Positions 1 to 64,000 of a stretch of DNA of 64,000 nucleotides are shown here, piece after piece; position 1 is the stretch's first letter, and every line of letters starts with the position of its first letter. This DNA is from Seonamhaeicola sp. ML3 (GTDB taxonomy: Bacteria; Bacteroidota; Bacteroidia; Flavobacteriales; Flavobacteriaceae). The translations under genes and the position numbers were made by a program. The notes beneath the pieces are model-generated. The model saw nothing but the letters and a program-made list of their open reading frames with translations, had not been told where the DNA came from and searched no databases. Where the stretch lies: positions 2,542,001 through 2,606,000 of the forward strand of contig NZ_CP096884.1 in assembly GCF_023273855.1 (NCBI RefSeq), given 5' to 3'.

Positions 1-2
1 AA

Positions 3-698
3 TTCATTTGTCTAATTGCTCTACTATTGGTTTTAAATTTAAATCTAAACGCTCAAGCCAAGATTCCGGAAGATTATAAGTTGGTTTATGCTCAAGATTT
101 TGAACAACCCCAAGCAATAACAGATTTTGAGATGTCTGATGAAACCGCATGGAAAATCAATGAAGACAAAGGAAACAAATGTATTGAGCTTTTTGATAAA
201 AGCGAATATGAGCCAATAGTGCGCTCTCCATTTAACATGGCGGTATTAAAAGGTGTTATTTTGAGTGATTTTGTTTTGGAAATCAAACTAAACCAAAACG
301 GTAGGGAGTATGGACACAGGGATTTATGTTTAATGTTCGGAATAAACAATCCTTCCAATTTTTATTATACACATATAGCCTCTAAGTCTGATGCGTATGC
401 TAATAGCATTTTTATTGTAAATGATGAACCTAGAGTAAGTATCGTTTCTCAACGAACCGATGGTACTAACTGGGGAGCTGTAGATTCATGGCATACCGTA
501 AGGGTAGTTCGTAAAGTGGAAGAGGGGATTATAGAAATTTATTTTGACGACATGGTAAAACCTATCATGACAGCAGTAGATACACATTTTAAATCAGGTT
601 ATATAGGTTTTGGTTCTTTTGATGATACCGGTAAATTCGATGCCATAAAAATTTGGGCGCCAAAAATTCTAGAGAAAAAGAGCAGATTTTTTAAATAA
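3..698 (+). CDS. Secreted lectin/glucanase-fold protein, 5' truncated by window edge
   Basis: The reading frame is open to the left edge. The first residues visible (FICLIALLLVLNLNLNAQA) look like the end of a Sec signal peptide cut after NAQA, so the TTG at 27 is inside the signal and is not the start; the true start lies outside the window. The mature part, about 205 residues, is rich in beta-strand patterns and aromatic residues and ends in IGFGSFDDTGKFDAIKIWAP, like concanavalin-type jelly-roll domains (LamG or DUF1080 type). That suggests a periplasmic or surface carbohydrate-binding or hydrolytic role, but no catalytic pair can be assigned. It converges on the DUF4349 gene and shares a terminator with it. 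Confidence 0.7.
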   Translation, partial: FICLIALLLVLNLNLNAQAKIPEDYKLVYAQDFEQPQAITDFEMSDETAWKINEDKGNKCIELFDKSEYEPIVRSPFNMAVLKGVILSDFVLEIKLNQNGREYGHRDLCLMFGINNPSNFYYTHIASKSDAYANSIFIVNDEPRVSIVSQRTDGTNWGAVDSWHTVRVVRKVEEGIIEIYFDDMVKPIMTAVDTHFKSGYIGFGSFDDTGKFDAIKIWAPKILEKKSRFFK

Positions 699-727
699 AA
701 TCCCTTTCCCGATAAGAAAGGGATTTT
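697..727. terminator. Bidirectional rho-independent terminator
   Basis: A perfect 12-bp inverted repeat (AAAATCCCTTTC at 697-708 and its complement at 716-727) encloses a 7-nt loop. The A/T ends give a U-run on both strands. It lies between two convergent genes, overlapping the last codon of the left one and ending 9 bp before the right one. Confidence 0.85.
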
Positions 728-736
728 TGCTAGTTA

Positions 737-1606
737 TTAACGTTTATGTCGTAGACGTTTTCTAATATAGATTATCAAAACAACTGCCAGTATAAACAAT
801 GGCCAAACGTGAAGTAACCCTAGCAGCAAGTTTTCAATAAGTTCCCAACCATTAGAAAGTGCATTTTTGGTTTTAGACCAGAAAGTTTTGTTATATGCTA
901 CTGGTTCTTCTTTGTAATCTACAGTTTCATATAAATCAATATGAATAGTGCTAAAGGCCACTTTGTTACTTAAATATTTTAAGCGACCCTGAGCTACTTC
1001 TATTTCCTCTTGTATAACTCTTAGTTTATCTTCGGTTGCCAATATATCTTCAACAGTTATGGCGTTTTTTCTCAAAATGGATTCAATACGTTGCTTTACT
1101 TCTATTTTGGTCTTAAGACGCGATTGAAGGTCTACATATTCTTCGGTAACATCTTGAGTTGTGACATTTTCATAATCTACAAATTCAGCAAAATTACCAA
1201 TAGAATCCATAGCAATATCAAAATACTTTTGAGGTATTTTAATGGTAAATCTATTTGATTTTTGATAGAGGTTGTTTTCAAAGCGCATATCGGATATATA
1301 AGCGCCGTATTGACTTATCACCTGTTTTATTTTATGAGTGGCAATTTGTACGTCCTTTACCTTGTATTTGGCTTTAGCCGTTTTTATGATTTTTAGATTC
1401 TTGGGTGTTTTGTTTGTAAAGGTTCCAACTTTTAAGGTCTGATAGGAATCATCACTTGAAACTGATTCATACTCTTCCTTGATGTCCACTTCTTCTAGAG
1501 CTACATTATCTTCAAACTTTGCTGAATTCTGACAAGCAAAAATGAAAATGAAAGTGAACAGTGTAAGTCCTATTTTAAATTTTGTTTTTAATGGTTTTGC
1601 GTTCAT
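737..1606 (-). CDS. DUF4349-family lipoprotein
   Basis: A 289-residue protein. It has an N-terminal lipoprotein signal ending IFAC (Cys about residue 25), an acidic linker, then the DUF4349 core: the stretch from about 75 to 225 has heptad-like helices around residues 160-210 (sequence RVIQEEIEVAQGRLKYLSNKV). A hydrophobic segment (about 262-280) and a basic tail RKRLRHKR follow. The family is common in Bacteroidota and Firmicutes; its role is not known to me beyond an envelope location. The combination of a lipid anchor and a C-terminal membrane helix suggests it is tethered at both ends. It is divergent from the gene at 1738 and convergent with the upstream gene. Confidence 0.85.
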   Translation of the reverse strand: MNAKPLKTKFKIGLTLFTFIFIFACQNSAKFEDNVALEEVDIKEEYESVSSDDSYQTLKVGTFTNKTPKNLKIIKTAKAKYKVKDVQIATHKIKQVISQYGAYISDMRFENNLYQKSNRFTIKIPQKYFDIAMDSIGNFAEFVDYENVTTQDVTEEYVDLQSRLKTKIEVKQRIESILRKNAITVEDILATEDKLRVIQEEIEVAQGRLKYLSNKVAFSTIHIDLYETVDYKEEPVAYNKTFWSKTKNALSNGWELIENLLLGLLHVWPLFILAVVLIIYIRKRLRHKR

Positions 1607-1633
1607 AATTTTATATTTTTAAGAATTATGTAA

Positions 1634-1641
1634 CAAACCTA
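1634..1641 (-). promoter_or_regulatory. Candidate -7 promoter element for the DUF4349 gene
   Basis: On the minus strand this reads TAGGTTTG, matching the Bacteroidota -7 consensus TAnnTTTG, 28 bp upstream of the ATG. It overlaps the left arm (1633-1640, ACAAACCT) of an 8-bp perfect inverted repeat whose right arm is at 1670-1677 (AGGTTTGT). Confidence 0.45.
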
Positions 1642-1684
1642 GATTATGAAGTTTAGTGTGAGTTGTAAAAGGTTTGTACAACGT

Positions 1685-1702
1685 TTGTAAATTAATTTAC
1701 AA
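1685..1702. promoter_or_regulatory. 18-bp perfect palindrome in a divergent promoter region
   Basis: TTGTAAATTAATTTACAA is a perfect palindrome, lying between the divergent DUF4349 gene and the gene starting at 1738. It looks like a dimeric-regulator operator. No regulator can be named. Confidence 0.45.
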
Positions 1703-1737
1703 TATGTAAATAGACTGTTTTTCAGTGATATACGAAT

Positions 1738-2628
1738 TTGGATAAAAACGATACTTACTATTTTCTTAAATTAAAAAAGGCGGTTGCTTCTGCCTTTTTA
1801 GAAAGACACGGTGCACCAGAATCTATAAAAGATTGGAATGGTGAAACCATCGTTTTGTTTCAAGAAGACTTGTTCGAAAAGGTTAAGACTAAAGTGAGTG
1901 AGAAATGGTTTTACACTTATTTTAAAAACGAATCAGAAAAGCTACCCAGGATAGATATGCTCAACCTTTTGGCTAGCTATGTTGGATTCGAAAACTGGTA
2001 TGCTTTTAAAACCTCTCTAGAAACACCAAAGAAGAAAAAAAGCGTTAAGAAGCGATATCTGTTTTTGTTATTTCCCTTTATAGTTTTTGCAATCCTGTAT
2101 TTTGGAATGGATAAAGAAAACGAGTTTCGTTTCTGTTTTGTAGATGAGACCAGAAACACGCCTATTATTAATGAGCCATTAGACATAAAAATAATAAAAG
2201 ACCATGAATCGCCTATCTATCTTAAAACAGATAGTTCTGGCTGTTTTACATTTAAAACAAAACAAGACTATTTAAAATTTGTGGTGCAATCACCATTTTA
2301 TAAAACAGATACCATTGTTCGGTATATAGATTCTAATATTAACCGAACTGTAAAGTTATCATCAGATGATTATGCCCTAATGCTCCATTATTATTCTAAC
2401 GGAAATGTTAAAGATTGGGAAAAACACAAATCTCAACTTAATGACTTAATAGCTGAAGATGCTAAAATTTACCAATTATTTGATGGTAACATGGGAGTTG
2501 AAATGTACTCAAAAGCCGAATTTATTAGATTGTTGACCATACCTACACAGCGTCTAAAACGCGTTAAGATTTTGAATAAAACAATGCGAAACGAAAAAAT
2601 TGTTAAGCTAAAATTTATAATCAAATGA
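1738..2628 (+). CDS. Unknown single-pass membrane protein with Bacteroidota helical N-domain
   Basis: A 296-residue protein with a TTG start; an in-frame stop lies four codons upstream and the next ATG is deep inside the N-domain. Residues 1-95 resemble the small helical domain seen at the N-terminus of many Bacteroidota proteins (pattern LPRIDMLNLLASYVGFENWYAF), which I regard as HTH-like. A basic stretch (KKKKSVKKR) is followed by one membrane helix (about 106-124). The remainder is probably periplasmic: a carboxypeptidase-regulatory or SusD-like beta region (about 130-205), then a C-terminal part of unknown function. This layout resembles a one-component membrane-bound sensor. Its stop overlaps the start of the next gene (ATGA), so the two are co-translated. 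Confidence 0.6.
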   Translation: MDKNDTYYFLKLKKAVASAFLERHGAPESIKDWNGETIVLFQEDLFEKVKTKVSEKWFYTYFKNESEKLPRIDMLNLLASYVGFENWYAFKTSLETPKKKKSVKKRYLFLLFPFIVFAILYFGMDKENEFRFCFVDETRNTPIINEPLDIKIIKDHESPIYLKTDSSGCFTFKTKQDYLKFVVQSPFYKTDTIVRYIDSNINRTVKLSSDDYALMLHYYSNGNVKDWEKHKSQLNDLIAEDAKIYQLFDGNMGVEMYSKAEFIRLLTIPTQRLKRVKILNKTMRNEKIVKLKFIIK

Positions 2629-3113
2629 AAAAACTAGCTTACATATCATTGGTACTTTTATTAATGCTTTCATGCAAGGAACAAGCCATGAAAAATGATA
2701 AAGCCTATGAGGTTGTTGAAGAAACTTTTATGGAAGACGATGTTTCTAAATCTTCAGAAATAAATAGCTATGAAGCTTTGTCCATTCAAAAACTAACCGA
2801 GTATTTTGATTTATTGAGGTTAAAAGCTGAGCATCCAGAATTTGAGGAATCCATTATTTCCCAGTTAGAAAATTATACTTCGGAATCGTTGATAAAGGGC
2901 GTTTTGAGTAGTGGCTTCACTATTGAAAATATTGATCAGATGGGAGGGCCCAAAAAGATATCAGATTCAGTAAGTAAAATTCAATTTCAATTCGATATTG
3001 TTTCTGAAAGCACTACTTTAAAAGATTCTGTTTTTGCAATTGTTACTTCAAAAGACGTCGTTTTAGAAGGTGAAGTATTGAAATCTATAAAAGTGTTTTT
3101 CTCGAAAGAGTAA
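2625..3113 (+). CDS. Small hypothetical lipoprotein
   Basis: A 162-residue protein. The N-terminus MKKLAYISLVLLLMLSCKEQ is a clear lipoprotein signal with lipobox LMLSC (Cys about residue 17), so it should be a periplasm-facing lipid-anchored protein. The mature part is acidic and mixed alpha/beta and matches no family I recognise. It overlaps the upstream membrane-protein gene by 4 nt (ATGA), so the two probably act together. A REP-like palindrome starts 7 bp after its stop. Confidence 0.65.
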   Translation: MKKLAYISLVLLLMLSCKEQAMKNDKAYEVVEETFMEDDVSKSSEINSYEALSIQKLTEYFDLLRLKAEHPEFEESIISQLENYTSESLIKGVLSSGFTIENIDQMGGPKKISDSVSKIQFQFDIVSESTTLKDSVFAIVTSKDVVLEGEVLKSIKVFFSKE

Positions 3114-3120
3114 TACGCTC

Positions 3121-3149
3121 TGGATTCCTGCCTGCGCAGGAATGACAGG
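3121..3149 (-). repeat. REP-like palindrome copy 1
   Basis: A 29-bp element containing ATTCCTGC-CTGC-GCAGGAAT, an 8-bp stem with a 4-nt loop, followed by GACAG. It is the reverse complement, with few mismatches, of copies at 3235-3261 and 4279-4307, and the same sense as 4647-4675. Its GC-rich core contrasts with the AT-rich surroundings. Confidence 0.85.
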
Positions 3150-3234
3150 ACTATATTGTTTTTTCTGAAATTTAAAATCAGATTTTCCTTTTAAGTTTCT
3201 TAATATGAATATAATACTCTAAGATTAAACTGAA

Positions 3235-3261
3235 CTGTCATTCCTGCGAAGGCAGGAATCC
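3235..3261 (+). repeat. REP-like palindrome copy 2
   Basis: A 27-bp element reading CTGTCATTCCTGCGAAGGC then AGGAATCC. It is inverted relative to copy 1, with 85 bp between them, so copies 1 and 2 form a REPIN-like head-to-head doublet able to fold into a long hairpin. Confidence 0.85.
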
Positions 3262-3351
3262 TTACTCGTTTTCTGTTTATAACTGTTGATAAGTTTGTTT
3301 TAAGATTTGTAGTCAAAAAGTTACATTTAAAGATTTATAAATTCATACATT

Positions 3352-4056
3352 ATGTGGATTAAACTTATAATGACAATAATTACTCTTTTCCTACTTTTTG
3401 ATGAGTATTTAAGGGTAATAGATAGAGTAGCTAAAAAAAGTAGAAGAAGAGTAGTACTTTCAGTATTGGCTGTTTTATCAGTTTTTTCACTCGTAGACGT
3501 AATAATAGAAGTTAACGAAGGTGATGCTTTAGTGGAAAAGGCAAATCAAATTATTATTCAATCAGATACTTTATTAAGTAATACAAATTCAATCATTGAT
3601 GACTTAGAAAAAAACATTAAATCGGTTGAGGAATCAGGAGAAAGTATTGTTTCAATTGACAGCCTGTTAAAGCAAGTAAAAGATACAGTATCAAGTCAAG
3701 TTGAGCTTTTGAAATCAGCTGTTAATAAATCAGTCGAATTGGTCGAACTGGAAGAGATGAGATTTAAACAAGATGAAGCTATGATTGATATTCTTAGTTC
3801 AGATGTAAGATTGGAAAAAAATGAAATAGACTCCTCTTTTTTTAATATAAAATATAGCTTTAGAAATTTTGAAAAGAGATATGCGGTTAATTTAAAATTT
3901 GAGGATAAGATTCTCTTATACAACAAGATTGTTAATACCTTTCAAGTTATTCATTTTCAAGAAACATTCTTTCCTGATTTATCAAGTAAAACATATGGTA
4001 ATACATCCAAAAAAATAAATACAGATAAAAACAAATTTTTTTCTGAAAATTATTGA
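3352..4056 (+). CDS. Unknown membrane coiled-coil protein
   Basis: A 234-residue protein with two N-terminal hydrophobic segments (about residues 3-17 and 33-52) separated by a basic loop (RVAKKSRRR). A long coiled-coil-like region (about 55-135, repeated I/L/V heptads with SDTLLSNTNSIIDDLEKNI) is followed by a basic C-terminal tail. I recognise no family. Its stop overlaps the next start (TGATG), so it pairs with the small ORF behind it. The pair is bracketed by same-orientation REP-like elements at 3235 and 4279 and is especially AT-rich, which is compatible with an acquired module. Confidence 0.55.
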   Translation: MWIKLIMTIITLFLLFDEYLRVIDRVAKKSRRRVVLSVLAVLSVFSLVDVIIEVNEGDALVEKANQIIIQSDTLLSNTNSIIDDLEKNIKSVEESGESIVSIDSLLKQVKDTVSSQVELLKSAVNKSVELVELEEMRFKQDEAMIDILSSDVRLEKNEIDSSFFNIKYSFRNFEKRYAVNLKFEDKILLYNKIVNTFQVIHFQETFFPDLSSKTYGNTSKKINTDKNKFFSENY

Positions 4057-4256
4057 TGTTGTTTATTGTTAAATGTCAACATAAAGATGCAGTGACTAAA
4101 AAGAGTTTTTGTCGAGTTAAACATTTTATGGCAAAGGAGCTTGAGGGATCTGAAACCAAATTTAACTTGATAACTGATTATGATTTCGCTGAGAAAATTA
4201 ATACCAGATTACAGGAGGAAAACCTTAGTGATTTACTAATTGAATTTGATAATTAA
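4056..4256 (+). CDS. Small hypothetical protein coupled to the upstream membrane protein
   Basis: 66 residues from the ATG at 4056, which overlaps the preceding TGA by one base; a TTG one codon earlier is less likely as the start. Mixed-charge soluble protein with two cysteines near the N-terminus (KCQHKDAVTKKSFCRVKHF). No family is recognised. The tight coupling suggests a partner or antidote-like role, but nothing in the sequence proves it. Confidence 0.45.
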   Translation: MLFIVKCQHKDAVTKKSFCRVKHFMAKELEGSETKFNLITDYDFAEKINTRLQEENLSDLLIEFDN

Positions 4257-4278
4257 GGAGTTTATTGACTATAAATTC

Positions 4279-4307
4279 TCTGTCATTCCTGCGTGGGCAG
4301 GAATCCA
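4279..4307 (+). repeat. REP-like palindrome copy 3 (left flank of GIY-YIG gene)
   Basis: A 29-bp element, TCTGTCATTCCTGCGTGGGC plus AGGAATCCA. Compared with the reverse complement of 4647-4675 it differs at two central positions. It lies 26 bp before the GIY-YIG start codon. Confidence 0.9.
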
Positions 4308-4332
4308 ATGCTAATGTCACCATACCTAAATT

Positions 4333-4635
4333 ATGTTCAAAACCATTCATCAATACTACTTGTATATTCTCACTAACAAACGAAATGGAACATTATATAT
4401 TGGTGTGACCAATAATCTAGAACGTAGAATGTTCGAGCACAAAAATAAGTTGGTAGATGGATTTACAAAACAATACGGTTTAGATAAGCTGATGTATTTT
4501 GAAACTTATCAATACATTAACGATGCCATTAAAAGAGAAAAGAATATGAAGAAATGGAAACGAGCTTGGAAAATTAAACTAATAGAAGAAGATAATTCTA
4601 GTTGGGAAGACTTGTCTAAAGATTGGAAATATTGA
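4333..4635 (+). CDS. GIY-YIG nuclease-superfamily protein
   Basis: A 100-residue single-domain protein of the small GIY-YIG group (UPF0213/YhbQ-like). The GIY-equivalent strand is YLYILTN (residues 9-15), the YIG strand is LYIGVTNN (about 21-28), and the expected Arg follows (LERRMFEH). A later FETYQYINDAIKREKNMKKW segment carries the conserved acidic and basic residues. The fold cleaves or nicks DNA in homing endonucleases, UvrC and Slx1; substrates of this small group are mostly unknown. The gene sits between two inverted REP-like palindromes, an arrangement analogous to RAYT transposases and their REP elements. That makes it a candidate for moving or processing the repeat. Confidence 0.85.
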   Translation: MFKTIHQYYLYILTNKRNGTLYIGVTNNLERRMFEHKNKLVDGFTKQYGLDKLMYFETYQYINDAIKREKNMKKWKRAWKIKLIEEDNSSWEDLSKDWKY

Positions 4636-4646
4636 GGAGCTAAAAA

Positions 4647-4675
4647 TGGATTCCTGCCTGCGCAGGAATGACAGA
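4647..4675 (-). repeat. REP-like palindrome copy 4 (right flank of GIY-YIG gene)
   Basis: A 29-bp element, 11 bp after the GIY-YIG stop, inverted relative to copy 3. The match extends at least one further base pair on the outer side (GAGA/TCTC). It also lies just downstream of the minus-strand S1/P1 nuclease gene and may act as a shared transcription barrier. Confidence 0.9.
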
Positions 4676-4704
4676 GATTAAATTATCAAAAGCTGTTCCT
4701 TTGT

Positions 4705-5490
4705 TTAAAACAAATCATTTAACACTTTAGCCAACCTTATTCCGGCAATGTAGAGTTGAGATCTTACTTTTTTGAAATGTAGATAGGAATAATTGTATCT
4801 TAAATTATCTCCAAACTTTGCTGAATTATAAACTTCCTTGGTTAATTCGTGGGTTTCATTTACCCAGTCAATAATGCTTCCCTTTTGAAGTTTTTTTATG
4901 TCCTTCTTTGATTTAAAACCAGCATTGTTTGCTAGTTCAGTATAGGTCATGCCGTAAGTGTCAATCATTTCTGTATCCCAAACTCTATGTAAGTTAGAAT
5001 CCTTGTAGAACCATTGAACATTAAAGTCATTTCCACCTCTGTCTTCTTTAAGGCCTATGTGCAAGGGTTGATGTAAATCACCAATTAAATGTATTAACAT
5101 TCGTAAATAGAATGCTTTGTCTTCATTAGGAGAGGTTTCACTTTTTATAACTTTAATACATGTTTCAATACCACTAACCAAATCACCATCAGGATGTCTT
5201 TTAGAAGGGTCGTAAGTTTCATCCATTGGCATGTTTATAAAATGCCAAGTGTAAAACTCGTTGAATCTAGGGTCTGACTTAATTTCGTCTGCAAAAGTAG
5301 AAACTAATGCCAAAGATTCTTTTTTGAGCAATTTTTTAATAGCTCGTTTAGCTCTTGTTTTTAGGTGTTTAGAAGCAATTTCTCCAACAACACGGTGTCC
5401 TGTTGATCCCCAATCATATTCTGATTTAGCGGTTAAATTAAAACTTGTTAAAAAACAAAAAATGGATATGCTTAAGAGTTGTACTTTCAT
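4705..5490 (-). CDS. S1/P1-type zinc-dependent nuclease
   Basis: A 261-residue protein. The N-terminal signal peptide (about 1-22, ending LTAKS) is followed by DWGSTGHRVVGEIA; the Trp near the mature N-terminus and the GH His are zinc ligands in the S1/P1 family. Further ligand motifs are FADEI, YTWHFINMP, LIHLIGDLHQPLHIG, GGNDF and LHRVWDTEMI, so the trinuclear zinc site looks complete. It should be a secreted or periplasmic enzyme cutting single-stranded DNA and RNA and removing 3' phosphates, probably for nucleotide scavenging. Length is normal. It follows the helicase gene on the same strand. Confidence 0.93.
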   Translation of the reverse strand: MKVQLLSISIFCFLTSFNLTAKSEYDWGSTGHRVVGEIASKHLKTRAKRAIKKLLKKESLALVSTFADEIKSDPRFNEFYTWHFINMPMDETYDPSKRHPDGDLVSGIETCIKVIKSETSPNEDKAFYLRMLIHLIGDLHQPLHIGLKEDRGGNDFNVQWFYKDSNLHRVWDTEMIDTYGMTYTELANNAGFKSKKDIKKLQKGSIIDWVNETHELTKEVYNSAKFGDNLRYNYSYLHFKKVRSQLYIAGIRLAKVLNDLF

Positions 5491-5518
5491 TTATTAGATT
5501 TTTTTTGTTAAAAAATTA

Positions 5519-6871
5519 TCACCTTCTCTTACGTCTTTTGTTCGCATTTTTATCACCCCTAGTTTTAGGTTTTTTATATTTTTTTGCCATTTCCCTCCGG
5601 TAAGAACCTCCTTGATTTGTTTTTTTGTTTTTGTCTTTCTTCTCATGAAAAGCTAGACCTGGAGCATCTTCGTCGCGCTGTTTTAAAGGATTGTGCCGTT
5701 CCTTAATTTGTGTACGTTCTTCCTCAATAAGCTCAATGGAGATTTCTACCGTTTCTGGTAATTTTAACACGGGGATTTTCATACCCATTAACGACTCAAT
5801 CTTCTCTAAGTACTCTTGTTCCTTTTCGGTAGAGAACACTAAAGATTCACCTTTTCGTTCAGCTCGTCCGGTTCTACCAATACGATGCATGTAGTTTTCT
5901 GGATAATCAGGGGTGTCAAAATTAATGACATGACTTACATTTTCAATATCTAATCCACGTGCCATGACATCGGTAGCAATTAATATACGATGTTCACCTG
6001 AACCAAAGGCTTCAATACTTCTTAATCTGTAGTTCTGCGTTTTATTGGAGTGAATAACACAAACTTCATCTCTAAACATGGTGTCCAATTGGTCAAAAAG
6101 TCTATCTGCCATACGTTTAAAAGCTACAAAAATCAGTACTTTATTAAACGTTTGAGTATGGCTTAGCAAGTGCTCCAACAAGTTTACTTTGGTGTAGAAA
6201 TTTGGGACGTTGTATCTATTCTGTGTTATGTTCTCTAAAGGCGTTCCAGAAACAGCCACAGAAACGCGAATGGGGTTCCTAAAAAACTCATTGATTAGAA
6301 TATCTACATCTTGGGTCATAGTTGCAGAAAACATAATACTCTGTCTTCGTTCAGGAAGTAAATCAAATATATTAATCAGTTGGTGTCTAAAACCTAGGTC
6401 CAACATCACATCAACTTCATCGATAACCAATTTTTGAATGGACTTTAATTGTAATACCCTGCTTAAAGCAAGGTCGTATAATCTACCAGGAGTTGCTACC
6501 AATATATCTAAGCCTTGTGCTATAGCCTGTTTTTGGGTATTGATGTTTGTACCACCATAAACTCCTAAAACCCTATTGTTGATGTATTTGGATAGCTTTT
6601 CAATTTCTTCAACGACCTGCACCACTAATTCGCGTGTTGGAACTAAAACCAATACCCTAGGGTTATCTTGTTCTGAAAACTTTAGGTTTTTTAAAATAGG
6701 TAACATATAGGCAAAGGTCTTACCTGTACCGGTTTGCGCAATACCAACAACGTCCCTTCCAGAGCTCACCACATTAAAAGATTGTTCTTGTATAGGTGTT
6801 GGAGTGGTAAACCCCAAATCGTCTAAGGCGTTGTATAGCGGGGTATTAAGGTTTAAATCTTGAAAAGTCAC
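5519..6871 (-). CDS. DEAD-box RNA helicase (RhlE-like)
   Basis: A 450-residue cytoplasmic ATP-dependent RNA helicase. Motifs appear in order: Q motif TPIQEQS (Q28), Walker A AQTGTGKT (45-52), PTREL (78-82), ATPGR (126-130), motif II DEVD (151-154), SAT (182-184), then in the second RecA domain ATDVMARGLDI and HRIGRTGRAER. The C-terminal tail is strongly basic (KKYKKPKTRGDKNANKRRKRR), as in cold-shock and ribosome-assembly helicases. Motif II reads DEVD rather than DEAD; the catalytic D and E are kept. It is divergent from pabB, with a candidate -7 element 20 bp upstream. Confidence 0.95.
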   Translation of the reverse strand: MTFQDLNLNTPLYNALDDLGFTTPTPIQEQSFNVVSSGRDVVGIAQTGTGKTFAYMLPILKNLKFSEQDNPRVLVLVPTRELVVQVVEEIEKLSKYINNRVLGVYGGTNINTQKQAIAQGLDILVATPGRLYDLALSRVLQLKSIQKLVIDEVDVMLDLGFRHQLINIFDLLPERRQSIMFSATMTQDVDILINEFFRNPIRVSVAVSGTPLENITQNRYNVPNFYTKVNLLEHLLSHTQTFNKVLIFVAFKRMADRLFDQLDTMFRDEVCVIHSNKTQNYRLRSIEAFGSGEHRILIATDVMARGLDIENVSHVINFDTPDYPENYMHRIGRTGRAERKGESLVFSTEKEQEYLEKIESLMGMKIPVLKLPETVEISIELIEEERTQIKERHNPLKQRDEDAPGLAFHEKKDKNKKTNQGGSYRREMAKKYKKPKTRGDKNANKRRKRR

Positions 6872-6890
6872 GTTTAAAGTTTAGATGTGG

Positions 6891-6898
6891 CAAAGATA
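6891..6898 (-). promoter_or_regulatory. Candidate -7 promoter element for the helicase gene
   Basis: The minus strand reads TATCTTTG, a match to TAnnTTTG, 20 bp upstream of the helicase ATG. No convincing -33 element was found. Confidence 0.45.
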
Positions 6899-6973
6899 AA
6901 TTAATAAAATTGTGTTTAGACTAAAATTACATGCTTTCAAATCAATATTAAATTTCGGTAATTTGCAATCCTG

Positions 6974-8266
6974 TTGAGAACGACTATTCCATATACGCCA
7001 AAAAGCATTAGTACTTTTAAAGAACAACTCTTACGTTGGGCACAACAATTTGATGAAGTGGTGTGGTTGGATTCCAATAATTATCATCAAAAATATTCCA
7101 ACTACGACGCCGTTTTAGCCGTAGATGCGTTTACCAGTATCCAGACCGATTATCATCAAGCATTCGATAAATTAAAGGAATATCAGTCGGTAACTAAAGA
7201 TTGGATATTCGGTTATTTAACCTACGATTTAAAAAACAATGTAGAGCATTTAACTTCTGGGAATTTTGATGGTTTGGGTTTTCCAGATTTACATTTCTTT
7301 CAACCTAAAAAACTGTTTTTGTTCAAAGGAGAAACCATAGAGATTCAATATTTAAATTACATATCTGATGAGTTTGAAGATGATATAAAATCAATAACTC
7401 ATTGCGAGGAGGAACAACGTGGCAATCTTTCAAATGATGTTAAAATAAAACTTAGAATTCACAAAGATGAATATTTTGATAAGGTGAATACGATGCTGAA
7501 CCATATTCACCGTGGAGATATTTACGAGGCTAATTTTTGTCAGGAGTTTTATGCAGAGCATACCGCTATAAACCCTTTGGATACGTTTTTTAAACTTAAT
7601 AAAATTTCAACACCACCATTTGCTACGTTTGTAAAGTTTCGAGATAAATATGTGATGAGTGCTTCACCGGAGCGATACCTCAAAAAACAAGGAAATACTA
7701 TTATATCCCAACCTATAAAAGGTACAGCTAAACGTTCTGAGGATTCTGAAGAAGATATTAAATTATCGAAGGATTTATCGAAAGACGAGAAAGAACGTAG
7801 TGAAAATATCATGATTGTTGATTTGGTACGTAACGATTTATCAAGAACTGCCGTAAAAGGAAGTGTTAAAGTAGAAGAACTTTGCAAGGTATATACGTTT
7901 AAACAGGTGCACCAAATGATATCTACGGTTGCCTCTCGAATAGAATCAACCACTAACCCTGTTGATGTTATTAAAAGCACCTTTCCTATGGGAAGCATGA
8001 CCGGAGCACCTAAAATATCGGCGATGAATATTATTGAAAACCTTGAGGAAACCAAGAGAGGAATATATTCTGGTGCTATTGGATATTTTACACCAAACGG
8101 CGATTTCGATTTCAATGTGGTAATCAGGACCATTCTTTATAATGCTACCAAGAACTACGTGTCTTATTCGGTTGGAAGTGCCATAACAGCTAAAAGCAAT
8201 CCACTAAGGGAATACGAAGAATGTTTAGTCAAGGCCAAGGCCATGCGAGAGGTTTTGGAAAATTAG
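6974..8266 (+). CDS. pabB: Aminodeoxychorismate synthase component I (chorismate-binding)
   Basis: A 430-residue member of the chorismate-utilising family, probably PabB: chorismate plus amidotransferase-derived ammonia to 4-amino-4-deoxychorismate, for folate. The C-terminal two thirds carry the family signatures SASPERYL, PIKGTAKR, IVDLVRNDL, FPMGSMTGAPK and GAIGYF. It starts at TTG (MRTTIPYTPK); no ATG is nearby and the N-terminus fits the family. TrpE is the main alternative, but TrpE is longer at the N-terminus and usually sits in a trp operon, absent here. The glutamine amidotransferase partner is not in the window. The neighbour tilS is a common pairing in flavobacteria. Confidence 0.88.
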   Translation: MRTTIPYTPKSISTFKEQLLRWAQQFDEVVWLDSNNYHQKYSNYDAVLAVDAFTSIQTDYHQAFDKLKEYQSVTKDWIFGYLTYDLKNNVEHLTSGNFDGLGFPDLHFFQPKKLFLFKGETIEIQYLNYISDEFEDDIKSITHCEEEQRGNLSNDVKIKLRIHKDEYFDKVNTMLNHIHRGDIYEANFCQEFYAEHTAINPLDTFFKLNKISTPPFATFVKFRDKYVMSASPERYLKKQGNTIISQPIKGTAKRSEDSEEDIKLSKDLSKDEKERSENIMIVDLVRNDLSRTAVKGSVKVEELCKVYTFKQVHQMISTVASRIESTTNPVDVIKSTFPMGSMTGAPKISAMNIIENLEETKRGIYSGAIGYFTPNGDFDFNVVIRTILYNATKNYVSYSVGSAITAKSNPLREYEECLVKAKAMREVLEN

Positions 8267-8323
8267 ATTAGTCTTCAGAAGGCAGTGTTCAGTTGGTAAT
8301 AGTTGGTTTACCAAAGATTTACC

Positions 8324-8351
8324 CTTTGCGTCTCAGCGCCTTTGCGAGAGA
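8324..8351 (+). repeat. TTTGCG-type intergenic dispersed repeat
   Basis: CTTTGCG occurs at 8324-8330 and again at 8340-8346 around TCTCAGCGC. Sequences of this style are scattered between genes in many Bacteroidota. It lies in the 184-bp pabB-tilS gap, which otherwise holds only decayed-looking sequence. Confidence 0.35.
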
Positions 8352-8450
8352 ATAATAACTACTTTAAGGTGATTCAGTTAAAATCTAGTTTTTTCAGAAT
8401 TTAAGCTTCAAGCAGTTTTTACGAGAGTAAAATAAAAGTTAACTTTGATT

Positions 8451-9761
8451 GTGCTAGAAAATTTCCAAATCCACATAAATGATAATCTGTCTTTCCTAAA
8501 AGAAAGTAACCTCCTCATTGCCATTTCTGGAGGTGTTGATAGTGTGGTGTTGGTTCATCTTTGTCATCAGTTTGGTCTGGATATTTCCTTGGCTCATTGT
8601 AATTTCAACCTCAGAGGAAAAGAAAGCGATGGAGACGAAGCGTTTGTAATGCAATTGGCCGATAGTTTAAATATTGAAGCCTTTTCAGAGAGTTTTAATA
8701 CCGAAGTTTACGCCAACGAATACAAAATGTCCATCCAAATGGCAGCAAGGGAAATGCGCTATTTGTGGTTTGATGAATTGGCTGAGCAATTGGAGTTCGA
8801 TTATATACTAACCGCCCATCATGCCGATGATAATCTAGAAACGTTTTTAATCAACTTTTCAAGAGGCACTGGATTGGATGGTTTAACTGGGATTCCTGAA
8901 ATTAATAACCGGTTTGTTCGCCCGTTATTACCTTTTTCCAGAGAACAAATAGTAGATTATGCCAAAGCGAACAAGTTAGAGTGGCGTGTAGATAGTAGCA
9001 ATGCATCAACAAAATATCTTAGAAACAAACTACGGCACGAGGTTATTCCTATTTTAAAGGAGATTAACCCAAGTCTGCTTCAAAGTTTTCAGAGTACAAT
9101 TAATAATCTTAGTGACGCTAACGATATTGTTGAAGACCAATTAGAACAGTTCTTTAAGAAAGCTATAATTAGTTTAGAAGACAATAAGATGACGTTCGAT
9201 ATTGCTGAGTTCAAAAAGCAAAATAACCCAAGAGCTTATCTTTTTGAAACGTTCAAGGACTATGGGTTTACAGAATGGAACGACGCTTTAAATTTACTCG
9301 ATGCGCAGTCTGGGAAATATATTTTATCTAATACCCATCGATTGATTAAACATCAAGAAACACTATTGTTGAGCGAGATTGTTCCTGGGGAATTGGTGGA
9401 TATTCAAATTGATAATATTCACCAGGACATCGAAACACCATTCGGTACATTGAGTTTTACTGAAGTGCAAGAGATGGATGTAAATAGCACTGCGGCCATA
9501 TACGTAGATAAAGCATTGTTAAAATTTCCCTTATCTATAAGGCAATGGAAGGTGGGAGATGTGTTCTTTCCTTTAGGAATGCGAGGCAGGAAGAAAGTGA
9601 GCAAGTATTTTAAAGATGAAAAATTATCCTTGTTGGATAAAGAAAGTACGTTATTGTTATGTTCAGAAGACAATATTGTTTGGATAATCAACAGAAGAGC
9701 CGATAACCGCTATAGGGTAACCGAAGAAACTGAGCAAATTCTTAAAATTGAATTGAAATAA
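8451..9761 (+). CDS. tilS: tRNA(Ile)-lysidine synthase
   Basis: About 436 residues. The N-terminal PP-loop ATPase motif ISGGVDSVV, the HCNFNLRG region and TAHHADDNLETFL identify TilS, which converts C34 of tRNA-Ile(CAU) to lysidine so that it reads AUA. The C-terminal TilS domain is seen as FPLGMRGRKKVSKYFKDEK. The GTG at 8451 gives an N-terminus beginning LENFQIHIN, as expected. The longest frame begins at a TTG (8445), but that codon overlaps a candidate -7 element (TAACTTTG, 8440-8447), so I prefer GTG. The start remains uncertain by two codons. Essential, cytoplasmic. Confidence 0.93.
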   Translation: MLENFQIHINDNLSFLKESNLLIAISGGVDSVVLVHLCHQFGLDISLAHCNFNLRGKESDGDEAFVMQLADSLNIEAFSESFNTEVYANEYKMSIQMAAREMRYLWFDELAEQLEFDYILTAHHADDNLETFLINFSRGTGLDGLTGIPEINNRFVRPLLPFSREQIVDYAKANKLEWRVDSSNASTKYLRNKLRHEVIPILKEINPSLLQSFQSTINNLSDANDIVEDQLEQFFKKAIISLEDNKMTFDIAEFKKQNNPRAYLFETFKDYGFTEWNDALNLLDAQSGKYILSNTHRLIKHQETLLLSEIVPGELVDIQIDNIHQDIETPFGTLSFTEVQEMDVNSTAAIYVDKALLKFPLSIRQWKVGDVFFPLGMRGRKKVSKYFKDEKLSLLDKESTLLLCSEDNIVWIINRRADNRYRVTEETEQILKIELK

Positions 9762-9765
9762 AACA

Positions 9766-9795
9766 TGTCACACTGAGCGTAGTCGATGTGTTACA
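9766..9795. repeat. Flavobacterial dispersed palindrome overlapping the ade start
   Basis: The sequence TGTCACACTGAGCGTAGTCG followed by ATGTGTTACA is a variant of an imperfect palindrome (TGTCACACTGAGCGcAGTCGA...) that I know as widely dispersed between genes in Flavobacteriaceae. It starts 5 bp after the tilS stop and contains the first in-frame ATG of the next gene (9786). Confidence 0.6.
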
Positions 9796-11435
9796 CTGAA
9801 AATATCTTAAAACTTTTGAAACTAAAAGGCAACATAGTAGACATACAAAACAAGCGCATCTTTAAAGGCCAAATAACAGTTAAAGATGATAAAATTATTT
9901 CTGTAGGAGAAAAGGCACATAATGTAGAAACCTATATTTTACCGGGTTTTATAGATGCCCACATTCATATAGAAAGTTCTATGTTAGTGCCCAGTGAATT
10001 TGCTAAGATAGCAGTAAAACACGGTACGGTTGCCACGGTTTCCGATCCCCACGAAATTGCCAATGTTTGCGGACTGGAAGGTGTAAATTTCATGATTGAA
10101 AACGGAAAACAAGTTCCCTTAAAGTTTAATTTTGGCGCACCCTCTTGTGTACCCGCAACAACTTTTGAATCGGCCGGAGCTACTATCGATTCTGATGCTA
10201 TTAAAACATTGCTTCAAAACCCAGACATTAAATACCTTACGGAAATGATGAATTATCCGGGAGTAATTTATAACGACAAAGAGGTTTTGAAAAAACTGGA
10301 ATGGGCCAAACATTTCAATAAACCTATAGATGGTCATGCACCGGGATTAGTAGGGAACGATTTAACCAAATATATTTCTGAAGGTATTTCTACAGACCAT
10401 GAATGTTTCACAAGGGAAGAGGCATTAGAAAAACTCAGAAAAGGCATGAAGGTGCTCATTCGAGAGGGGAGTGCTGCCAAGAATTTTGATGAGCTCATTG
10501 GATTACTTCCTGAGTATTACAAAAGCCTCATGTTCTGTAGTGACGATAAGCATCCAGATGATTTAATGTTAGGGCACATTAATCAATTATGTGCTAGAGC
10601 CGTCGCCAAGGGTATGGATGTATTTAATGTGTTACAGGTGGCTTGCCTAAATGCAATAGACCATTATAATCTCGATGTTGGAAAACTTCAGCAAGGAGAT
10701 TATGCCGATTTTATTGTGGTTGAAGATCTGGTGAATTTCAAAACACTACAAACCTATATCAATGGTGAATTGGTCTACAGTGATGGTGTTAGTTTAATTA
10801 AACCTGTTGCTTTTCACACAATCAATAATTTTGAATGCAAACCTAAAATAATTTCAGATTTTGAAGTTTCATCCAAAAATGAAAAAATCAGGGTTATTGA
10901 AGCTCTAGAGGGGCAGTTGGTCACTAACGAATTAATTAAAAAAGCCAAAACAGAAAATGGAAATATAGTTTCCGATGTTAAGCAAGACGTCTTAAAAATG
11001 ACCGTGGTTAATCGCTATCAAAATGATAAACCAGCAATTGCCTTTATAAAAAACTTTAAATTAAAGGAGGGTGCCATAGCCTCATCTGTTGGGCATGACT
11101 CTCATAACATAATTGCTATAGGCGTTTCAGATAAAGCCATTTGTAAAGCGGTGAATTTATTAATAGAACATAAAGGAGGGATTTGTGCAGTTTCTGATAC
11201 CGAGCAAAAAATATTACCGTTACCAATAGCTGGTATTATAAGTGATAAAAACGGTGAAGAAGTCGCTAAGGATTACCAAGAAATAGATGCTATGGCCAAG
11301 CAGCTGGGTAGTAAATTAAATGCACCTTATATGACTCTGTCTTTCATGGCCTTATTGGTGATTCCGTCTTTAAAACTTAGCGACAAAGGATTGTTTAACG
11401 GAACAGATTTTATGTTTGTACCTTTGCAGGTCTAA
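9786..11435 (+). CDS. ade: Adenine deaminase (amidohydrolase family)
   Basis: A 549-residue AdeC/Ade-type enzyme converting adenine to hypoxanthine and ammonia. Metal-site and family motifs: [15 protein letters not shown] (HxH near residue 58), [32 protein letters not shown] and, in the C-terminal domain, [12 protein letters not shown]. Length is normal. The first ATG (9786) lies inside a dispersed palindrome, and the first 15 or so residues ([14 protein letters not shown]) look unlike the family. The real start may be a downstream TTG near 9813-9819, just before [10 protein letters not shown]. Purine salvage; cytoplasmic. Confidence 0.93.
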
Positions 11436-11488
11436 TTTATTCACTATTTATATAACTTCCTGGTATACTGTCTACTGAAAACTAAATT

Positions 11489-12448
11489 ATGCCCGTATTA
11501 GAGCCTTCTTATAAAGTTCCTTTTTTATTTAAAAACGGATTTGTTGCCACGGTTTATTCGGGGTTATTCCGTAGGGTTAAAGGTGTGGTTCAGGAACGAG
11601 AGCGAATGACCTTGTCCGATGGCGATTTTTTAGATTTAGATTGGAGTTTTTCAAAAGAAAAAACAAACAAGTTAATCATCTTGTTACATGGCTTGGAAGG
11701 TGATGGGCATCGCCCTTACATGTTAGGAGCTGCAAAAGTATTTAATACCAATGGTGTAGATGCTGTTTGTGTAAACTTCAGGGGCTGTAGTGGTGAGGAT
11801 AATTTAAAATTAAGAAGTTATCATTCTGGAGCTACCGACGATTTAAATGAAGTCATTCAGCATATTCAAGCAAATGGTAAATATTCCAGTATGTATTTAA
11901 AAGGAATAAGTTTGGGGGCCAATTTAATTCTAAAATATTTAGGCGAACGAGACAGCGTTCCTAAAGAACTCAAAGCAGCTATTTCGGTTTCTGTACCGTG
12001 CGATTTGAATGGGTCTAGCAAAGAACTTCATAAGATTAAAAATTTGCCCTATGCTATTCGTTTCTTAAAACATTTAAAAGGCAGGTTAAAAACAAAAATG
12101 GAAAAGTTTCCTCAAGCGATAACTGCAGAGGCCTATAACAAGATTAAGACTTTAAAGGATTTTGATGAGGTTTATACATCTAAAGTACATGGTTTTAAAG
12201 ATGCTCTAGATTATTATCAACAATGTAGTGGTTTACAATTTATTCCAAATATAAAAACACCGACATTAATCATCAATGCACTCAACGATTCGTTTTTATC
12301 CCCAGAGTGTTTTCCTGTAAAAGAAGCAAAAGCACAAGATAATATTTATTTGGAAATGCCAAATCATGGTGGGCATGTTGGTTTTATAGATAAGAAGAAT
12401 ATCTATTACAATGAGCGTAGGGCGCTGGAGTTTTGTTCTAAATTTTAG
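11489..12448 (+). CDS. YheT-type alpha/beta hydrolase
   Basis: A 319-residue protein of the YheT/EMB8 (ABHD1-3-like) hydrolase group. Visible motifs: LILLHGLEGD (oxyanion region), VCVNFRGCSGE, nucleophile elbow GISLGAN (Ser about residue 142), acid residue in NALNDSFLSPE, and catalytic His in NHGGHVGF. These are predicted carboxylesterases; physiological substrates are unclear. It stands alone between ade and the molybdenum-hydroxylase genes. Confidence 0.88.
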   Translation: MPVLEPSYKVPFLFKNGFVATVYSGLFRRVKGVVQERERMTLSDGDFLDLDWSFSKEKTNKLIILLHGLEGDGHRPYMLGAAKVFNTNGVDAVCVNFRGCSGEDNLKLRSYHSGATDDLNEVIQHIQANGKYSSMYLKGISLGANLILKYLGERDSVPKELKAAISVSVPCDLNGSSKELHKIKNLPYAIRFLKHLKGRLKTKMEKFPQAITAEAYNKIKTLKDFDEVYTSKVHGFKDALDYYQQCSGLQFIPNIKTPTLIINALNDSFLSPECFPVKEAKAQDNIYLEMPNHGGHVGFIDKKNIYYNERRALEFCSKF

Positions 12449-12542
12449 CATGGCCTATTAATTTGTTAATCCGTTGTTAAATATTACCCTGTAAAACCTG
12501 CCTAGGTTTAATTTTTAATACCTTTTTTGAAAAATTAAGGTA

Positions 12543-13004
12543 ATGCCAACATTCAACTTAAAAATTAATGGTGAGATGCATACTGTCGAGGCAGATGCAG
12601 ACACCCCTCTTCTATGGGTTTTAAGAGACAAGATGAACTTATTGGGAACAAAATTTGGCTGTGGTATTGGTCAATGTGGTGCTTGTACAGTCCATATAAA
12701 TGGCAATGCGACTAGAAGCTGTTTGTTACAAGTATCTCATTTGGAGGGGATGTCTATAACAACCATAGAAGGACTTTCAGAATCGAATAATCATCCGATG
12801 CAAGAGGCTTGGAAAGCTATTGATGTACCGCAATGTGGCTATTGCCAAGCGGGTCAGATTATGACGGCATCAGCGTTTCTTGAGAGAAATCCAAATCCGT
12901 CACAAGATGAAATTCGTAGTGCCATGAATGGCAATTTGTGTAGATGTGCTTCCTATAAAAGTATCGAGGAAGCTGTGAAATTAGCTTCCGAAAAAATAAG
13001 TTAA
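12543..13004 (+). CDS. 2Fe-2S subunit of a xanthine-dehydrogenase-family molybdenum hydroxylase
   Basis: 153 residues with two [2Fe-2S] sites. The plant-ferredoxin-type domain (1-75) has CGIGQCGACTVHINGNATRSC, and the helical C-terminal domain has CGYCQAG and NGNLCRC. It resembles IorA/QorS/CoxS small subunits and passes electrons from the Mo centre. It is 6 bp upstream of its large subunit. No FAD subunit is adjacent, as in isoquinoline 1-oxidoreductase-type two-subunit enzymes, so the electron acceptor is probably a cytochrome or quinone. Confidence 0.93.
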   Translation: MPTFNLKINGEMHTVEADADTPLLWVLRDKMNLLGTKFGCGIGQCGACTVHINGNATRSCLLQVSHLEGMSITTIEGLSESNNHPMQEAWKAIDVPQCGYCQAGQIMTASAFLERNPNPSQDEIRSAMNGNLCRCASYKSIEEAVKLASEKIS

Positions 13005-13010
13005 TCTGTT

Positions 13011-15236
13011 ATGGGTAATACGAAAAACACAACCAGTAGAAGATCGTTTTTAAAAACGTCTGCCCTAGCCAGTGGAGGTATGTTAATCGGGTTTAACCTC
13101 TTTAATGCTTGCAAATCCACTGCTAAACTTCCAACAGATTTAAGCAAACTAGATTACAAAGATTTTAATGCTTACATAAAAATTTCACCCGAAGGTAAGG
13201 TCACTATTTATTCGGTGAATCCAGAAATTGGTCAAGGTGTAAAAACCTCTATGCCTATGATAATTGCTGAAGAACTCGATGTAGATTGGAATGATGTACA
13301 TGTGGTACAAGCCTCGTTAGATACAGAGCATTTTAGTAACCAAACGGCTGGAGGGAGTCAGTCTATTAGAAGAAGTTGGCAGCCACTTCGTGAAACTGGA
13401 GCTACTGCAAAGCAAATGTTGATTAATGCTGCGGCCGCACATTGGGGTGTAGATGCCAAAACCTGTAGTGCTAATTCTGGCGTGATTACAAATGCCAAAG
13501 GCGAAACTCTTGGTTATGGCGATGTTGTTGAAGCAGCAGCCAAGTTGGCTGTTCCAGATGAAGTTTCACTAAAAGACCCAAAAGATTTTAATATCATAGG
13601 GAGAGGAAAAGGTAATGTAGATATAGATAAAATTACATCCGGTAAACCGTTGTTTGGTCTAGATTATAAAGCGGAAGGTATGGTTTATGCCTCGGTATTG
13701 AGGCCACCTGCTTTCGGTCAAATACTAGAGTCTTTCGATGCTACTGAAGCCAAAGAAATATCGGGGGTTATTGATGTTATCACTATAGGAGATAAAACCA
13801 GGGCCATGCTAGGCAAAGGTAGACCAAATTGGAGCGTGAAACTCAGCAGAACTGATAAGGTTGTTGTTGTTGGCAAAACAACTTGGGACGTAATAAAAGG
13901 GAAGAAAGCAATTAAAGCAACTTGGAAAAAAAGTAATGAAAAGACCAAGTTGGAGAGTACTGATGACCACGACAAAAAGTTACTTCGTTTGTTAGATGGT
14001 AAAAGATTTAGAACAAGACGAAAAGATGGCGATGTTGTAAAAGCTTTCGCTGAGGCCGATAAAGTCTTAGAACGTGTTTATGAGTCGAAATTCTTACCTC
14101 ACAATACATTAGAACCAATGAACTTTTTTGCAGATGTTACCGCTGACAAGATTCATTTAGCAGGACCAACCCAGACTCCAGAATCGGCTGCCAATGCAGT
14201 GGCTAGCTTATTGGATAGACCATTAGAAGATATTCACGTAGACCTTACCAGAATGGGAGGAGGCTTTGGGAGGAGGCTATATAACGACTATGTAATAGAG
14301 GCGGTGGAAATTTCAGATGCTATAAAAAAACCGGTTAAAATGATATCGACACGAGAAGATGATATGACCACGGGAGTATATCGACCGGCTTGTAAATATA
14401 AAATTGCAGCGTCTATAAAAGATGGGAAGTTAACGGGGTATCACCTTAAAGAAGCATGTGTTAATGGAAATATGTACGGTTTAGTCCCTAACTTTTTTCC
14501 AGCTGGCGCTATCGCAAATTATCAAGTAGACAGTGTGCCATTGCGAAGTAATATAACCGTTGGAGCTTGGAGAGCGCCATACACTAACTTTTTGGCCATA
14601 GCAGAGCAAAGTTTTTTTGATGAGTTAGCTGAAGAAATAGGTGTAGACAGAGTTAAGCTTCATATGGATTTGTTGGATAATGTAAAGAATAATCCTAATC
14701 CAAATATTCGGTATAATCCCGATCGACTGCAAGGTGTCCTAAAAAAGGTTGTGGAGAAATCTAACTATGGAAATACACCAGATGGTGTTTATCAAGGGTT
14801 GTCGGTTTATTATTGCCATAACACCCATGTTGCTGAGGTGGCAAATGTTATTATGGAAAACAACAAGCCAGTAGTTAAAAAAGTAACCTGTGTTATTGAT
14901 TGTGGTATCGTGGTAAATCCCTTGGGAGCTATGAACCAAGCCAAAGGTGGTGTTCTAGATGGGATTGGTCATGCCATGTATGCCGATTTTAGTTTTAAGA
15001 ATGGTGTTCCTTCAGCAAATAATTTTGGTAATTATCAATTAATTAGAATGACTCAAACGCCAGAGATTGATGTTCATTTTATAGAGAGCGATATGGCTCC
15101 TACAGGTTTGGGTGAACCCACTCTGCCTCCTGTTGGCGGTGCTGTAGCTAATGCAATTTATAAGGCAACCGGTAAGCGATTATATAAGATACCTTTTATC
15201 AAAGATTTAGAATCTGGTAGCGGTGTTTTCAGTTAA
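13011..15236 (+). CDS. Mo-binding subunit of an IorB-like molybdenum hydroxylase, Tat-exported
   Basis: A 741-residue molybdopterin-cytosine-dinucleotide enzyme subunit of the aldehyde oxidase/xanthine dehydrogenase family. The N-terminus SRRSFLKTSALASGG is a twin-arginine signal (RR at 10-11), followed by FNAC, a possible lipoprotein Cys, so it is predicted to be folded with cofactor and exported. Family motifs include GGGFGRRLYNDYVIEA, VGAWRAPYTNFLAIAEQ and GLGEPTLPPVGGAVANA with the catalytic Glu region near the C-terminus. Substrate is unknown (heteroaromatic or aldehyde). It forms an operon with the Fe-S subunit, XdhC and the MobA-like gene, which supply cofactor maturation. Confidence 0.92.
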   Translation: MGNTKNTTSRRSFLKTSALASGGMLIGFNLFNACKSTAKLPTDLSKLDYKDFNAYIKISPEGKVTIYSVNPEIGQGVKTSMPMIIAEELDVDWNDVHVVQASLDTEHFSNQTAGGSQSIRRSWQPLRETGATAKQMLINAAAAHWGVDAKTCSANSGVITNAKGETLGYGDVVEAAAKLAVPDEVSLKDPKDFNIIGRGKGNVDIDKITSGKPLFGLDYKAEGMVYASVLRPPAFGQILESFDATEAKEISGVIDVITIGDKTRAMLGKGRPNWSVKLSRTDKVVVVGKTTWDVIKGKKAIKATWKKSNEKTKLESTDDHDKKLLRLLDGKRFRTRRKDGDVVKAFAEADKVLERVYESKFLPHNTLEPMNFFADVTADKIHLAGPTQTPESAANAVASLLDRPLEDIHVDLTRMGGGFGRRLYNDYVIEAVEISDAIKKPVKMISTREDDMTTGVYRPACKYKIAASIKDGKLTGYHLKEACVNGNMYGLVPNFFPAGAIANYQVDSVPLRSNITVGAWRAPYTNFLAIAEQSFFDELAEEIGVDRVKLHMDLLDNVKNNPNPNIRYNPDRLQGVLKKVVEKSNYGNTPDGVYQGLSVYYCHNTHVAEVANVIMENNKPVVKKVTCVIDCGIVVNPLGAMNQAKGGVLDGIGHAMYADFSFKNGVPSANNFGNYQLIRMTQTPEIDVHFIESDMAPTGLGEPTLPPVGGAVANAIYKATGKRLYKIPFIKDLESGSGVFS

Positions 15237-15245
15237 TATGAAATT

Positions 15246-16256
15246 ATGACTCACGAATTTAAGCATATCATCAATGAAGCTATCCAAGCTAGAAAACAAG
15301 GGTTAAAATGCGTTTTAGCTTCGGTAGTAGATTTAGATGGTTCGTCTTACCGTCGTCCGGGTGTTAGGATGCTTATTATTGAAAATGGTAACATGATTGG
15401 TGCGGTTAGTGGTGGATGTGTTGAAAAAGAGATTGTATTACAGGCGCAATCCGTTTTTAATTCAGGACAAGCCAAAATGATGACTTACGATGGTCGATAT
15501 AGATTAGGTTGTGAAGGTGTACTGTACATTTTATTGGAATTAATAGAATTAAAGCCTTCATTTGAAAAGTCTTTTGAAGATTGTATTAGAGATAGAGTTG
15601 CCTTTCAAATTACCGCGCTTTATGAAAAAAGAGAAGGTGTTTTTAAGGGTATTGGAACCAGAGTTAAAATAGGAGAAGAGAGCTTCCGCATATCAAAGCA
15701 GAAATCCCTACCTGAACGATTAGCTTTTCATCAAGATATGCTACCAAGTTTTAGGCTGGTCATTATAGGTGCGGAGCATGATGCGGTGCAATTGTCTCAA
15801 TATGCAAAATTAACAGGTTGGGAGGTTGTTATAGTTGCAGGTATTTCAGAGATGAAAACTATTAGTGCTTTTCCGGGAGCAGATACTTTAATTTCAACCA
15901 TCCCTGAGAATTTGGATGTTAACCAAATAGATGCACAAACAGCGGTAGTTTTAATGACTCATAATTTTGCTTACGATTTACGCTATCTTGTTCAGTTAAA
16001 AAATACTAAGGCTAGTTACATCGGGCTTTTAGGGCCAACAAAACGTAGAGAAGATTTAATGGTACAATTAATGGAATATTGCCCAGATGTATCAGAGGAT
16101 TTTTTAGATGTTATTCATGGACCAGCGGGTTTAGATATAGGGTCTGAAACACCTCAAGAAATAGCTATCTCTATTGTTTCAGAGATTTTGTCGGTTACCA
16201 GAAACCGAAATTCGGTATCTCTAAGTCAGAAATCAGGAAGTATTCATTATCGATAG
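15246..16256 (+). CDS. XdhC/CoxI-family molybdenum-cofactor maturation protein
   Basis: A 336-residue protein. The N-terminal XdhC/CoxI domain has SVVDLDGSSYRRPGVRM and GAVSGGCVEKEI, and the C-terminal Rossmann domain has LVIIGAEHDAVQLSQYAK, YIGLLGPTKRRE and HGPAGLDIGSETPQEIAISI. XdhC binds and inserts the sulfurated Mo cofactor into xanthine-dehydrogenase-type enzymes, here presumably the product of the gene 10 bp upstream. Cytoplasmic. Confidence 0.92.
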   Translation: MTHEFKHIINEAIQARKQGLKCVLASVVDLDGSSYRRPGVRMLIIENGNMIGAVSGGCVEKEIVLQAQSVFNSGQAKMMTYDGRYRLGCEGVLYILLELIELKPSFEKSFEDCIRDRVAFQITALYEKREGVFKGIGTRVKIGEESFRISKQKSLPERLAFHQDMLPSFRLVIIGAEHDAVQLSQYAKLTGWEVVIVAGISEMKTISAFPGADTLISTIPENLDVNQIDAQTAVVLMTHNFAYDLRYLVQLKNTKASYIGLLGPTKRREDLMVQLMEYCPDVSEDFLDVIHGPAGLDIGSETPQEIAISIVSEILSVTRNRNSVSLSQKSGSIHYR

Positions 16257-16262
16257 CTAGTT

Positions 16263-16871
16263 TTGAAATCAATTTCAAATATCGCCATAGTCATTATGGC
16301 TGCAGGTGCATCAACACGAATGGGAAGACCAAAACAACTTCTTAAATGGAAAGAAGCTACTCTGCTTCAGCATGTTATTTCCATTTGTGAAAAAACACTG
16401 GCCAAAAAAGTCTTTGTTGTTTTGGGTGCTAATTATGAATTGATTTATCCTAAGATTAGTAAAGATTCGGTTAACGTAATTCATAATACGTCATGGCACT
16501 TGGGTTTAGGCAAATCTATAGCTTGTGCTACAAAACAAATCATAAATTCTATCGAAGCGTATGATGGGCTTTTAGTGGTTTTAGGTGATCAGCCTTTTTT
16601 GACTACTTCATTTTTAGATAAACTAATTTCAGATTTTGACGTTAATTCCAAAAGTATTTTAGCTACAGGTTACGGGGGAAATAGCGGTGTTCCTGTATTA
16701 TTTCATAAATACTACTTCCGTGATTTGTCTGAGCTATCTGGAGATAATGGGGCTAAATTGTTGTTGAAAAAGAACGAAAAAAGGGTGGAGTGTTATAGGC
16801 CAGATTTCGATAATATGGATATTGATACAGAAGTAGATTATTTAAAAATAGTCTCTTCAAGTAAACAGTAA
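16263..16871 (+). CDS. MobA-like/MocA-type molybdenum cofactor cytidylyltransferase
   Basis: A 202-residue NTP-transferase. The signature IMAAGASTRMGRPKQLLKW is the nucleotide-binding GxxxRMGxxK loop of MocA/MobA-like enzymes, and LVVLGDQPFL carries the metal-binding Asp. It probably attaches CMP to molybdopterin to make MCD for the upstream hydroxylase. The start is TTG, 6 bp after the xdhC-family stop; no nearby ATG precedes IVIMAAG in a plausible position. Confidence 0.88.
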   Translation: MKSISNIAIVIMAAGASTRMGRPKQLLKWKEATLLQHVISICEKTLAKKVFVVLGANYELIYPKISKDSVNVIHNTSWHLGLGKSIACATKQIINSIEAYDGLLVVLGDQPFLTTSFLDKLISDFDVNSKSILATGYGGNSGVPVLFHKYYFRDLSELSGDNGAKLLLKKNEKRVECYRPDFDNMDIDTEVDYLKIVSSSKQ

Positions 16872-16904
16872 TTGCAATGTCATTATTTGTTTTATCTTCG
16901 AGGC

Positions 16905-19199
16905 ATGAGTAAGTCTTCAACAGAAAAAGCAGCAACACCAGAAAATTTTCAGGATTTAAGGGTCAAACAACCTCCAAAGAATTCGGCAGGCATTGGCGGT
17001 TTAAAAGCTGCTACTTCTCACGCTGTAAAGTATATTAAGTCATCGAATATTTTAAAGATTACCCAGAATATCAATCAAAAAGGTGGTTTTGATTGTCCGG
17101 GTTGTGCTTGGCCAGATCCAGATGATGAGCGCTCTTCATTGGGAGAGTACTGCGAAAACGGCTTAAAGGCAATGGCGGAAGAAATGCAAAATAAACTTAT
17201 AGGTAGCGATTTTTTTGCAGCTCATACAGTTGATGATTTATCGTCATGGTCAGATTACGATATTGGCAAATCAGGACGTCTATCAGAGCCCTTGTTTTTG
17301 CCAGAAGGGGCTACCCATTATCAACCTATCTCTTGGGAAGATGCATTTAAAAAGATTGGAGCACATTTAAATGCTTTAGATAGTCCAGATGAAGCTGTGT
17401 TTTACACATCGGGTAGGACTACCAATGAGGCTGCATTTTTATATCAGCTTTTTGTTCGGGAATATGGGACCTCTAACTTGCCAGATTGTTCTAATATGTG
17501 TCATGAAGCAAGTGGAAAGGCGCTTTCAGAGACATTGGGAATAGGAAAAGGTTCGGTAACCCTAGATGATTTATATAAAGCTGAAGTGGTTATGGTTGTT
17601 GGTCAAAATCCAGGGACCAATCACCCCAGAATGTTATCTGCTCTAGAAAAAACAAAGAAAAATGGGGGAAAGATTATTACAATCAACCCTTTGCCTGAAG
17701 CGGGTTTGATAAAGTTTACCGATCCGCAAAACCCTATTAAAATATTATCAGGTGGTACCCAATTAACAGATGTTTTTGTACCGGTTACTGTTAATGGCGA
17801 TGTCGCATTTTTTAAGGCCATTCTTTTGAAGTTATTGGAAAAGGAAGAGCAAGATGGTAATGTGTTTGATAAACAGTTTATTGAAGAGTTTACACATGGT
17901 TATGATACATTTATAGAAGATTTAAAACAATTTAATTTTGAGGAGTGCTTAAAACTTTCAGGAGTTTCAAGGGAAGTATTTAATGCTGCTTTCGATATTA
18001 TTTTGAACAATGACAAAATAATTATTTGTTGGGCCATGGGTCTTACTCAGCATGAAAATGCTGTAGATAACATTCGTGAACTTGTTAATCTTTTGCTCCT
18101 AAAAGGAAGTATTGGAAAAGAGGGGGCGGGTACATGTCCGGTTCGTGGACATTCCAATGTTCAAGGCGATAGAACGGTAGGTATATGGGAAGCTGCACCT
18201 CAAGCGTTTCTTGATAAAATTGAAGCCAAATACGGTTTTAAACCCAGTTCTAAACACGGTTACTCCGTAATAGATGCCATAAAGGCTATGTTTGATAAAA
18301 AAGCCAAAGTGTTTTTTGGTTTGGGAGGGAACTTTATTTCAGCGGTACCAGATACCAATTATTCGGCTCAGGCTTTGGCTAATTGTAATTTAACTGTTCA
18401 TGTAAGTACTAAGCTTAATCGGTCCCATTTAGTTACAGGAAAAGAAGCGCTAATTTTACCGTGTTTGGGTAGAGCGGAAAAGGATTATCAAAAAACGGGA
18501 GTTCAAGTACAGAGTGTTGAAAATTCTATGGGTGTAGTCTCATCAACTAAAGGCGTGTTAGAACCTTGTTCTGATAGGATAATGAGTGAAGTGGCCGTTG
18601 TTTGTGGTATTGCTAATGCCACATTAAATGAACGTTCTAAAATAGATTGGCTAAGTTATAAAGATGATTATAGTTTGGTTAGAAATGATATTGCTGAAGT
18701 TGTGGAAGGATTTACAGATTATAACCATCGTATAAAACAACCCTCAGGATTTTATTTGCCCAATGGTGCTCGCAAAAGAGATTTTAAAACACAATCGGGA
18801 AAGGCACAATTTTCAATAAATAAACTACCTGAATGGAAAATTGAACAAGGCGAGTTGGTTATGATGACTATTAGGAGTCATGATCAATTCAATACAACCA
18901 TTTATGGTTTAAACGACCGTTATCGTGGAATTTTCAATGAACGCCGCGTTATCTTCATGAACAAAGATGATATGAAGGAACGAGGGCTTAAAGAACAAGA
19001 TGTAGTGGACCTGAAATCTAAGTTTAATGGTGTAGTGCGAAAAGCAAATAAATTTAAGGTTGTAGGTTACGATATTCCAAAGCATTGTTGTGCAACATAC
19101 TTCCCAGAAACCAATGTACTTGTGCCTTTAGATAGTTATGCACACACTGCAAAGACACCAGCATCTAAGAGTGTCTTAATCACTGTCTCAAAGGGCTAA
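16905..19199 (+). CDS. FdhF/YdeP-family molybdopterin oxidoreductase
   Basis: 764 residues from the ATG at 16905. The longer frame begins with a TTG only one base after the previous stop and adds the unlike sequence QCHYLFYLRG. It belongs to the FdhF/YdeP alpha-subunit group of the DMSO reductase family: FDCPGCAWPDPDDE near the N-terminus, GRTTNEAAF, CSNMCHEASG (Mo-ligand Cys region), GQNPGTNHPRM, CPVRGHSNVQGDRT and a C-terminal molybdopterin-dinucleotide domain (GLNDRYRGIFNERRV). Its reaction is not established; formate is often quoted. No signal peptide, so cytoplasmic. It lies between Mo-cofactor genes and the nitrate region. Confidence 0.88.
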   Translation: MSKSSTEKAATPENFQDLRVKQPPKNSAGIGGLKAATSHAVKYIKSSNILKITQNINQKGGFDCPGCAWPDPDDERSSLGEYCENGLKAMAEEMQNKLIGSDFFAAHTVDDLSSWSDYDIGKSGRLSEPLFLPEGATHYQPISWEDAFKKIGAHLNALDSPDEAVFYTSGRTTNEAAFLYQLFVREYGTSNLPDCSNMCHEASGKALSETLGIGKGSVTLDDLYKAEVVMVVGQNPGTNHPRMLSALEKTKKNGGKIITINPLPEAGLIKFTDPQNPIKILSGGTQLTDVFVPVTVNGDVAFFKAILLKLLEKEEQDGNVFDKQFIEEFTHGYDTFIEDLKQFNFEECLKLSGVSREVFNAAFDIILNNDKIIICWAMGLTQHENAVDNIRELVNLLLLKGSIGKEGAGTCPVRGHSNVQGDRTVGIWEAAPQAFLDKIEAKYGFKPSSKHGYSVIDAIKAMFDKKAKVFFGLGGNFISAVPDTNYSAQALANCNLTVHVSTKLNRSHLVTGKEALILPCLGRAEKDYQKTGVQVQSVENSMGVVSSTKGVLEPCSDRIMSEVAVVCGIANATLNERSKIDWLSYKDDYSLVRNDIAEVVEGFTDYNHRIKQPSGFYLPNGARKRDFKTQSGKAQFSINKLPEWKIEQGELVMMTIRSHDQFNTTIYGLNDRYRGIFNERRVIFMNKDDMKERGLKEQDVVDLKSKFNGVVRKANKFKVVGYDIPKHCCATYFPETNVLVPLDSYAHTAKTPASKSVLITVSKG

Positions 19200-19326
19200 A
19201 ATTATTAGTAATACCTAATTCTGAAGGCTTGTTTTTTGGCTAAAACTTAATATTGAGCCTTTTAATTTGCGAAATCTTTAATAATACTGTTTTGCTCAAT
19301 TTTCTCATGAAATTTGAATAAATAAT

Positions 19327-19342
19327 TAAGTATAATTACTTA
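19327..19342. promoter_or_regulatory. 7-2-7 inverted repeat, NarL-type site at the nirB promoter
   Basis: TAAGTAT-AA-TTACTTA, 15 of 16 positions like the sites at 25106 and 25949 apart from the third and ninth-tenth bases. Layout is two 7-bp half-sites two bases apart, as for NarL/NreC-type regulators. A further half-site ATACGTA lies at 19357-19363. Confidence 0.55.
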
Positions 19343-19348
19343 GTTTTG
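19341..19348 (+). promoter_or_regulatory. Candidate -7 element of the nirB promoter
   Basis: TAGTTTTG matches TAnnTTTG and lies 19 nt (from its last base) upstream of the nirB ATG, implying a leader of about 12 nt. It overlaps the right end of the 7-2-7 repeat. Confidence 0.55.
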
Positions 19349-19366
19349 TATTTAAAATACGTAGAC

Positions 19367-21886
19367 ATGAAGAAAATCATTGTAGTTGGTAATGGTATGG
19401 TGGGTTATAAATTTTGTGAAAAGTTTGTAGCCAACGAAGCTTCTAAGAATTTTGAAGTTATAGTTTTTGGTGAAGAACCAAGACCAGCTTACGACCGTGT
19501 TCATCTTAGTGAATATTTTGAAAATCAAGATGCTAAAGCCTTAGAAATGGCTCCTGCTGAATGGTATTCTGAAAATAATATAGAACTTATAACTGGTGAA
19601 AGAGTAGCTGATATAAATAGAACCGGACAGACTATCACAACGGCAAAAGACCGTGAGTTTTCATATGATTATTTGGTCATGGCTACAGGGTCTTCTCCTT
19701 TTGTGCCACCCATTAAAGGTGTTGAAAAAGAAGGTGTTTTTGTCTACAGAACTATTGAAGACTTAGAAGGAATGCTAGCTTATGCCGCTAAACTTAAAGC
19801 TGAAAAACCAGATGCTAAGGCAGCTGTTCTTGGTGGGGGATTGTTAGGTTTAGAGGCTGGTAAAGCTGTTTTGGATATGGGTCTGGAGCCACATATTGTA
19901 GAGTTTGCTCCAAAGTTAATGCCTAGACAACTGGATTCAAGAAGTAGTAATGTGCTGCAGTTAAAGCTGGAGTCTATAGGATTGAATATACATTTAAGTA
20001 AAGCTACTAACCAAATACTTGGTGATGGTAAAATAACAGGTATGGAGTTTGGTGAGGATGATAGTTTAGATGTGGATATGCTAATAGTTTCTGCTGGAAT
20101 TCGTCCAAGAGATGAGCTTGCTAAAGCTTGTGGTTTAGATGTTGGAGTAAGGGGAGGTATTGTGGTAGATAATACCATGAAAACTTCTGATGACAATATT
20201 TATGCTATCGGAGAAATTGCCTTATACAACCAAATGATATATGGTTTGGTTGCACCTGGTTACGATATGGCCGATGTTGCAGTAAATCAAATTTTGGGTA
20301 ATACAGATGTGGTGATGCCAGCCGATATTGATATGTCTACTAAGCTAAAATTAATTGGTGTAGACGTAGCTAGTTTTGGTGAGCCATTTATGCCAGCATC
20401 AAAGGGGCATTCAATAATTTTTGAAAATAAAACAGAATATCTATACAAAAGAATAAACGTAAGCCTAGATGGCAAAAAACTTCTAGGAGGAATCTTGGTA
20501 GGAGATGCCACAGATTACAGCATGTTGCATCAAATATACCTTAACGGTATGGCGATTCCTGAGAATCCTGCTCAACTAATCTTACCAGCGAGCGATGGCG
20601 GTGCTGCATTTGGTGATGTTATGGATTTACCAGATGAAGCTCAAATATGTTCTTGCGAAAGTGTTTCTAAAGGACAAATATGTGGGGTTATTGAAAGTGG
20701 TGAAGCTAAAGATTTAGGAGATGTTGTAAGTTGTACCAAAGCAGGTACAGGTTGTGGGGGTTGTAAGCCTATGGTAGCCGATTTAACCAATGCCAAACTT
20801 AAATCATTAGGTATTGAGGTTAAAGATTCCGTTTGTGAACACTTTGATTTAAATAGACAAGAACTATATCAAATCATCCAAGTAAAAGGCTATAAAACCT
20901 TTAACGAAGTACTGGATAACCATGGTAACGGTGGTCACGGATGTGAGTTGTGTAAACCACTTGTCGCTTCTTTAATGGCGTCTATTCACGCAGATACTGC
21001 CAATAAAGAATATGCAATACAAGATTCAAATGATAGATTCTTAGCTAATATACAGCGTAACGGTACTTATTCTATAGTTCCTCGAGTACCAGGAGGAGAA
21101 ATTACTCCAGATAAATTAATTGCGCTTGGCGAAATAGCAAAAAAATACGATTTATATACTAAGATAACTGGTGGTGTACGTATCGATTTATTCGGTGCTA
21201 CTTTAAATCAACTCCCTGTAATCTGGAAAGAACTTATTAGTCATGGATTTGAAAGTGGACATGCTTATGGTAAGTCCCTGAGAACAGTTAAAACCTGTGT
21301 GGGCTCAACGTGGTGTCGCTATGGAATGGACGAAAGTGTAAGTTTTGGTATAGAATTAGAGAATCGTTATAGAGGAATACGAGCTCCTCATAAAATTAAA
21401 GGCGGGGTGTCTGGTTGTATTCGCGAGTGTGCAGAAGCTAGAGGTAAAGATTTTGGTTTAATAGCTGTAGAAGGTGGTTGGAACCTTTATGTTGGTGGAA
21501 ACGGTGGTGCTACACCGCGCCATGCAGAGTTATTGGCTGAACAAATAGATAACGAAACTGTAATTAAATATTTAGATCGTTATTTGATGTTGTACATGCG
21601 CACAGCGAAACCTTTACAGCGTACCGCGGCTTGGCAGGAAAGACTTGAAGGCGGTATGGATTACTTAAAAGAAGTAATTATAGACGATAAATTAGGTATT
21701 GCTGAAGATTTAGAAAAAGAAATGGAAACTTTGGTTAACAAGTTTGAGTGCGAGTGGACACAAGCGGTTAACGACCCAGAAATGATGAAACGTTTTAGTC
21801 ATTTTGTTAACAGTGAAGAAGACGATGATAACTTGGTGTTTGTTCCAATGAGAGAACAAAAAATGCCAGAACCTTGGAGTAACTAA
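19367..21886 (+). CDS. nirB: NAD(P)H-dependent nitrite reductase large subunit
   Basis: 839 residues from the ATG at 19367; an upstream in-frame TTG lies within the promoter. Cytoplasmic siroheme enzyme reducing nitrite to ammonium. Domain order: FAD/NAD(P) oxidoreductase (IIVVGNGMVGYKF at 1-15, AAVLGGGLLGLEAG about 150), BFD-like [2Fe-2S] domain (ICSCESVSKG about 425, TGCGGC about 460), a second Cys pair (GHGCELCKP), the nitrite/sulfite reductase ferredoxin-like half domain, then the siroheme/4Fe-4S domain with Cys at about 643, 649, 683 and 687 (TCVGSTWCRYG, GCIRECAEARGKDFG). It leads the nirB-nirD-DUF4202-kinase-Rid unit. Confidence 0.96.
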   Translation: MKKIIVVGNGMVGYKFCEKFVANEASKNFEVIVFGEEPRPAYDRVHLSEYFENQDAKALEMAPAEWYSENNIELITGERVADINRTGQTITTAKDREFSYDYLVMATGSSPFVPPIKGVEKEGVFVYRTIEDLEGMLAYAAKLKAEKPDAKAAVLGGGLLGLEAGKAVLDMGLEPHIVEFAPKLMPRQLDSRSSNVLQLKLESIGLNIHLSKATNQILGDGKITGMEFGEDDSLDVDMLIVSAGIRPRDELAKACGLDVGVRGGIVVDNTMKTSDDNIYAIGEIALYNQMIYGLVAPGYDMADVAVNQILGNTDVVMPADIDMSTKLKLIGVDVASFGEPFMPASKGHSIIFENKTEYLYKRINVSLDGKKLLGGILVGDATDYSMLHQIYLNGMAIPENPAQLILPASDGGAAFGDVMDLPDEAQICSCESVSKGQICGVIESGEAKDLGDVVSCTKAGTGCGGCKPMVADLTNAKLKSLGIEVKDSVCEHFDLNRQELYQIIQVKGYKTFNEVLDNHGNGGHGCELCKPLVASLMASIHADTANKEYAIQDSNDRFLANIQRNGTYSIVPRVPGGEITPDKLIALGEIAKKYDLYTKITGGVRIDLFGATLNQLPVIWKELISHGFESGHAYGKSLRTVKTCVGSTWCRYGMDESVSFGIELENRYRGIRAPHKIKGGVSGCIRECAEARGKDFGLIAVEGGWNLYVGGNGGATPRHAELLAEQIDNETVIKYLDRYLMLYMRTAKPLQRTAAWQERLEGGMDYLKEVIIDDKLGIAEDLEKEMETLVNKFECEWTQAVNDPEMMKRFSHFVNSEEDDDNLVFVPMREQKMPEPWSN

Positions 21887-21909
21887 AAGCACTAAAATTT
21901 AAAATAGAC

Positions 21910-22287
21910 ATGGAAGAAGTTTTAGAAAAATACGGATCAACTCAATTAGAAGACGTAAAAGTTTGGTTTAAAGCAGCGTCAGTACATGATTTTCCTATAG
22001 ATGGAGGTGCTTGTGTGAAATATAAAGACAAGCAAATAGCGGTTTTTAATTTTGCGAGATTAAATAAATGGTATGCTTGTCAGAATGTTTGTCCGCACAA
22101 AATGGAAATGGTTTTGTCAAGAGGAATGATTGGAGATGAACAAGGAACCCCAAAAGTGGCTTGTCCTTTGCACAAAAAAACATTTTCTTTAGAGAACGGA
22201 GAAAATCTAAATGGTGATTTAGAGCCTATTGCAACCTACCCTGTAAAAATTGAAGGAGAAAATGTGTATATTGGCTTTTCAGACTAA
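21910..22287 (+). CDS. nirD: Nitrite reductase small subunit (Rieske-type)
   Basis: 125 residues, an NirD-family Rieske-fold protein. Unlike enterobacterial NirD, which has lost the cluster ligands, this one keeps a full ligand set: C61-P-H63 and C85-P-L-H88. It therefore probably binds a [2Fe-2S] cluster and can carry electrons to NirB. It lies 23 bp after nirB. Confidence 0.93.
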   Translation: MEEVLEKYGSTQLEDVKVWFKAASVHDFPIDGGACVKYKDKQIAVFNFARLNKWYACQNVCPHKMEMVLSRGMIGDEQGTPKVACPLHKKTFSLENGENLNGDLEPIATYPVKIEGENVYIGFSD

Positions 22288-22299
22288 TATACATACTAA

Positions 22300-22887
22300 A
22301 TGAAGCCTACACGATTTGAAACAGCAATAGCATTAATAGATAAAAAAAATTCAGAAGATATAAATACATACCAAGTATCTGGTATGGAGTACCCTAAAGA
22401 GTTGTTATACTCTCAACGTATGACGAGGAAGCTCTTACAGTTCGAGCCTAATTCATCAAAAGCATTGCAAATTGCAGCTCGAGCTCAACATATATGTAGG
22501 TGGCAAATACCAAGAGATGAGTATCCCATGGACCGTGTTGGATATTTAAAATGGCGTGAAACCTTAAAAAAAATGCATGCCGAAATTACCGCAGGTATTT
22601 TACAACAAGTTGGATACGATGAACAATATGTAAGTAGGGTTTCCCAACTTATTACAAAAAAGCTCATCAAGAAAAATGAAGAATCCCAAATACTTCAAGA
22701 TACTGTTTGTTTGGTGTTCTTGGATTATTATTTCGGGGATTTTGCTGCCAAACACAAAGATGACAAGGTAATAGATATTCTTCAGAAAACTTGGAAAAAA
22801 ATGTCTGCTAGAGGTCATGAAGCAGCTCTACAATTAAACTTTTCAGATAAAAATTTGGCACTGATAGAACAGGCCCTAAAGAGTTAA
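22300..22887 (+). CDS. DUF4202-family protein
   Basis: A 195-residue, mainly helical cytoplasmic protein matching DUF4202 (MKPTRFETAIALID, ARAQHICRWQIPRDEYP, YLKWRETLKKMHAE, LQDTVCLVFLDYYF). The H in ARAQHICRW and later D/H residues recall HD-domain metal proteins, but I cannot prove activity. The family repeatedly accompanies assimilatory nitrate/nitrite genes, and here it sits between nirD (12 bp) and the sensor kinase (7 bp), so a role in nitrite metabolism or signalling is likely. Function unknown. Confidence 0.85.
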   Translation: MKPTRFETAIALIDKKNSEDINTYQVSGMEYPKELLYSQRMTRKLLQFEPNSSKALQIAARAQHICRWQIPRDEYPMDRVGYLKWRETLKKMHAEITAGILQQVGYDEQYVSRVSQLITKKLIKKNEESQILQDTVCLVFLDYYFGDFAAKHKDDKVIDILQKTWKKMSARGHEAALQLNFSDKNLALIEQALKS

Positions 22888-22894
22888 TAAAATA

Positions 22895-24724
22895 ATGGCG
22901 GGGAATCGTAATTCATTAGATCAAAATACTTTTGAGAGATTACGGCGTTTATACATTATTGCATTAAGTACTATTGCGCTTTCTGTAATATTCAGTCAGC
23001 TTCTTATTAGAAATCACCTAAAAAATCAAGAAAGTGATTCTCGTGTAATTAATGTTGCGGGTAGGCAAAGAATGTTAAGCCAAAAGCTAACAAAAGAAAT
23101 ACTTTCGCTATCCACCGAAAGTAATTTTTTAGAGCGAGGTGAAATTAAAAATAGTTTAGAGCAAACTTTAGCGCTTTGGGGAAATTCTCATATTGCCCTG
23201 CAGAACGGAAGTGACAGTCTCGGTCTACCTGGGAAAAACAGTAAGGTGGTATCTGGAATGTTTAATGACATAAACCCCACATATGATGTTATTAAAGAAG
23301 CTTCAGAAAGCATAATAAAAGAAATAGAAGCGTCTTCATCTGTAAGTGTAAAAAAACTATCAGAGGATATAGAAAAAGTAAAATTGAGCGAGGGCGACTT
23401 TTTAGTAAAAATGGATGCCATTGTAAATCAGTACGACTTGGAAGCAGAAGAGCGTGTGGCCTGGCTCAGAAAGCTTGAAATGTTTCTAACAGCGTTTACA
23501 CTATTGCTACTTCTTGCCGAGTTTCTATTTATATTTTGGCCTACAGCCAAGACTGTAAAGAATAGTTTATCAGAACTCATTCTAGCTGAAAAAAGAGCTA
23601 AGGAAATGGCATATAATGCCGATGTTTTGAGTGAAGCCAAGGAAAAATCCATTAGAGAGTTAAGGGCTTTAAGTCATGCTATGGATGAGACGTTGTTATT
23701 TGCTCGGATTTCACCCGAGGGTATTATTCTACACATGGGTAAAAAGTTTTCTAAACTATTTAAACTAAGTAGGTTTAACACTGCAGAAAATTTTACTAAA
23801 GTTCTTTCTATCCAACCTAACGAGCAAGAGGTAATTGAGGAAATCATTTCGAAACATAAAAAAATAGGTTGGCAAGGAGAGGTAAAAGCAACAAATAAGG
23901 AGGGAGAAGATATTTGGTTAGAAATGTCTGTTATTCCTTTTAACCCTGTTGGAGAGCGCTCAGAACTTTTGATAATAGCCTCGGATATAACCAAACGAAA
24001 AGCTGGGCAATTGGAAATTGAACGGTTAACGAAGCAAAGTTTTGAGGAGAAAATGAATCAGCAAAAAATTGTTTCAAGTAAAATTATAGAGAACCAAGAA
24101 AAAGAACAAAACAGAATTGCAAAAGATGTTCATGACGGCATCGGGCAAATGCTTACGGGTCTAAAATATAATTTAGAAAGTATCGATATTTCAGACATTG
24201 ATAAAACTGCTACAAAAATTGAACATTTAAAAGAATTAGCAGCTAACATAATTAAAGGGGTTAGAACAGCAACGTTTAATTTAACGCCTCCAGAGTTAGC
24301 TGACCATGGTATAGTGCCCGCCTTAACCAAATTAACTCAGGAATTAGCTAAGTTAACTGGTAAGGAAATATTGTTATTTAATAAAACAGATTTTGATGGG
24401 AGGCTAGATTCGCTCAAAGAAATCAATATTTACAGAATTACACAGGAGGCTATCAATAATGCCATAAAATATGCAGATTCTACTCATATTATAGTATCGT
24501 TATCAACTAGTAAAAATATGTTAAGTATAGTGATTGATGATAATGGCAAAGGATTTGACCCAAATAAGATAGTAAGTGTTAAGAATGGAGATGGCGGTAT
24601 GGGAATGACCTTTATGAGAGAACGTATAAAGTATATAAACGGACGTCTTTTCCTGCATTCAGAACCAGGTAAGGGCACGAGGGTAACCTTGAATATTCCA
24701 TTTTCAAATAATGAAGTTTCATGA
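22895..24724 (+). CDS. NarX-like sensor histidine kinase with PilJ-type sensor domain
   Basis: A 609-residue membrane kinase. TM1 is about 18-38. The periplasmic helical domain begins with VINVAGRQRMLSQKLTKE, the PilJ/NarX P-box-type signature linked to nitrate/nitrite binding. TM2 is about 195-215. A PAS domain spans about 262-370, then the HisKA_3 dimerisation motif EQNRIAKDVHDGIGQML with phospho-acceptor His413, and a HATPase_c domain (NIYRITQEAINNAIKYA, DDNGKGFDP, GMGMTFMRERI). It is the likely partner of the LuxR-type regulator at 25159, giving a NarXL-like system for the nitrite/nitrate genes around it. Its stop overlaps the Rid gene start (ATGA). Confidence 0.92.
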   Translation: MAGNRNSLDQNTFERLRRLYIIALSTIALSVIFSQLLIRNHLKNQESDSRVINVAGRQRMLSQKLTKEILSLSTESNFLERGEIKNSLEQTLALWGNSHIALQNGSDSLGLPGKNSKVVSGMFNDINPTYDVIKEASESIIKEIEASSSVSVKKLSEDIEKVKLSEGDFLVKMDAIVNQYDLEAEERVAWLRKLEMFLTAFTLLLLLAEFLFIFWPTAKTVKNSLSELILAEKRAKEMAYNADVLSEAKEKSIRELRALSHAMDETLLFARISPEGIILHMGKKFSKLFKLSRFNTAENFTKVLSIQPNEQEVIEEIISKHKKIGWQGEVKATNKEGEDIWLEMSVIPFNPVGERSELLIIASDITKRKAGQLEIERLTKQSFEEKMNQQKIVSSKIIENQEKEQNRIAKDVHDGIGQMLTGLKYNLESIDISDIDKTATKIEHLKELAANIIKGVRTATFNLTPPELADHGIVPALTKLTQELAKLTGKEILLFNKTDFDGRLDSLKEINIYRITQEAINNAIKYADSTHIIVSLSTSKNMLSIVIDDNGKGFDPNKIVSVKNGDGGMGMTFMRERIKYINGRLFLHSEPGKGTRVTLNIPFSNNEVS

Positions 24725-25104
24725 TGAAAAAGCGTATAAGTTCGGGTTCTACATTTGAAGATGCTATTGGTTATTCCAGAGCTATAGTTCGTGGAGACTG
24801 GGTGTTTATTTCTGGTACAACAGGTTATAACTATGATACAATGACTATAAGCAACGATGTGGTAGATCAGGCAGAGCAATGTTTTGTAAATATTATTAGT
24901 ACTTTGGAAAAGGCTAATGCCACTCTCAGCGATATAGTTAGGGTAACATATATTTTTCCGAATACTTCAGATTTTGAATTGTGTTGGCCCGTTTTTAAAA
25001 AATACTTAGGAAATGTAAAGCCCGCAGCAACTATGATTTCTGCTGGTTTGGCTAATACTAAAATGAAAGTTGAAATTGAGGTTACTGCCTTAATAAACAG
25101 TTGA
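24721..25104 (+). CDS. Rid/YjgF-family protein lacking the catalytic Arg
   Basis: 127 residues with the Rid fold (SGTTGYN, QAEQCFVNIISTLEKANATLSDIVRVTYIF, VEIEVTALI). RidA proper hydrolyses reactive enamine/imine intermediates using Arg105 in a PARS context. Here the equivalent segment reads KPAATM, with Ala103 where Arg is expected, so classic imine deaminase activity is doubtful; it is probably another Rid subgroup. It overlaps the kinase stop by 4 nt and lies directly before the regulator gene, splitting a two-component pair, so a link to nitrogen signalling is possible. Confidence 0.85.
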   Translation: MMKKRISSGSTFEDAIGYSRAIVRGDWVFISGTTGYNYDTMTISNDVVDQAEQCFVNIISTLEKANATLSDIVRVTYIFPNTSDFELCWPVFKKYLGNVKPAATMISAGLANTKMKVEIEVTALINS

Positions 25105-25105
25105 T

Positions 25106-25121
25106 TACGTATAAATACTTA
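25106..25121. promoter_or_regulatory. 7-2-7 inverted repeat upstream of the response regulator
   Basis: TACGTATAAATACTTA, identical over 16 bp to 25949-25964 and similar to 19327-19342. It begins one base after the Rid-gene stop and ends 8 bp before a -7 element, the position expected for an activator or autoregulation. Confidence 0.6.
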
Positions 25122-25129
25122 TTTTTTTA

Positions 25130-25137
25130 TACATTTG
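25130..25137 (+). promoter_or_regulatory. Candidate -7 element of the response regulator promoter
   Basis: TACATTTG matches TAnnTTTG and lies 22 nt (from its last base) before the regulator ATG, so the gene can be transcribed separately from the upstream operon. Confidence 0.55.
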
Positions 25138-25158
25138 CTGTAGAATTATAATTTGTTT

Positions 25159-25821
25159 ATGGCTAAAATTAAAGTCGTGCTAGCAGACGACCATGAATTG
25201 GTTAGAGATGGTATTAAAGCACTTTTAGAAGATCAGAATGAAATCGAGGTAATCGATGAGGCTTCTAACGGAAAAGAGGCTCTTGAAGTAATAAAAAGAA
25301 ATACTCCAAATGTACTTATTGTAGATATCAGAATGCCAGAGATGAACGGAATTGATGTCGTTAGAGCCATCAGTGCCAGCGGTATCAATGTTAAAACTTT
25401 GGTTTTATCAATGCATGATTCTGAAGAATACGTGGTGCAGTCTATTCAAGCTGGCGCCGATGGTTATTTGTTAAAAGGAGCTAGTAAAGACGAATTTTTA
25501 AAAGCGCTAAACAAAGTAGCTGAAGGTGGAAAATATTTTACTGGAGACGTATCGGCTATCATAATGAATAATTTTGTAAATGGTACAACCCCATCACCCG
25601 AAACCAAAACAACTCCGGCCAACTTACCTTTTAAACTAACCAAAAGAGAAAAGCAAATACTTGGTCTGGTGTTGGAACTTAAAAACAACAAAGATATTGC
25701 TGATGAATTACAAATTAGTAAACGTACAGCAGAGGTGCATCGCTTCAATTTAATGAAAAAGTTGGAAGTCTCAAACCTAAAAGAACTCACGGACAAAGCA
25801 AGGGAATATCAACTGATTTAG
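25159..25821 (+). CDS. NarL/LuxR-family response regulator
   Basis: 220 residues from the ATG at 25159 (a TTG two codons upstream is less likely). Receiver domain 1-120 with VVLADDHE, phospho-acceptor Asp56 in VDIRMPEMNG, and the conserved Lys in YLLKGA. LuxR-type HTH at about 150-212 (LTKREKQILGLVLELKNNKDIADELQISKRTAEVHRFN). It probably takes phosphate from the PilJ-type kinase and controls nirB, itself and the unit at 25991 through the shared 7-2-7 repeat, including one at its own promoter. Confidence 0.92.
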   Translation: MAKIKVVLADDHELVRDGIKALLEDQNEIEVIDEASNGKEALEVIKRNTPNVLIVDIRMPEMNGIDVVRAISASGINVKTLVLSMHDSEEYVVQSIQAGADGYLLKGASKDEFLKALNKVAEGGKYFTGDVSAIIMNNFVNGTTPSPETKTTPANLPFKLTKREKQILGLVLELKNNKDIADELQISKRTAEVHRFNLMKKLEVSNLKELTDKAREYQLI

Positions 25822-25948
25822 TTGTTCTTATATTATTCCTATTTATCCCTACCACCTTAAATCCTTTTTTATTATTTCTACAAAATCAATTGTAGTAAAA
25901 TGATAATCTCGTAATTATTTATAATTGCTTGTTTTTTCTACGTATTTT

Positions 25949-25964
25949 TACGTATAAATACTTA
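25949..25964. promoter_or_regulatory. 7-2-7 inverted repeat upstream of the small ORF, with extra half-sites
   Basis: TACGTATAAATACTTA, the same 16 bp as at 25106. An additional TACGTAT lies at 25939-25945, and the inverse ATACGTA at 25981-25987, giving four half-sites within 49 bp. The right end overlaps the -7 element, as at nirB. Confidence 0.6.
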
Positions 25965-25970
25965 GTTTTG
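25963..25970 (+). promoter_or_regulatory. Candidate -7 element before the small ORF
   Basis: TAGTTTTG, the same octamer as at nirB in the same context (ACTTAGTTTTGTATT in both places). It lies 21 nt before the GTG at 25991. The preceding 127 bp after the regulator gene hold no other recognisable feature. Confidence 0.5.
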
Positions 25971-25990
25971 TATTATAGTAATACGTAGTT

Positions 25991-26230
25991 GTGTTAAATC
26001 TAAAACCAATAAAGTCTATAAAACAATTAATATTCAACTTAATAGAGGTTGAAAAGCGCGATGTTATACAGTTTTTGACTTTTAGGTATTTGTTAGGTTT
26101 TGTAATGAAGGGTTTTTTTGCACATTCAGTGAAGCTTAGTGAGTTCACAAAACTATCAAAAGTTTATCTTAAGGAAAGTGTAAAGTATAGAGCTTCATTA
26201 AAATTACAACCTGTCATAATAAGAAATTAA
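25991..26230 (+). CDS. Small basic hypothetical protein behind a nitrate-type promoter
   Basis: 79 residues from a GTG placed as expected after the -7 element. Basic and hydrophobic, with no signal or domain recognised (KSIKQLIFNLIEVEKRDVIQ, then FAHSVKLSEFTKLSKVYLKE). The first ATG would leave only about 42 residues. The transcript is closed by a terminator at 26238-26268, so it is about 290 nt and monocistronic. It may encode a small protein, or act as a regulatory RNA with an incidental ORF. Function unknown. Confidence 0.4.
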   Translation: MLNLKPIKSIKQLIFNLIEVEKRDVIQFLTFRYLLGFVMKGFFAHSVKLSEFTKLSKVYLKESVKYRASLKLQPVIIRN

Positions 26231-26237
26231 AAGTTTT

Positions 26238-26268
26238 CCCTGAGTAGGATTAGCTCAGGGTTTTCTTT
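26238..26268 (+). terminator. Rho-independent terminator after the small ORF
   Basis: CCCTGAG (26238-26244) pairs with CTCAGGG (26254-26260) across a 9-nt loop, followed by TTTTCTTT. It begins 7 bp after the stop codon at 26230. Confidence 0.75.
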
Positions 26269-26275
26269 GAGAGTC

Positions 26276-26322
26276 TGTTATTCCCGCCAAATTACTGTAG
26301 CTACAGTAAAGCGGGAATAACA
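26276..26322. repeat. Composite 47-bp inverted repeat
   Basis: Outer 12-bp arms TGTTATTCCCGC (26276-26287) and GCGGGAATAACA (26311-26322) enclose an 18-bp perfect palindrome TTACTGTAGCTACAGTAA (26292-26309). It is GC-richer than its surroundings and recalls flavobacterial dispersed hairpins; no second copy is seen here. Confidence 0.7.
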
Positions 26323-26418
26323 ACAAAGAAGTTTTAATCAAAACCAAATTCTTTATTTGAAATGCAGTTTTTTATCAAATTACCGATTAAAAAAAGCATT
26401 TTTAAAGGATTGTTAATT

Positions 26419-26455
26419 ATCAATATTAGTTCTTGTTTGGTATTTTAATATTGAT
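26419..26455. promoter_or_regulatory. 10-bp inverted repeat upstream of the nitrate reductase gene
   Basis: ATCAATATTA (26419-26428) and TAATATTGAT (26446-26455) are perfect inverted copies 17 bp apart, ending 27 bp before the ATG at 26483. It may be an operator or a leader hairpin. This promoter lacks the 7-2-7 site found elsewhere in the cluster. Confidence 0.4.
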
Positions 26456-26482
26456 TTAATTCGTTAAAAAACGCTTCAAGAT

Positions 26483-29400
26483 ATGATGAATAAAGAAGTG
26501 AAAACAACATGTTCATATTGTGGTGTAGGATGTGGAATTGTAGTAAAGAAAGACAATAATAACAAGGTTGTTGTAGAGGGAGATAAAGACCACCCTGTTA
26601 ATAAGGGTATGTTGTGCTCCAAAGGTAGAAATTTACATTATGTTGTAAACGATACTTCTGATAGGATTTTATATCCCGAAATGCGCTGGAGTAAATCTCA
26701 TCCACGCGAACGTGTAAGTTGGGATACTGCTTTAGATAGAGCGGCGAGCGTATTCAAATCTATAATCAAAAAGCATGGTCCGGATAGTGTAGGGTTTTAT
26801 GTTTCTGGACAAAGCCTTACAGAGGAATACTATATTGCCAATAAGCTAACAAAAGGTTTTCTAGGAACAAACAACATAGATACAAATTCTAGATTATGTA
26901 TGAGTTCTGCCGTTGTAGGCTATAAAAAAACGTTTGGTGAAGATAGTGTACCTATTTCTTATGCCGATATTGAATTAGCAGATAGTTTCCTAATCACTGG
27001 GGCTAATCCGGCTTGGTGTCATCCTATTTTATTCCGAAGATTAGAAAAACATAAGGAAGAAAATCCCGATGTAAAAATCATTGTTGTAGATCCTCGTAAA
27101 ACAGATACAGCTAAGTTCGCCGATTTGCATTTACAAATTTTACCGGGTACAGACGTAATTCTATATAACGCCATAGGCCGCAGATTATATGAAAGTGGAT
27201 TGATAGATGAGGACTTTATAAAAAATTATACAGACGGATTTCAAGCCTATAAAGAGCAGATATTTTCAACAAAAATAAGTAAGGCAGCAAAATTATGTGG
27301 AATAGATGAAAAGGATATCAGAAAAGCAGCTGATATCATCGGGCTTTCTAAAGGGTTTATAAGCATGTGGGCTATGGGTCTTAACCAAAGTGTGGTTGGT
27401 GTTAATAAGAATGTAGCCCTTTTAAACCTTTCTTTAATTACGGGACAGGTGGGAAAACCTGGTTCAGGTCCATTTTCGCTAACTGGCCAACCCAATGCTA
27501 TGGGTGGGCGAGAGGTTGGAGGTATGGCTAACCTTTTAGCTGTTCACAAAGATTTAATGAATGAAGAGCATAGAAGAGAAGTAGCTCAGTTTTGGGGTGT
27601 TGAAAGAATAAACCCAAAACCAGGATTAACTGCAACTGAAATGTTCGATGCTCTAGAATCTGGTGAATTAAAAGCCATTTGGATAGCTTGTACTAATCCC
27701 TTGGTAAGTTTACCAAATACCAATCGTATTGAAAAAGCTGTTAAAAATGCAAAGTTTGTAGTCGTTCAAGATATATCTCACAAAGCAGATACAGTTAAGT
27801 TCGCCGATTTACTTTTACCTGCCGCTGGATGGTTAGAAAAAGAAGGGGTTATGACTAATTCTGAGAGACGAATTTCATATCTACCTAAAGAAGTAGACCC
27901 GCCAGGAGAGGCAAGACCAGATGTAGAAATATTTTGTGATTTTGCGCAGCGCATGGGGTTCCGAGGTTTTAACTATGGTGCCACAGAAGAGATTTATGAC
28001 GAATACTGCGCTATGACAAAAGATACCAATATAGATGTCTCTTACCTAAACTACGATAGGTTAAAGAACGAAGGTACATTTCAATGGCCAGTAAATGAGT
28101 ATAGACATAAAGGAACCCCGAGGTTATTTGAGGATAAAGTTTTCTATACACCATCCAAAAAAGCGATTTTCAATGTAGCTTCAACTATTGAGAATACCTC
28201 TGTGCTTCCTAATCCCGAATATCCTTTGATATTAACTACAGGAAGGGTTAGGGATCAATGGCATACCATGACCAAAACTGGTAAAGTGTCTCGATTAAAG
28301 ACGCATTACCCAAAACCTGTTTTGGAAATTAATCCTGTTGATGCTTATTTGTATAAAATTAAGGATGGCGATATAACAGATATAGTAGGTGAAAATGGAA
28401 AAGTGAGGGTGCGTGCAAAGGTTACCGAAGAAATTAAAAAGGGCGTTGTTTTTCTACCAATGCATTGGGGTAAACAACTTCAAAACGATTTAAATCGGGC
28501 AAATAACTTAACAAATACCCATGTAGATCCTGTTTCTAAAGAACCCGATTTTAAGTTTACAAGAGTAGCAGTATTCAAATACGAAAAGCCAAAAGAAAAG
28601 ATTCTTATAGCTGGTGCCGGAGCAGCATCATTCCGTTTTATTCAGGATTACAGAGAGCATAATGAAAAAGATGAAATTCATGTGTTTTCAAAAGAACCAA
28701 ATTTATTTTACAATAGAGTATTGCTGCCAGAATATGTTACTGAAGAATTAACATGGGAGCAACTATTAAAAATCAAAAAAATAGAGTTAGATAAACTCAA
28801 AGTTCATTTACACCCAGAAACTTTAATAACTAAAGTAAATTCTAAAGAAAAAAGTGTAATCGACAATAAAGGGAATTTACACACTTTTGATAAGCTCATA
28901 CTTGCAACTGGTAGTAGAGCGTTTATTCCAAAAGATGTTCAAATCGATCTTCCTGGACGCTTTACTATGCGTAATAAAAGTGATGCCGATAGTTTCAAAA
29001 GCTATTTGGACGACACTGGTTTGCCTCCAGAGGAACAACATGTAGCTATTGTTGGTGGTGGTTTATTGGGATTAGAATTAGCAGCCGCTCTTAAACATAA
29101 AAATGTAAAAGTTACTATAATTCAGAGAGCATCTCGTTTAATGGAGAGGCAGTTAGATAAAGTATCAAGTAAATTGTTGGCGCTCGATGTACAAGAACGA
29201 GGCATTCAAATTTATTTTGATAATGAGGTTAGTACAGTCTTTGATGATGATGAAACGGGCGATTTAAATATCACGTTAAAAAGTGGGAAGTTAATTACTG
29301 CAAATGCAATTGTATATGCTATTGGAACAATACCTAATATTGAAATAGCTAGAGAAAGTGGTGTAAAATGCGGAAGAGGTGTTGTTGTAAATCAGCATTT

Positions 29401-30004
29401 ACAATCTTCCAATCCAGATATTTTTGCAATTGGAGAAATTGCAGAGTATAAGAATCAGTTATTTGGAATTACATCGGCAGCAGAAGAACAGGCTACTATT
29501 TTAGCCAATTTTATTGCAGGTGATATTAGTAGTGCCTACGATGGTTCTGTATTAATGAATATTTTAAAATTTAATGATTTAAGTCTTTGTAGTATAGGGG
29601 ATATTAATGTGCCAGAAAACGATTTAAGCTATGAGGAAGTTGTTTTTACAGATATTTCGAAACGATACTACAAGAAGTGTATAGTAAAAGATGACTTGTT
29701 GATAGGAGCTGTTTTAATGGGAGACAAGAGCGAGTTTGCAGAATTTAAAACGCTTATAGGAAGTAAGATTGAAATGTCTGAAAAGCGAGATACTCTTTTA
29801 AGAGGGGCGTCTAATGACAAACCTGTTATTGGTAAGTTAATTTGTTCCTGCAGTCAAGTTGGAGACGGTAATGTTAAGGAAGCCATTGCTAAAGGATGTA
29901 CCGATTTCACAGAGTTATGTAAACAAACAGGTGCAGGTTTAGGTTGTGGTAGTTGTAAAACTGAAGTAAGAGAAATTCTTTATAATTCTAAAGTATTAGT
30001 ATAA
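26483..30004 (+). CDS. Assimilatory nitrate reductase fused to a NirB-type FAD/BFD diaphorase
   Basis: 1173 residues. Residues 1-700 form a NasA/NapA-class molybdopterin reductase: N-terminal [4Fe-4S] ligands in CSYCGVGC and CSKGR, GQSLTEEYYIANK, NTNSRLCMSSAV (Mo-ligand region), FSLTGQPNAMGGREVGG, and a dinucleotide-binding C-domain (TTGRVRDQWHTMT). From about 706 it becomes an FAD/NAD(P) oxidoreductase like the front of NirB (ILIAGAGAASFRF, VAIVGGGLLGLELA, IFAIGEIAEY). Residues 1120-1165 form a BFD [2Fe-2S] domain (ICSCSQVG, GLGCGSC). The fusion could couple NAD(P)H oxidation directly to nitrate reduction in the cytoplasm. It overlaps the next gene by one base. A tandem ATG at 26486 is an alternative start. 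Confidence 0.93.
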   Translation: MMNKEVKTTCSYCGVGCGIVVKKDNNNKVVVEGDKDHPVNKGMLCSKGRNLHYVVNDTSDRILYPEMRWSKSHPRERVSWDTALDRAASVFKSIIKKHGPDSVGFYVSGQSLTEEYYIANKLTKGFLGTNNIDTNSRLCMSSAVVGYKKTFGEDSVPISYADIELADSFLITGANPAWCHPILFRRLEKHKEENPDVKIIVVDPRKTDTAKFADLHLQILPGTDVILYNAIGRRLYESGLIDEDFIKNYTDGFQAYKEQIFSTKISKAAKLCGIDEKDIRKAADIIGLSKGFISMWAMGLNQSVVGVNKNVALLNLSLITGQVGKPGSGPFSLTGQPNAMGGREVGGMANLLAVHKDLMNEEHRREVAQFWGVERINPKPGLTATEMFDALESGELKAIWIACTNPLVSLPNTNRIEKAVKNAKFVVVQDISHKADTVKFADLLLPAAGWLEKEGVMTNSERRISYLPKEVDPPGEARPDVEIFCDFAQRMGFRGFNYGATEEIYDEYCAMTKDTNIDVSYLNYDRLKNEGTFQWPVNEYRHKGTPRLFEDKVFYTPSKKAIFNVASTIENTSVLPNPEYPLILTTGRVRDQWHTMTKTGKVSRLKTHYPKPVLEINPVDAYLYKIKDGDITDIVGENGKVRVRAKVTEEIKKGVVFLPMHWGKQLQNDLNRANNLTNTHVDPVSKEPDFKFTRVAVFKYEKPKEKILIAGAGAASFRFIQDYREHNEKDEIHVFSKEPNLFYNRVLLPEYVTEELTWEQLLKIKKIELDKLKVHLHPETLITKVNSKEKSVIDNKGNLHTFDKLILATGSRAFIPKDVQIDLPGRFTMRNKSDADSFKSYLDDTGLPPEEQHVAIVGGGLLGLELAAALKHKNVKVTIIQRASRLMERQLDKVSSKLLALDVQERGIQIYFDNEVSTVFDDDETGDLNITLKSGKLITANAIVYAIGTIPNIEIARESGVKCGRGVVVNQHLQSSNPDIFAIGEIAEYKNQLFGITSAAEEQATILANFIAGDISSAYDGSVLMNILKFNDLSLCSIGDINVPENDLSYEEVVFTDISKRYYKKCIVKDDLLIGAVLMGDKSEFAEFKTLIGSKIEMSEKRDTLLRGASNDKPVIGKLICSCSQVGDGNVKEAIAKGCTDFTELCKQTGAGLGCGSCKTEVREILYNSKVLV

Positions 30005-31443
30005 TGGAAGAACGTTATAGGTTAATGATAAATGGTGGGGTACTTTCTCCAGCAGAGTTAAAATATATATGTGAAGCAGCTGAAGGGTTGGGGCTAGATG
30101 CAATATCATTTGGATCTAGACAGGATATTATATTTCCAGAGAAAATAGATGAATCAAAATTCAATCAGTTTGAAAAGATAACGTTTGTTAAACCTAAGCG
30201 AGATAAGGTAGAGAATATTGCGTCATCTTATGTTTCTGCAGAGATTTTACCAAGTACTTCATGGTTAACCAGTGACAAGTATCTATACATACTAGAGCAA
30301 TTTAAGTATAATCCTAGATTACGAATTAATGTTATAGATCCTAAACAAAGATTAGTACCTTTATTTACTGGTAATGTTAATTTTATAGCCTCTAATCATG
30401 AAGACTATTGGTATTTATATTTAAGACTACCAGGTTGGAAAAAGACACTTATGTATCCTGCGCTAATTTTTAGTTGGGATATGGATAAGGTTGAAATGGC
30501 GATAGAGGAAGTTCTTATTGAAGAACCCGAAACCATAGAGATGGTTTTCGAGTTGGTAAATGATGCAATAGATACTAACAATAGAACTGTAGATAAGCCG
30601 CTGGATGTGCCTTTTTACCCTTTCCCTTATTATGAAGGTATGAATCGTATAGGTACAGACCGCTATTGGTTAGGTCTTTATTGGAGAAATAATAGATACG
30701 ATATAGATTTCTTAAAAGCCATGTGCGACTTATGTTCTGAAAATAAAATAGGGAAGATATCTATAACACCCTGGAAATCGTTTATAGTAAAAGGAATTCC
30801 TGAGAGAAACAAGCTGCAGTGGGAAAAGCTTTTAGGAAAGTTTGGTATTAATGTAAGACACTCTATGTTGGAGATGAATTGGCATGTACCGGTAAACGAT
30901 AAAGAGGCTCTGAACCTAAAAAAATATCTGGTAACAAATTTTGATCAGAACGATATTAGTACCTATGGTTTAACATTTGGTATAACAAGTTATGACAGCG
31001 ATACTTATAATTTTACTTCTATTGTTGTAGAAAAGAATAGACAGCCAGATAATTTAGGAGACTTTACCATCAGGGATACATACAACTTGTTATATGCCAA
31101 AAATTTCGACCCTAATACAAATGAGTATATCATGCATGTACAAGATGTTGATAAAATAGAACTCCCCGGTTTGTTAATGGAATTGAGTAAGTTGTATTTT
31201 GAACAATTAGGAAACGAACGAGAAGATGAAGAACAGCAATCTATTCAAAACGAATCATCAGAAGAAATCGTTCATCAGTGTTCAGAATGTTTAACAGTAT
31301 ACAGTGAGGTTTACGGTGATTTGACACAAGGTATCGATCCAAATACAAGTTTTGATGATCTTCCTGATAGTTATTGTTGTTCGCTTTGTGAATCACCAAA
31401 AAGTAGTTTCGTTAAGAAAACATTCAATAAAGAGGTCCACTAA
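30004..31443 (+). CDS. Nitrite/sulfite-reductase-like ferredoxin-fold protein with C-terminal rubredoxin
   Basis: A 479-residue protein. The N-terminal part (for example MINGGVLSPAELKYICEAAE) resembles the ferredoxin-like half domains of nitrite/sulfite reductases, but I see no siroheme/4Fe-4S Cys set. Residues about 423-470 form a rubredoxin domain with Cys426, Cys429, Cys459 and Cys462 and the typical FDDLPDSY spacer. It starts at the last base of the nitrate reductase gene (TAATG), so the two are translationally coupled. It probably carries electrons to or from that enzyme. Cytoplasmic. The exact role is not known to me. Confidence 0.8.
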   Translation: MEERYRLMINGGVLSPAELKYICEAAEGLGLDAISFGSRQDIIFPEKIDESKFNQFEKITFVKPKRDKVENIASSYVSAEILPSTSWLTSDKYLYILEQFKYNPRLRINVIDPKQRLVPLFTGNVNFIASNHEDYWYLYLRLPGWKKTLMYPALIFSWDMDKVEMAIEEVLIEEPETIEMVFELVNDAIDTNNRTVDKPLDVPFYPFPYYEGMNRIGTDRYWLGLYWRNNRYDIDFLKAMCDLCSENKIGKISITPWKSFIVKGIPERNKLQWEKLLGKFGINVRHSMLEMNWHVPVNDKEALNLKKYLVTNFDQNDISTYGLTFGITSYDSDTYNFTSIVVEKNRQPDNLGDFTIRDTYNLLYAKNFDPNTNEYIMHVQDVDKIELPGLLMELSKLYFEQLGNEREDEEQQSIQNESSEEIVHQCSECLTVYSEVYGDLTQGIDPNTSFDDLPDSYCCSLCESPKSSFVKKTFNKEVH

Positions 31444-31768
31444 CTTCATTTTATTAATACCCTAAAAAAGATCGATACAACCCTTTGTACTGGCCTCGAA
31501 CTTTAAACGTTTGTGTTTTTCCTGTAAATTTCGTATATTCTATGAAAGGTAAATTTCATCGACAAAAAACACATTGATTCTTTTTTAATAGAATAAAACT
31601 TACAATAAAACACACTTTATCCCTTATTTAGATTGATTATAAAAACCATTCGTCGACACAAAAACGTCATTCGTCGACACTTTTAATGGTTCTAGCGAAA
31701 TATGTACGTTGTTTAATACCGTTCAGATTAATTTCACATCAAAGCGCAACAAATATTTCAACGTATTT
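31444..31768. other. 325-bp regulatory gap between nitrate and phosphorelay operons
   Basis: No gene seen. It holds the LytTR-like direct repeat (31647-31680), a related half-site TTCATCGACA at 31555-31564, and a weak -7-like TACGTTGT at 31705. The longest frame here starts at 31709 but carries no recognisable protein before the ATG at 31769. No clear terminator follows the upstream gene. Confidence 0.6.
31647..31680. promoter_or_regulatory. Direct repeat with LytTR-type spacing upstream of the phosphorelay operon
   Basis: CATTCGTCGACAC occurs at 31647-31659 and 31668-31680, identical over 13 bp and exactly 21 bp apart. LytTR regulators such as AgrA bind pairs of 9-bp direct repeats with 21-bp centre spacing. 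The last gene of the operon, at 36842, encodes a LytTR regulator, so autoregulation is likely. Confidence 0.65.
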
Positions 31769-32179
31769 ATGAAGAATCTAAACATATTATTAGTAGAAGA
31801 CGACATGATTGAACTTATGAAGTTTAATCGGGTAGTCAGTTCTTTAGAAGCAAAACATAACGTTATTGAAGCTAACAATGGAGAGGATGCACTTAAAGTT
31901 TTAGAGGATAAAACAAATTTGCCAGATATAATATTGTTAGATTTGAATATGCCCAAGATAAATGGTCTTGAATTTTTGCAGATATTAAAGAGTGATGATG
32001 TATTGAAGTATATTCCAGCTATTGTATTAACTACTTCTAATAACGATAAAGACTTAGTTGAGTGTTACAAGATAGGCATAGCGGGTTATGTTCTCAAGCC
32101 TCTCAAGTATGAGGAGTATGTTTCTAAAATCGAGAACCTTTTGTCTTATTGGAGTTTAAACGAATTAAAAAAACATTAA
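31769..32179 (+). CDS. Single-domain receiver (CheY-like) response regulator
   Basis: 136 residues from the ATG at 31769; the open frame extends to 31709 but the receiver fold begins at MKNLNILLVEDD. Phospho-acceptor Asp58 in LLDLNMPKING; conserved Thr in LTTSNND and Lys in YVLKPLKYEEY. With no output domain it is likely an intermediate or sink in the phosphorelay encoded by this operon. Its stop directly abuts the H-NOX ATG. Confidence 0.93.
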   Translation: MKNLNILLVEDDMIELMKFNRVVSSLEAKHNVIEANNGEDALKVLEDKTNLPDIILLDLNMPKINGLEFLQILKSDDVLKYIPAIVLTTSNNDKDLVECYKIGIAGYVLKPLKYEEYVSKIENLLSYWSLNELKKH

Positions 32180-32719
32180 ATGAAAGGTATTGTATTTTCA
32201 GAGTTTCTTGAATTAGTTGAGGAAAAGTTTGGACTGGAGATGGTTGATAAAATTATAAGTCAATCTGAACTTAAATCAGGTGGCGCATATACATCTGTTG
32301 GGACTTACGAATTTTCAGAAATGCTTCAGTTGCTTAAAAACTTAAGCAATAATACAGGTGTTTCCATAGATGGATTATTGCTCACTTACGGTGAACATTT
32401 TTTTCAAATATTGGAGCGTGATTATTCAGTAATGTTAGAAAGTTACAACGACCCTATAGAAATGCTTTCTTCAATTGAAAACCATATTCATGTTGAGGTT
32501 CGTAAAATATATCCTGATGCTGAACTCCCAACTTTTAAGGTTATCGAAAAGACTAAGAGAAAACTTATTATGCTATACAAATCTAGTAGGGCAATGCATC
32601 ATTTTGGACTAGGTTTAATGAACAAGACATTCGAGTATTTTGATTCATCTGCCGAGATTGTTTTGGAAAAACTTAAGGAAGATGGAACAGAAGTTAAGTT
32701 TTTAATCAACAAGAACTAA
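32180..32719 (+). CDS. H-NOX heme nitric oxide/oxygen-binding sensor protein
   Basis: A 179-residue single-domain H-NOX (HNOB) protein. The start MKGIVFSEFLELVEEKFG, the segment GGAYTSVGTYEFSEM, the proximal heme ligand His104 (HIHVEVRKIYP) and the YxSxR motif that holds the heme propionates (Y133, S135, R137) are all present. I see no obvious distal-pocket Tyr like that of O2-binding anaerobe proteins, so a selective NO sensor is favoured. Stand-alone H-NOX proteins act on a neighbouring kinase; the PAS kinase 4 bp downstream is the obvious partner. Cytoplasmic. Confidence 0.95.
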   Translation: MKGIVFSEFLELVEEKFGLEMVDKIISQSELKSGGAYTSVGTYEFSEMLQLLKNLSNNTGVSIDGLLLTYGEHFFQILERDYSVMLESYNDPIEMLSSIENHIHVEVRKIYPDAELPTFKVIEKTKRKLIMLYKSSRAMHHFGLGLMNKTFEYFDSSAEIVLEKLKEDGTEVKFLINKN

Positions 32720-32723
32720 ACTC

Positions 32724-34322
32724 ATGGACCAAGAGAAAATTGAAATACTTGAAAGGGCTCTAAAAAGAGAACGAGCTGCTCGACGAGATGCCGAACGGAT
32801 ACTCGAAGAAAAATCTGCCGAGCTTTACAGTGCCAATCAAAGGCTAGAAAAATCATATACAGAACTAGAAGCACTTTTAGATAAGACCGATTCCCAGCTT
32901 CAAGGGGTTTTTGAAAATATTGTCGATGCATACGTTATAATAGATTTAATGGGTAACATTCTTAAAATGAATGATGCAGCAGTAGATTTGTTAGGTTTTG
33001 ATAATACTAAGGAAAATGCAAATTTATTAGAGTTTCCTCCTTATGAAGAAAAGGAAAGGGTGTCTCGATCATTTAAAAATCTCCTAAAGAATGGAGCGAT
33101 TACAGATTTTCAAGTAAAAATAATAACAAAAAAAGGAGAAGAAAAACTTGTACATATAAATGCCAGTATTATACTAGATCAAGGTATTCCAGTTGCTGCT
33201 CAAGGTATTGTAAGGGACATAACCGAAGCTAAAGCCGCAGAACGCCTGTTAAGAGAATCTGATAACAGGTTAAAGGCATTAATGATGAACCTTAAAAACG
33301 GGGTTTTATTAAAAGATGAGAATAAGAGAATCATTCTTGCAAACGAAAAATTCTGTGAGCTTTTTGGAATTGATTACAATCCAGAAAAAATAAAGGGACA
33401 GTACCTTACGTTTCGTGACGATAGGTTTAAGAACCTATTTAAAAATCCCCAGGAGTTTGTTGATCGACTCGAATTGATTGAAACTGCAGGTGAGCATGTT
33501 CTAAGCGATGAGATTCACATGGTAAATGGAAAAATTTTAGAAAGAGATTATATTCCCATTTATCAAGGCGATAATTACCGAGGTCATCTTTGGACCTACA
33601 GAGATATTACAGATCTAAAAAATTTAGAACACCAAAAGGAAAAGTTACTTTCTCAATTAGAGTATAGTAACGAGGAGCTACAAGAATATGCTCATATAGT
33701 TTCTCATGATTTAAAGTCTCCTTTGCGCAGTATTAATGCATTAGTAAGTTGGTTGAAAACCGATAACGAAGATAAATTTGATAAAGTGAGTTTGCAGAAT
33801 CTAGCTCTAATAGAAACTACCATAGAGAAAATGGATAACTTAATATCTGATGTTCTTGAATATTCCAGTATAGGTAGTGATAGTAAAGAGTATGTTCAAG
33901 TCGATTTAAATTCACTTATAAATGATCTCATTCAGTTTTTATATAAACCGGATCATGTAAGTGTTGAAGTGCTTAGTCAATTACCAATTGTAAATGGAGA
34001 TAAAACCAAACTACAGCAATTATTCCAAAACTTAATGAGCAATGCCATAAAGTTTATAGATAAAGCTGAGGGTTTTGTTAAAATTGATGTTGAGGATATT
34101 GGTTCGCATTATAAGTTTTCCATAAAGGATAATGGTATAGGAATTGATGAAAAATACCATTCTAAAATTTTTAAGGTTTTTCAATCTGTCAACAAGCGAA
34201 AGGATTCAACAGGTATTGGTTTGTCTATTGTGCAAAAAATAGTTGAGTTACATGATGGAGAAATTTGGTTAGATAGCAAACTTAACGAAGGTACAACCTT
34301 CTTTTTCACACTAAAAAAGTAA
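32724..34322 (+). CDS. PAS-domain histidine kinase, probable H-NOX partner
   Basis: A 532-residue soluble kinase with no membrane segment. The N-terminal coiled coil (1-60, ALKRERAARRDAERILEEKS) is followed by a first PAS (about 60-170, ending DITEAKAAERLL) and a second PAS/PAC (about 175-300, ending YRDITDLKNLE). The HisKA domain has His328 in HIVSHDLKSPLRS, followed by HATPase_c (LFQNLMSNAIKF, KDNGIGID, STGIGLSIV). The coiled-coil start resembles kinases encoded next to H-NOX genes. It probably feeds the HPt and LytTR proteins downstream. Confidence 0.92.
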   Translation: MDQEKIEILERALKRERAARRDAERILEEKSAELYSANQRLEKSYTELEALLDKTDSQLQGVFENIVDAYVIIDLMGNILKMNDAAVDLLGFDNTKENANLLEFPPYEEKERVSRSFKNLLKNGAITDFQVKIITKKGEEKLVHINASIILDQGIPVAAQGIVRDITEAKAAERLLRESDNRLKALMMNLKNGVLLKDENKRIILANEKFCELFGIDYNPEKIKGQYLTFRDDRFKNLFKNPQEFVDRLELIETAGEHVLSDEIHMVNGKILERDYIPIYQGDNYRGHLWTYRDITDLKNLEHQKEKLLSQLEYSNEELQEYAHIVSHDLKSPLRSINALVSWLKTDNEDKFDKVSLQNLALIETTIEKMDNLISDVLEYSSIGSDSKEYVQVDLNSLINDLIQFLYKPDHVSVEVLSQLPIVNGDKTKLQQLFQNLMSNAIKFIDKAEGFVKIDVEDIGSHYKFSIKDNGIGIDEKYHSKIFKVFQSVNKRKDSTGIGLSIVQKIVELHDGEIWLDSKLNEGTTFFFTLKK

Positions 34323-34325
34323 AAG

Positions 34326-35453
34326 ATGAAGATTGTACAATTAAGAAAGCTTAAAGGCCAGGATTGGCAAAGTGTAACACCTTTTATTGAACTAAAAGAA
34401 CCCTTGGTAATGGTTTTTGGTGATAGGAAAGAATTTGAAGAGCCCAGAATATACAAAGCCATTGAAAAGTTTTTTCCAAAAGGACATGTTGTATTTGCAT
34501 CTTCTTCGGGGAATGTAACCTCAAATTCAATAGATGAGGATTGTATTACCATAACTGCGGTTGAGTTCGAACGAAGTGAATTCAAGGTAAGAACCATAAA
34601 TTTAAATGATACCGAACTTAATAGCTACAAAGCTGGAATGGAGTTGGTAAACAAATTGCCAAAGGACAAACTAAAGTATATCATGGTTTTATCTGATGGT
34701 ACTTTTGTTAACGGTAGTGAATTGACCAGAGGAATGAATTTTGTGGTAGACAATCATGTTTTGATAACAGGTGGTCTTTGTTCTGATGATTATAGATTTC
34801 AAAGAACAATGGTTTCGTATAATGAAAATCCAAAAGATGGAGAAATTGTTGGGATTGGGTTTTACGGTGACACTCTAGAGGTGGCTTCATCTACAGAGTC
34901 AGGATGGATGCCTTTTGGTGTTGAGAGAACAGTAACCAAATCTGTGGGTAACATATTATACGAACTAGATAATAAACCTGCATTGAATATTTATCAAAAA
35001 TATATTGGTGATTTATCTAAAAACATCTCAGCGGCATCAATGAATTATCCTCTTGGAGTTCAGGAAGATGATCAATATTATCCGAGAACTATATTAAATA
35101 TTAATAAGGATTATAATGCTATGTTTTTTGCGGGAGATATCCCTGCTAACTCGAAAGTTCAGTTCATGATGACTAATCCGGCCGAGTTAATTGGAGCCAG
35201 TATACAAACGGCAAAACAAGCACGGGAGAAAATGATTAATGAGCCTAAACTAGCTATGTTTTTTAGTGGTTTGGGAAGAAAACAATTTTTAGACCAACGT
35301 ACTATCGAGGAGGTTCTTGAGGTAAGAGATACGATTGGTAAAGACGTAATAATTAGTGGGTTTTATTCCTATGGAGAAATAGCCCCTAATAATGAAGAGA
35401 ATATGTGCAAGTTGCATAATCAATCTGTAGCACTAACTTTAATAAGTGAATAA
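34326..35453 (+). CDS. FIST-domain sensor protein (NosP-like)
   Basis: 375 residues containing FIST_N (about 20-215: LVMVFGDRKEFEEP, VVFASSSGNV, LSDGTFVNGSELTRGM, ITGGLCSDDYRF) and FIST_C (about 220-355: GWMPFGVERTVTKS, ALNIYQKYIG, FFSGLGRKQFL). FIST is a small-ligand sensor domain. NosP, a heme NO sensor of other bacteria, is a FIST protein encoded beside its kinase, and the next gene matches that kinase type. Heme binding here is inference; no ligand can be assigned from sequence alone. Its TAATG overlap with the kinase gene indicates coupling. Confidence 0.88.
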   Translation: MKIVQLRKLKGQDWQSVTPFIELKEPLVMVFGDRKEFEEPRIYKAIEKFFPKGHVVFASSSGNVTSNSIDEDCITITAVEFERSEFKVRTINLNDTELNSYKAGMELVNKLPKDKLKYIMVLSDGTFVNGSELTRGMNFVVDNHVLITGGLCSDDYRFQRTMVSYNENPKDGEIVGIGFYGDTLEVASSTESGWMPFGVERTVTKSVGNILYELDNKPALNIYQKYIGDLSKNISAASMNYPLGVQEDDQYYPRTILNINKDYNAMFFAGDIPANSKVQFMMTNPAELIGASIQTAKQAREKMINEPKLAMFFSGLGRKQFLDQRTIEEVLEVRDTIGKDVIISGFYSYGEIAPNNEENMCKLHNQSVALTLISE

Positions 35454-36514
35454 TGAATTCATTATTGAAAAATCAGGTTAAGCGATTTCTAAGCAGTAAA
35501 AATGTATCTAACGAAGATTTAATGGCTTTTCTAGATGCGGTAAATAACTCCTATAATAAATTTGACGAACAGTATCTTATACAACAAAGAGCTTTACTGG
35601 TTAGTTCTGATGAGCTTAACGAAGCTAATAAGGTTTTAAGGCATGAGTCTAATATCCAAAGTGCACTTATTGATAAGTTAAACAAGGTAGTAGAATCCCT
35701 GAATTTTGGGGAGATGTCTAAAGAAGCTAAAGCGTCTCAAAAAATGGCTCCAGAGAATCTTGATGGTTTATCCTTGGCAGAGTTTATAGATAAGCAAACC
35801 CAGGAGATTGTTGAAATGAACAAGCAACGAGAAAAACTCATGGGTGAATTAGAACGTCAAAACGAAGAACTAAGTAATTACGCTTATCTGGTTTCCCACG
35901 ATTTAAAATCTCCACTTAGAAGTATAGATGCTCTTACTGCATGGTTAAACGAAGAGGCAGAAACAAATAAAAAAGAGAATACCTCAGAGAATTTAAAACT
36001 TATTAGAGATAACGTTGAAAAAATGGATAATCTAATTACAGGTATTCTAGATTATTCTACTGTAAATAAAAACGAAAGTTTAACAAGTGTAATAAATTTA
36101 GAGAGTTATATTAAAGAAATAATCAATAGTATATCCATACCGGAACACATAGATATTAAGGTACTAAATGCGTTGCCTAAAATAAATGCAGATAAGCCAA
36201 GAATTAAGCAATTATTTGAAAATTTAATTGATAATGCAATTAAATATAATGATAAGGAAAAAGGCTTTATTGAGATTGGCGTTGAAGAAGAGACTATGCA
36301 CTGGAAGTTTCATATACGTGATAATGGTAAGGGCATAGAGAAAGATTACTTCGATAAGATTTTTAAACCATTTCAAAAATTAGAAAATAATCCAAATGCA
36401 ACAGGTATTGGTCTATCAATTGCAAAAAAGATAATTAACGCTTACGGTGGTAAGATATGGCTAGAGTCTAAGCTTGGTATTGGAACTACTTTTTATTTTA
36501 CCATAAAAAAATAA
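35453..36514 (+). CDS. FIST-associated histidine kinase (NahK-like)
   Basis: A 353-residue soluble kinase. The N-terminus (LLKNQVKRFLSSKNVSNEDL, then QRALLVSSDELNEANKVLR) is the pattern found on kinases paired with FIST/NosP proteins. A coiled coil (about 115-140) leads to HisKA with His149 in LVSHDLKSPLRS, then HATPase_c (LFENLIDNAIKY, DNGKGI, TGIGLSIAKKI). Its HisKA is very like that of the H-NOX-linked kinase 1.7 kb upstream (both HDLKSPLRSI), so the two may act on the same HPt or form mixed dimers. Confidence 0.9.
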   Translation: MNSLLKNQVKRFLSSKNVSNEDLMAFLDAVNNSYNKFDEQYLIQQRALLVSSDELNEANKVLRHESNIQSALIDKLNKVVESLNFGEMSKEAKASQKMAPENLDGLSLAEFIDKQTQEIVEMNKQREKLMGELERQNEELSNYAYLVSHDLKSPLRSIDALTAWLNEEAETNKKENTSENLKLIRDNVEKMDNLITGILDYSTVNKNESLTSVINLESYIKEIINSISIPEHIDIKVLNALPKINADKPRIKQLFENLIDNAIKYNDKEKGFIEIGVEEETMHWKFHIRDNGKGIEKDYFDKIFKPFQKLENNPNATGIGLSIAKKIINAYGGKIWLESKLGIGTTFYFTIKK

Positions 36515-36518
36515 TACT

Positions 36519-36836
36519 ATGGAAAAACCTAATTTGTCTTATGTAGAAACCATGTCCAGAGGAGATGAAAGTTTTGTAAAAAAAATAATTGGTGTTATTA
36601 AAGATGAGTTTTCTGGTGAAGTTGAAGAATATAATTCAAACTATAATTCTGAAAATTTTAAACTTGCAGCAGAAAATGTACACAAACTTAAACATAAAAT
36701 TAGTATTTTAGGCCTTGAAAAGAGTTATGCAGTTGCCAATGATCACGAAAATAGCCTTAAGGAAGGTAAAGGTAACCTGCATGAAGACTTCTTGAGTATT
36801 TTACAAATTATTAAGGATTTTCTAGGTACAATTTAA
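36519..36836 (+). CDS. HPt phosphotransfer protein
   Basis: 105 residues, all helical. The HPt signature NVHKLKHKISILGL places the phospho-acceptor at His55. A stand-alone HPt between two kinases and a LytTR regulator supports a multi-step relay: kinase -> receiver -> HPt -> LytTR. It lies 4 bp after the kinase and 5 bp before the regulator. Confidence 0.9.
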   Translation: MEKPNLSYVETMSRGDESFVKKIIGVIKDEFSGEVEEYNSNYNSENFKLAAENVHKLKHKISILGLEKSYAVANDHENSLKEGKGNLHEDFLSILQIIKDFLGTI

Positions 36837-36841
36837 AAGAG

Positions 36842-37561
36842 ATGAATTGCATTATTATAGATGATGAAGCTACAGCAAGAATTATTATTTCTGAATTATG
36901 TTCTCAAATTGGAGGGCTTAATGTTGTAGAAGAGTTTCCTAATGCAATCCAGGCTATTAAATACCTTAATCAGAATCAGGTAGACCTCATATTTCTAGAT
37001 ATTCACATGCCTGATTTTACGGGGTTTGATTTCATACAAACCCTCAAGGATCCTCCAAAGATTATATTAACCACTTCAGACCCGCAATTTGCTATAGATG
37101 CCTTTGAATACGAATGTATAGTAGATTATTTGGTAAAACCAATCAAGCTAGAGCGTTTTGAAAAAGCCATTCATAAACTAAGTACCATTCCTGAAACTGT
37201 TCATAATGAGGAAGCTCCAAGTGTTTCTGCCAAGAAAGATTCATCTGTAGATAATCATTTGTACATCAACATAGACAGGCGTTTAATTAAAATTGAAATA
37301 CCCAGTATTTATTTAGTAGAAGCTAAGGGTGACTATATAAACGTCAAAACAGAACAAGAAAACTACAGGGTGCACTCTTCCTTGAAGAAAATTGAGGAAA
37401 AACTACCCACGGATCTTTTTTTAAAAGTACACAGGTCTTACATAATAAATCTCAAAAAGATTATAGATATTGAGGATAATAGTGTTTTAATAAAAAAAGA
37501 TGTTATCCCAGTTAGTAGGTCTAATAGACCAGAACTAATGAAACGTTTAAACTTACTTTAG
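36842..37561 (+). CDS. LytTR-family response regulator
   Basis: 239 residues. Receiver domain about 1-120 (CIIIDDEATARIII, Asp53 in FLDIHMPDFTG, Lys in YLVKPIKLERF). LytTR DNA-binding domain about 140-237 (LYINIDRRLIKIEIPSIYLVEA, FLKVHRSYIINLKKI). It is the only output regulator of the seven-gene operon. Direct repeats with LytTR spacing lie upstream of this operon (31647) and, more degenerate, just after this gene (37585) in front of the exopolysaccharide locus. Confidence 0.94.
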   Translation: MNCIIIDDEATARIIISELCSQIGGLNVVEEFPNAIQAIKYLNQNQVDLIFLDIHMPDFTGFDFIQTLKDPPKIILTTSDPQFAIDAFEYECIVDYLVKPIKLERFEKAIHKLSTIPETVHNEEAPSVSAKKDSSVDNHLYINIDRRLIKIEIPSIYLVEAKGDYINVKTEQENYRVHSSLKKIEEKLPTDLFLKVHRSYIINLKKIIDIEDNSVLIKKDVIPVSRSNRPELMKRLNLL

Positions 37562-37584
37562 TGCTTTAAACTTACATTATACAC

Positions 37585-37618
37585 TATTCGTCTACACATT
37601 ATGGTCATTTGGACCAAA
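37585..37618. promoter_or_regulatory. LytTR-like site (one good half, one degenerate) before the exopolysaccharide locus
   Basis: TATTCGTCTACAC (37585-37597) matches the 31647 half-site CATTCGTCGACAC at 11 of 13 positions. At +21 bp (37606) there is CATTTGGACC, matching only the first bases. A -7 element follows 27 bp after the site, against 24 bp at the other promoter. Confidence 0.45.
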
Positions 37619-37645
37619 TGCTTAATTTCTTTTCTTAGTTGATTA

Positions 37646-37653
37646 TATATTTG
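37646..37653 (+). promoter_or_regulatory. Candidate -7 element, distal promoter of the exopolysaccharide locus
   Basis: TATATTTG matches TAnnTTTG. It sits just downstream of the LytTR-like site. No clear -33 element, as expected for an activator-dependent promoter. Confidence 0.5.
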
Positions 37654-38019
37654 CCAGTGATTAGATAAAAAATAATTCATGGTATTCTTGCCCAAACAAC
37701 TGTCAAGTTCTAATATGTTCCAAATCAATATTTAGACAGAACAACCAAGTACAAATTATTTTTTTATCCTTTTCAAAACTTAGTAAACCGTTCTAAATAT
37801 TTTTTAGTTCAATACTATCGTAATCTGTTAGCTATTTGCAAAAGGGATACGATTAGTCCGTCTACCCAGAAATTAACCTACTTATTTTTAGAATTAAAAT
37901 TTGCACAAAAAGGTGATTTTTTATCGCCGAATATTGTTTTATATTCCTACTTATAAAATAAAAATGCATTTTACCCTATTTTTTTTGCATTTTATCGATG
38001 TTTTGTGTAAAAATATTTG

Positions 38020-38027
38020 TATGTTTG
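38020..38027 (+). promoter_or_regulatory. Candidate -7 element, proximal promoter of the exopolysaccharide locus
   Basis: TATGTTTG matches TAnnTTTG, 93 bp before the ugd ATG; a second, possibly constitutive promoter. Confidence 0.4.
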
Positions 38028-38120
38028 ACTCGGGTAGATTAAAAAATGTTCTATCTGCTGTTTAAATTGGAAGATTTAAGCCCCAAATTTAAAAAATTAG
38101 AACCATTTAAATATTGAATT

Positions 38121-39479
38121 ATGAAAATAACAATTGTTGGAAGTGGATATGTAGGACTTGTTACCGGTGCATGTTTCTCAGAGGTAGGTATTGACGTAGT
38201 ATGTGTTGATATCGACAAAAACAAAATAGATAACCTTAACAAGGGCATTATACCTATATATGAGCCTGGATTAGAGGATATGATTTCTAGGAATATGAAA
38301 AAAGGAAGATTAAGTTTTACCACTAAAATAGCTGATGCAGTTCAGGAATCTGAAGCTGTATTTATTTCTGTAGGTACCCCTCCAGATGAGGATGGTAGTG
38401 CAGATTTGAAATATGTAATTGCTGTGGCCAGGGATTGTGGTAAACATATGAATGATTATAAATTGGTTGTAACTAAAAGTACTGTTCCTGTAGGTACATC
38501 TTTAAAGGTGAAGAAAGCCATCCAAGAAGAGTTAGACAAAAGAAATATAAAAGTTGGGTTTGATGTAGCCTCTAATCCTGAGTTTTTAAAAGAGGGGGCG
38601 GCTATAGATGATTTTCTAAAGCCAGATAGAATTGTAGTTGGAGTAGAGGGGCAAAAGGCAGAGGATATTCTAAAGCGTTTGTATAAGCCATTTACTCTAA
38701 ATGGGCACCCCGTAATCTTTATGGATATAGTTTCTGCAGAAATGACTAAATATGCTGCTAATTCCATGTTGGCAACTAAGATTAGCTTTATGAACGATAT
38801 AGCAAACCTTTGTGAAATAGTTGGAGCTGATGTAAATAAAGTGAGAAAAGGTATTGGTTCTGATACTAGGATAGGAAATAAGTTTATTTATCCGGGTATT
38901 GGTTACGGTGGGTCATGTTTTCCAAAAGATGTACAAGCACTCATTAGAACCGGAAGTGAACATAACTATGACTTACAAGTATTAAAAGCTGTTGAAGCAG
39001 TTAATAAAAAACAGAAGACTGTATTATTTTCTAAAATCTTGAAGTATTTCAAAGGAGACATCAAAGGAAAAACAATTGCGCTTTGGGGGCTTTCATTCAA
39101 GCCACAAACAGATGATATGAGGGAGGCGCCTTCTTTAGAGATTGTAAAGAGGTTGTTAGAGGCCGGTGCAACTGTAAAGGCTTACGACCCTATTGCTATG
39201 GAAGAAGCTAAACATCACTTTGGAGAGACTATCTCTTATTATGAAGATCAGTATGAGGCTCTAATTGATGCAGATTGTCTTGCGATTTTAACAGAGTGGC
39301 CAGAATTTAAGTTTCCGAATTTCAATATTGTAAACAGATTGCTTAAGAGTCCAGCTATTTTTGACGGACGAAATATATACGACAGACACGAAATGAAAGA
39401 AAAAGGCTTTAATTATTTCTGTATCGGTGTAGATACAACGAAAGATATGGTAAAGCCAGTGTTAAGTTCTGTAAGCTAA
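38121..39479 (+). CDS. UDP-glucose 6-dehydrogenase
   Basis: 452 residues, full length for the UDP-glucose/GDP-mannose dehydrogenase family. NAD-binding ITIVGSGYVGLVTG at the N-terminus; EFLKEGAAIDDFLKPDRIVVG; catalytic Cys in GYGGSCFPKDV (about residue 260); ALWGLSFKPQTDDMREAPS in the C-domain. It oxidises UDP-glucose to UDP-glucuronate, the substrate of the next gene. First gene of the exopolysaccharide locus; cytoplasmic. Confidence 0.95.
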   Translation: MKITIVGSGYVGLVTGACFSEVGIDVVCVDIDKNKIDNLNKGIIPIYEPGLEDMISRNMKKGRLSFTTKIADAVQESEAVFISVGTPPDEDGSADLKYVIAVARDCGKHMNDYKLVVTKSTVPVGTSLKVKKAIQEELDKRNIKVGFDVASNPEFLKEGAAIDDFLKPDRIVVGVEGQKAEDILKRLYKPFTLNGHPVIFMDIVSAEMTKYAANSMLATKISFMNDIANLCEIVGADVNKVRKGIGSDTRIGNKFIYPGIGYGGSCFPKDVQALIRTGSEHNYDLQVLKAVEAVNKKQKTVLFSKILKYFKGDIKGKTIALWGLSFKPQTDDMREAPSLEIVKRLLEAGATVKAYDPIAMEEAKHHFGETISYYEDQYEALIDADCLAILTEWPEFKFPNFNIVNRLLKSPAIFDGRNIYDRHEMKEKGFNYFCIGVDTTKDMVKPVLSSVS

Positions 39480-39516
39480 TAAATTTTAATTTTTTAATCC
39501 AACCAATATATTAATA

Positions 39517-40455
39517 ATGATACGAAAAAAAGTTCTAGTTACAGGAGGCGCCGGTTTTGTAGGGTCTCATTTATGCGAACGTTTATTAAATGAAAATAAT
39601 GAGGTTTATTGTTTAGATAATTTTTTTACTGGACAAAAACAAAATATCGTACACCTTTTAGATAATCCATATTTTGAGTTGATACGTCATGATGTAACGG
39701 CACCTTTTTTTATTGAGGCTGACGAGATTTATAATTTAGCGTGTCCAGCTTCACCAGTACATTATCAATATAACCCAATAAAAACTATGAAAACTTCCGT
39801 TATGGGAGCCATTAATATGTTAGGGTTGGCAAAACGAATAAAAGCTAAAATTTTACAGGCATCGACGAGCGAAGTCTATGGTAATCCTTTAGTGCATCCA
39901 CAGCAAGAATCGTATTGGGGAAATGTAAATCCAATAGGTGAGCGTTCCTGTTACGATGAAGGTAAACGAGCTGCAGAAACACTTTTCGTTGATTACCACA
40001 AACAAAATAATGTAGATGTAAAGATTGTTAGAATCTTTAATACCTATGGCCCAAGAATGCATCCAAATGATGGTAGGGTAGTATCAAATTTTATAGTTCA
40101 AGCGCTTAGAGGTGAGGATATTACTGTATATGGTGAAGGTCAACAAACTAGAAGCTTTCAGTATGTGGATGACCTTGTTGAGGCTATGATAAGAATGATG
40201 GGGTCTAGAGATGGTTTTATAGGTCCTGTAAATACTGGTAACCCAGATGAGTTTACAATTTTAGAGCTGGCTCAAAAGGTAATTGAGCTTACAGGTTCAA
40301 GATCTAAAATAGTATACAAGCCATTACCATCTGATGATCCTTTAATGAGGAAACCGGATATAACAATTGCAAAAAAAGAATTGGATTGGGCACCAAAAAT
40401 AAAATTAGAAGAAGGCCTATCCAAAACTATAGATTTCTTTAAAACAATAGTTTAG
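39517..40455 (+). CDS. UDP-glucuronate decarboxylase (UDP-xylose synthase)
   Basis: A 312-residue short-chain dehydrogenase-type enzyme. [16 protein letters not shown] (NAD loop), [10 protein letters not shown], and the YxxxK catalytic pair in [30 protein letters not shown] is typical of UXS. It converts UDP-glucuronate to UDP-xylose, following directly from the gene 37 bp upstream, so the polymer probably contains xylose or glucuronate. Confidence 0.93.
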
Positions 40456-40535
40456 TTTATATGAAGTAGAATTGCTATTTCTCTCTGTGTTTATTGTAAC
40501 AAAAAATATTTTTTAAGAACCCCAAATCTTAAATC

Positions 40536-40922
40536 ATGAAGAAAAAAATATTAGTAGTAGACGACGAGGCAAGTATTTGCCTGTTGTTAGAAAATTTCCT
40601 TTCGGCAGATTACAATATCGAAACTATAAATGATGGCTATGAGGCATTATTATGGTTAGAGAACAATATACCAGATCTTGTAATTAGCGATATCCAAATG
40701 CCTAAAATGGACGGGTATGAGTTTTTAACCAAATTAAGACAAAGAGGTTTTACAAAACACACACCATGCATTATGCTTTCTGGAAAATCAGAGAGTAAAG
40801 AACGCATAAAGTGTTACAGGTTAGGAGCTCAAGATTATTTAACCAAGCCCTTCAATCCAGAAGAGCTGGATGAATTGGTTAAAAAGAATCTTTACCCTAT
40901 TCACTACGCGGTACAGTGGTAA
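40536..40922 (+). CDS. Single-domain receiver response regulator in the exopolysaccharide locus
   Basis: 128 residues: ILVVDDEASICLLL, Asp52 in ISDIQMPKMDG, conserved Ser/Thr in MLSGKSES and Lys in YLTKPFNPEEL. All key residues are present, so it can be phosphorylated. It lies immediately before a phosphoglycosyltransferase that carries a degenerate receiver, and may control it by heterodimerisation. A soluble protein with no output domain. Confidence 0.92.
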   Translation: MKKKILVVDDEASICLLLENFLSADYNIETINDGYEALLWLENNIPDLVISDIQMPKMDGYEFLTKLRQRGFTKHTPCIMLSGKSESKERIKCYRLGAQDYLTKPFNPEELDELVKKNLYPIHYAVQW

Positions 40923-40956
40923 TATTTTATACAGTTTAACTTAACCTACATTAACA

Positions 40957-42156
40957 ATGGATTCTGTTTTGACTATACTTTATATTGGAAATTCTTCAGA
41001 TTACTTTAAGCCCCTAAAAAAGAAGGATAATGTTGCTTTTTGTGTTCTAGAGAATAGCATTTTAGCTATCAATTATCTTACTTCAAATAATCAAATTGAT
41101 CTTATTATCTGTGATTATAATTTACCAGGAAATAACGGTCTATATCTTTACGATTGGATTAGGGATAATTCAGAGTATAGAAGTACACCTTTCATTTTGT
41201 TGTCCGAAAAATTTGATGATGATGTTTATAAACAGTCCTTTAAAAAAAGGGTGAGTGATTATTATGTTTTAAATACATCCTCTCCTGAAGATATTTACCA
41301 AAGGGCAATGTTTCTATGCGAAAGTAAATCGGTGTCACGTTCGGCAAAACTTCCCGAGCTATCTGAAGTAGAGTATAAAATGCCATTATCTAAGCGTATA
41401 TTCGATATTACAGTAGCTTCTATGGCACTTTTATTAGCGTCGCCATTTTTACTAATTATTTTATTGGCTATTAGGTTGGAGTCTAAAGGGAAAGTCTACT
41501 ACATTTCTAAGCGTGTAGGAAGAAAGACCTTCGATTTTTACAAACTACGCTCTATGAGAACTGGTGCAGATGAGTTGCTGAAAAAACTAGCAAAAGAAAA
41601 AAATCAATACAATACCAAACCGCAAGTTGAAGAACATACAGAAGATGAGCCTTGTCCAAGATGTGCAAAGTTACCAGAGGGAGAAAGTTGTTCACCAATG
41701 ATGTATTTCGACACTTACAGCATATGCGATTATTGGTATAATCATCAAAAAGAAAAAGAAGCGCAAAATAATTCGGCTTTTGTAAAAATTGTTGATGATC
41801 CAAGAATTACCAAAGTAGGAAAGTTTATAAGAAATACAAGTATAGATGAACTGCCTCAGTTAATTAATGTTTTAAAAGGAGACATGTCTATTGTTGGGAA
41901 TAGGCCTTTACCTGTTTATGAAGCAGAATTATTAACAGGAGGTGATATCTCAAAACGATTTTTAGCGCCTCCAGGAATTACTGGTCTCTGGCAAGTAGAA
42001 TTAAGAGGAAGAGGGGGAGATATGTCTGAAGAAGAGCGCATGCGTTTAGATAATGAATATGCCGATCAGTTTAAGGGGAACAATTATTCGTTTTGGTATG
42101 ATATGAAGCTCATATTAAGAACCATACCGGCTTTATTCCAAAAAGATACGGTTTAA
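40957..42156 (+). CDS. Pseudo-receiver fused to a polyprenyl-phosphate sugar phosphotransferase
   Basis: A 399-residue protein. Residues 1-125 have a receiver fold but are degenerate: the usual acidic pair is replaced (LYIGNSSDYF), Asp53 is kept (ICDYNLPGNNG), and the Lys loop reads YYVLNTSSPE. From about 145 it is a WcaJ/PglC-type initiating transferase: membrane segment (KRIFDITVASMALLLASP), YKLRSMRTGADE, SIDELPQLINVLKGDMSIVG, APPGITGLWQVELRGRG. An insert at about 205-275 carries Cys233, 236, 245 and 257, zinc-ribbon-like. It would transfer the first sugar phosphate to undecaprenyl phosphate, under possible signal control. Confidence 0.88.
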   Translation: MDSVLTILYIGNSSDYFKPLKKKDNVAFCVLENSILAINYLTSNNQIDLIICDYNLPGNNGLYLYDWIRDNSEYRSTPFILLSEKFDDDVYKQSFKKRVSDYYVLNTSSPEDIYQRAMFLCESKSVSRSAKLPELSEVEYKMPLSKRIFDITVASMALLLASPFLLIILLAIRLESKGKVYYISKRVGRKTFDFYKLRSMRTGADELLKKLAKEKNQYNTKPQVEEHTEDEPCPRCAKLPEGESCSPMMYFDTYSICDYWYNHQKEKEAQNNSAFVKIVDDPRITKVGKFIRNTSIDELPQLINVLKGDMSIVGNRPLPVYEAELLTGGDISKRFLAPPGITGLWQVELRGRGGDMSEEERMRLDNEYADQFKGNNYSFWYDMKLILRTIPALFQKDTV

Positions 42157-42173
42157 AAATTGAATTGGGGAAA

Positions 42174-42920
42174 ATGAAATTATTATTTAGGTTTTTTATA
42201 TTATTTGTTTTTGTTTGCTTTAACCATGTGTCTGCTCAAGATACAATGTTAGAAGTGGCTCCTAGTAGAATAAAGACAAGAACAAGTCTGCCACCTTTAG
42301 ATATAGTTATCGATTCTGTTCTTAAGAATAGCGGAATGCTTAACTATAGAAATAATAGTATAAAGCGTTTAGAAACATTAAAGAAATCTAAAGGTATTGA
42401 TATTTCTAGGCATGTGGGATTTGCTGCAGAGACCCGATATGGAAATTTTAATAATTTTTCTACAAACGATAACGGACAGATAATTACCCCAATAGCAACC
42501 AATTCTCGACAGTTTAATTATAGTGCCGGTTTTTATTTAAGATTACCGCTTTTTGATGTCCTTAACAGAAAGAAATTAGTTAAAACTGCTGAATTGGAGG
42601 TAGAAGAAGCTATAAGGTTGGCAGAAGCGGAGGAAGAAACCATACGTCAAAATGTTATAAGGCTTTACCAAGATATTGTTTTAAAAGAAAGATTACTTGA
42701 AATTAAAGCAAGAGCCTATGGTGATGGTAAAGTAAATATACAAATGGTAGATAAAGAATTTAGGAATGGTATAGTACCCGTAGCCGAATATGTAAGGATA
42801 ACGAGTATTACTTCCAACTTAGAGATAGAGTATGAAAAAGCAAAATCTGAATTTGTTTTAGCAAAACAACTTTTAGAGGATTTAGCTGGTTTTAAGTTTG
42901 ATATTTTAACATCGAATTAA
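42174..42920 (+). CDS. Short TolC-like outer-membrane factor homologue
   Basis: 248 residues from the ATG at 42174; the TTG at 42165 lies in a GGGG stretch that looks like upstream sequence. Signal peptide about 1-21 (ending VSAQ). The mature part resembles one half of a TolC/OMF protein (FNYSAGFYLRLPLFDVLNRKKL, then long helices EAIRLAEAEEETIRQNVIRLYQ and NIQMVDKEFRNGIVPVAEYV). TolC family members are normally about 400-450 residues, so this is half-length. It lies 4 bp before the Wzz-like gene, where a Wza-type export protein might be expected. Confidence 0.75.
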   Translation: MKLLFRFFILFVFVCFNHVSAQDTMLEVAPSRIKTRTSLPPLDIVIDSVLKNSGMLNYRNNSIKRLETLKKSKGIDISRHVGFAAETRYGNFNNFSTNDNGQIITPIATNSRQFNYSAGFYLRLPLFDVLNRKKLVKTAELEVEEAIRLAEAEEETIRQNVIRLYQDIVLKERLLEIKARAYGDGKVNIQMVDKEFRNGIVPVAEYVRITSITSNLEIEYEKAKSEFVLAKQLLEDLAGFKFDILTSN

Positions 42921-42924
42921 AGTA

Positions 42925-45306
42925 ATGAATATAGTAGAATTTGTAAGGTTAGCTTTAAAGCATATTCGTTTGCTGATATTGATACCAATTTTATTGGCAT
43001 CATTGGTGATTATCTTAACAGTTAATCCTTCTTTCGAGTATTCTTCGCAAACGATATTATATACTGGTTTGGCAACTGGAACATCCATAGAAATGGATAA
43101 GAGGTTTGATCACCATGCCAATAGTGCTGCTTTTGATAACTTAATTAATATCATTAAGTCTAGGGATACTCAGGAAGAGGTTGCTATTAGGTTGCTTGCT
43201 CAACATTTAATGCTTCAAGAGGCTAATTCGAAGTATATTTCTGAGGATCATTATGAAGAATTCAAGGATAAAATTCCAGAAGATTTATATGAGTATGTAG
43301 CAGTGGATAAAAATGCTGCAGATGTAACCGTTGACACAGAGAATTTATCTAACATTTTTCCAACGGAAATAGACCCTGTATTATATGAGCAAACCGTTAA
43401 AAATCTTATGGGTTTAATGCAGAGTAATACGTCTAATTTTGTGTATGAAATAATTAACTACGAAAAAGACAAACATTATTCTATAAAAGCTATATCCGGA
43501 GTCAATGCTATGAGAATAGGAGGTAGTGATTTGGTGAAATTAACTTATACAGTAAATGATCCTGGTATTTGTCAGCAAACGCTTGATATATATAATAAGG
43601 TTTGTATTAAGAACTATAAATTCATTAAACAGAATAGATCTGATGACGTTGTAAAATATTTTGAAGCTCAGTTGGCCCAGGCCAGTGACAAACTAAAAAG
43701 AGCGGAAGATAAACTTTTGGAATTTAACAAGGCTTCAAATATTATTAACTATTACGAGCAAAGTAAAAAGGTTGCCATAGTTAAAGAGGAAATGGAGCTT
43801 GATTACAACCAAAAGCAAGCTGAATTGGCTGGGTTGCAAGCGGCAACTAAACGATTAGAAAAGAAACTGGATGTTCAAGAAATAATTCAGCAGAAGAGTA
43901 ATTATGTACTCCAAAAGAAGAAAGAACTTGGAGAGCTTAATTATGAAATAGCCATGATTGAAGCTAAAATTGAGTCTACCGGAAATAACCAAAGTCAGGG
44001 GCAATTAGAATCACTAAGAAGTCAGTCTAGATCAATATCAAACGAAATTAAGAAAAGTGTTGATGAACTTTACAGTTACGAGAATACTGTAGATGGTTTA
44101 CCTGTTACAAAAGTATTGCCAGAATGGATGGATAATGTAACTGATTCTGAAAACTTAAGGGCAAAGCTTAAGATTATGGAAAATCAAAACAAAGAGTTCC
44201 AAAAACAGTATGCTACTTATGCGCCTGCTGGGGCTAATATGTTAAGGATTCAAAGAGAAATTTCAGTTTCAGAGGAGGGCTATTTGGAGATTTTACATGG
44301 GCTTAACTTAGCAAAGTTAAAATTACAGGATAACTCCTTGTCTGCTAACTTAAAAGCTATTGACCCTCCATTTTTTCCGTTGTACCCTATACCTTCAAAA
44401 CGTAAAATACTAATAATTGCCGCAGCTTTTATTGGTGGTTTATTCACCTTGGGTATTATATTGGTTATGGAGTATTTTGATGATACTTTAAAAAATTCAG
44501 ATAAGGCGGCAGAAAAAATAGGAATTCCTGCTTTGGGTATGATTCCTAAAATATTGCTTAATCCTCTTACTACTAAGATGGCTTTTGTTCAAAGTCGACT
44601 TATAGAGATTATTACGCAGAATATAATTCAGCATTTAAGTTCTGACGAAAAACGAGATAAAATCCCAAAGACCATTTTATGTTTTAGTACGCAAAAACTA
44701 GAAGGTAAAAGTGTAATAGCTGGCAATATTGCTAAAAGTTTAAAGAAGAGTGGTAAAAGTGTTTTGGTCCTAAATTATTCAGATAAAGAACCAAGAAAAG
44801 ATAAGCAGAGGAAACACTCAATATTAAATAGAATATTGGGTTATCCAGATCCAAGAATAGATATCGATAACCCGTTTTTGGCAAAGGCCTCTCAATATCT
44901 CGATGAGTCGGAATATCAAACTTATAATATCGATAAGCAATTTTATAAGGCTAAGGATTATGCTGATATTTTAAAGCAGAATAATATACAACTGGACTTT
45001 GTTCCTGAGTATGTAATTATTGAATTGCCTTCGATAATTGATAATAATCACCCAACGGAATTATTTATAGATTCAGATTTAGATGTTTTGGTTTGTAGAT
45101 CGAACAGAACCTGGTCTAAGGCAGATAAAGCGGCGCTTAATAGATTGATGCCGTTCTCTGAGTCTAAGATGAAATTTGTAATTAATGGTGTCGAACTTAA
45201 AGAAGTAGAAAGAGTATTGGGGGACCTTCCCAAGAGAAGAACAAGTTTAAGAAAAAAGATGAAATCTATATTTAAACTTGAGTTTTTCTCTAAAAATCAA
45301 ATTTAG
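42925..45306 (+). CDS. Wzz/Wzc-like polysaccharide co-polymerase with degenerate kinase domain
   Basis: A 793-residue inner-membrane protein. TM1 about 12-32, a large periplasmic region with long coiled coils (about 240-470), TM2 about 490-510 (IPSKRKILIIAAAFIGGLFTL), then a cytoplasmic BY-kinase-like domain. That domain is degenerate: the Walker A is STQKLEGKSVIAGNIA (GKS at 594-596 kept, the preceding PGE lost), Walker A' has VLNYSD in place of the Asp-rich motif, Walker B reads YVIIELPS, and there is no C-terminal Tyr cluster. It should control polymer length and export; kinase activity is doubtful. Confidence 0.85.
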   Translation: MNIVEFVRLALKHIRLLILIPILLASLVIILTVNPSFEYSSQTILYTGLATGTSIEMDKRFDHHANSAAFDNLINIIKSRDTQEEVAIRLLAQHLMLQEANSKYISEDHYEEFKDKIPEDLYEYVAVDKNAADVTVDTENLSNIFPTEIDPVLYEQTVKNLMGLMQSNTSNFVYEIINYEKDKHYSIKAISGVNAMRIGGSDLVKLTYTVNDPGICQQTLDIYNKVCIKNYKFIKQNRSDDVVKYFEAQLAQASDKLKRAEDKLLEFNKASNIINYYEQSKKVAIVKEEMELDYNQKQAELAGLQAATKRLEKKLDVQEIIQQKSNYVLQKKKELGELNYEIAMIEAKIESTGNNQSQGQLESLRSQSRSISNEIKKSVDELYSYENTVDGLPVTKVLPEWMDNVTDSENLRAKLKIMENQNKEFQKQYATYAPAGANMLRIQREISVSEEGYLEILHGLNLAKLKLQDNSLSANLKAIDPPFFPLYPIPSKRKILIIAAAFIGGLFTLGIILVMEYFDDTLKNSDKAAEKIGIPALGMIPKILLNPLTTKMAFVQSRLIEIITQNIIQHLSSDEKRDKIPKTILCFSTQKLEGKSVIAGNIAKSLKKSGKSVLVLNYSDKEPRKDKQRKHSILNRILGYPDPRIDIDNPFLAKASQYLDESEYQTYNIDKQFYKAKDYADILKQNNIQLDFVPEYVIIELPSIIDNNHPTELFIDSDLDVLVCRSNRTWSKADKAALNRLMPFSESKMKFVINGVELKEVERVLGDLPKRRTSLRKKMKSIFKLEFFSKNQI

Positions 45307-45319
45307 TTGAACTTAAGAC

Positions 45320-46699
45320 ATGAATAAGCTAAAAAAAATTGTTCGAGAAGATAATTTCCTGTCCTTGGCGGGAAATGTCGTAATTGCAATTTTAGGTGTA
45401 GCTGGATTTGGGTTATTGGCACGAAGTCTTTCTCTGGAAGTGTTTGGAGAATGGGTTCTGTTTATAACTGGAGGGTCTTTTGTAGAAATGTTCCGCTTTG
45501 GAATAACCAACACGGGACTTATAAGATATCTTTCTGGAGCTGATGATTCTTCTAGATATCAACTCATTGGATCTAATGCCTTAATTGGGCTTGGAGCAAC
45601 TGTATTGGTAGCATTCATTTTGATAGTTTGTAATCTGTTTTTTGGCGAAGCCATATCTAATTCAGGTTACGGCTTGTTTTTTAAGTGGTACCCGTTATTA
45701 GCTTTTCTTAATTTACCTTGGAACAATGCTCTTGTTGTATTGCAAGCAGACAGGGAGTATGGTAAAATTTTGGCGCTAAAATCAATAAACAGTGGTTTGT
45801 TTTTTTTGGTAATTGTTGCTAACTCATTTTTTATAGACATGACTTTGTCTCAGTTAGTAGTTGCTTTGTTGATAATAAATGCTGTTACATCATTAACTAG
45901 TCTTTTGTTAGGCTGGGATGGCGTAAATCATATTACAAAAGCATGTAAATCGACTAACAGAACTTTACTCAACTTTGGTAAGTTTACAACATTTACGCTA
46001 ATAGGAACCAATTTGCTTAGAAGTGCAGATGCTTTGATTATTAGCTTAAGTCCACTGGGAGCATCGGCTGTTGCACTTTATAGTATTCCGTTAAAACTTA
46101 CAGAATTACAACAGATTCCGTTACGAAGTTTTGTAGCAACAGCATTTCCAAAAATGTCTAAAGCAAGTGTGCAGGGCCGAGTAAATGAAGTTAAAGATTT
46201 ATTCTATGCCTACTCTGGTGCATTAACATATCTGTTTGTGGCCATGAGTTTGTGTACATTCATTTTTGCAGATTTATTAGTGCTTATTCTATCGGGGGAG
46301 CAATATCTGGTGGTGGATCCAGAGACTGGTTTCAATGTTGTCGATATAGTTAGGGTATTTTCCATTTATGGTTTATTGTTGCCTATTGATAGGATGACAG
46401 GAATTGGCTTAGATAGTATAAACAAACCCAATATTAATGCTGTTAAAGTTTTTGTAATGGTTTTAGCTAATGTTATTGGAGACGTTGTAGCCATTTTTAT
46501 GTTCGAATCTTTGATTCTAGTAGCTGTTGCCTCAATACTTTTCACACTAGTTGGTATTTGGTTAGGAATGTATTTCTTGAACAAAGAACTTACATTATCC
46601 TACAAACAAATTTTCATAAGTGGCATAGAGTTTTACAAGGATATTTTTAGAAAAGCAATGGGTAACCGTTCTACCGAAGTTAATCAAATAAACAATTAA
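45320..46699 (+). CDS. Wzx-type oligosaccharide flippase
   Basis: A 459-residue polytopic membrane protein with about 12-14 predicted helices, typical of the MATE-like polysaccharide transporter family (N-terminal NVVIAILGVAGFGLLARSLS, LEVFGEWVLFITGGSF, central LIGTNLLRSADALIISL). It should move lipid-linked repeat units across the inner membrane. It lies 13 bp after the Wzz-like gene and directly abuts the polymerase gene. Confidence 0.88.
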   Translation: MNKLKKIVREDNFLSLAGNVVIAILGVAGFGLLARSLSLEVFGEWVLFITGGSFVEMFRFGITNTGLIRYLSGADDSSRYQLIGSNALIGLGATVLVAFILIVCNLFFGEAISNSGYGLFFKWYPLLAFLNLPWNNALVVLQADREYGKILALKSINSGLFFLVIVANSFFIDMTLSQLVVALLIINAVTSLTSLLLGWDGVNHITKACKSTNRTLLNFGKFTTFTLIGTNLLRSADALIISLSPLGASAVALYSIPLKLTELQQIPLRSFVATAFPKMSKASVQGRVNEVKDLFYAYSGALTYLFVAMSLCTFIFADLLVLILSGEQYLVVDPETGFNVVDIVRVFSIYGLLLPIDRMTGIGLDSINKPNINAVKVFVMVLANVIGDVVAIFMFESLILVAVASILFTLVGIWLGMYFLNKELTLSYKQIFISGIEFYKDIFRKAMGNRSTEVNQINN

Positions 46700-48196
46700 G
46701 TGATAACCAGTAAAAGACATATAAATCCATTTGATGAGCAACCTGGTTCATCTAATTTGGCCAAACCCAAATGGCTTTTAATGTTTTTTGGAGGTGTTGG
46801 TCTTATTGCTCTTTTGCTAGGTAAACTCGAGATTGCAGGGGCGGGAATGGTCCTGGCTATAATCTTTGGTACTTCATTTTTAAATATTTTATTCAAAAAA
46901 CCTGTTATAGGTTTTTATACTGCCATTGGTCTTAATTTTGTACTACTTGGGTCGTTACGTTACATCAAAACAGAATTACCGATTGGCTTCTGTATAGATG
47001 GTATTATGATACTTACCTTTCTTGCTTTAATCTTTAAAAATTTTAGAGAGAGAGTCGATTGGTCACCTGCCTACAAGACAGTAACTGTTTTAGCAATAAT
47101 ATGGTTGGCTTATTTTATTTTCCAAATAGTTAACCCCGAAGCGGTTATGATTGAACCTTGGATAGCCGGTAGAGGTATAGGGTTTTATTTCCTCTTTTTT
47201 GTAATTCTAACATTTATGCTTATTAATACTAATAAGCGGTTAGATACTTTTTTATACGTATGGGGAGTTTTTTCTATACTAGGTACTTTAAAAGGTATTA
47301 TGCAACTGGTTTTTGGTCCAGATTATGCAGAGCAAGCTTGGTTAGATAGCGGGGCCTCTATAACACATGTGCTGTTTGGAAAACTTCGAATATTCTCTTT
47401 TTATAGTGATGCCGGACAGTTTGGGGGTAACCAAGGATACGCCGGTGTAGTCTTTATAATCTATGCAATGGCTAAGAAGGGATGGAAAAAAGTCTTTTTC
47501 TTAACTGTTGGTATTTTAGGTATTTACGGTATGTTAATATCGGGTACCAGAGGATCTATAGCAGTGCCTTTTGCGGGATTTATGACCTTCTTCGTTTTAA
47601 AGAAAAATGTTAAAGTATTATCTCTTGGGGTCTTTTTCGTAATTCTAATGTTTGTTTTTTTTAAATATACAATGATTGGAAACGGAAACGCTCAAATAAG
47701 AAGAATGCGAACCGGTTTTGATTCTAATAATCCATCGTTGCTGGTAAGAAAAGAAAACCAAAGAAAATTGAAAGTTTATCTCGCTTCAAGACCTTTTGGA
47801 GGAGGTATAGGGCACGCCGGAGATAAAGCACAGCGTTTTTTACCCCATGCTTTTTTGTCTAATGTGGCAACCGATAGCTGGTACGTAATGATATGGGCCG
47901 AGCAAGGAGTTGTTGGTTTAACACTACATCTCTTTATTTTATTTTTTGTTACTGGTATGGCATCTTTTAAAGTTATGTTTAGGGTCAGGGACCCCATAAC
48001 CAAAATAAAGATGAGTGCTTTAATAGCAGGTATGTTGGGGATAATGGCTGCGTCTTATGGAAATGGTGTTTTAGGACAACATCCTACTTCTTTGTTAATA
48101 TATGCCACTATGGCTTTGATTTCTAACCCTAAGATTTTTGAAAGATCTGAAGAGGAGCTAGAGAGGGAAGAAGCAACAATGTTGCCAACTAGTTAA
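46700..48196 (+). CDS. Wzy/O-antigen-ligase-type membrane polymerase
   Basis: A 498-residue polytopic protein with about 10-12 helices and a large extracytoplasmic loop. The C-terminal loop region (RPFGGGIGHAGDKAQRFLPH, then SNVATDSWYVMIWAEQGVVG) is the pattern of the O-antigen ligase/polymerase (Wzy_C) family. It starts with GTG immediately after the flippase stop. It probably polymerises the repeat unit in the periplasm. Confidence 0.85.
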   Translation: MITSKRHINPFDEQPGSSNLAKPKWLLMFFGGVGLIALLLGKLEIAGAGMVLAIIFGTSFLNILFKKPVIGFYTAIGLNFVLLGSLRYIKTELPIGFCIDGIMILTFLALIFKNFRERVDWSPAYKTVTVLAIIWLAYFIFQIVNPEAVMIEPWIAGRGIGFYFLFFVILTFMLINTNKRLDTFLYVWGVFSILGTLKGIMQLVFGPDYAEQAWLDSGASITHVLFGKLRIFSFYSDAGQFGGNQGYAGVVFIIYAMAKKGWKKVFFLTVGILGIYGMLISGTRGSIAVPFAGFMTFFVLKKNVKVLSLGVFFVILMFVFFKYTMIGNGNAQIRRMRTGFDSNNPSLLVRKENQRKLKVYLASRPFGGGIGHAGDKAQRFLPHAFLSNVATDSWYVMIWAEQGVVGLTLHLFILFFVTGMASFKVMFRVRDPITKIKMSALIAGMLGIMAASYGNGVLGQHPTSLLIYATMALISNPKIFERSEEELEREEATMLPTS

Positions 48197-48223
48197 TGTA
48201 ATGTGTAATAAACAAATAATGTC

Positions 48224-49417
48224 ATGGCGTTTTTAAATATAATCCAAATAATAATTTTAGTTGTTTTAGGCTTAGCGACGTCTTACATATTTGTGTTCTC
48301 ATTTGCTGGGCTTTTTTACAAGGATAAAAAATACGACACCAACTGTAAAATTAAAAAAATAGCTGTTTTAATTCCAGCCTATAAAGAGGATGCTGTAATT
48401 GTTGAGGTTGCTAAGAATGCATTGAAACAAGAATATTCAGCAGATAGTTTTGATGTTATTGTTATCGCAGATTCTTTTCAAGAGACCACGCTTCAAAGTC
48501 TGAAGCGCTTACCAATAAAACTTATAGAGGTTAGTTTTGAGAATAGTACAAAAGCAAAAGCTTTGAACAAGGCAATGTCTGTTCTGGAAAGAGATTATGA
48601 TATCGCAGTGGTGTTAGATGCCGATAATATTATGGCGGCAGACTTCCTGGAAAAAATAAATGCGGTTTTTGAAGAAGATGTCATCGCGGTTCAAGGACAT
48701 AGAACAGCCAAAAACGTTAATACCTCATGGGCAATATTAGATGCCATAAGCGAGGAGATAAACAACAATATATTTAGAAGAGGGCACCGGGTTTTAGGGC
48801 TTTCTTCTGCAATCATTGGTTCGGGCATGGCATTTAGGTATAATTATTTTAAATCTATTATGTTGAGAACAGATGCCATAGGTGGCTTCGATAAAGAGAT
48901 AGAATTAAAAATGTTGAAAGAAGGCAGAACTATTTTTTACCTCAATGATGCCTTGGTATATGACGAAAAAGTACAAAAAGCTGAAGTTTTTGGAAATCAA
49001 AGAAGACGTTGGTTGTCTGCTCAATTACATTATTTTAGAAAAGATATTTTTATAGCTCTCAAAGAGCTTCTTACCAAAGGTAATTTAGATTACTTCGATA
49101 AAGCCATTCAATTTATTCAACCGCCTAGAATTTTATTGTTAGGTGCAGTTATGTTTTTTGGTTTTGGTTTTCTGTTTTTGAATTTTACTATGGAGAATTT
49201 TGCCTTTAACTTGTACTGGGTAGTTTTAATCACAGCCTGTATTTTATCGTTTGTTTTTTCTGTTCCAAAGTATTTTTATAATACCAAGACTTTAAAAGCT
49301 TTAATAAGTTTACCTAAAGGAATGATGCTCATGCTCTTATCTTTATTAAAAATAAAAGGGGCAAATAAAACTTACATACACACTCAACACACGACAACAA
49401 ACATTAAAACCGATTAA
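48224..49417 (+). CDS. Membrane-associated GT2 family glycosyltransferase (paralogue A)
   Basis: A 397-residue protein: N-terminal membrane segment, GT-A domain with IAVLIPAYKEDAVI, VVLDADNIM (DxD-like), QGHRTAKN, and QRRRWLSAQLHYF (Q/RxxRW motif), then two or three C-terminal helices. The C-terminus KIKGANKTYIHTQH is nearly repeated in the gene at 50700, which is a paralogue. The QxxRW motif suggests a processive or lipid-linked acceptor enzyme. Confidence 0.9.
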   Translation: MAFLNIIQIIILVVLGLATSYIFVFSFAGLFYKDKKYDTNCKIKKIAVLIPAYKEDAVIVEVAKNALKQEYSADSFDVIVIADSFQETTLQSLKRLPIKLIEVSFENSTKAKALNKAMSVLERDYDIAVVLDADNIMAADFLEKINAVFEEDVIAVQGHRTAKNVNTSWAILDAISEEINNNIFRRGHRVLGLSSAIIGSGMAFRYNYFKSIMLRTDAIGGFDKEIELKMLKEGRTIFYLNDALVYDEKVQKAEVFGNQRRRWLSAQLHYFRKDIFIALKELLTKGNLDYFDKAIQFIQPPRILLLGAVMFFGFGFLFLNFTMENFAFNLYWVVLITACILSFVFSVPKYFYNTKTLKALISLPKGMMLMLLSLLKIKGANKTYIHTQHTTTNIKTD

Positions 49418-49439
49418 TTTTTTTACATAAAATAAAATA

Positions 49440-49470
49440 TTATCGATTAAATGTTTTAAATTACCGATAA
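49440..49470. promoter_or_regulatory. Imperfect inverted repeat upstream of the GT4 gene
   Basis: TTATCG at 49440-49445 and CGATAA at 49465-49470 form a 31-bp imperfect palindrome; the AT-rich segment behind it (TACATATATTTATCC) includes a near -7 sequence. It may mark an internal promoter of the locus. Confidence 0.3.
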
Positions 49471-49499
49471 AATACATATATTTATCCAAAATTCAGGGA

Positions 49500-50657
49500 A
49501 TGAATATAGGTATTGAAGGGCAAAGGCTCTTCCGTAAAAATAAACATGGTATGGATATGGTTGCTTTAGAACTAATAAAAAGCCTTCAGGTTCTCGATAA
49601 AGAGAATCAGTACTATGTATTCGTAAAGCCTGATGAAGATAGTTCGGTGTTGAAAGAAACTTCAAACTTTAAGATTGTAAAGATAGATTCTGGACCTTAT
49701 CCAGTATGGGAGCAGTATGCCTTGACGAGAGCGGCCAAGAAGTATAACTGCGATATTTTGCATTGTACAAGTAATACAGCACCATTATTTGGAAGTACAC
49801 CCTTAATAACAACAGTACATGATATTATCTATTTAGAAAGAAAGTCGTTAAAGATTTTAACGAGTAATGCAACCCGTTATCAAAAAATGGGGAATATGTA
49901 CAGAAAGTTAGTGGTGCCCTACGCCGTTAAAAAAAGCAAAAGAGTTATTACTGTATCGGATTTTGAGATAAAACAGATTTCTTATTTTTTCGGGTTTAGT
50001 GGTAATAATAAATTACGTTCCATATACAACGGTGTGAGTGAACATTTCAGGGTTTTAAAGGATGAAACGGAGCTTCTTGAAATTAAGGAGAAGTACGGTT
50101 TACCAGATAAGTATATTTTCTTTTTAGGCAATACTGTTCCTAAGAAAAATACTAAAGGTACACTAAAGGCATTTTCGAGATTTATCGCTCAAACTAATTC
50201 AGATTACAAATTGGTGATTTCAGATTTCTCATACGATCATTTGGAAAAGCTATTGGTAGCCATTGGTAATCAGGAATTAATAAATCATATTGTATTGACA
50301 GGGTATGTGGTAAATACAGATTTACCAGCAATTTACTCTCAAAGCAGTTTGTTTTTATATACATCACTAAGAGAGAGTTTTGGTTTGCCTATGCTCGAGG
50401 CTATGGCTTGCGGAACACCAGTAATATCCTCCAATACGTCCTCAATACCAGAAGTAGCTGGAGATGCAGCACATTTGGTAAACCCGTTTGAACCCCAAGA
50501 AATTGCAGACGGAATTGTAAAAGTTCTTAACGACGAGAAATACAGAAAAAAATTAGTAAGTAGTGGTCTTGAAAGAAGCAAGGTGTTTTCTTGGAAAAAC
50601 ATGGCCAATCAAGTCCTAGATTTATATAAAGAAACTTATGAAGAAATAAACGCCTAA
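49500..50657 (+). CDS. GT4 family glycosyltransferase
   Basis: A 385-residue soluble GT-B enzyme. N-terminal domain with HCTSNTAPLF and TVHDIIYLERKS; C-terminal nucleotide-sugar domain with FFLGNTVPKKNTKGTLKAFS and the E-x7-E motif ESFGLPMLEAMACGTPVISS followed by SIPEVAGDAAHLVNP. It adds a sugar to the growing repeat unit; donor not assignable. It sits between the two paralogous GT2 genes. Confidence 0.93.
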   Translation: MNIGIEGQRLFRKNKHGMDMVALELIKSLQVLDKENQYYVFVKPDEDSSVLKETSNFKIVKIDSGPYPVWEQYALTRAAKKYNCDILHCTSNTAPLFGSTPLITTVHDIIYLERKSLKILTSNATRYQKMGNMYRKLVVPYAVKKSKRVITVSDFEIKQISYFFGFSGNNKLRSIYNGVSEHFRVLKDETELLEIKEKYGLPDKYIFFLGNTVPKKNTKGTLKAFSRFIAQTNSDYKLVISDFSYDHLEKLLVAIGNQELINHIVLTGYVVNTDLPAIYSQSSLFLYTSLRESFGLPMLEAMACGTPVISSNTSSIPEVAGDAAHLVNPFEPQEIADGIVKVLNDEKYRKKLVSSGLERSKVFSWKNMANQVLDLYKETYEEINA

Positions 50658-50699
50658 CGTTATAATTTATTTTTAGACGTCATAGTGCCCCTAATCTAA

Positions 50700-51902
50700 A
50701 TGACTATGGAATATATATACCTTTTTTATCAAGTAACGCAATTTGCCTTATTAATCTGGTTGGGCTTTTGCGTATTATACTTATTTGTCCTGGCAGTTGC
50801 TGGATTGTTTTTTAGACAAAAAAATAATATTAAAAATAGTAGGTCTTTACCTAAAGTAGCACTGCTTATTCCTGCATATAAAGAAAATGAAGTTATTCTT
50901 CATACCGCAAAAGAGGCGTTAAAACAAGATTATCACAAATTTGATGTAGTTGTAATAGCTGACTCTATTAATGATGAGGTCATATTCGCATTAAAGTCAT
51001 TAGATATTACTGTTGTTGAAGTGTCGTTTGAAAAAAGTACAAAGGCAAAAGCTCTAAATTTTGCCATGGATAAATTGGGTGTCAACTACGACTTAGCTGT
51101 TGTGCTTGATGCCGATAATGTTATGCAAGAAGGCGCTTTAAATGCCATAGCAAATAAATATGCCGATGGATATAATGCTATTCAGGCACACAGAACTGCA
51201 AAGAACCAGGAAACAGGCTTTTCAATGCTCGATGCTATTAGTGAAGAAATGAACAATCATCTTTTTTGTAAAGGTACTCAAGCTGTTGGTTTAACATCGA
51301 GATTGATTGGTTCGGGTATGGCCTTTGATTATAAAATGTTCAAAAGATTAATGAAAGATGTTGATGCGGTTGGTGGATTTGATAAGGTGCTTGAATTAGA
51401 ATTAGTAGATTCCGGTAACTCAATACATTATTTAGAATCAGCACACGTTTATGATGAAAAAGTAAGCCAATCTGCTGTTTTTTCAAAGCAAAGAACACGA
51501 TGGGTATCTGCACAGTTCTATTACCTTAAGAAATATTTTTGGGGTTCAATAGGAAAACTGTTGTCTGGAAAAGTCGATTATTTCTTAAAGTCAGTTCAAC
51601 TGTTTTTACCTCCAAGAATGTTGTTTCCAGTAATGTTATTTGTGCTTTTCGCATTTGCATTAATTATTCAAGATACAATGTTCTCATTTATATGGGGCAT
51701 CTCTCTTGGTCTGATTATATTTTCATATAGTATTGCTATTCCAAAAAAATTATGGACCAAAGAACTGCTTATGGCCATAATCTCTCTCCCAAAAGCAGTA
51801 GGTGTTATGTTGTTGGCTATGTTCAAATTGAAAGGCGCTAATGATAAATTTATTCATACACCGCACACAATGAAAGAAACCCCAATAAACCATAATAATT
51901 AA
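50700..51902 (+). CDS. Membrane-associated GT2 family glycosyltransferase (paralogue B)
   Basis: A 400-residue protein with the same architecture as the gene at 48224: VALLIPAYKENEV, VVLDADNVM, QAHRTAKNQ, KQRTRWVSAQFYYL and C-terminal KLKGANDKFIHTPHTM. The two probably arose by local duplication with the GT4 gene left between them. They may use different acceptors in successive steps. Confidence 0.9.
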   Translation: MTMEYIYLFYQVTQFALLIWLGFCVLYLFVLAVAGLFFRQKNNIKNSRSLPKVALLIPAYKENEVILHTAKEALKQDYHKFDVVVIADSINDEVIFALKSLDITVVEVSFEKSTKAKALNFAMDKLGVNYDLAVVLDADNVMQEGALNAIANKYADGYNAIQAHRTAKNQETGFSMLDAISEEMNNHLFCKGTQAVGLTSRLIGSGMAFDYKMFKRLMKDVDAVGGFDKVLELELVDSGNSIHYLESAHVYDEKVSQSAVFSKQRTRWVSAQFYYLKKYFWGSIGKLLSGKVDYFLKSVQLFLPPRMLFPVMLFVLFAFALIIQDTMFSFIWGISLGLIIFSYSIAIPKKLWTKELLMAIISLPKAVGVMLLAMFKLKGANDKFIHTPHTMKETPINHNN

Positions 51903-51919
51903 TTTAAATTTTTAAAACT

Positions 51920-52678
51920 ATGGAATTTAGTAATAAAACGAACTACACTAGAGTAGAAGATTTGAAAAGACTAAAGTTTATTCAATCAGCCATTTTATCA
52001 TTAAACAATCCAAACGCAAAAGTACTAGACGTTGGTTGTGGTAATGGAAACAATAGTAGGCAATTGGCCTCTTTAGGTTTTGATGTTTTGGGAATAGATA
52101 TTTCTGATAAGACTATCGAAACTGCTAGGTCTTTAAATACTTATGATAATCTAAGATTTGAAAATGTTTCTGCTGAAGATTTAGATATCAATGACAAGTT
52201 TGATGCTATTATTTGCTGCGAAGTTGTTGAGCATTTACATGAACCTACTCCTGTTATAAAATCTTTAAAGAATTTATTAAAACCTGATGGTATATTAATA
52301 GTTACGGTTCCAAATGGTTATGGACCAAGAGAAGTCATTATGACTAAACCTATGCAGGCATTAATGAAAAATAAATTTACTTGGAATGCAGTTGTTGGTT
52401 TAAAAAAACTGTTTGGTTATACAGGAACTACCATACAATCTGAAGCTGAGGATTTAATGCATATTCAATTCTTTACAAAAAAGAGCCTTAGAAGATTATT
52501 AGAAAAGGAAGACTTAAAATTAGTGAAATTTCAAGGTACTAATTTTGTGGAAGCTGTATTCCCTTACTCTTTGGTAGCTAATAGAGTAAAGCCGTTACAG
52601 AAATTAGATAATTGGATGGCAGATCAATTGCCAGATTCTTTTTCTAGCGGATTTATGTCTTCTTGGAAATTTCAATAA
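51920..52678 (+). CDS. SAM-dependent methyltransferase
   Basis: A 252-residue class I methyltransferase. SAM loop VLDVGCGNGNNSRQLASLG (about 36-54), acidic residue in VLGIDIS, and ICCEVVEHLHEP. It lies among the glycosyltransferases, so it probably O-methylates a sugar of the polymer, though the substrate is not shown by sequence. Confidence 0.88.
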   Translation: MEFSNKTNYTRVEDLKRLKFIQSAILSLNNPNAKVLDVGCGNGNNSRQLASLGFDVLGIDISDKTIETARSLNTYDNLRFENVSAEDLDINDKFDAIICCEVVEHLHEPTPVIKSLKNLLKPDGILIVTVPNGYGPREVIMTKPMQALMKNKFTWNAVVGLKKLFGYTGTTIQSEAEDLMHIQFFTKKSLRRLLEKEDLKLVKFQGTNFVEAVFPYSLVANRVKPLQKLDNWMADQLPDSFSSGFMSSWKFQ

Positions 52679-52713
52679 AAACTACATTTAACCCAAATCT
52701 AAAAATCAAGAAC

Positions 52714-53862
52714 ATGATTAGAAAAATTAAAGTATTGGAGACCATCCGCCAAGGAAAAATAGGCGGAGGAGAAACCCATGTTTTAGATTTAATAGCTAAT
52801 ATAGATACTTCTCAGTTTGAACCTGTAGTGCTATCTTTTACAGATGGACCGATGGTAGAAAGGGTAAAAGAACTTGGCGTTGAGGTTCATGTGATTTATA
52901 CTGAAAAGCCTTATGATATTAGAGTTTGGGGAAAAGTGAAACAATTTATGATTGACCATGAAATTGACATTGTTCATGCACATGGTACAAGAGCAAATTC
53001 CAATGTGTTTTGGGCAGCAAAAAAGTTAGGGCTACCTATAGTCTATACGGTGCATGGCTGGTCATTTCATCAAGGCCAAAAACCATTCATCAAAATGTTA
53101 AGGATAAAGAACGAAAGTTTTTTAACAAAGAAGGCCGACGTTACTATTGCAGTATCCCATAGCAATCAGAAAGATGGTATAGAACTATTTGGAATGAATA
53201 ACTCTAAGGTTGTTACCAATGGAATCAATACCAATAAATATGGCCCTTCAAATAGGCTAAAGGACTTAAGGGAGGAACTTGGCTTACCTGAAAATAAAAC
53301 CATTGTTGGCTATTTGGTAAGAATGACCATTCAAAAGGATCCTTTAACATTAATTAGAGCTATAAGAAAGGTAAAAGACCAAACTGAAGATATTGTTTTC
53401 CTTTTAATGGGTAACGGTGATTTAGTTGATGATGCCAAAGCTCTAGCAAAAGAGTTGGATATAGAAGATATGATAGTATGGTCTGGATTTAGACAAGATA
53501 TACCAGATGTTTTAAATACCATTGATATCTATACATTGCCTTCCTTGTGGGAAGGATTACCTATAGGGTTGTTAGAAGCTATGTCTATGGCCAAGCCCAT
53601 TGTGGCTACAGGTGTAGATGGAACCAAAGAAGTAATCAGTGATGGTGAAAATGGCATTTTAATTGAATGCGGTGATTACGAAAGTTTAGCAAAAGCCTTT
53701 ATTGAATTGCACCAAAACCCAATTAAAATGGCTGAATTTGGCAAAAAATCTAGAGAGATCGTTTGTCAAAGATATGCCGTTGATAGAATGTGCAGGGAAA
53801 TAGAGGATATTTATTTTCAACAGGTTCAAAATTATGACTACGCCATTCAACCACTAAATTAG
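52714..53862 (+). CDS. GT4 family glycosyltransferase
   Basis: 382 residues from the ATG at 52714; the longer frame from 52663 would overlap the methyltransferase and adds no conserved sequence. GT-B fold: IRQGKIGGGETHVLDLIANI, VHAHGTRANSNVFWAA, YTVHGWSFH, VGYLVRMTIQKDPLTLI, and LWEGLPIGLLEAMSMAKPIV (E-x7-E). It resembles EpsD/EpsF-like exopolysaccharide transferases. Confidence 0.92.
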   Translation: MIRKIKVLETIRQGKIGGGETHVLDLIANIDTSQFEPVVLSFTDGPMVERVKELGVEVHVIYTEKPYDIRVWGKVKQFMIDHEIDIVHAHGTRANSNVFWAAKKLGLPIVYTVHGWSFHQGQKPFIKMLRIKNESFLTKKADVTIAVSHSNQKDGIELFGMNNSKVVTNGINTNKYGPSNRLKDLREELGLPENKTIVGYLVRMTIQKDPLTLIRAIRKVKDQTEDIVFLLMGNGDLVDDAKALAKELDIEDMIVWSGFRQDIPDVLNTIDIYTLPSLWEGLPIGLLEAMSMAKPIVATGVDGTKEVISDGENGILIECGDYESLAKAFIELHQNPIKMAEFGKKSREIVCQRYAVDRMCREIEDIYFQQVQNYDYAIQPLN

Positions 53863-53873
53863 AATAAGAAGTT

Positions 53874-54794
53874 ATGGAGTCAAAAATAAAACAACCAATG
53901 GTGTCCATTGTAAGTGTAAATTACAATCAACCAGAAATTACTTGTGAAATGTTGGAATCCCTTAGAGGGGTAACATATCCTAATTTTGAAACGTTGATTG
54001 TAGACAATGGTTCACCTACAAATTCTCCTTTAATTATTAAAGAAAAATATCCAGAAGCTAAATTGATTATTAGTGATAAGAATTTAGGTTTTGCGGGGGG
54101 TAATAATATTGCTTTAAAAGAGGCAAAAGGAGATTATGTTTTGTTATTGAATAATGATACTGAGGTGGAACCTGACTTTTTAGATAGTCTTGTTGAGTTG
54201 ATGGAATCTGATGATACAATAGGAATTGTTAGTTCTAAGATTCTTTTTTACCATGAAGATAATATTATTCAATATGCTGGATCTTCACCATTAAACCCAA
54301 TAACATCCAGAGGGGTTACTTATGGAAATAAGGAAAAAGACAATGGGCAATTTAAAAAAGCAACGGAGACTTCATATCCTCATGGCGCTTGTATGATGAT
54401 AAGAAGAAGTGTATTAGAGGAACTAGGTTTGTTGTACGAAGGTTATTTCCTTTATTATGAGGAACTTGATTTTGCCGAAAGAGTAAAGCGTGCAGGATAT
54501 AAAATTTATTTTCAACCAAACTCCTCCATTCTTCATAAAGAATCTATTTCAACAGGTAAAAACAGTCCGTTAAAAACGTATTATTTAAATAGAAACAGGG
54601 TGTTATTTGTAAGAAGAAATACTACCGGAATAACTTTAGTGCTTGCCATTATTTATTTCTATACCGTTTCGCTTGCAAAAAATACTATAAAATACTTGTT
54701 TGATAGAAAGCATTTGTCGGCTTTATATAGAGCAGCAATATGGAATTTGAGCAATTTTAAAATAAAAGAAAATCAACAGCTTTATAGCGCATAG
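53874..54794 (+). CDS. GT2 family glycosyltransferase (rhamnosyltransferase-like)
   Basis: 306 residues, GT-A domain: VSIVSVNYNQPEITCEML, LLLNNDTEVEPDFLDSL (DxD), YPHGACMMIRRSVLEELG, YFLYYEELDFAERVKRAGY. This is the WbbL-type pattern often seen in rhamnosyltransferases, consistent with the dTDP-rhamnose genes at the right end. A hydrophobic stretch near the C-terminus suggests membrane association. Confidence 0.88.
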   Translation: MESKIKQPMVSIVSVNYNQPEITCEMLESLRGVTYPNFETLIVDNGSPTNSPLIIKEKYPEAKLIISDKNLGFAGGNNIALKEAKGDYVLLLNNDTEVEPDFLDSLVELMESDDTIGIVSSKILFYHEDNIIQYAGSSPLNPITSRGVTYGNKEKDNGQFKKATETSYPHGACMMIRRSVLEELGLLYEGYFLYYEELDFAERVKRAGYKIYFQPNSSILHKESISTGKNSPLKTYYLNRNRVLFVRRNTTGITLVLAIIYFYTVSLAKNTIKYLFDRKHLSALYRAAIWNLSNFKIKENQQLYSA

Positions 54795-54797
54795 AGG

Positions 54798-56012
54798 ATG
54801 ATAACAGGTAAAGACATCATAGTAGTTGGCATTCAAGCTTGGGATATCGAGATTGGCAGTAATTGTAAAAATATTGCCAGAGAGTTTGCTAAGCATAACC
54901 GTGTACTTTACGTTAACCCACCTCTTGACAGAGCTACAGAGCGAAGAGAAAAGCATAAAGAAAGTGTACAAAAACGCTTAAGAATTAAAGAAGGGCAAGA
55001 GAACGGATTGGTTGAAATAGACGAAAATTTATGGAATCTTTATCCTAAACATAATGTGGAATCTATTAATTGGATTCCCGTTCATTCCATTTATAAAATT
55101 TTAAACAAAAGAAATGCGAAACGGTTTGCGGCTGATATAAAATCTGCAGCTGCTGAACTAGGTTTTAAGGATTTCATTTTGTTCAATGATAGCTCTATGT
55201 TTTTAGGGTTACATTTAAAAGAACTTTTAAAGCCAATGGCTTATGCATATTATATGAGGGATTATTTAGTTAAGGTTCCTTATTGGCAAAAGCACGGAGA
55301 AAGAATTGAACCTCAAACGGTTAAAAAGGCAGATACAGCACTTACAAATTCTGAGTTTTACGAAGAATTATGTGCTCCAATTAATGAACATAGTTACATG
55401 GTAGGACAAGGTTGTGATGTATCTTTGTTCAATGATGAAGATGGTTCAATTTTAGAGGCAGATGAATTTAAAGATATACCAAAACCAATTATTGGTTATG
55501 TTGGTTACCTTACTTCCTTAAGGTTAGATTTAGAGGTAATTGAGCATATAGCCAATGAGAGAAAAGATTGGAGTGTTGTTTTAGTTGGGCCGGAAGATGA
55601 TGATTTCAAAAATTCTAACCTTCATAATTTGAGTAATGTATATTTTCTTGGAAGTAAAGACGCTTCTCAATTACCAAATTATGTAAAAGGTTTTGATGTG
55701 GCTATTAACCCTCAGGTGGTTAATAATTTAACTATTGGGAATTACCCTAGAAAGATTGATGAGTATCTCGCCATGGGAAAACCAACATTAGCTACTAAAA
55801 CCAAGGCTATGGAAATGTTTAGTGACTATGTTTATTTAGGGAGCTCTAAAGAAGACTATATCACTTTGGCAGAAAGAGCATTAGAAGAACACTCAGCCGA
55901 ATTGGCTTCAGAGCGCATGAAATTTGCCCAAAGTCATACTTGGGAGAATAACGTAAAAGCCATTTACAACTCAATTAAAAAGGCAACCAAGGACAAAATA
56001 AAATGGGATTAA
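54798..56012 (+). CDS. Glycosyltransferase, GT1/GT4-like (TuaH-like)
   Basis: A 404-residue GT-B protein: IVVGIQAWDIEIGSNCKNIA and VLYVNPPLDR in the N-domain; PIIGYVGYLTSLRLDLEVI, VVLVGPEDDDF and YPRKIDEYLAMGKPTLATKT in the C-domain. It resembles the teichuronic-acid-type transferase TuaH. It follows the GT2 gene by 3 bp and overlaps the acyltransferase gene by 10 bp. Confidence 0.85.
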   Translation: MITGKDIIVVGIQAWDIEIGSNCKNIAREFAKHNRVLYVNPPLDRATERREKHKESVQKRLRIKEGQENGLVEIDENLWNLYPKHNVESINWIPVHSIYKILNKRNAKRFAADIKSAAAELGFKDFILFNDSSMFLGLHLKELLKPMAYAYYMRDYLVKVPYWQKHGERIEPQTVKKADTALTNSEFYEELCAPINEHSYMVGQGCDVSLFNDEDGSILEADEFKDIPKPIIGYVGYLTSLRLDLEVIEHIANERKDWSVVLVGPEDDDFKNSNLHNLSNVYFLGSKDASQLPNYVKGFDVAINPQVVNNLTIGNYPRKIDEYLAMGKPTLATKTKAMEMFSDYVYLGSSKEDYITLAERALEEHSAELASERMKFAQSHTWENNVKAIYNSIKKATKDKIKWD

Positions 56013-56617
56013 AAGAAAAAATAAACTCAAATGAAAAGCTTAAAAAGCTAGCTCACTGGTCTATTTTAATTCCAAAACAGGCCAGACCAAGATTATGGGT
56101 GAGATGGTTTGTAAACCCATTTATTCATAGAAAGGGTAAAGGAGCTAGAGTAAGACGAAGAACTAGAATGGACGTCGTGCCATGGAATAAATTTGAACTA
56201 GGTGCAGAATCAACTATAGAGGATTTTTCAGCAGTTAATAATGGAGTTGGAGATGTATTTATTGGAGCTAGAACCAGAATAGGATTAAGTAACACCATTA
56301 TTGGTCCAGTAAATATCGGGAACGATGTTCGTTTAGCTCAAAATATAACGGTATCAGGCCTAAATCATGATTATCAAGATGTCTCTAAGCCAATTCATGA
56401 GCAAGGCGTTTCTACTGCAACCATAACAATTGAAGATGGTACATGGCTAGGAGCTAATGTAGTGGTGGTAGCTGGTGTAACGATTGGAAAGAACTGTGTT
56501 GTAGCTGCAGGAAGTATAGTAACAAAGGATATCCCTTCCTATTCAGTAGCGGTTGGAAATCCAGCTAGAGTAATCAAACAATATAATGAAGAAACCAAAA
56601 CTTGGGAAAAAGTTTAG
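56003..56617 (+). CDS. Hexapeptide-repeat sugar O-acyltransferase
   Basis: 204 residues. Left-handed beta-helix repeats span about 65-195 (IEDFSAVNNGVGDVFIGART, IGPVNIGNDVRLAQNITV, IEDGTWLGANVVVVAGVTIG, KNCVVAAGSIVTKDIP), closing with the usual AVGNPARVIKQY. WcaF/WcaB-like acetyltransferase acting on a nucleotide- or lipid-linked sugar of the polymer. Confidence 0.92.
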   Translation: MGLKEKINSNEKLKKLAHWSILIPKQARPRLWVRWFVNPFIHRKGKGARVRRRTRMDVVPWNKFELGAESTIEDFSAVNNGVGDVFIGARTRIGLSNTIIGPVNIGNDVRLAQNITVSGLNHDYQDVSKPIHEQGVSTATITIEDGTWLGANVVVVAGVTIGKNCVVAAGSIVTKDIPSYSVAVGNPARVIKQYNEETKTWEKV

Positions 56618-56664
56618 TTAAATATATAATTAACTTAATATTTGAATTTCTCTCATCATATATT

Positions 56665-57666
56665 ATGAAAAAAGACAAAACCATAGAAACACTTAGAGGA
56701 CTTGCCATATTGCTTGTAGTTATAGGTCATGTTATAGGCTCTGCTGCTGAAGGAGGGATGCAAGTTGATGATGATTCTCTTCTAAGATACATTTATTATA
56801 CATTCATAGACCCAGTTCAGATGCCATTATTTACGGTTTTAGCAGGATGGGTGTACGCCCTAAAACCTTCAAAATCTGAGATAAAAGAGTTTGTCATAAA
56901 GAAAGTTTTTAGACTTCTTATACCAATGCTAGTTGTTGGAGCTTGTTATTTTATTGTTCAATATTATACCCCAGGAACAAATCGTAAAAGTGATTTGATT
57001 GATTTATGGAAACTAATAATTTTCCCATATACTTTTTATTGGTATCTGTATTCACTTTTTTTCGTTTTCGTTTTAATTGCAATATTAGATAATATTGGTA
57101 AAATGAAAACCATTTCAAGCTGGATGTTAATTTTCATCTTGTCTTTAATGGCTTTGTTGACAAGAGATTTATTTATCCCTATGGAATCGCTAAATTATTT
57201 TAGTTATCTAGGAACGCTATATTTATTACCTAGTTTTATTTTAGGTGTTGGTCTGTTTCGTTTTAAAGTGCTATTAGAAAACCAATTGATAAAAAATATT
57301 TGCGGTTTATTATTGATGGGGTGTGTTGTAGTTCAACAACTGTCTTGGTTCAATATTATTGACGTTGTTCTGCTTAAAGATAATTTTTATGGTCTATTAA
57401 TAGGGTTTTCTTTTACTATTCTTTTACTAAGGTCTAAACTTGAAATTAATTGGCTTATTTGGATTGGAGGATTGTCTTATTCCATTTATCTATTCCATGG
57501 TTTTGGTACGGCTGCAGGTAGAATAATTCCAAGAAGTTTAGATGTTAATTCAACAGCATTAATTTTTGTAACGTCCCTAGCATTAGGGCTTATAGTTCCA
57601 ATAATTATAGATAAGGTTTTAGACCGATTTAAAATAACAAGAATATTGTTTTTAGGAAGGCGTTAG
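56665..57666 (+). CDS. Membrane acyltransferase (acyltransferase_3/OafA-like)
   Basis: 333 residues from the ATG at 56665; the longer frame from 56602 overlaps the previous gene. About ten membrane helices. The family signature KTIETLRGLAILLVVIGHVIG is at the N-terminus (catalytic-type His in GH), and GGLSYSIYLFHGFG is near the C-terminus. It probably O-acetylates or succinylates the polymer at the membrane. Confidence 0.9.
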   Translation: MKKDKTIETLRGLAILLVVIGHVIGSAAEGGMQVDDDSLLRYIYYTFIDPVQMPLFTVLAGWVYALKPSKSEIKEFVIKKVFRLLIPMLVVGACYFIVQYYTPGTNRKSDLIDLWKLIIFPYTFYWYLYSLFFVFVLIAILDNIGKMKTISSWMLIFILSLMALLTRDLFIPMESLNYFSYLGTLYLLPSFILGVGLFRFKVLLENQLIKNICGLLLMGCVVVQQLSWFNIIDVVLLKDNFYGLLIGFSFTILLLRSKLEINWLIWIGGLSYSIYLFHGFGTAAGRIIPRSLDVNSTALIFVTSLALGLIVPIIIDKVLDRFKITRILFLGRR

Positions 57667-57696
57667 TCTAACTAAATAAAAACCAACCCCAAAAAA

Positions 57697-58896
57697 ATGA
57701 ACGATATGATAACTTTAAAAATACTTTTTTGGACATTACTGTTCATCATATTCTATACCTATGTAGGTTATGGGATTTTATTATACTTCATTATTAAGAT
57801 TAGAAGAATTTTTAAAATTGGTAAAAAAACCAAAGTTGACACTTCCTATGAACCAGAAGTAACATTATTCATTGCTGCCTATAATGAAAAAGATTATGTG
57901 GAAGCCAAAATGAAAAATACTTTGTCTTTAGATTATCCAAAAGATAAACTCAATATTGTTTGGGTTACTGATGGCTCTGATGATGGAACACCAGATATGA
58001 TTCGTCAATATGATGGAGCTACAGTACATCATTTGGATGAGCGTAATGGTAAAATAGGAGCTATGAACCGAGGAATGGAGTTCGTGAAAACACCTATCGT
58101 AATTTTTAGTGATGCCAATACTAATCTGGGTAAGGAATCCATTAGGCGTATTGTTAATTTATTCAGTAATCCTAAAGTTGGCTGTGTTTCTGGGGAAAAA
58201 AGAATTATAAATAAGGAAAGTGATGTGGCATCGGGTGCCGGAGAAGGCATTTATTGGAAATATGAATCTACCTTAAAGAAATGGGATGCAGAATTATATT
58301 CGGTTGTTGGTGCAGCTGGAGAATTGTTCGCTATTAGAACTGAATTATATCGTCATGTTGAAAAAGACACGTTGTTAGATGACTTCATCATTTCACTTCG
58401 TGTGGCTCAAGAGGGTTATACTATTCAATATGATCCAGAAGCATATGCCATAGAATCAGCTTCGGCCAACGTAAAAGAAGAATTAAAGAGAAAAATTAGA
58501 ATTTCAGCTGGTGGTATTCAATCTGTGGTAAGATTAAGTTCATTATTGAATGTGTTTAAATATGGAACCTTATCTTTTCAGTATATCTCGCATCGTGTAT
58601 TGCGTTGGACTTTAACACCACTTTGTTTGGTCTTGCTAATTCCAATTTTGACGGTATTAGCCTTAAATGAAGGTATTATGGAATTTGGTTTGTACGCTAC
58701 ACTATTTTGGTTACAGGCGCTTTTCTACGCGGGTGCTTTAATAGGCTGGTTTTTAGAAAATATTTCAATAAAAATAAAGCTGTTGTTCGTGCCATACTAC
58801 TTTTTCATTATGAACCTTTCAGTAGTATTGGGCTTCTTCAGGTACATGAAGAAAACACAGTCAGTTAACTGGGAAAGAGCCCAAAGAGCAAGTTAG
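57697..58896 (+). CDS. Membrane GT2 family glycosyltransferase (processive-type architecture)
   Basis: A 399-residue protein: N-terminal helix (about 8-30), GT-A domain with FIAAYNEKDYVEAKM, WVTDGSDDGTP, VIFSDANTNLG, VVGAAGELFAIR and LLDDFIISLRVAQEGY, then C-terminal helices. The layout is like NodC/hyaluronan-synthase-type enzymes, but the QxxRW motif is replaced by RKIRISAGGIQSV, so processivity is uncertain. Confidence 0.88.
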   Translation: MNDMITLKILFWTLLFIIFYTYVGYGILLYFIIKIRRIFKIGKKTKVDTSYEPEVTLFIAAYNEKDYVEAKMKNTLSLDYPKDKLNIVWVTDGSDDGTPDMIRQYDGATVHHLDERNGKIGAMNRGMEFVKTPIVIFSDANTNLGKESIRRIVNLFSNPKVGCVSGEKRIINKESDVASGAGEGIYWKYESTLKKWDAELYSVVGAAGELFAIRTELYRHVEKDTLLDDFIISLRVAQEGYTIQYDPEAYAIESASANVKEELKRKIRISAGGIQSVVRLSSLLNVFKYGTLSFQYISHRVLRWTLTPLCLVLLIPILTVLALNEGIMEFGLYATLFWLQALFYAGALIGWFLENISIKIKLLFVPYYFFIMNLSVVLGFFRYMKKTQSVNWERAQRAS

Positions 58897-58918
58897 ACCT
58901 AAGGTAAAAAGCGAAGAA

Positions 58919-59488
58919 ATGAATAGAAGAACAGCCTTAAAAGGAATATTCGGAATTGCTGGACTGGGTGCAGTCTCTTACACAGGATATAAATATTTTT
59001 CTGGAGGAGCAAGGCATAGTAGAGGTCAGTTAAAGGACTATTATAATTTAATATCTGAATTGGTAGATGTTATTATTCCACCAACCGATACTCCAGGAGC
59101 CAAAGAAGCTTTGGTTCAGGACTATATTGTAGATTTTATGGAGGATTGTGCTTCTGCTAAAGAGTATAATAATTTTATAAACGGCCTTATAGACCTTCAA
59201 GAAGATTGTGAAATAAACTATGGTAATTCATTTGAAAAATGCTCAAGTGAGCAAAAAGTTGAAATACTTAAAGGATTTGAAAGCGGAATGTCCAATGGCA
59301 TCATTTCAAAAATCAACAATAAAATTAAAGGACGTAGTTTTTACAATATACTAAGGACGTTAACAGTGGAAGGGTATTGTACATCATCAATAGGTGCTAC
59401 CCAACATTTAGCATATCGTCCAGTGCCGGGAAAATACAGAGCCATTACAGAATTAGGAGCTAATCAAAAAGCTTGGGCAACCAGATAA
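58919..59488 (+). CDS. Gluconate 2-dehydrogenase subunit 3-family protein, Tat signal
   Basis: 189 residues. The N-terminus MNRRTALKGIFGIAGLG is a twin-arginine signal. The rest matches the small subunit (subunit 3) of membrane-linked GMC dehydrogenases (LISELVDVIIPPTDTPGAKEA; end YRPVPGKYRA). The small subunit carries its flavoprotein partner, encoded 8 bp downstream, across the membrane by the Tat route. Confidence 0.9.
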   Translation: MNRRTALKGIFGIAGLGAVSYTGYKYFSGGARHSRGQLKDYYNLISELVDVIIPPTDTPGAKEALVQDYIVDFMEDCASAKEYNNFINGLIDLQEDCEINYGNSFEKCSSEQKVEILKGFESGMSNGIISKINNKIKGRSFYNILRTLTVEGYCTSSIGATQHLAYRPVPGKYRAITELGANQKAWATR

Positions 59489-59496
59489 CATTTATA

Positions 59497-61182
59497 ATGA
59501 AAGAGCAAACACAACATAATACTTTTGATGCCATAGTAGTTGGTTCGGGAATAAGCGGAGGATGGGCTGCTAAAGAACTGACTAAAGGAGGATTAAAAAC
59601 ACTGGTGTTAGAAAGAGGAAGAAATGTAGAGCACATTAAAGACTACCCTACAGCATTTAAAAATCCTTGGGATTTTAAACATAAAGGACATTTAACCAAT
59701 AAAGAATTAAAGGATTACCCCATTCAAAGTAGTCACTGTGATGCAACAAATAAGCATTTTTATGTTAAAGATAGCGAGCACCCTTACGTTCAAGTAAATC
59801 CATTTAAATGGATTCGTGGTTACCAAGTTGGAGGACGTTCCCTAACCTGGGGGCGCCAAACTTATCGATTATCAGATTTAGATTTCGAAGCCAATAAAAA
59901 AGATGGTCACGGCGTGGACTGGCCAATTCGTTATAAAGATTTAGAAAAGTGGTATGATTATGTTGAAGATTACGTTGGTATAAGTGGAACTTCAGAAGGA
60001 CTGCCACATTTACCAGATGGTGTTTTTCAGCCAGCAATACCAATGAATGCGGTAGAAAAGCATTTAAAGGAAGAGGTGGCTAAAGAATATTCGGATCGCT
60101 TAGTAATAAACGGTAGAGTAGCGAACTTAACACAACATAAAGATGGTAGAGGCCCATGTCAATACCGAAATTTATGTAGTAGAGGTTGTCCGTTTTCAGG
60201 ATACTTCAGTAGTAATTCGTCGACCCTTTTAGATGCTTATAATTCTGGTAATTTAACCTTAAGAGCTAATTCAATTGTAAAAGAAGTTATTTATGATGAG
60301 GCAACAAAAAAAGCTAAAGGCGTTGTTATAATCGATGCCGAAACTAAGGAAGAGATCGAATATTACGCGAGAATTATTTTCTTAAACGCTTCTGCAATTG
60401 CTACGGCGGCAATTCTTTTAAATTCAACTTCTGAAACGTTTCCTAATGGATTGGGGAATTCAAGCAACCAAGTAGGTCATAACCTTATGGACCATGTTGT
60501 TAATGAAGGAACCTACGGAACGTTGGATGGATTAAAAGATAAATATTACGAAGGACGTTCACCAGGAACGATTTATGTGCCTAGATTTCAAAATTTAGAT
60601 AATAGCAAAGAGGATGTTGATTTTGTTCGAGGATATGGTATTCAAGGAAAAGGACAGAGAGATAATTGGCAGACAAAGAGTACCTCTGGTTTTGGAGTTT
60701 CTTTAAAGGAACAATTGGCCACTCCAGGTGAGTGGAAAATCGCTTTAGGAGGAAGAGGAGAGTCCCTGCCTAATTATGACAACAAAATAACACTTGACTA
60801 TCAAAACCTTGATACATGGGGAATGCCATTGGTAAAAGTTGATTTTACGTATGGACCTAATGAAAAAGCCATGATGGAACATATGACAAAAGAAAGTGAA
60901 GCTATTTTGAAGAAAGCTGGTTTTAAAAATGTTGGTAGTTATAGAAATAGCCCTCCACCCGGTTCTGCAGTTCATGAAATGGGAACAGTAAGAATGGGAA
61001 ATGACCCTAAAACATCAGTATTAAATAAGTACAATCAAATGCATGATGTAAAGAATGTGTTCATTACAGATGGAAGTTGTATGACGTCTTCGGGGTGTCA
61101 AAACCCTTCACTTACTTACATGGCACTTACGGCAAGAGCATGTCATTATGCAATCGATCAATTTAACTCCAATCAGTTATGA
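59497..61182 (+). CDS. GMC-family oxidoreductase
   Basis: 561 residues from the ATG at 59497; the frame extends to a TTG at 59473 that overlaps the previous gene. FAD loop AIVVGSGISGGWAAKEL, second FAD region VGGRSLTWGRQTYRL, a Cys-rich segment CQYRNLCSRGCPFSG, and C-terminal SAVHEMGTVRMG and DGSCMTSSGCQNPSLT with the active-site His/Asn region. It oxidises an alcohol or sugar substrate in the periplasm, co-exported with subunit 3. No cytochrome c subunit is adjacent. Within this locus it may modify a polymer sugar. Confidence 0.92.
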   Translation: MKEQTQHNTFDAIVVGSGISGGWAAKELTKGGLKTLVLERGRNVEHIKDYPTAFKNPWDFKHKGHLTNKELKDYPIQSSHCDATNKHFYVKDSEHPYVQVNPFKWIRGYQVGGRSLTWGRQTYRLSDLDFEANKKDGHGVDWPIRYKDLEKWYDYVEDYVGISGTSEGLPHLPDGVFQPAIPMNAVEKHLKEEVAKEYSDRLVINGRVANLTQHKDGRGPCQYRNLCSRGCPFSGYFSSNSSTLLDAYNSGNLTLRANSIVKEVIYDEATKKAKGVVIIDAETKEEIEYYARIIFLNASAIATAAILLNSTSETFPNGLGNSSNQVGHNLMDHVVNEGTYGTLDGLKDKYYEGRSPGTIYVPRFQNLDNSKEDVDFVRGYGIQGKGQRDNWQTKSTSGFGVSLKEQLATPGEWKIALGGRGESLPNYDNKITLDYQNLDTWGMPLVKVDFTYGPNEKAMMEHMTKESEAILKKAGFKNVGSYRNSPPPGSAVHEMGTVRMGNDPKTSVLNKYNQMHDVKNVFITDGSCMTSSGCQNPSLTYMALTARACHYAIDQFNSNQL

Positions 61183-62225
61183 GATACTTGAAATTAATAA
61201 CTGTAATTTTTTGCCTATTTTTTATATCGGCGTTGGCGTTTTACTTTATTAAGCAGCCGTCTTATGACATAAAAACAGAAGGAACTTTATATGTTGTGAA
61301 TAAGGCAAGTAAAGATATTACTGTTTTTAATTTACGAGAGGGAAAAGAAGTGACTAAGATTTTTTTAGAACAAGAACCACATGAAGCGACAGTTTTGGTT
61401 AATCAAAATAAATTGGTTGTCACCAACTACGGAACCCCAGATGTTGAAGGTAAAAGTATTACGGTAATTGATACAAAAAATAACACTATAGAACAAAACA
61501 TTTTACTTGGAGAAAAGAGCATAAAACCTCACGGTATTATTTCACTTCCTGAGCTTAACAAAGTTGCAGTTGTTACAGATGTAGGCAATGATTTCTCAGT
61601 TGTGAATATAGAATCAGGTGTTGTAGAAAAACGAATAGCAACACAACAAGATTTTAGTCATTTATTGGTTCATCATCCGAAAAAACAGTTGATGTATGTT
61701 GCCAATATCAAATCAGGTTCTGTAAGTGTAATTGATATTGTACTTGACAAAGTTCTAAAGATTATCCCTATTGGCGAAAGCGCTGAAGGTATTGATGTTA
61801 ATCCAGACGGTTCTGAAGTTTGGGTAACAAATATTAAGGAAAATTTAATATCGGTTATAGATACCGAAACCAATGAAATAGCGAATAAAATTGATACAGG
61901 TAAAGAGCCTTTGCGTTTGAAATTTTCTGTTGATGGAAGATATTGTTTAGTTTCCAATTCTGGAGATGGAACCATTTCGGTTTATAACGGAAACACGAAA
62001 GAACTTGTTTCGAATATAGTAATCCCAGGAAAGGATAATATTTTGGATAAATTAGTCTTAGGTAATCCAAGACCAGTAGGTATTTTAATGCATCCAAACG
62101 GACAGTTCGCCTTTGTTTCAAATTTATCTGTTGGAAGAGTTGAAGTCATTGATATGAAAAGTTTTAAAATTGTTAGTAGTATTGAAGCAGGAGCAATGCC
62201 AGATGGATTAGCATTGTTAAACTAA
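61179..62225 (+). CDS. YVTN-type beta-propeller protein
   Basis: A 348-residue protein with an N-terminal signal anchor (about 5-25), then repeated beta-propeller blades of YncE/YVTN type (LYVVNKASKDITVFNL, LMYVANIKSGSVSVIDI, EVWVTNIKENLISVIDT, YCLVSNSGDGTISVYNG, FAFVSNLSVGRVEVIDM). Such proteins often associate with periplasmic oxidoreductases. It overlaps the GMC gene by 4 nt (ATGA), so it probably belongs to the same oxidase module. Confidence 0.88.
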   Translation: MRYLKLITVIFCLFFISALAFYFIKQPSYDIKTEGTLYVVNKASKDITVFNLREGKEVTKIFLEQEPHEATVLVNQNKLVVTNYGTPDVEGKSITVIDTKNNTIEQNILLGEKSIKPHGIISLPELNKVAVVTDVGNDFSVVNIESGVVEKRIATQQDFSHLLVHHPKKQLMYVANIKSGSVSVIDIVLDKVLKIIPIGESAEGIDVNPDGSEVWVTNIKENLISVIDTETNEIANKIDTGKEPLRLKFSVDGRYCLVSNSGDGTISVYNGNTKELVSNIVIPGKDNILDKLVLGNPRPVGILMHPNGQFAFVSNLSVGRVEVIDMKSFKIVSSIEAGAMPDGLALLN

Positions 62226-62297
62226 AGATGATTTAAATTGTTTTTATGTTTTGAATAGAATCTTTCAAAAAAGATAATTTTCTAAATAACTAATAGA

Positions 62298-62305
62298 TAT
62301 ATTTG
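62298..62305 (+). promoter_or_regulatory. Candidate -7 element before the dTDP-rhamnose genes
   Basis: TATATTTG matches TAnnTTTG in the 132-bp gap before rfbA, 53 bp from the ATG; the rhamnose genes may have their own promoter. Confidence 0.4.
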
Positions 62306-62357
62306 TTTTAATATTGAATAAATCAACCTTAAATCTAAACCTATAAAGTAACCAAAA

Positions 62358-63233
62358 ATGAAAGGAATAATTCTTGCTGGCGGATCTGGGACGCGATTGT
62401 ACCCTATTACTAAAGGAACCTCAAAACAACTTCTTCCCATTGGCGATAAGCCTATGATTTATTATCCATTATCTGTATTAATGCTAGCTGGAATAAAAGA
62501 AGTTCTAATTATTTCAACTCCTATAGATTTGCCAAGGTTTGAGCAATTACTTGGTGATGGTTCTGATATTGGAATGAAATTTTCTTATGCAGAACAACCC
62601 TCACCAGACGGATTGGCACAGGCATTTATTATTGGAGAAGAGTTTATTGGAGATGACCATGTGTGTTTGATATTAGGTGATAATATTTTTTACGGCTACG
62701 GATTTTCTGAAATGCTCTCCAATGCCGTTAACACAACAAAGGAGACCGATAAAGCCACTGTATTTGGTTACCATGTTAAAGATCCAGAAAGATATGGTGT
62801 AGTTGAATTTGATTCAGATGGAAACGCCTTAAGTATAGAAGAGAAACCTGAAAAACCAAAGAGCAATTTTGCCGTTGTAGGATTATATTTTTATCCAAAT
62901 AGTGTTGTTAAGATTGCTAAGCATGTAAAACCTAGTGACAGAGGAGAATTGGAAATAACAACTGTAAATCAAGATTATCTGGAGAGAGGAGATTTAAAAG
63001 TTGAATTAATGGGTAGAGGTTATGCTTGGTTAGATACAGGTACTCATGAAAGTTTACTTGAAGCATCTAATTATATTCAAACTATTGAACATAGACAAGG
63101 ATTAAAAGTTGCTTGTATTGAAGAAATTGCATTTGATAAAGGATATATATCAAAAGAGCAATTACTAGAACTAGCAGAACCTTTAAAAAAGAATGGTTAC
63201 GGACAATATTTAATTGAAAGAGCAAAAGAGTAA
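62358..63233 (+). CDS. rfbA: Glucose-1-phosphate thymidylyltransferase
   Basis: 291 residues, the usual RfbA/RmlA length. [27 protein letters not shown] (nucleotide loop and metal site), [46 protein letters not shown]. First step of dTDP-L-rhamnose synthesis: dTTP plus glucose-1-phosphate to dTDP-glucose. Cytoplasmic. Confidence 0.96.
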
Positions 63234-63237
63234 GTAT

Positions 63238-63810
63238 ATGAAATTTATTAGGGCATCTATACCAGATGTAATTATTTGTGAACCCAACGTTTTTGGGGAT
63301 GATAGAGGTTATTTTGTAGAGACTTTTAGGCAAGATAAGTTAGAGGAATTTTTAGGCTTTAATATTGATTTTTGTCAGGACAACGAATCTAAATCTTCTT
63401 TTGGAGTTTTAAGAGGATTGCATTATCAACTACCTCCATATGCTCAAACTAAATTAGTTAGAGTTATTAGTGGTACTGTTTTAGATATTGCGGTTGATAT
63501 AAGAAAAGGGTCTTCTACTTTTGGCAAACACGTTGCTGTTGAGTTAACTGGAGAAAACAAAAGGCAAGTACTAGTACCAAGAGGCTTTGCACATGGTTTT
63601 GTGGTATTAAGTGAAGAAGCCACATTTGCTTATAAGGTTGATAATTATTACAGCCCTGAGTGCGATAGAGGAATTGCCTTTGATGACAAATCCTTGAATA
63701 TTGATTGGAAATTACCTCTTAATGAAATGAAATTATCACCCAAAGATACAAAGCAGCCATTGTTTAAGGATGCTCAGTATTTTGAAGATTTAGTTTCGTT
63801 GTATGAATAA
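63238..63810 (+). CDS. rfbC: dTDP-4-dehydrorhamnose 3,5-epimerase
   Basis: 190 residues from the ATG at 63238; the longer frame from 63214 overlaps rfbA. Cupin fold with GVLRGLHYQLPPYAQTKLVRV (catalytic His in LRGLHYQ), VLDIAVDIRKGS, VPRGFAHGFVVLSE and YYSPECDRGIAFDD. It inverts C3 and C5 of dTDP-4-keto-6-deoxyglucose. The 4,6-dehydratase gene (rfbB) is not in the window. Confidence 0.95.
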   Translation: MKFIRASIPDVIICEPNVFGDDRGYFVETFRQDKLEEFLGFNIDFCQDNESKSSFGVLRGLHYQLPPYAQTKLVRVISGTVLDIAVDIRKGSSTFGKHVAVELTGENKRQVLVPRGFAHGFVVLSEEATFAYKVDNYYSPECDRGIAFDDKSLNIDWKLPLNEMKLSPKDTKQPLFKDAQYFEDLVSLYE

Positions 63811-64000
63811 TGTTCTAGTTACAGGCTCTAATGGCCAATTAGGTTCTGAAATTCGTGAATTAGCGAATTCATACTCTGATTATAATTTTTATTTTAAAGG
63901 GCGTACCGAATTGGATATTACAGATTTCAATATTGTTTCAGAATTTGTTGAGATTGAAAATATTACGGTCATTATTAATTGCGCCGCTCATACTGCTGTG
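63803..64000 (+). CDS. rfbD: dTDP-4-dehydrorhamnose reductase, 3' truncated by window edge
   Basis: 66 codons are visible from the ATG at 63803, which overlaps the end of rfbC by 8 bp. The translation begins MNNVLVTGSNGQLGSEIREL (Rossmann NAD(P) loop) and reaches TVIINCAAHTAV, both typical of RfbD/RmlD. Last step of dTDP-L-rhamnose synthesis. The gene continues beyond 64000. Confidence 0.9.
   Translation, partial: MNNVLVTGSNGQLGSEIRELANSYSDYNFYFKGRTELDITDFNIVSEFVEIENITVIINCAAHTAV

Follow-up and report, generated by a model that had tools for sequence, protein, structure and literature searches.

Seven open reading frames, all on the + strand, were confirmed at positions 31769-37561 of the window, the 64,000-nucleotide stretch of Seonamhaeicola sp. 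ML3 DNA that was analysed. They encode, in order, a stand-alone receiver (REC1), an H-NOX protein, a PAS-type histidine kinase, a FIST protein, a second histidine kinase, an HPt protein and a REC-LytTR regulator. The genes are co-directional and the gaps between them are 0, 4, 3, -1, 4 and 5 bp, the -1 being the stop of the FIST gene overlapping the start of the FIST-linked kinase gene, so that the seven-gene operon with gaps of 0-5 bp or overlaps described in the initial annotation was upheld by the reading frames, the spacing and the Pfam assignments. A terminator scan detected 4 terminators against 2.8 expected, too small an excess to be informative.

Sensors, kinases and relay proteins of the operon

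The H-NOX gene (32180..32719, + strand), the only copy in the genome, encodes a predicted haem NO sensor (PF07700 HNOB 135 bits, cut-off 25.5). The residues named in the initial annotation are present in the window protein: His104, Tyr133 and Ser135 are found in 99/99 aligned sequences, window included, and position 137 is Arg in 83 and Lys in 16, the window protein having the full YxSxR motif. Five residues past the Arg of this motif there is Phe142, not Tyr (Phe in 71 and Leu in 28 of the 99), at a position that we take to be equivalent to Tyr140, the O2-holding Tyr of O2-binding H-NOX proteins; this suggests selectivity for NO, which would be bound rather than O2. Residue 71 is Gly in the window and Ala, Gly or Ser in 58, 28 and 13 of the 99 sequences, respectively. 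By family, the role of this protein as an NO sensor is well founded. Its best PDB matches are 6bde_A (E 2e-90) and 6bdd_A (E 1e-89); 6BDD is the H-NOX of Kordia algicida, a facultative anaerobe (PMC7356049), and this protein (6BDD/6BDE) is the nearest solved relative of the window's H-NOX. The consulted passages of PMC7356049 treat it as a sensor alone. H-NOX groups 2-4 are Cys/zinc redox-sensing groups (PMC8738867), and sensing of this kind is unlikely here because Cys is absent from the window protein, as it is from 92 of the 99 aligned sequences. The adjoining gene (32724..34322, +) encodes a PAS-PAS histidine kinase with Pfam PAS domains, HisKA and HATPase_c, in which the phospho-acceptor His328 was placed by the position of the SHDLK motif.

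The FIST gene (34326..35453, +) encodes a NosP-like FIST/FIST_C protein (PF08495 FIST 144 bits; PF10442 FIST_C 106 bits), one of two FIST proteins in the genome. It has the NosP-type arrangement of FIST plus FIST_C in a gene adjoining a kinase without known sensor domain, and it scores 63 bits (E 2e-17) against the NosP model NF041558, whose equivalog cut-off is 450 bits; judged by its sequence and NCBI's cut-off, it is homologous to NosP and is not a NosP equivalog. Residues C361 and H364 are kept in 53/53 aligned operonic FISTs and in the genome's second FIST. The predicted structure (pLDDT 91.6) has human FBXO22 as its best PDB match (TM 0.57), with no bacterial FIST among the PDB matches listed, and for this reason the haem site could not be modelled. 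The FIST-linked kinase (35453..36514, +; His149) consists of HisKA and HATPase_c only, with no recognised sensor domain, and inspection by eye shows its N-terminus to be similar to the one in the kinase adjoining the genome's other FIST gene, which agrees with the FIST-associated N-terminal pattern noticed at the outset. The cores of the two operon kinases are 49% identical, 13 further matches in the genome being at 32% or below, and this common catalytic core supports a common partner. Among the relatives, kinase cores group according to slot, with 14 label changes against a shuffled mean of 52.6, which is the sole claim drawn from the tree, the slot labels having been assigned by distance with errors possible. 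That the FIST-linked kinase cores arose only once was rejected (p-AU 5e-8, from a quick tree with long branches).

Neither kinase is a hybrid, a receiver domain being absent from both in the Pfam search. The stand-alone receiver REC1 (31769..32179, +; PF00072 80 bits), with Asp58 as the proposed first phospho-Asp acceptor, keeps E10, D11, D58 and K110 in 100/100 aligned sequences and T89 in 98 (Ser in 2). The 105-aa HPt protein (36519..36836, +) was recognised by its fold and its conserved His; no Pfam family matched at E 1e-3 and no NCBIfam model at 1e-2. Its predicted structure is a four-helix bundle (mean pLDDT 95.2; helices at 7-12, 17-43, 47-63, 67-81 and 88-104), and the best PDB matches of the model are HPt domains, among them 3myf_B with TM 0.77 and a Foldseek E-value of only 0.016, no PDB match reaching E 0.001. 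His55, the residue named for it in the initial annotation, is found in 93/93 aligned sequences, window included. The REC-LytTR transcription regulator (36842..37561, +; PF04397 LytTR 75 bits, PF00072 Response_reg 67 bits) carries Asp53, and its D7, D8, D53 and K99 are found in 95/95 aligned sequences. The parts of a split four-step phosphorelay are thus all present: non-hybrid kinases, a separate receiver, an HPt, an output regulator and the acceptor residues.

Conservation of the operon and exchange of its sensors

The initial annotation had made its reading depend on conservation of the gene order beyond this genome. With the window's own locus excluded, the full seven-gene set occurs in the same order at 10/28 relatives' H-NOX loci, and a five-gene version without the FIST and its kinase at 11/28; because the order recurs in many genomes, the arrangement is beyond chance. 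In a wider census with the window's H-NOX as query, covering the best 80 of 97 loci, 76 combined H-NOX with a downstream HPt match, and of these 44 have the same FIST type, 25 have no FIST, 5 have a divergent FIST and 2 were unassigned, one of the latter (L165) having a FIST by Pfam. On the tree, FIST presence is only weakly clustered (for the class without FIST, 93/500 shuffles were as low). Compared across loci, FIST plus kinase is an exchangeable cassette, and a relay with swappable sensors appears to be present in many related bacteria, although some related operons lack the HPt match (L175, L190 and the second module of L114). The occurrence of FIST genes near hnox has already been reported statistically (PMC8738867).

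A putative LytTR operator and the adjacent exopolysaccharide-type cluster

Upstream of the operon, at 31646..31685 (+), lies a putative LytTR operator, a perfect 10-bp direct repeat, TTCGTCGACA, with a start-to-start distance of 21 bp, located 84-123 bp before the REC start codon. The repeat pattern matches once in the window and in 0 of 100 shuffles, and the site scores 48 bits when the matrix is trained on sequences other than the window's. The putative operators of relatives mostly begin 108-122 bp before REC; a site with at most 4/22 mismatches was found in 75/102 upstream regions (96 distinct best-site strings) and in 0/2040 mononucleotide-shuffled regions, while 19/102 had no site with 5 mismatches or fewer. 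When whole genomes were scanned, sites with no more than 2 mismatches turned up in 22/25 genomes with an orthologue of this LytTR (61% identity or more) compared with 2/23 others; in G006 and G024 all of these are on contigs other than the operon's. The scan of these 48 genomes gave 105 real matches against 17 for a reversed control pattern, so many of the 3-mismatch matches are background.

Within 40 kb downstream of the operon (932,058 bp), 57 sites above 14 bits were found in 23/25 genomes; none is inside an ORF, the coding share being 90.7%, and 49 are 10-118 bp upstream of a start. The 20 kb upstream in 22 of these genomes (432,171 bp) contained no site, and a looser threshold of 10 bits placed 2/71 downstream sites inside ORFs. 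In the relatives these sites precede STAS, glycosyltransferase, flippase-like, sugar-nucleotide and secreted surface-protein genes. The target classes were chosen among genes that had been seen to follow a site; copies without a site number 14/18 for the flippase, 11/18 for REC-GT2 (4 of the 18 being weak matches) and 9/17 for GT1. The genome of the window has only two good sites, one before the operon and one before a 126-aa gene of unknown function that follows the exopolysaccharide cluster; neither is directly before an exopolysaccharide gene, with no good site at the Ugd or the Wzc-like gene. A single operator-like half-site with 1 mismatch, possibly a relic, lies after the operon and before ugd (37587..37596, +); as its full-site score is near 0, it was not counted. 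Binding of two direct repeats is known for AgrA (PMC4227749). New in the present analysis is the conserved direct repeat with a 21-bp period, which stands ahead of the operon and also ahead of polysaccharide, STAS and surface-protein genes downstream.

The exopolysaccharide-type cluster itself (38121..64000, +, from the ORFs) runs on past the window to about genome position C1:2608813 and encodes Ugd, an epimerase, a REC, a REC-sugar transferase, an outer-membrane protein, Wzc-like, flippase-like and polymerase-like proteins and glycosyltransferases. Nine of the proteins were scanned with Pfam and the remainder read by eye. Six were above the cut-off (38121 Ugd, 40536 REC, 40957 REC plus sugar transferase, 42165 OEP, 50700 glycosyltransferase and 58919 gluconate dehydrogenase subunit), two just below it (42925 GNVR and 46700 Wzy_C), and 45320 had no match. 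A c-di-GMP output was considered and rejected, as 0/7 operon proteins carry a GGDEF, EAL or HD-GYP domain and a search of the whole genome gave no GGDEF and no EAL match. The same searches found GGDEF in 8/14 and EAL in 6/14 control genomes, and the usual c-di-GMP output is therefore absent.

A phosphorelay model and its alternatives

The DNA itself shows which genes are present and that they are conserved, that the acceptor residues are in place, that the two kinase cores are akin, and where the operator lies and which genes follow it. The operon is probably a complete relay that connects one or two gas sensors through a common chain to genes for the outer sugar coat, and we favor, with reasonable though far from full confidence, a split four-step phosphorelay with several inputs, through which a polysaccharide and cell-surface regulon would be controlled at transcription. 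We infer NO as the ligand of H-NOX, which on binding it would alter the activity of the PAS kinase; the FIST, an optional second input, would act likewise on its own kinase in response to NO or a related cue tied to haem. The two kinases, having one type of catalytic core, would both phosphorylate REC1 at Asp58, from which phosphate would pass to His55 of the HPt and on to Asp53 of the LytTR regulator. The latter would bind the 21-bp-period repeats upstream of its own operon, giving autoregulation, and in relatives those upstream of the downstream STAS, glycosyltransferase, flippase-like, sugar-nucleotide and surface-protein genes. The initial annotation had two NO inputs passing from their kinases to one HPt. 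A common relay is well supported by the comparison of genomes; direct transfer from kinase to HPt was set aside, because the kinases have no receiver and His-to-His transfer from a non-hybrid kinase is not usual chemistry, and the route should instead run via the stand-alone REC, read as the first receiver since neither kinase is hybrid. Such a route resembles the split relay of Bacillus Spo0F-Spo0B-Spo0A, in which several kinases feed one stand-alone receiver, a phosphotransferase and a DNA-binding regulator. The relay proposed here differs in having an HPt-like phosphotransferase, a single operon for all its parts, and partners of haem proteins as inputs.

Of the two NO inputs, H-NOX stands by family, and the FIST, so far below the NosP cut-off, is a plausible candidate NO sensor. 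Only a little less than an even chance is given to a relay and output as proposed in which the FIST is no NO sensor and responds instead to labile haem, a metabolite or some other ligand; the operon would then integrate NO with a second, different cue. This would fit the NosP score, the FBXO22-like fold with its unmodellable haem site, the divergent FIST_B that occupies the same slot in L165 and has other residues at the aligned positions of C361 and H364, and a title in the reference list of PMC12570481 that mentions 'NosP detection of heme'; against it, members of the superfamily that are NosP proteins reportedly sense NO through haem and act on a kinase encoded in the same operon (PMC12570481), and C361 and H364 are invariant in the 53 operonic FISTs and shared by the second FIST. 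The position of REC1 could also differ, the kinases phosphorylating LytTR directly while HPt and REC1 serve as a phosphate sink or REC1 is a separate contact output. We think this unlikely: in L175 a REC, a bare kinase and a LytTR occur while an HPt match is missing, L190 has REC and LytTR only, and AgrA, a LytTR regulator, is phosphorylated directly by AgrC (PMC6769237), but all acceptor residues of REC1 are kept in the 100 aligned sequences, and kinases without receiver together with an intact REC1 are what a four-step chain needs.

The operators might belong to another LytTR regulator, with the operon merely one of its targets, as the genomes carry further LytTR paralogues at 34-51% identity. 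This is very improbable, given that good sites track the orthologue (22/25 genomes with it, 2/23 without), lie downstream of this LytTR and not in the 20 kb scanned upstream, and are kept in G011 and G053, which have this LytTR and no H-NOX. That the seven genes are chance neighbours without joint function draws on the optional FIST and kinase pair and on nothing beyond; the order conserved in many genomes, the near-zero gaps and the common kinase core leave it hardly any credence, and conservation across genomes led us to reject it.

The phosphorelay that we favor has partial counterparts. In Vibrio fischeri, HnoX-HahK, the HPt of SypF (or LuxU) and SypG control the syp polysaccharide cluster, and as proposed here H-NOX acts on a kinase, an HPt leads to the regulator of a polysaccharide cluster and several inputs converge (PMC12369376). 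HahK has its own receiver domain, whereas here the receiver is a separate protein and the FIST/kinase pair and the regulator gene are inside the same operon. The output regulator here is a LytTR protein, unlike SypG, which presumably is not. NosP-kinase systems (NosRPK, NosP-VpsS, NahK) also have a FIST co-operonic with a kinase without recognised sensor domain, and NosK has about 130 residues before the DHp domain (PMC12570481), compared with about 120, without Pfam match, in the FIST-linked kinase. Those systems feed c-di-GMP enzymes or LuxU, whereas here the kinase is in a LytTR relay, the genome has no GGDEF/EAL and the FIST falls well short of the score that NosP equivalogs must reach. 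The H-NOX networks of Shewanella and Vibrio (HnoK, HnoB, HnoC, HnoD) likewise join H-NOX and kinase to several downstream receivers, and in S. oneidensis NosP is reportedly linked to the H-NOX pathway. Their output is chiefly c-di-GMP turnover, in contrast to an operon and genome without GGDEF/EAL. In V. cholerae, NosP crosses the H-NOX pathway (PMC8738867).

Taken jointly, these observations may point to a 'sensor-socket' phosphorelay standard in the Flavobacteriaceae, a tentative reading to which we give somewhat less than even weight. A fixed back end of stand-alone REC, HPt, LytTR and 21-bp-period operator would accept interchangeable front-end cassettes (the H-NOX pair, FIST-A pair, FIST-B pair, a larger PAS-type kinase or a bare kinase) and would exert transcriptional control over an exopolysaccharide and secreted-surface programme, in a genome that has no GGDEF/EAL c-di-GMP enzymes; with two different haem proteins plugged in at once, matrix production would be gated by NO over two ranges. 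NO control of biofilms in the literature covered here is mainly by c-di-GMP and Vibrio relays. If our model is true, a widespread marine family would possess a way of connecting NO to matrix genes that bypasses c-di-GMP, a compact conserved relay with a readable operator, in the window's case in a genome without GGDEF/EAL enzymes, and its loci would offer a natural sensor-swap series for studying the exchange of signalling inputs.

A seven-gene operon with a proposed shared relay

The seven plus-strand ORFs that the initial annotation had placed at 31769-37561 are all present, separated by intergenic gaps of 0, 4, 3, -1, 4 and 5 bp. Pfam assigned six of the products as receiver (REC1), H-NOX, PAS-PAS-kinase, FIST/FIST_C, kinase and REC-LytTR, matching that annotation's domain calls. 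No family match was found in Pfam and NCBIfam scans for the seventh, a 105-aa protein; it is confidently predicted to form a four-helix bundle (mean pLDDT 95.2), for which the best structural hits in the PDB are HPt domains (3myf_B, TM 0.77), although the E-values are weak (0.016 at best). In alignments filtered by length and at least 40% identity, His55 of this protein is kept in 93/93 sequences, REC1 residues E10, D11, D58 and K110 in 100/100 (T89 in 98) and D53 of the LytTR regulator in 95/95.

Neither operon kinase contains a receiver domain according to Pfam. The core of the FIST-linked kinase is 49% identical to that of the H-NOX-linked kinase; of 13 other matches in the genome, the best reaches 32%. 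Among 174 distinct kinase cores from all fetched loci, which are mostly neighborhoods of this operon, 163 score at least 177 bits against either core of the window and 11 score 100 bits or less, with nothing in between. The genome encodes a second FIST (genome C1:1914897; 8826-11692 of locus L063) that overlaps a hybrid kinase composed of PAS, HisKA, HATPase_c and REC, possibly a further input, and by eye the N-termini of this hybrid kinase and of the FIST-linked kinase are of the same style. Because of the core identities and this N-terminal likeness, the FIST-linked kinase appears to combine an N-terminus of the second-FIST style with the operon's own type of core. We infer from sequence that both kinases would address one common receiver, with phosphate passing from kinase to REC1, then to HPt and finally to LytTR.

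Sensors and their exchange among relatives

The H-NOX is encoded in single copy in the 3.47 Mb genome, lacks Cys and retains the proximal His and YxSxR; its nearest solved relatives in a PDB search, 6bde and 6bdd, are described as Kordia algicida H-NOX (PMC7356049). The FIST model is confident (pLDDT 91.6), its top PDB fold is human FBXO22 (TM 0.57), and the protein scores 63 bits against the NosP model, which needs 450. Residues C361 and H364 are invariant in 53/53 operonic FISTs, occur also in the second FIST and are absent from the divergent FIST of locus L165. The FIST as an NO sensor, as proposed in the initial annotation, is a hypothesis.

H-NOX is present in 29 of the 98 genomes compared, the window's own included, and gene order is kept beyond this genome: all seven genes occur in the same order in 10 of the 28 relatives' H-NOX loci (in two of the 10, about 1.2 kb separates HPt and LytTR), while 11 hold a five-gene version without the FIST and its kinase. 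The other seven are arranged otherwise. L045 has all operon genes except LytTR, whose orthologue sits beside a REC on another contig; five loci that come from other families of the order (L034, L041, L047, L049 and L061) do not represent this operon. In L044 (genome G055) the FIST match stops at residue 130, further operon genes are absent and the H-NOX match contains one flagged stop; that genome has no LytTR above 40% identity, yet a zero-mismatch operator is present, and the operon is apparently decaying.

A second set, the best 80 of 97 named loci, was retrieved with the window's H-NOX and is therefore biased to close kin. In 76 of these the H-NOX is followed by an HPt match, and BLAST assigned this FIST type (FIST_A) to 44, none to 25 and a divergent FIST to 5, leaving L173 and L165 without assignment (L165 has a FIST by Pfam). 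The remaining four (L111, L114, L129, L132) show contig-end cuts, a different arrangement or no HPt match. On a 76-row tree of REC, H-NOX, HPt and LytTR, built by a quick method that leaves 18 of 73 inner branches open, presence or absence of the FIST pair requires 19 changes, gains not being separable from losses; for the FIST_A label the starred branches alone force at least 9 changes. Since L114 (1242-9234) holds a FIST-only operon (REC-FIST-kinase-HPt-LytTR) adjoining an H-NOX-only one (REC-H-NOX-kinase-LytTR), each sensor pair can stand apart. A gene that looks STAS-like lies between the two; the acidic pair of the second REC there seems altered, and no HPt match lies behind this REC. L174 has neither H-NOX nor FIST; its REC, HPt and LytTR are accompanied by a 673-aa kinase in which PAS-like repeats can be seen by eye. 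L175 has a bare kinase core, and L190 has REC and LytTR alone.

Upstream, at 26483-31443, lies a gene for a 1173-aa protein that fuses a nitrate reductase-like molybdopterin oxidoreductase to an NADH/FAD and BFD part; behind it, a second gene encodes a 479-aa protein with a nitrite/sulfite reductase half-domain and a rubredoxin. In 7 of the 28 relatives' loci this pair, a possible local source of NO, lies upstream of the operon at a distance of no more than 5 kb. The nitrate cluster includes (22895-25821) a PilJ-PAS-HisKA_3 kinase and a LuxR-type regulator of NarX/NarL-like make-up, separated by a 127-aa ORF.

The putative operator and the candidate regulon

The operon is preceded, at 31649-31679, by TTCGTCGACA, a perfect direct repeat with a period of 21 bp. 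We compared 102 upstream regions (24 relatives, 77 named loci and the window, from partly overlapping genomes, with 96 distinct best-site strings). The best site had at most 4 mismatches in 22 positions in 75/102 regions vs 0/2040 mononucleotide-shuffled regions, and at most 5 in 83/102 vs 8/2040; the sites in the latter group begin mostly 108 to 122 bp upstream of the REC start. A spacing of two turns fits LytTR regulators. Paired direct repeats are described for the LytTR regulator AgrA (PMC4227749), and those of the operator are consistent with the operon's LytTR regulator as its putative binder. By hand count, a site with no more than 2 mismatches is present in 22 of the 25 genomes that have a LytTR orthologue (at least 61% identity) and in 2 of the 23 that do not, 48 genomes in all; the two are G055, with its operon remnant, and G060, with a 51% relative; in G006 and G024 these sites lie away from the operon. 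A reversed control pattern gave 17 matches vs 105 real ones at up to 3 mismatches in the 48 genomes.

We trained a matrix on 78 sites from upstream of the operon, the window left out, and used it to scan the DNA downstream of LytTR (as much as 40 kb, in all 25 genomes with the orthologue) and the upstream side (as much as 20 kb, in 22 of these). Downstream (932,058 bp), 57 sites exceeded 14 bits in 23/25 genomes; none lies within an ORF, though our own ORF caller marks 90.7% of the scanned DNA as coding, and 49 are situated 10-118 bp upstream of a start. Lowering the threshold to 10 bits gave 71 sites in 25/25 genomes, 2 of them inside ORFs. On the upstream side (432,171 bp, 22 genomes) there were no sites at either threshold. 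Taking for each class a query itself chosen from genes behind a site, we found operators before 10/14 copies of a 92-aa STAS protein, 6/7 of a T9SS-type surface protein (two other surface proteins showed the sorting domain), 8/17 of a group-1 glycosyltransferase, 7/18 of a receiver-glycosyltransferase, 4/18 of a flippase-like protein, 2/4 of Ugd-like dehydrogenases, 1/3 of a Wzc-like protein and 2/3 of a 126-131-aa protein. A few sites stand before unrelated genes.

Output of the system

H-NOX and NosP are mostly described with c-di-GMP outputs (PMC8738867). Searches for GGDEF and EAL gave no match in the window's genome (99.9% complete, with H-NOX and two FIST genes), while the same searches matched 8 and 6 of 14 control genomes, so another output is needed here; the LytTR regulon is the candidate. 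A route from NO to polysaccharide via H-NOX, kinase, HPt and regulator is already known in Vibrio fischeri (PMC12369376). We found no description of an H-NOX/FIST/HPt/LytTR operon in the openly licensed PMC literature, a search that may miss subscription work.

A large EPS-type cluster extends downstream of the operon from 38121 to beyond the window's end. Direct control of these genes in this genome is a hypothesis, because the sole further good site (genome C1:2608889) precedes a 126-aa gene at the cluster's far end (8985-9365 of locus L062). Relatives of this 126-aa protein occur in G006 (44%, with a site) and G002 (50%, without a site above threshold). G040 has an EPS cluster of this kind, and there operators precede Ugd and Wzc. 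The window's cluster also encodes, at 40957-42156, a bacterial sugar transferase carrying a receiver domain (Pfam), and in relatives a receiver-glycosyltransferase-2 fusion stands behind operators in places; such receiver-bearing glycosyltransferases may be controlled by phosphorylation.

The operon is a real, conserved and well-delimited system, notable for its swappable front end, its relay split within one operon and its readable operator. Judged by their predicted products, the genes behind the putative sites are overall an exopolysaccharide and surface programme.
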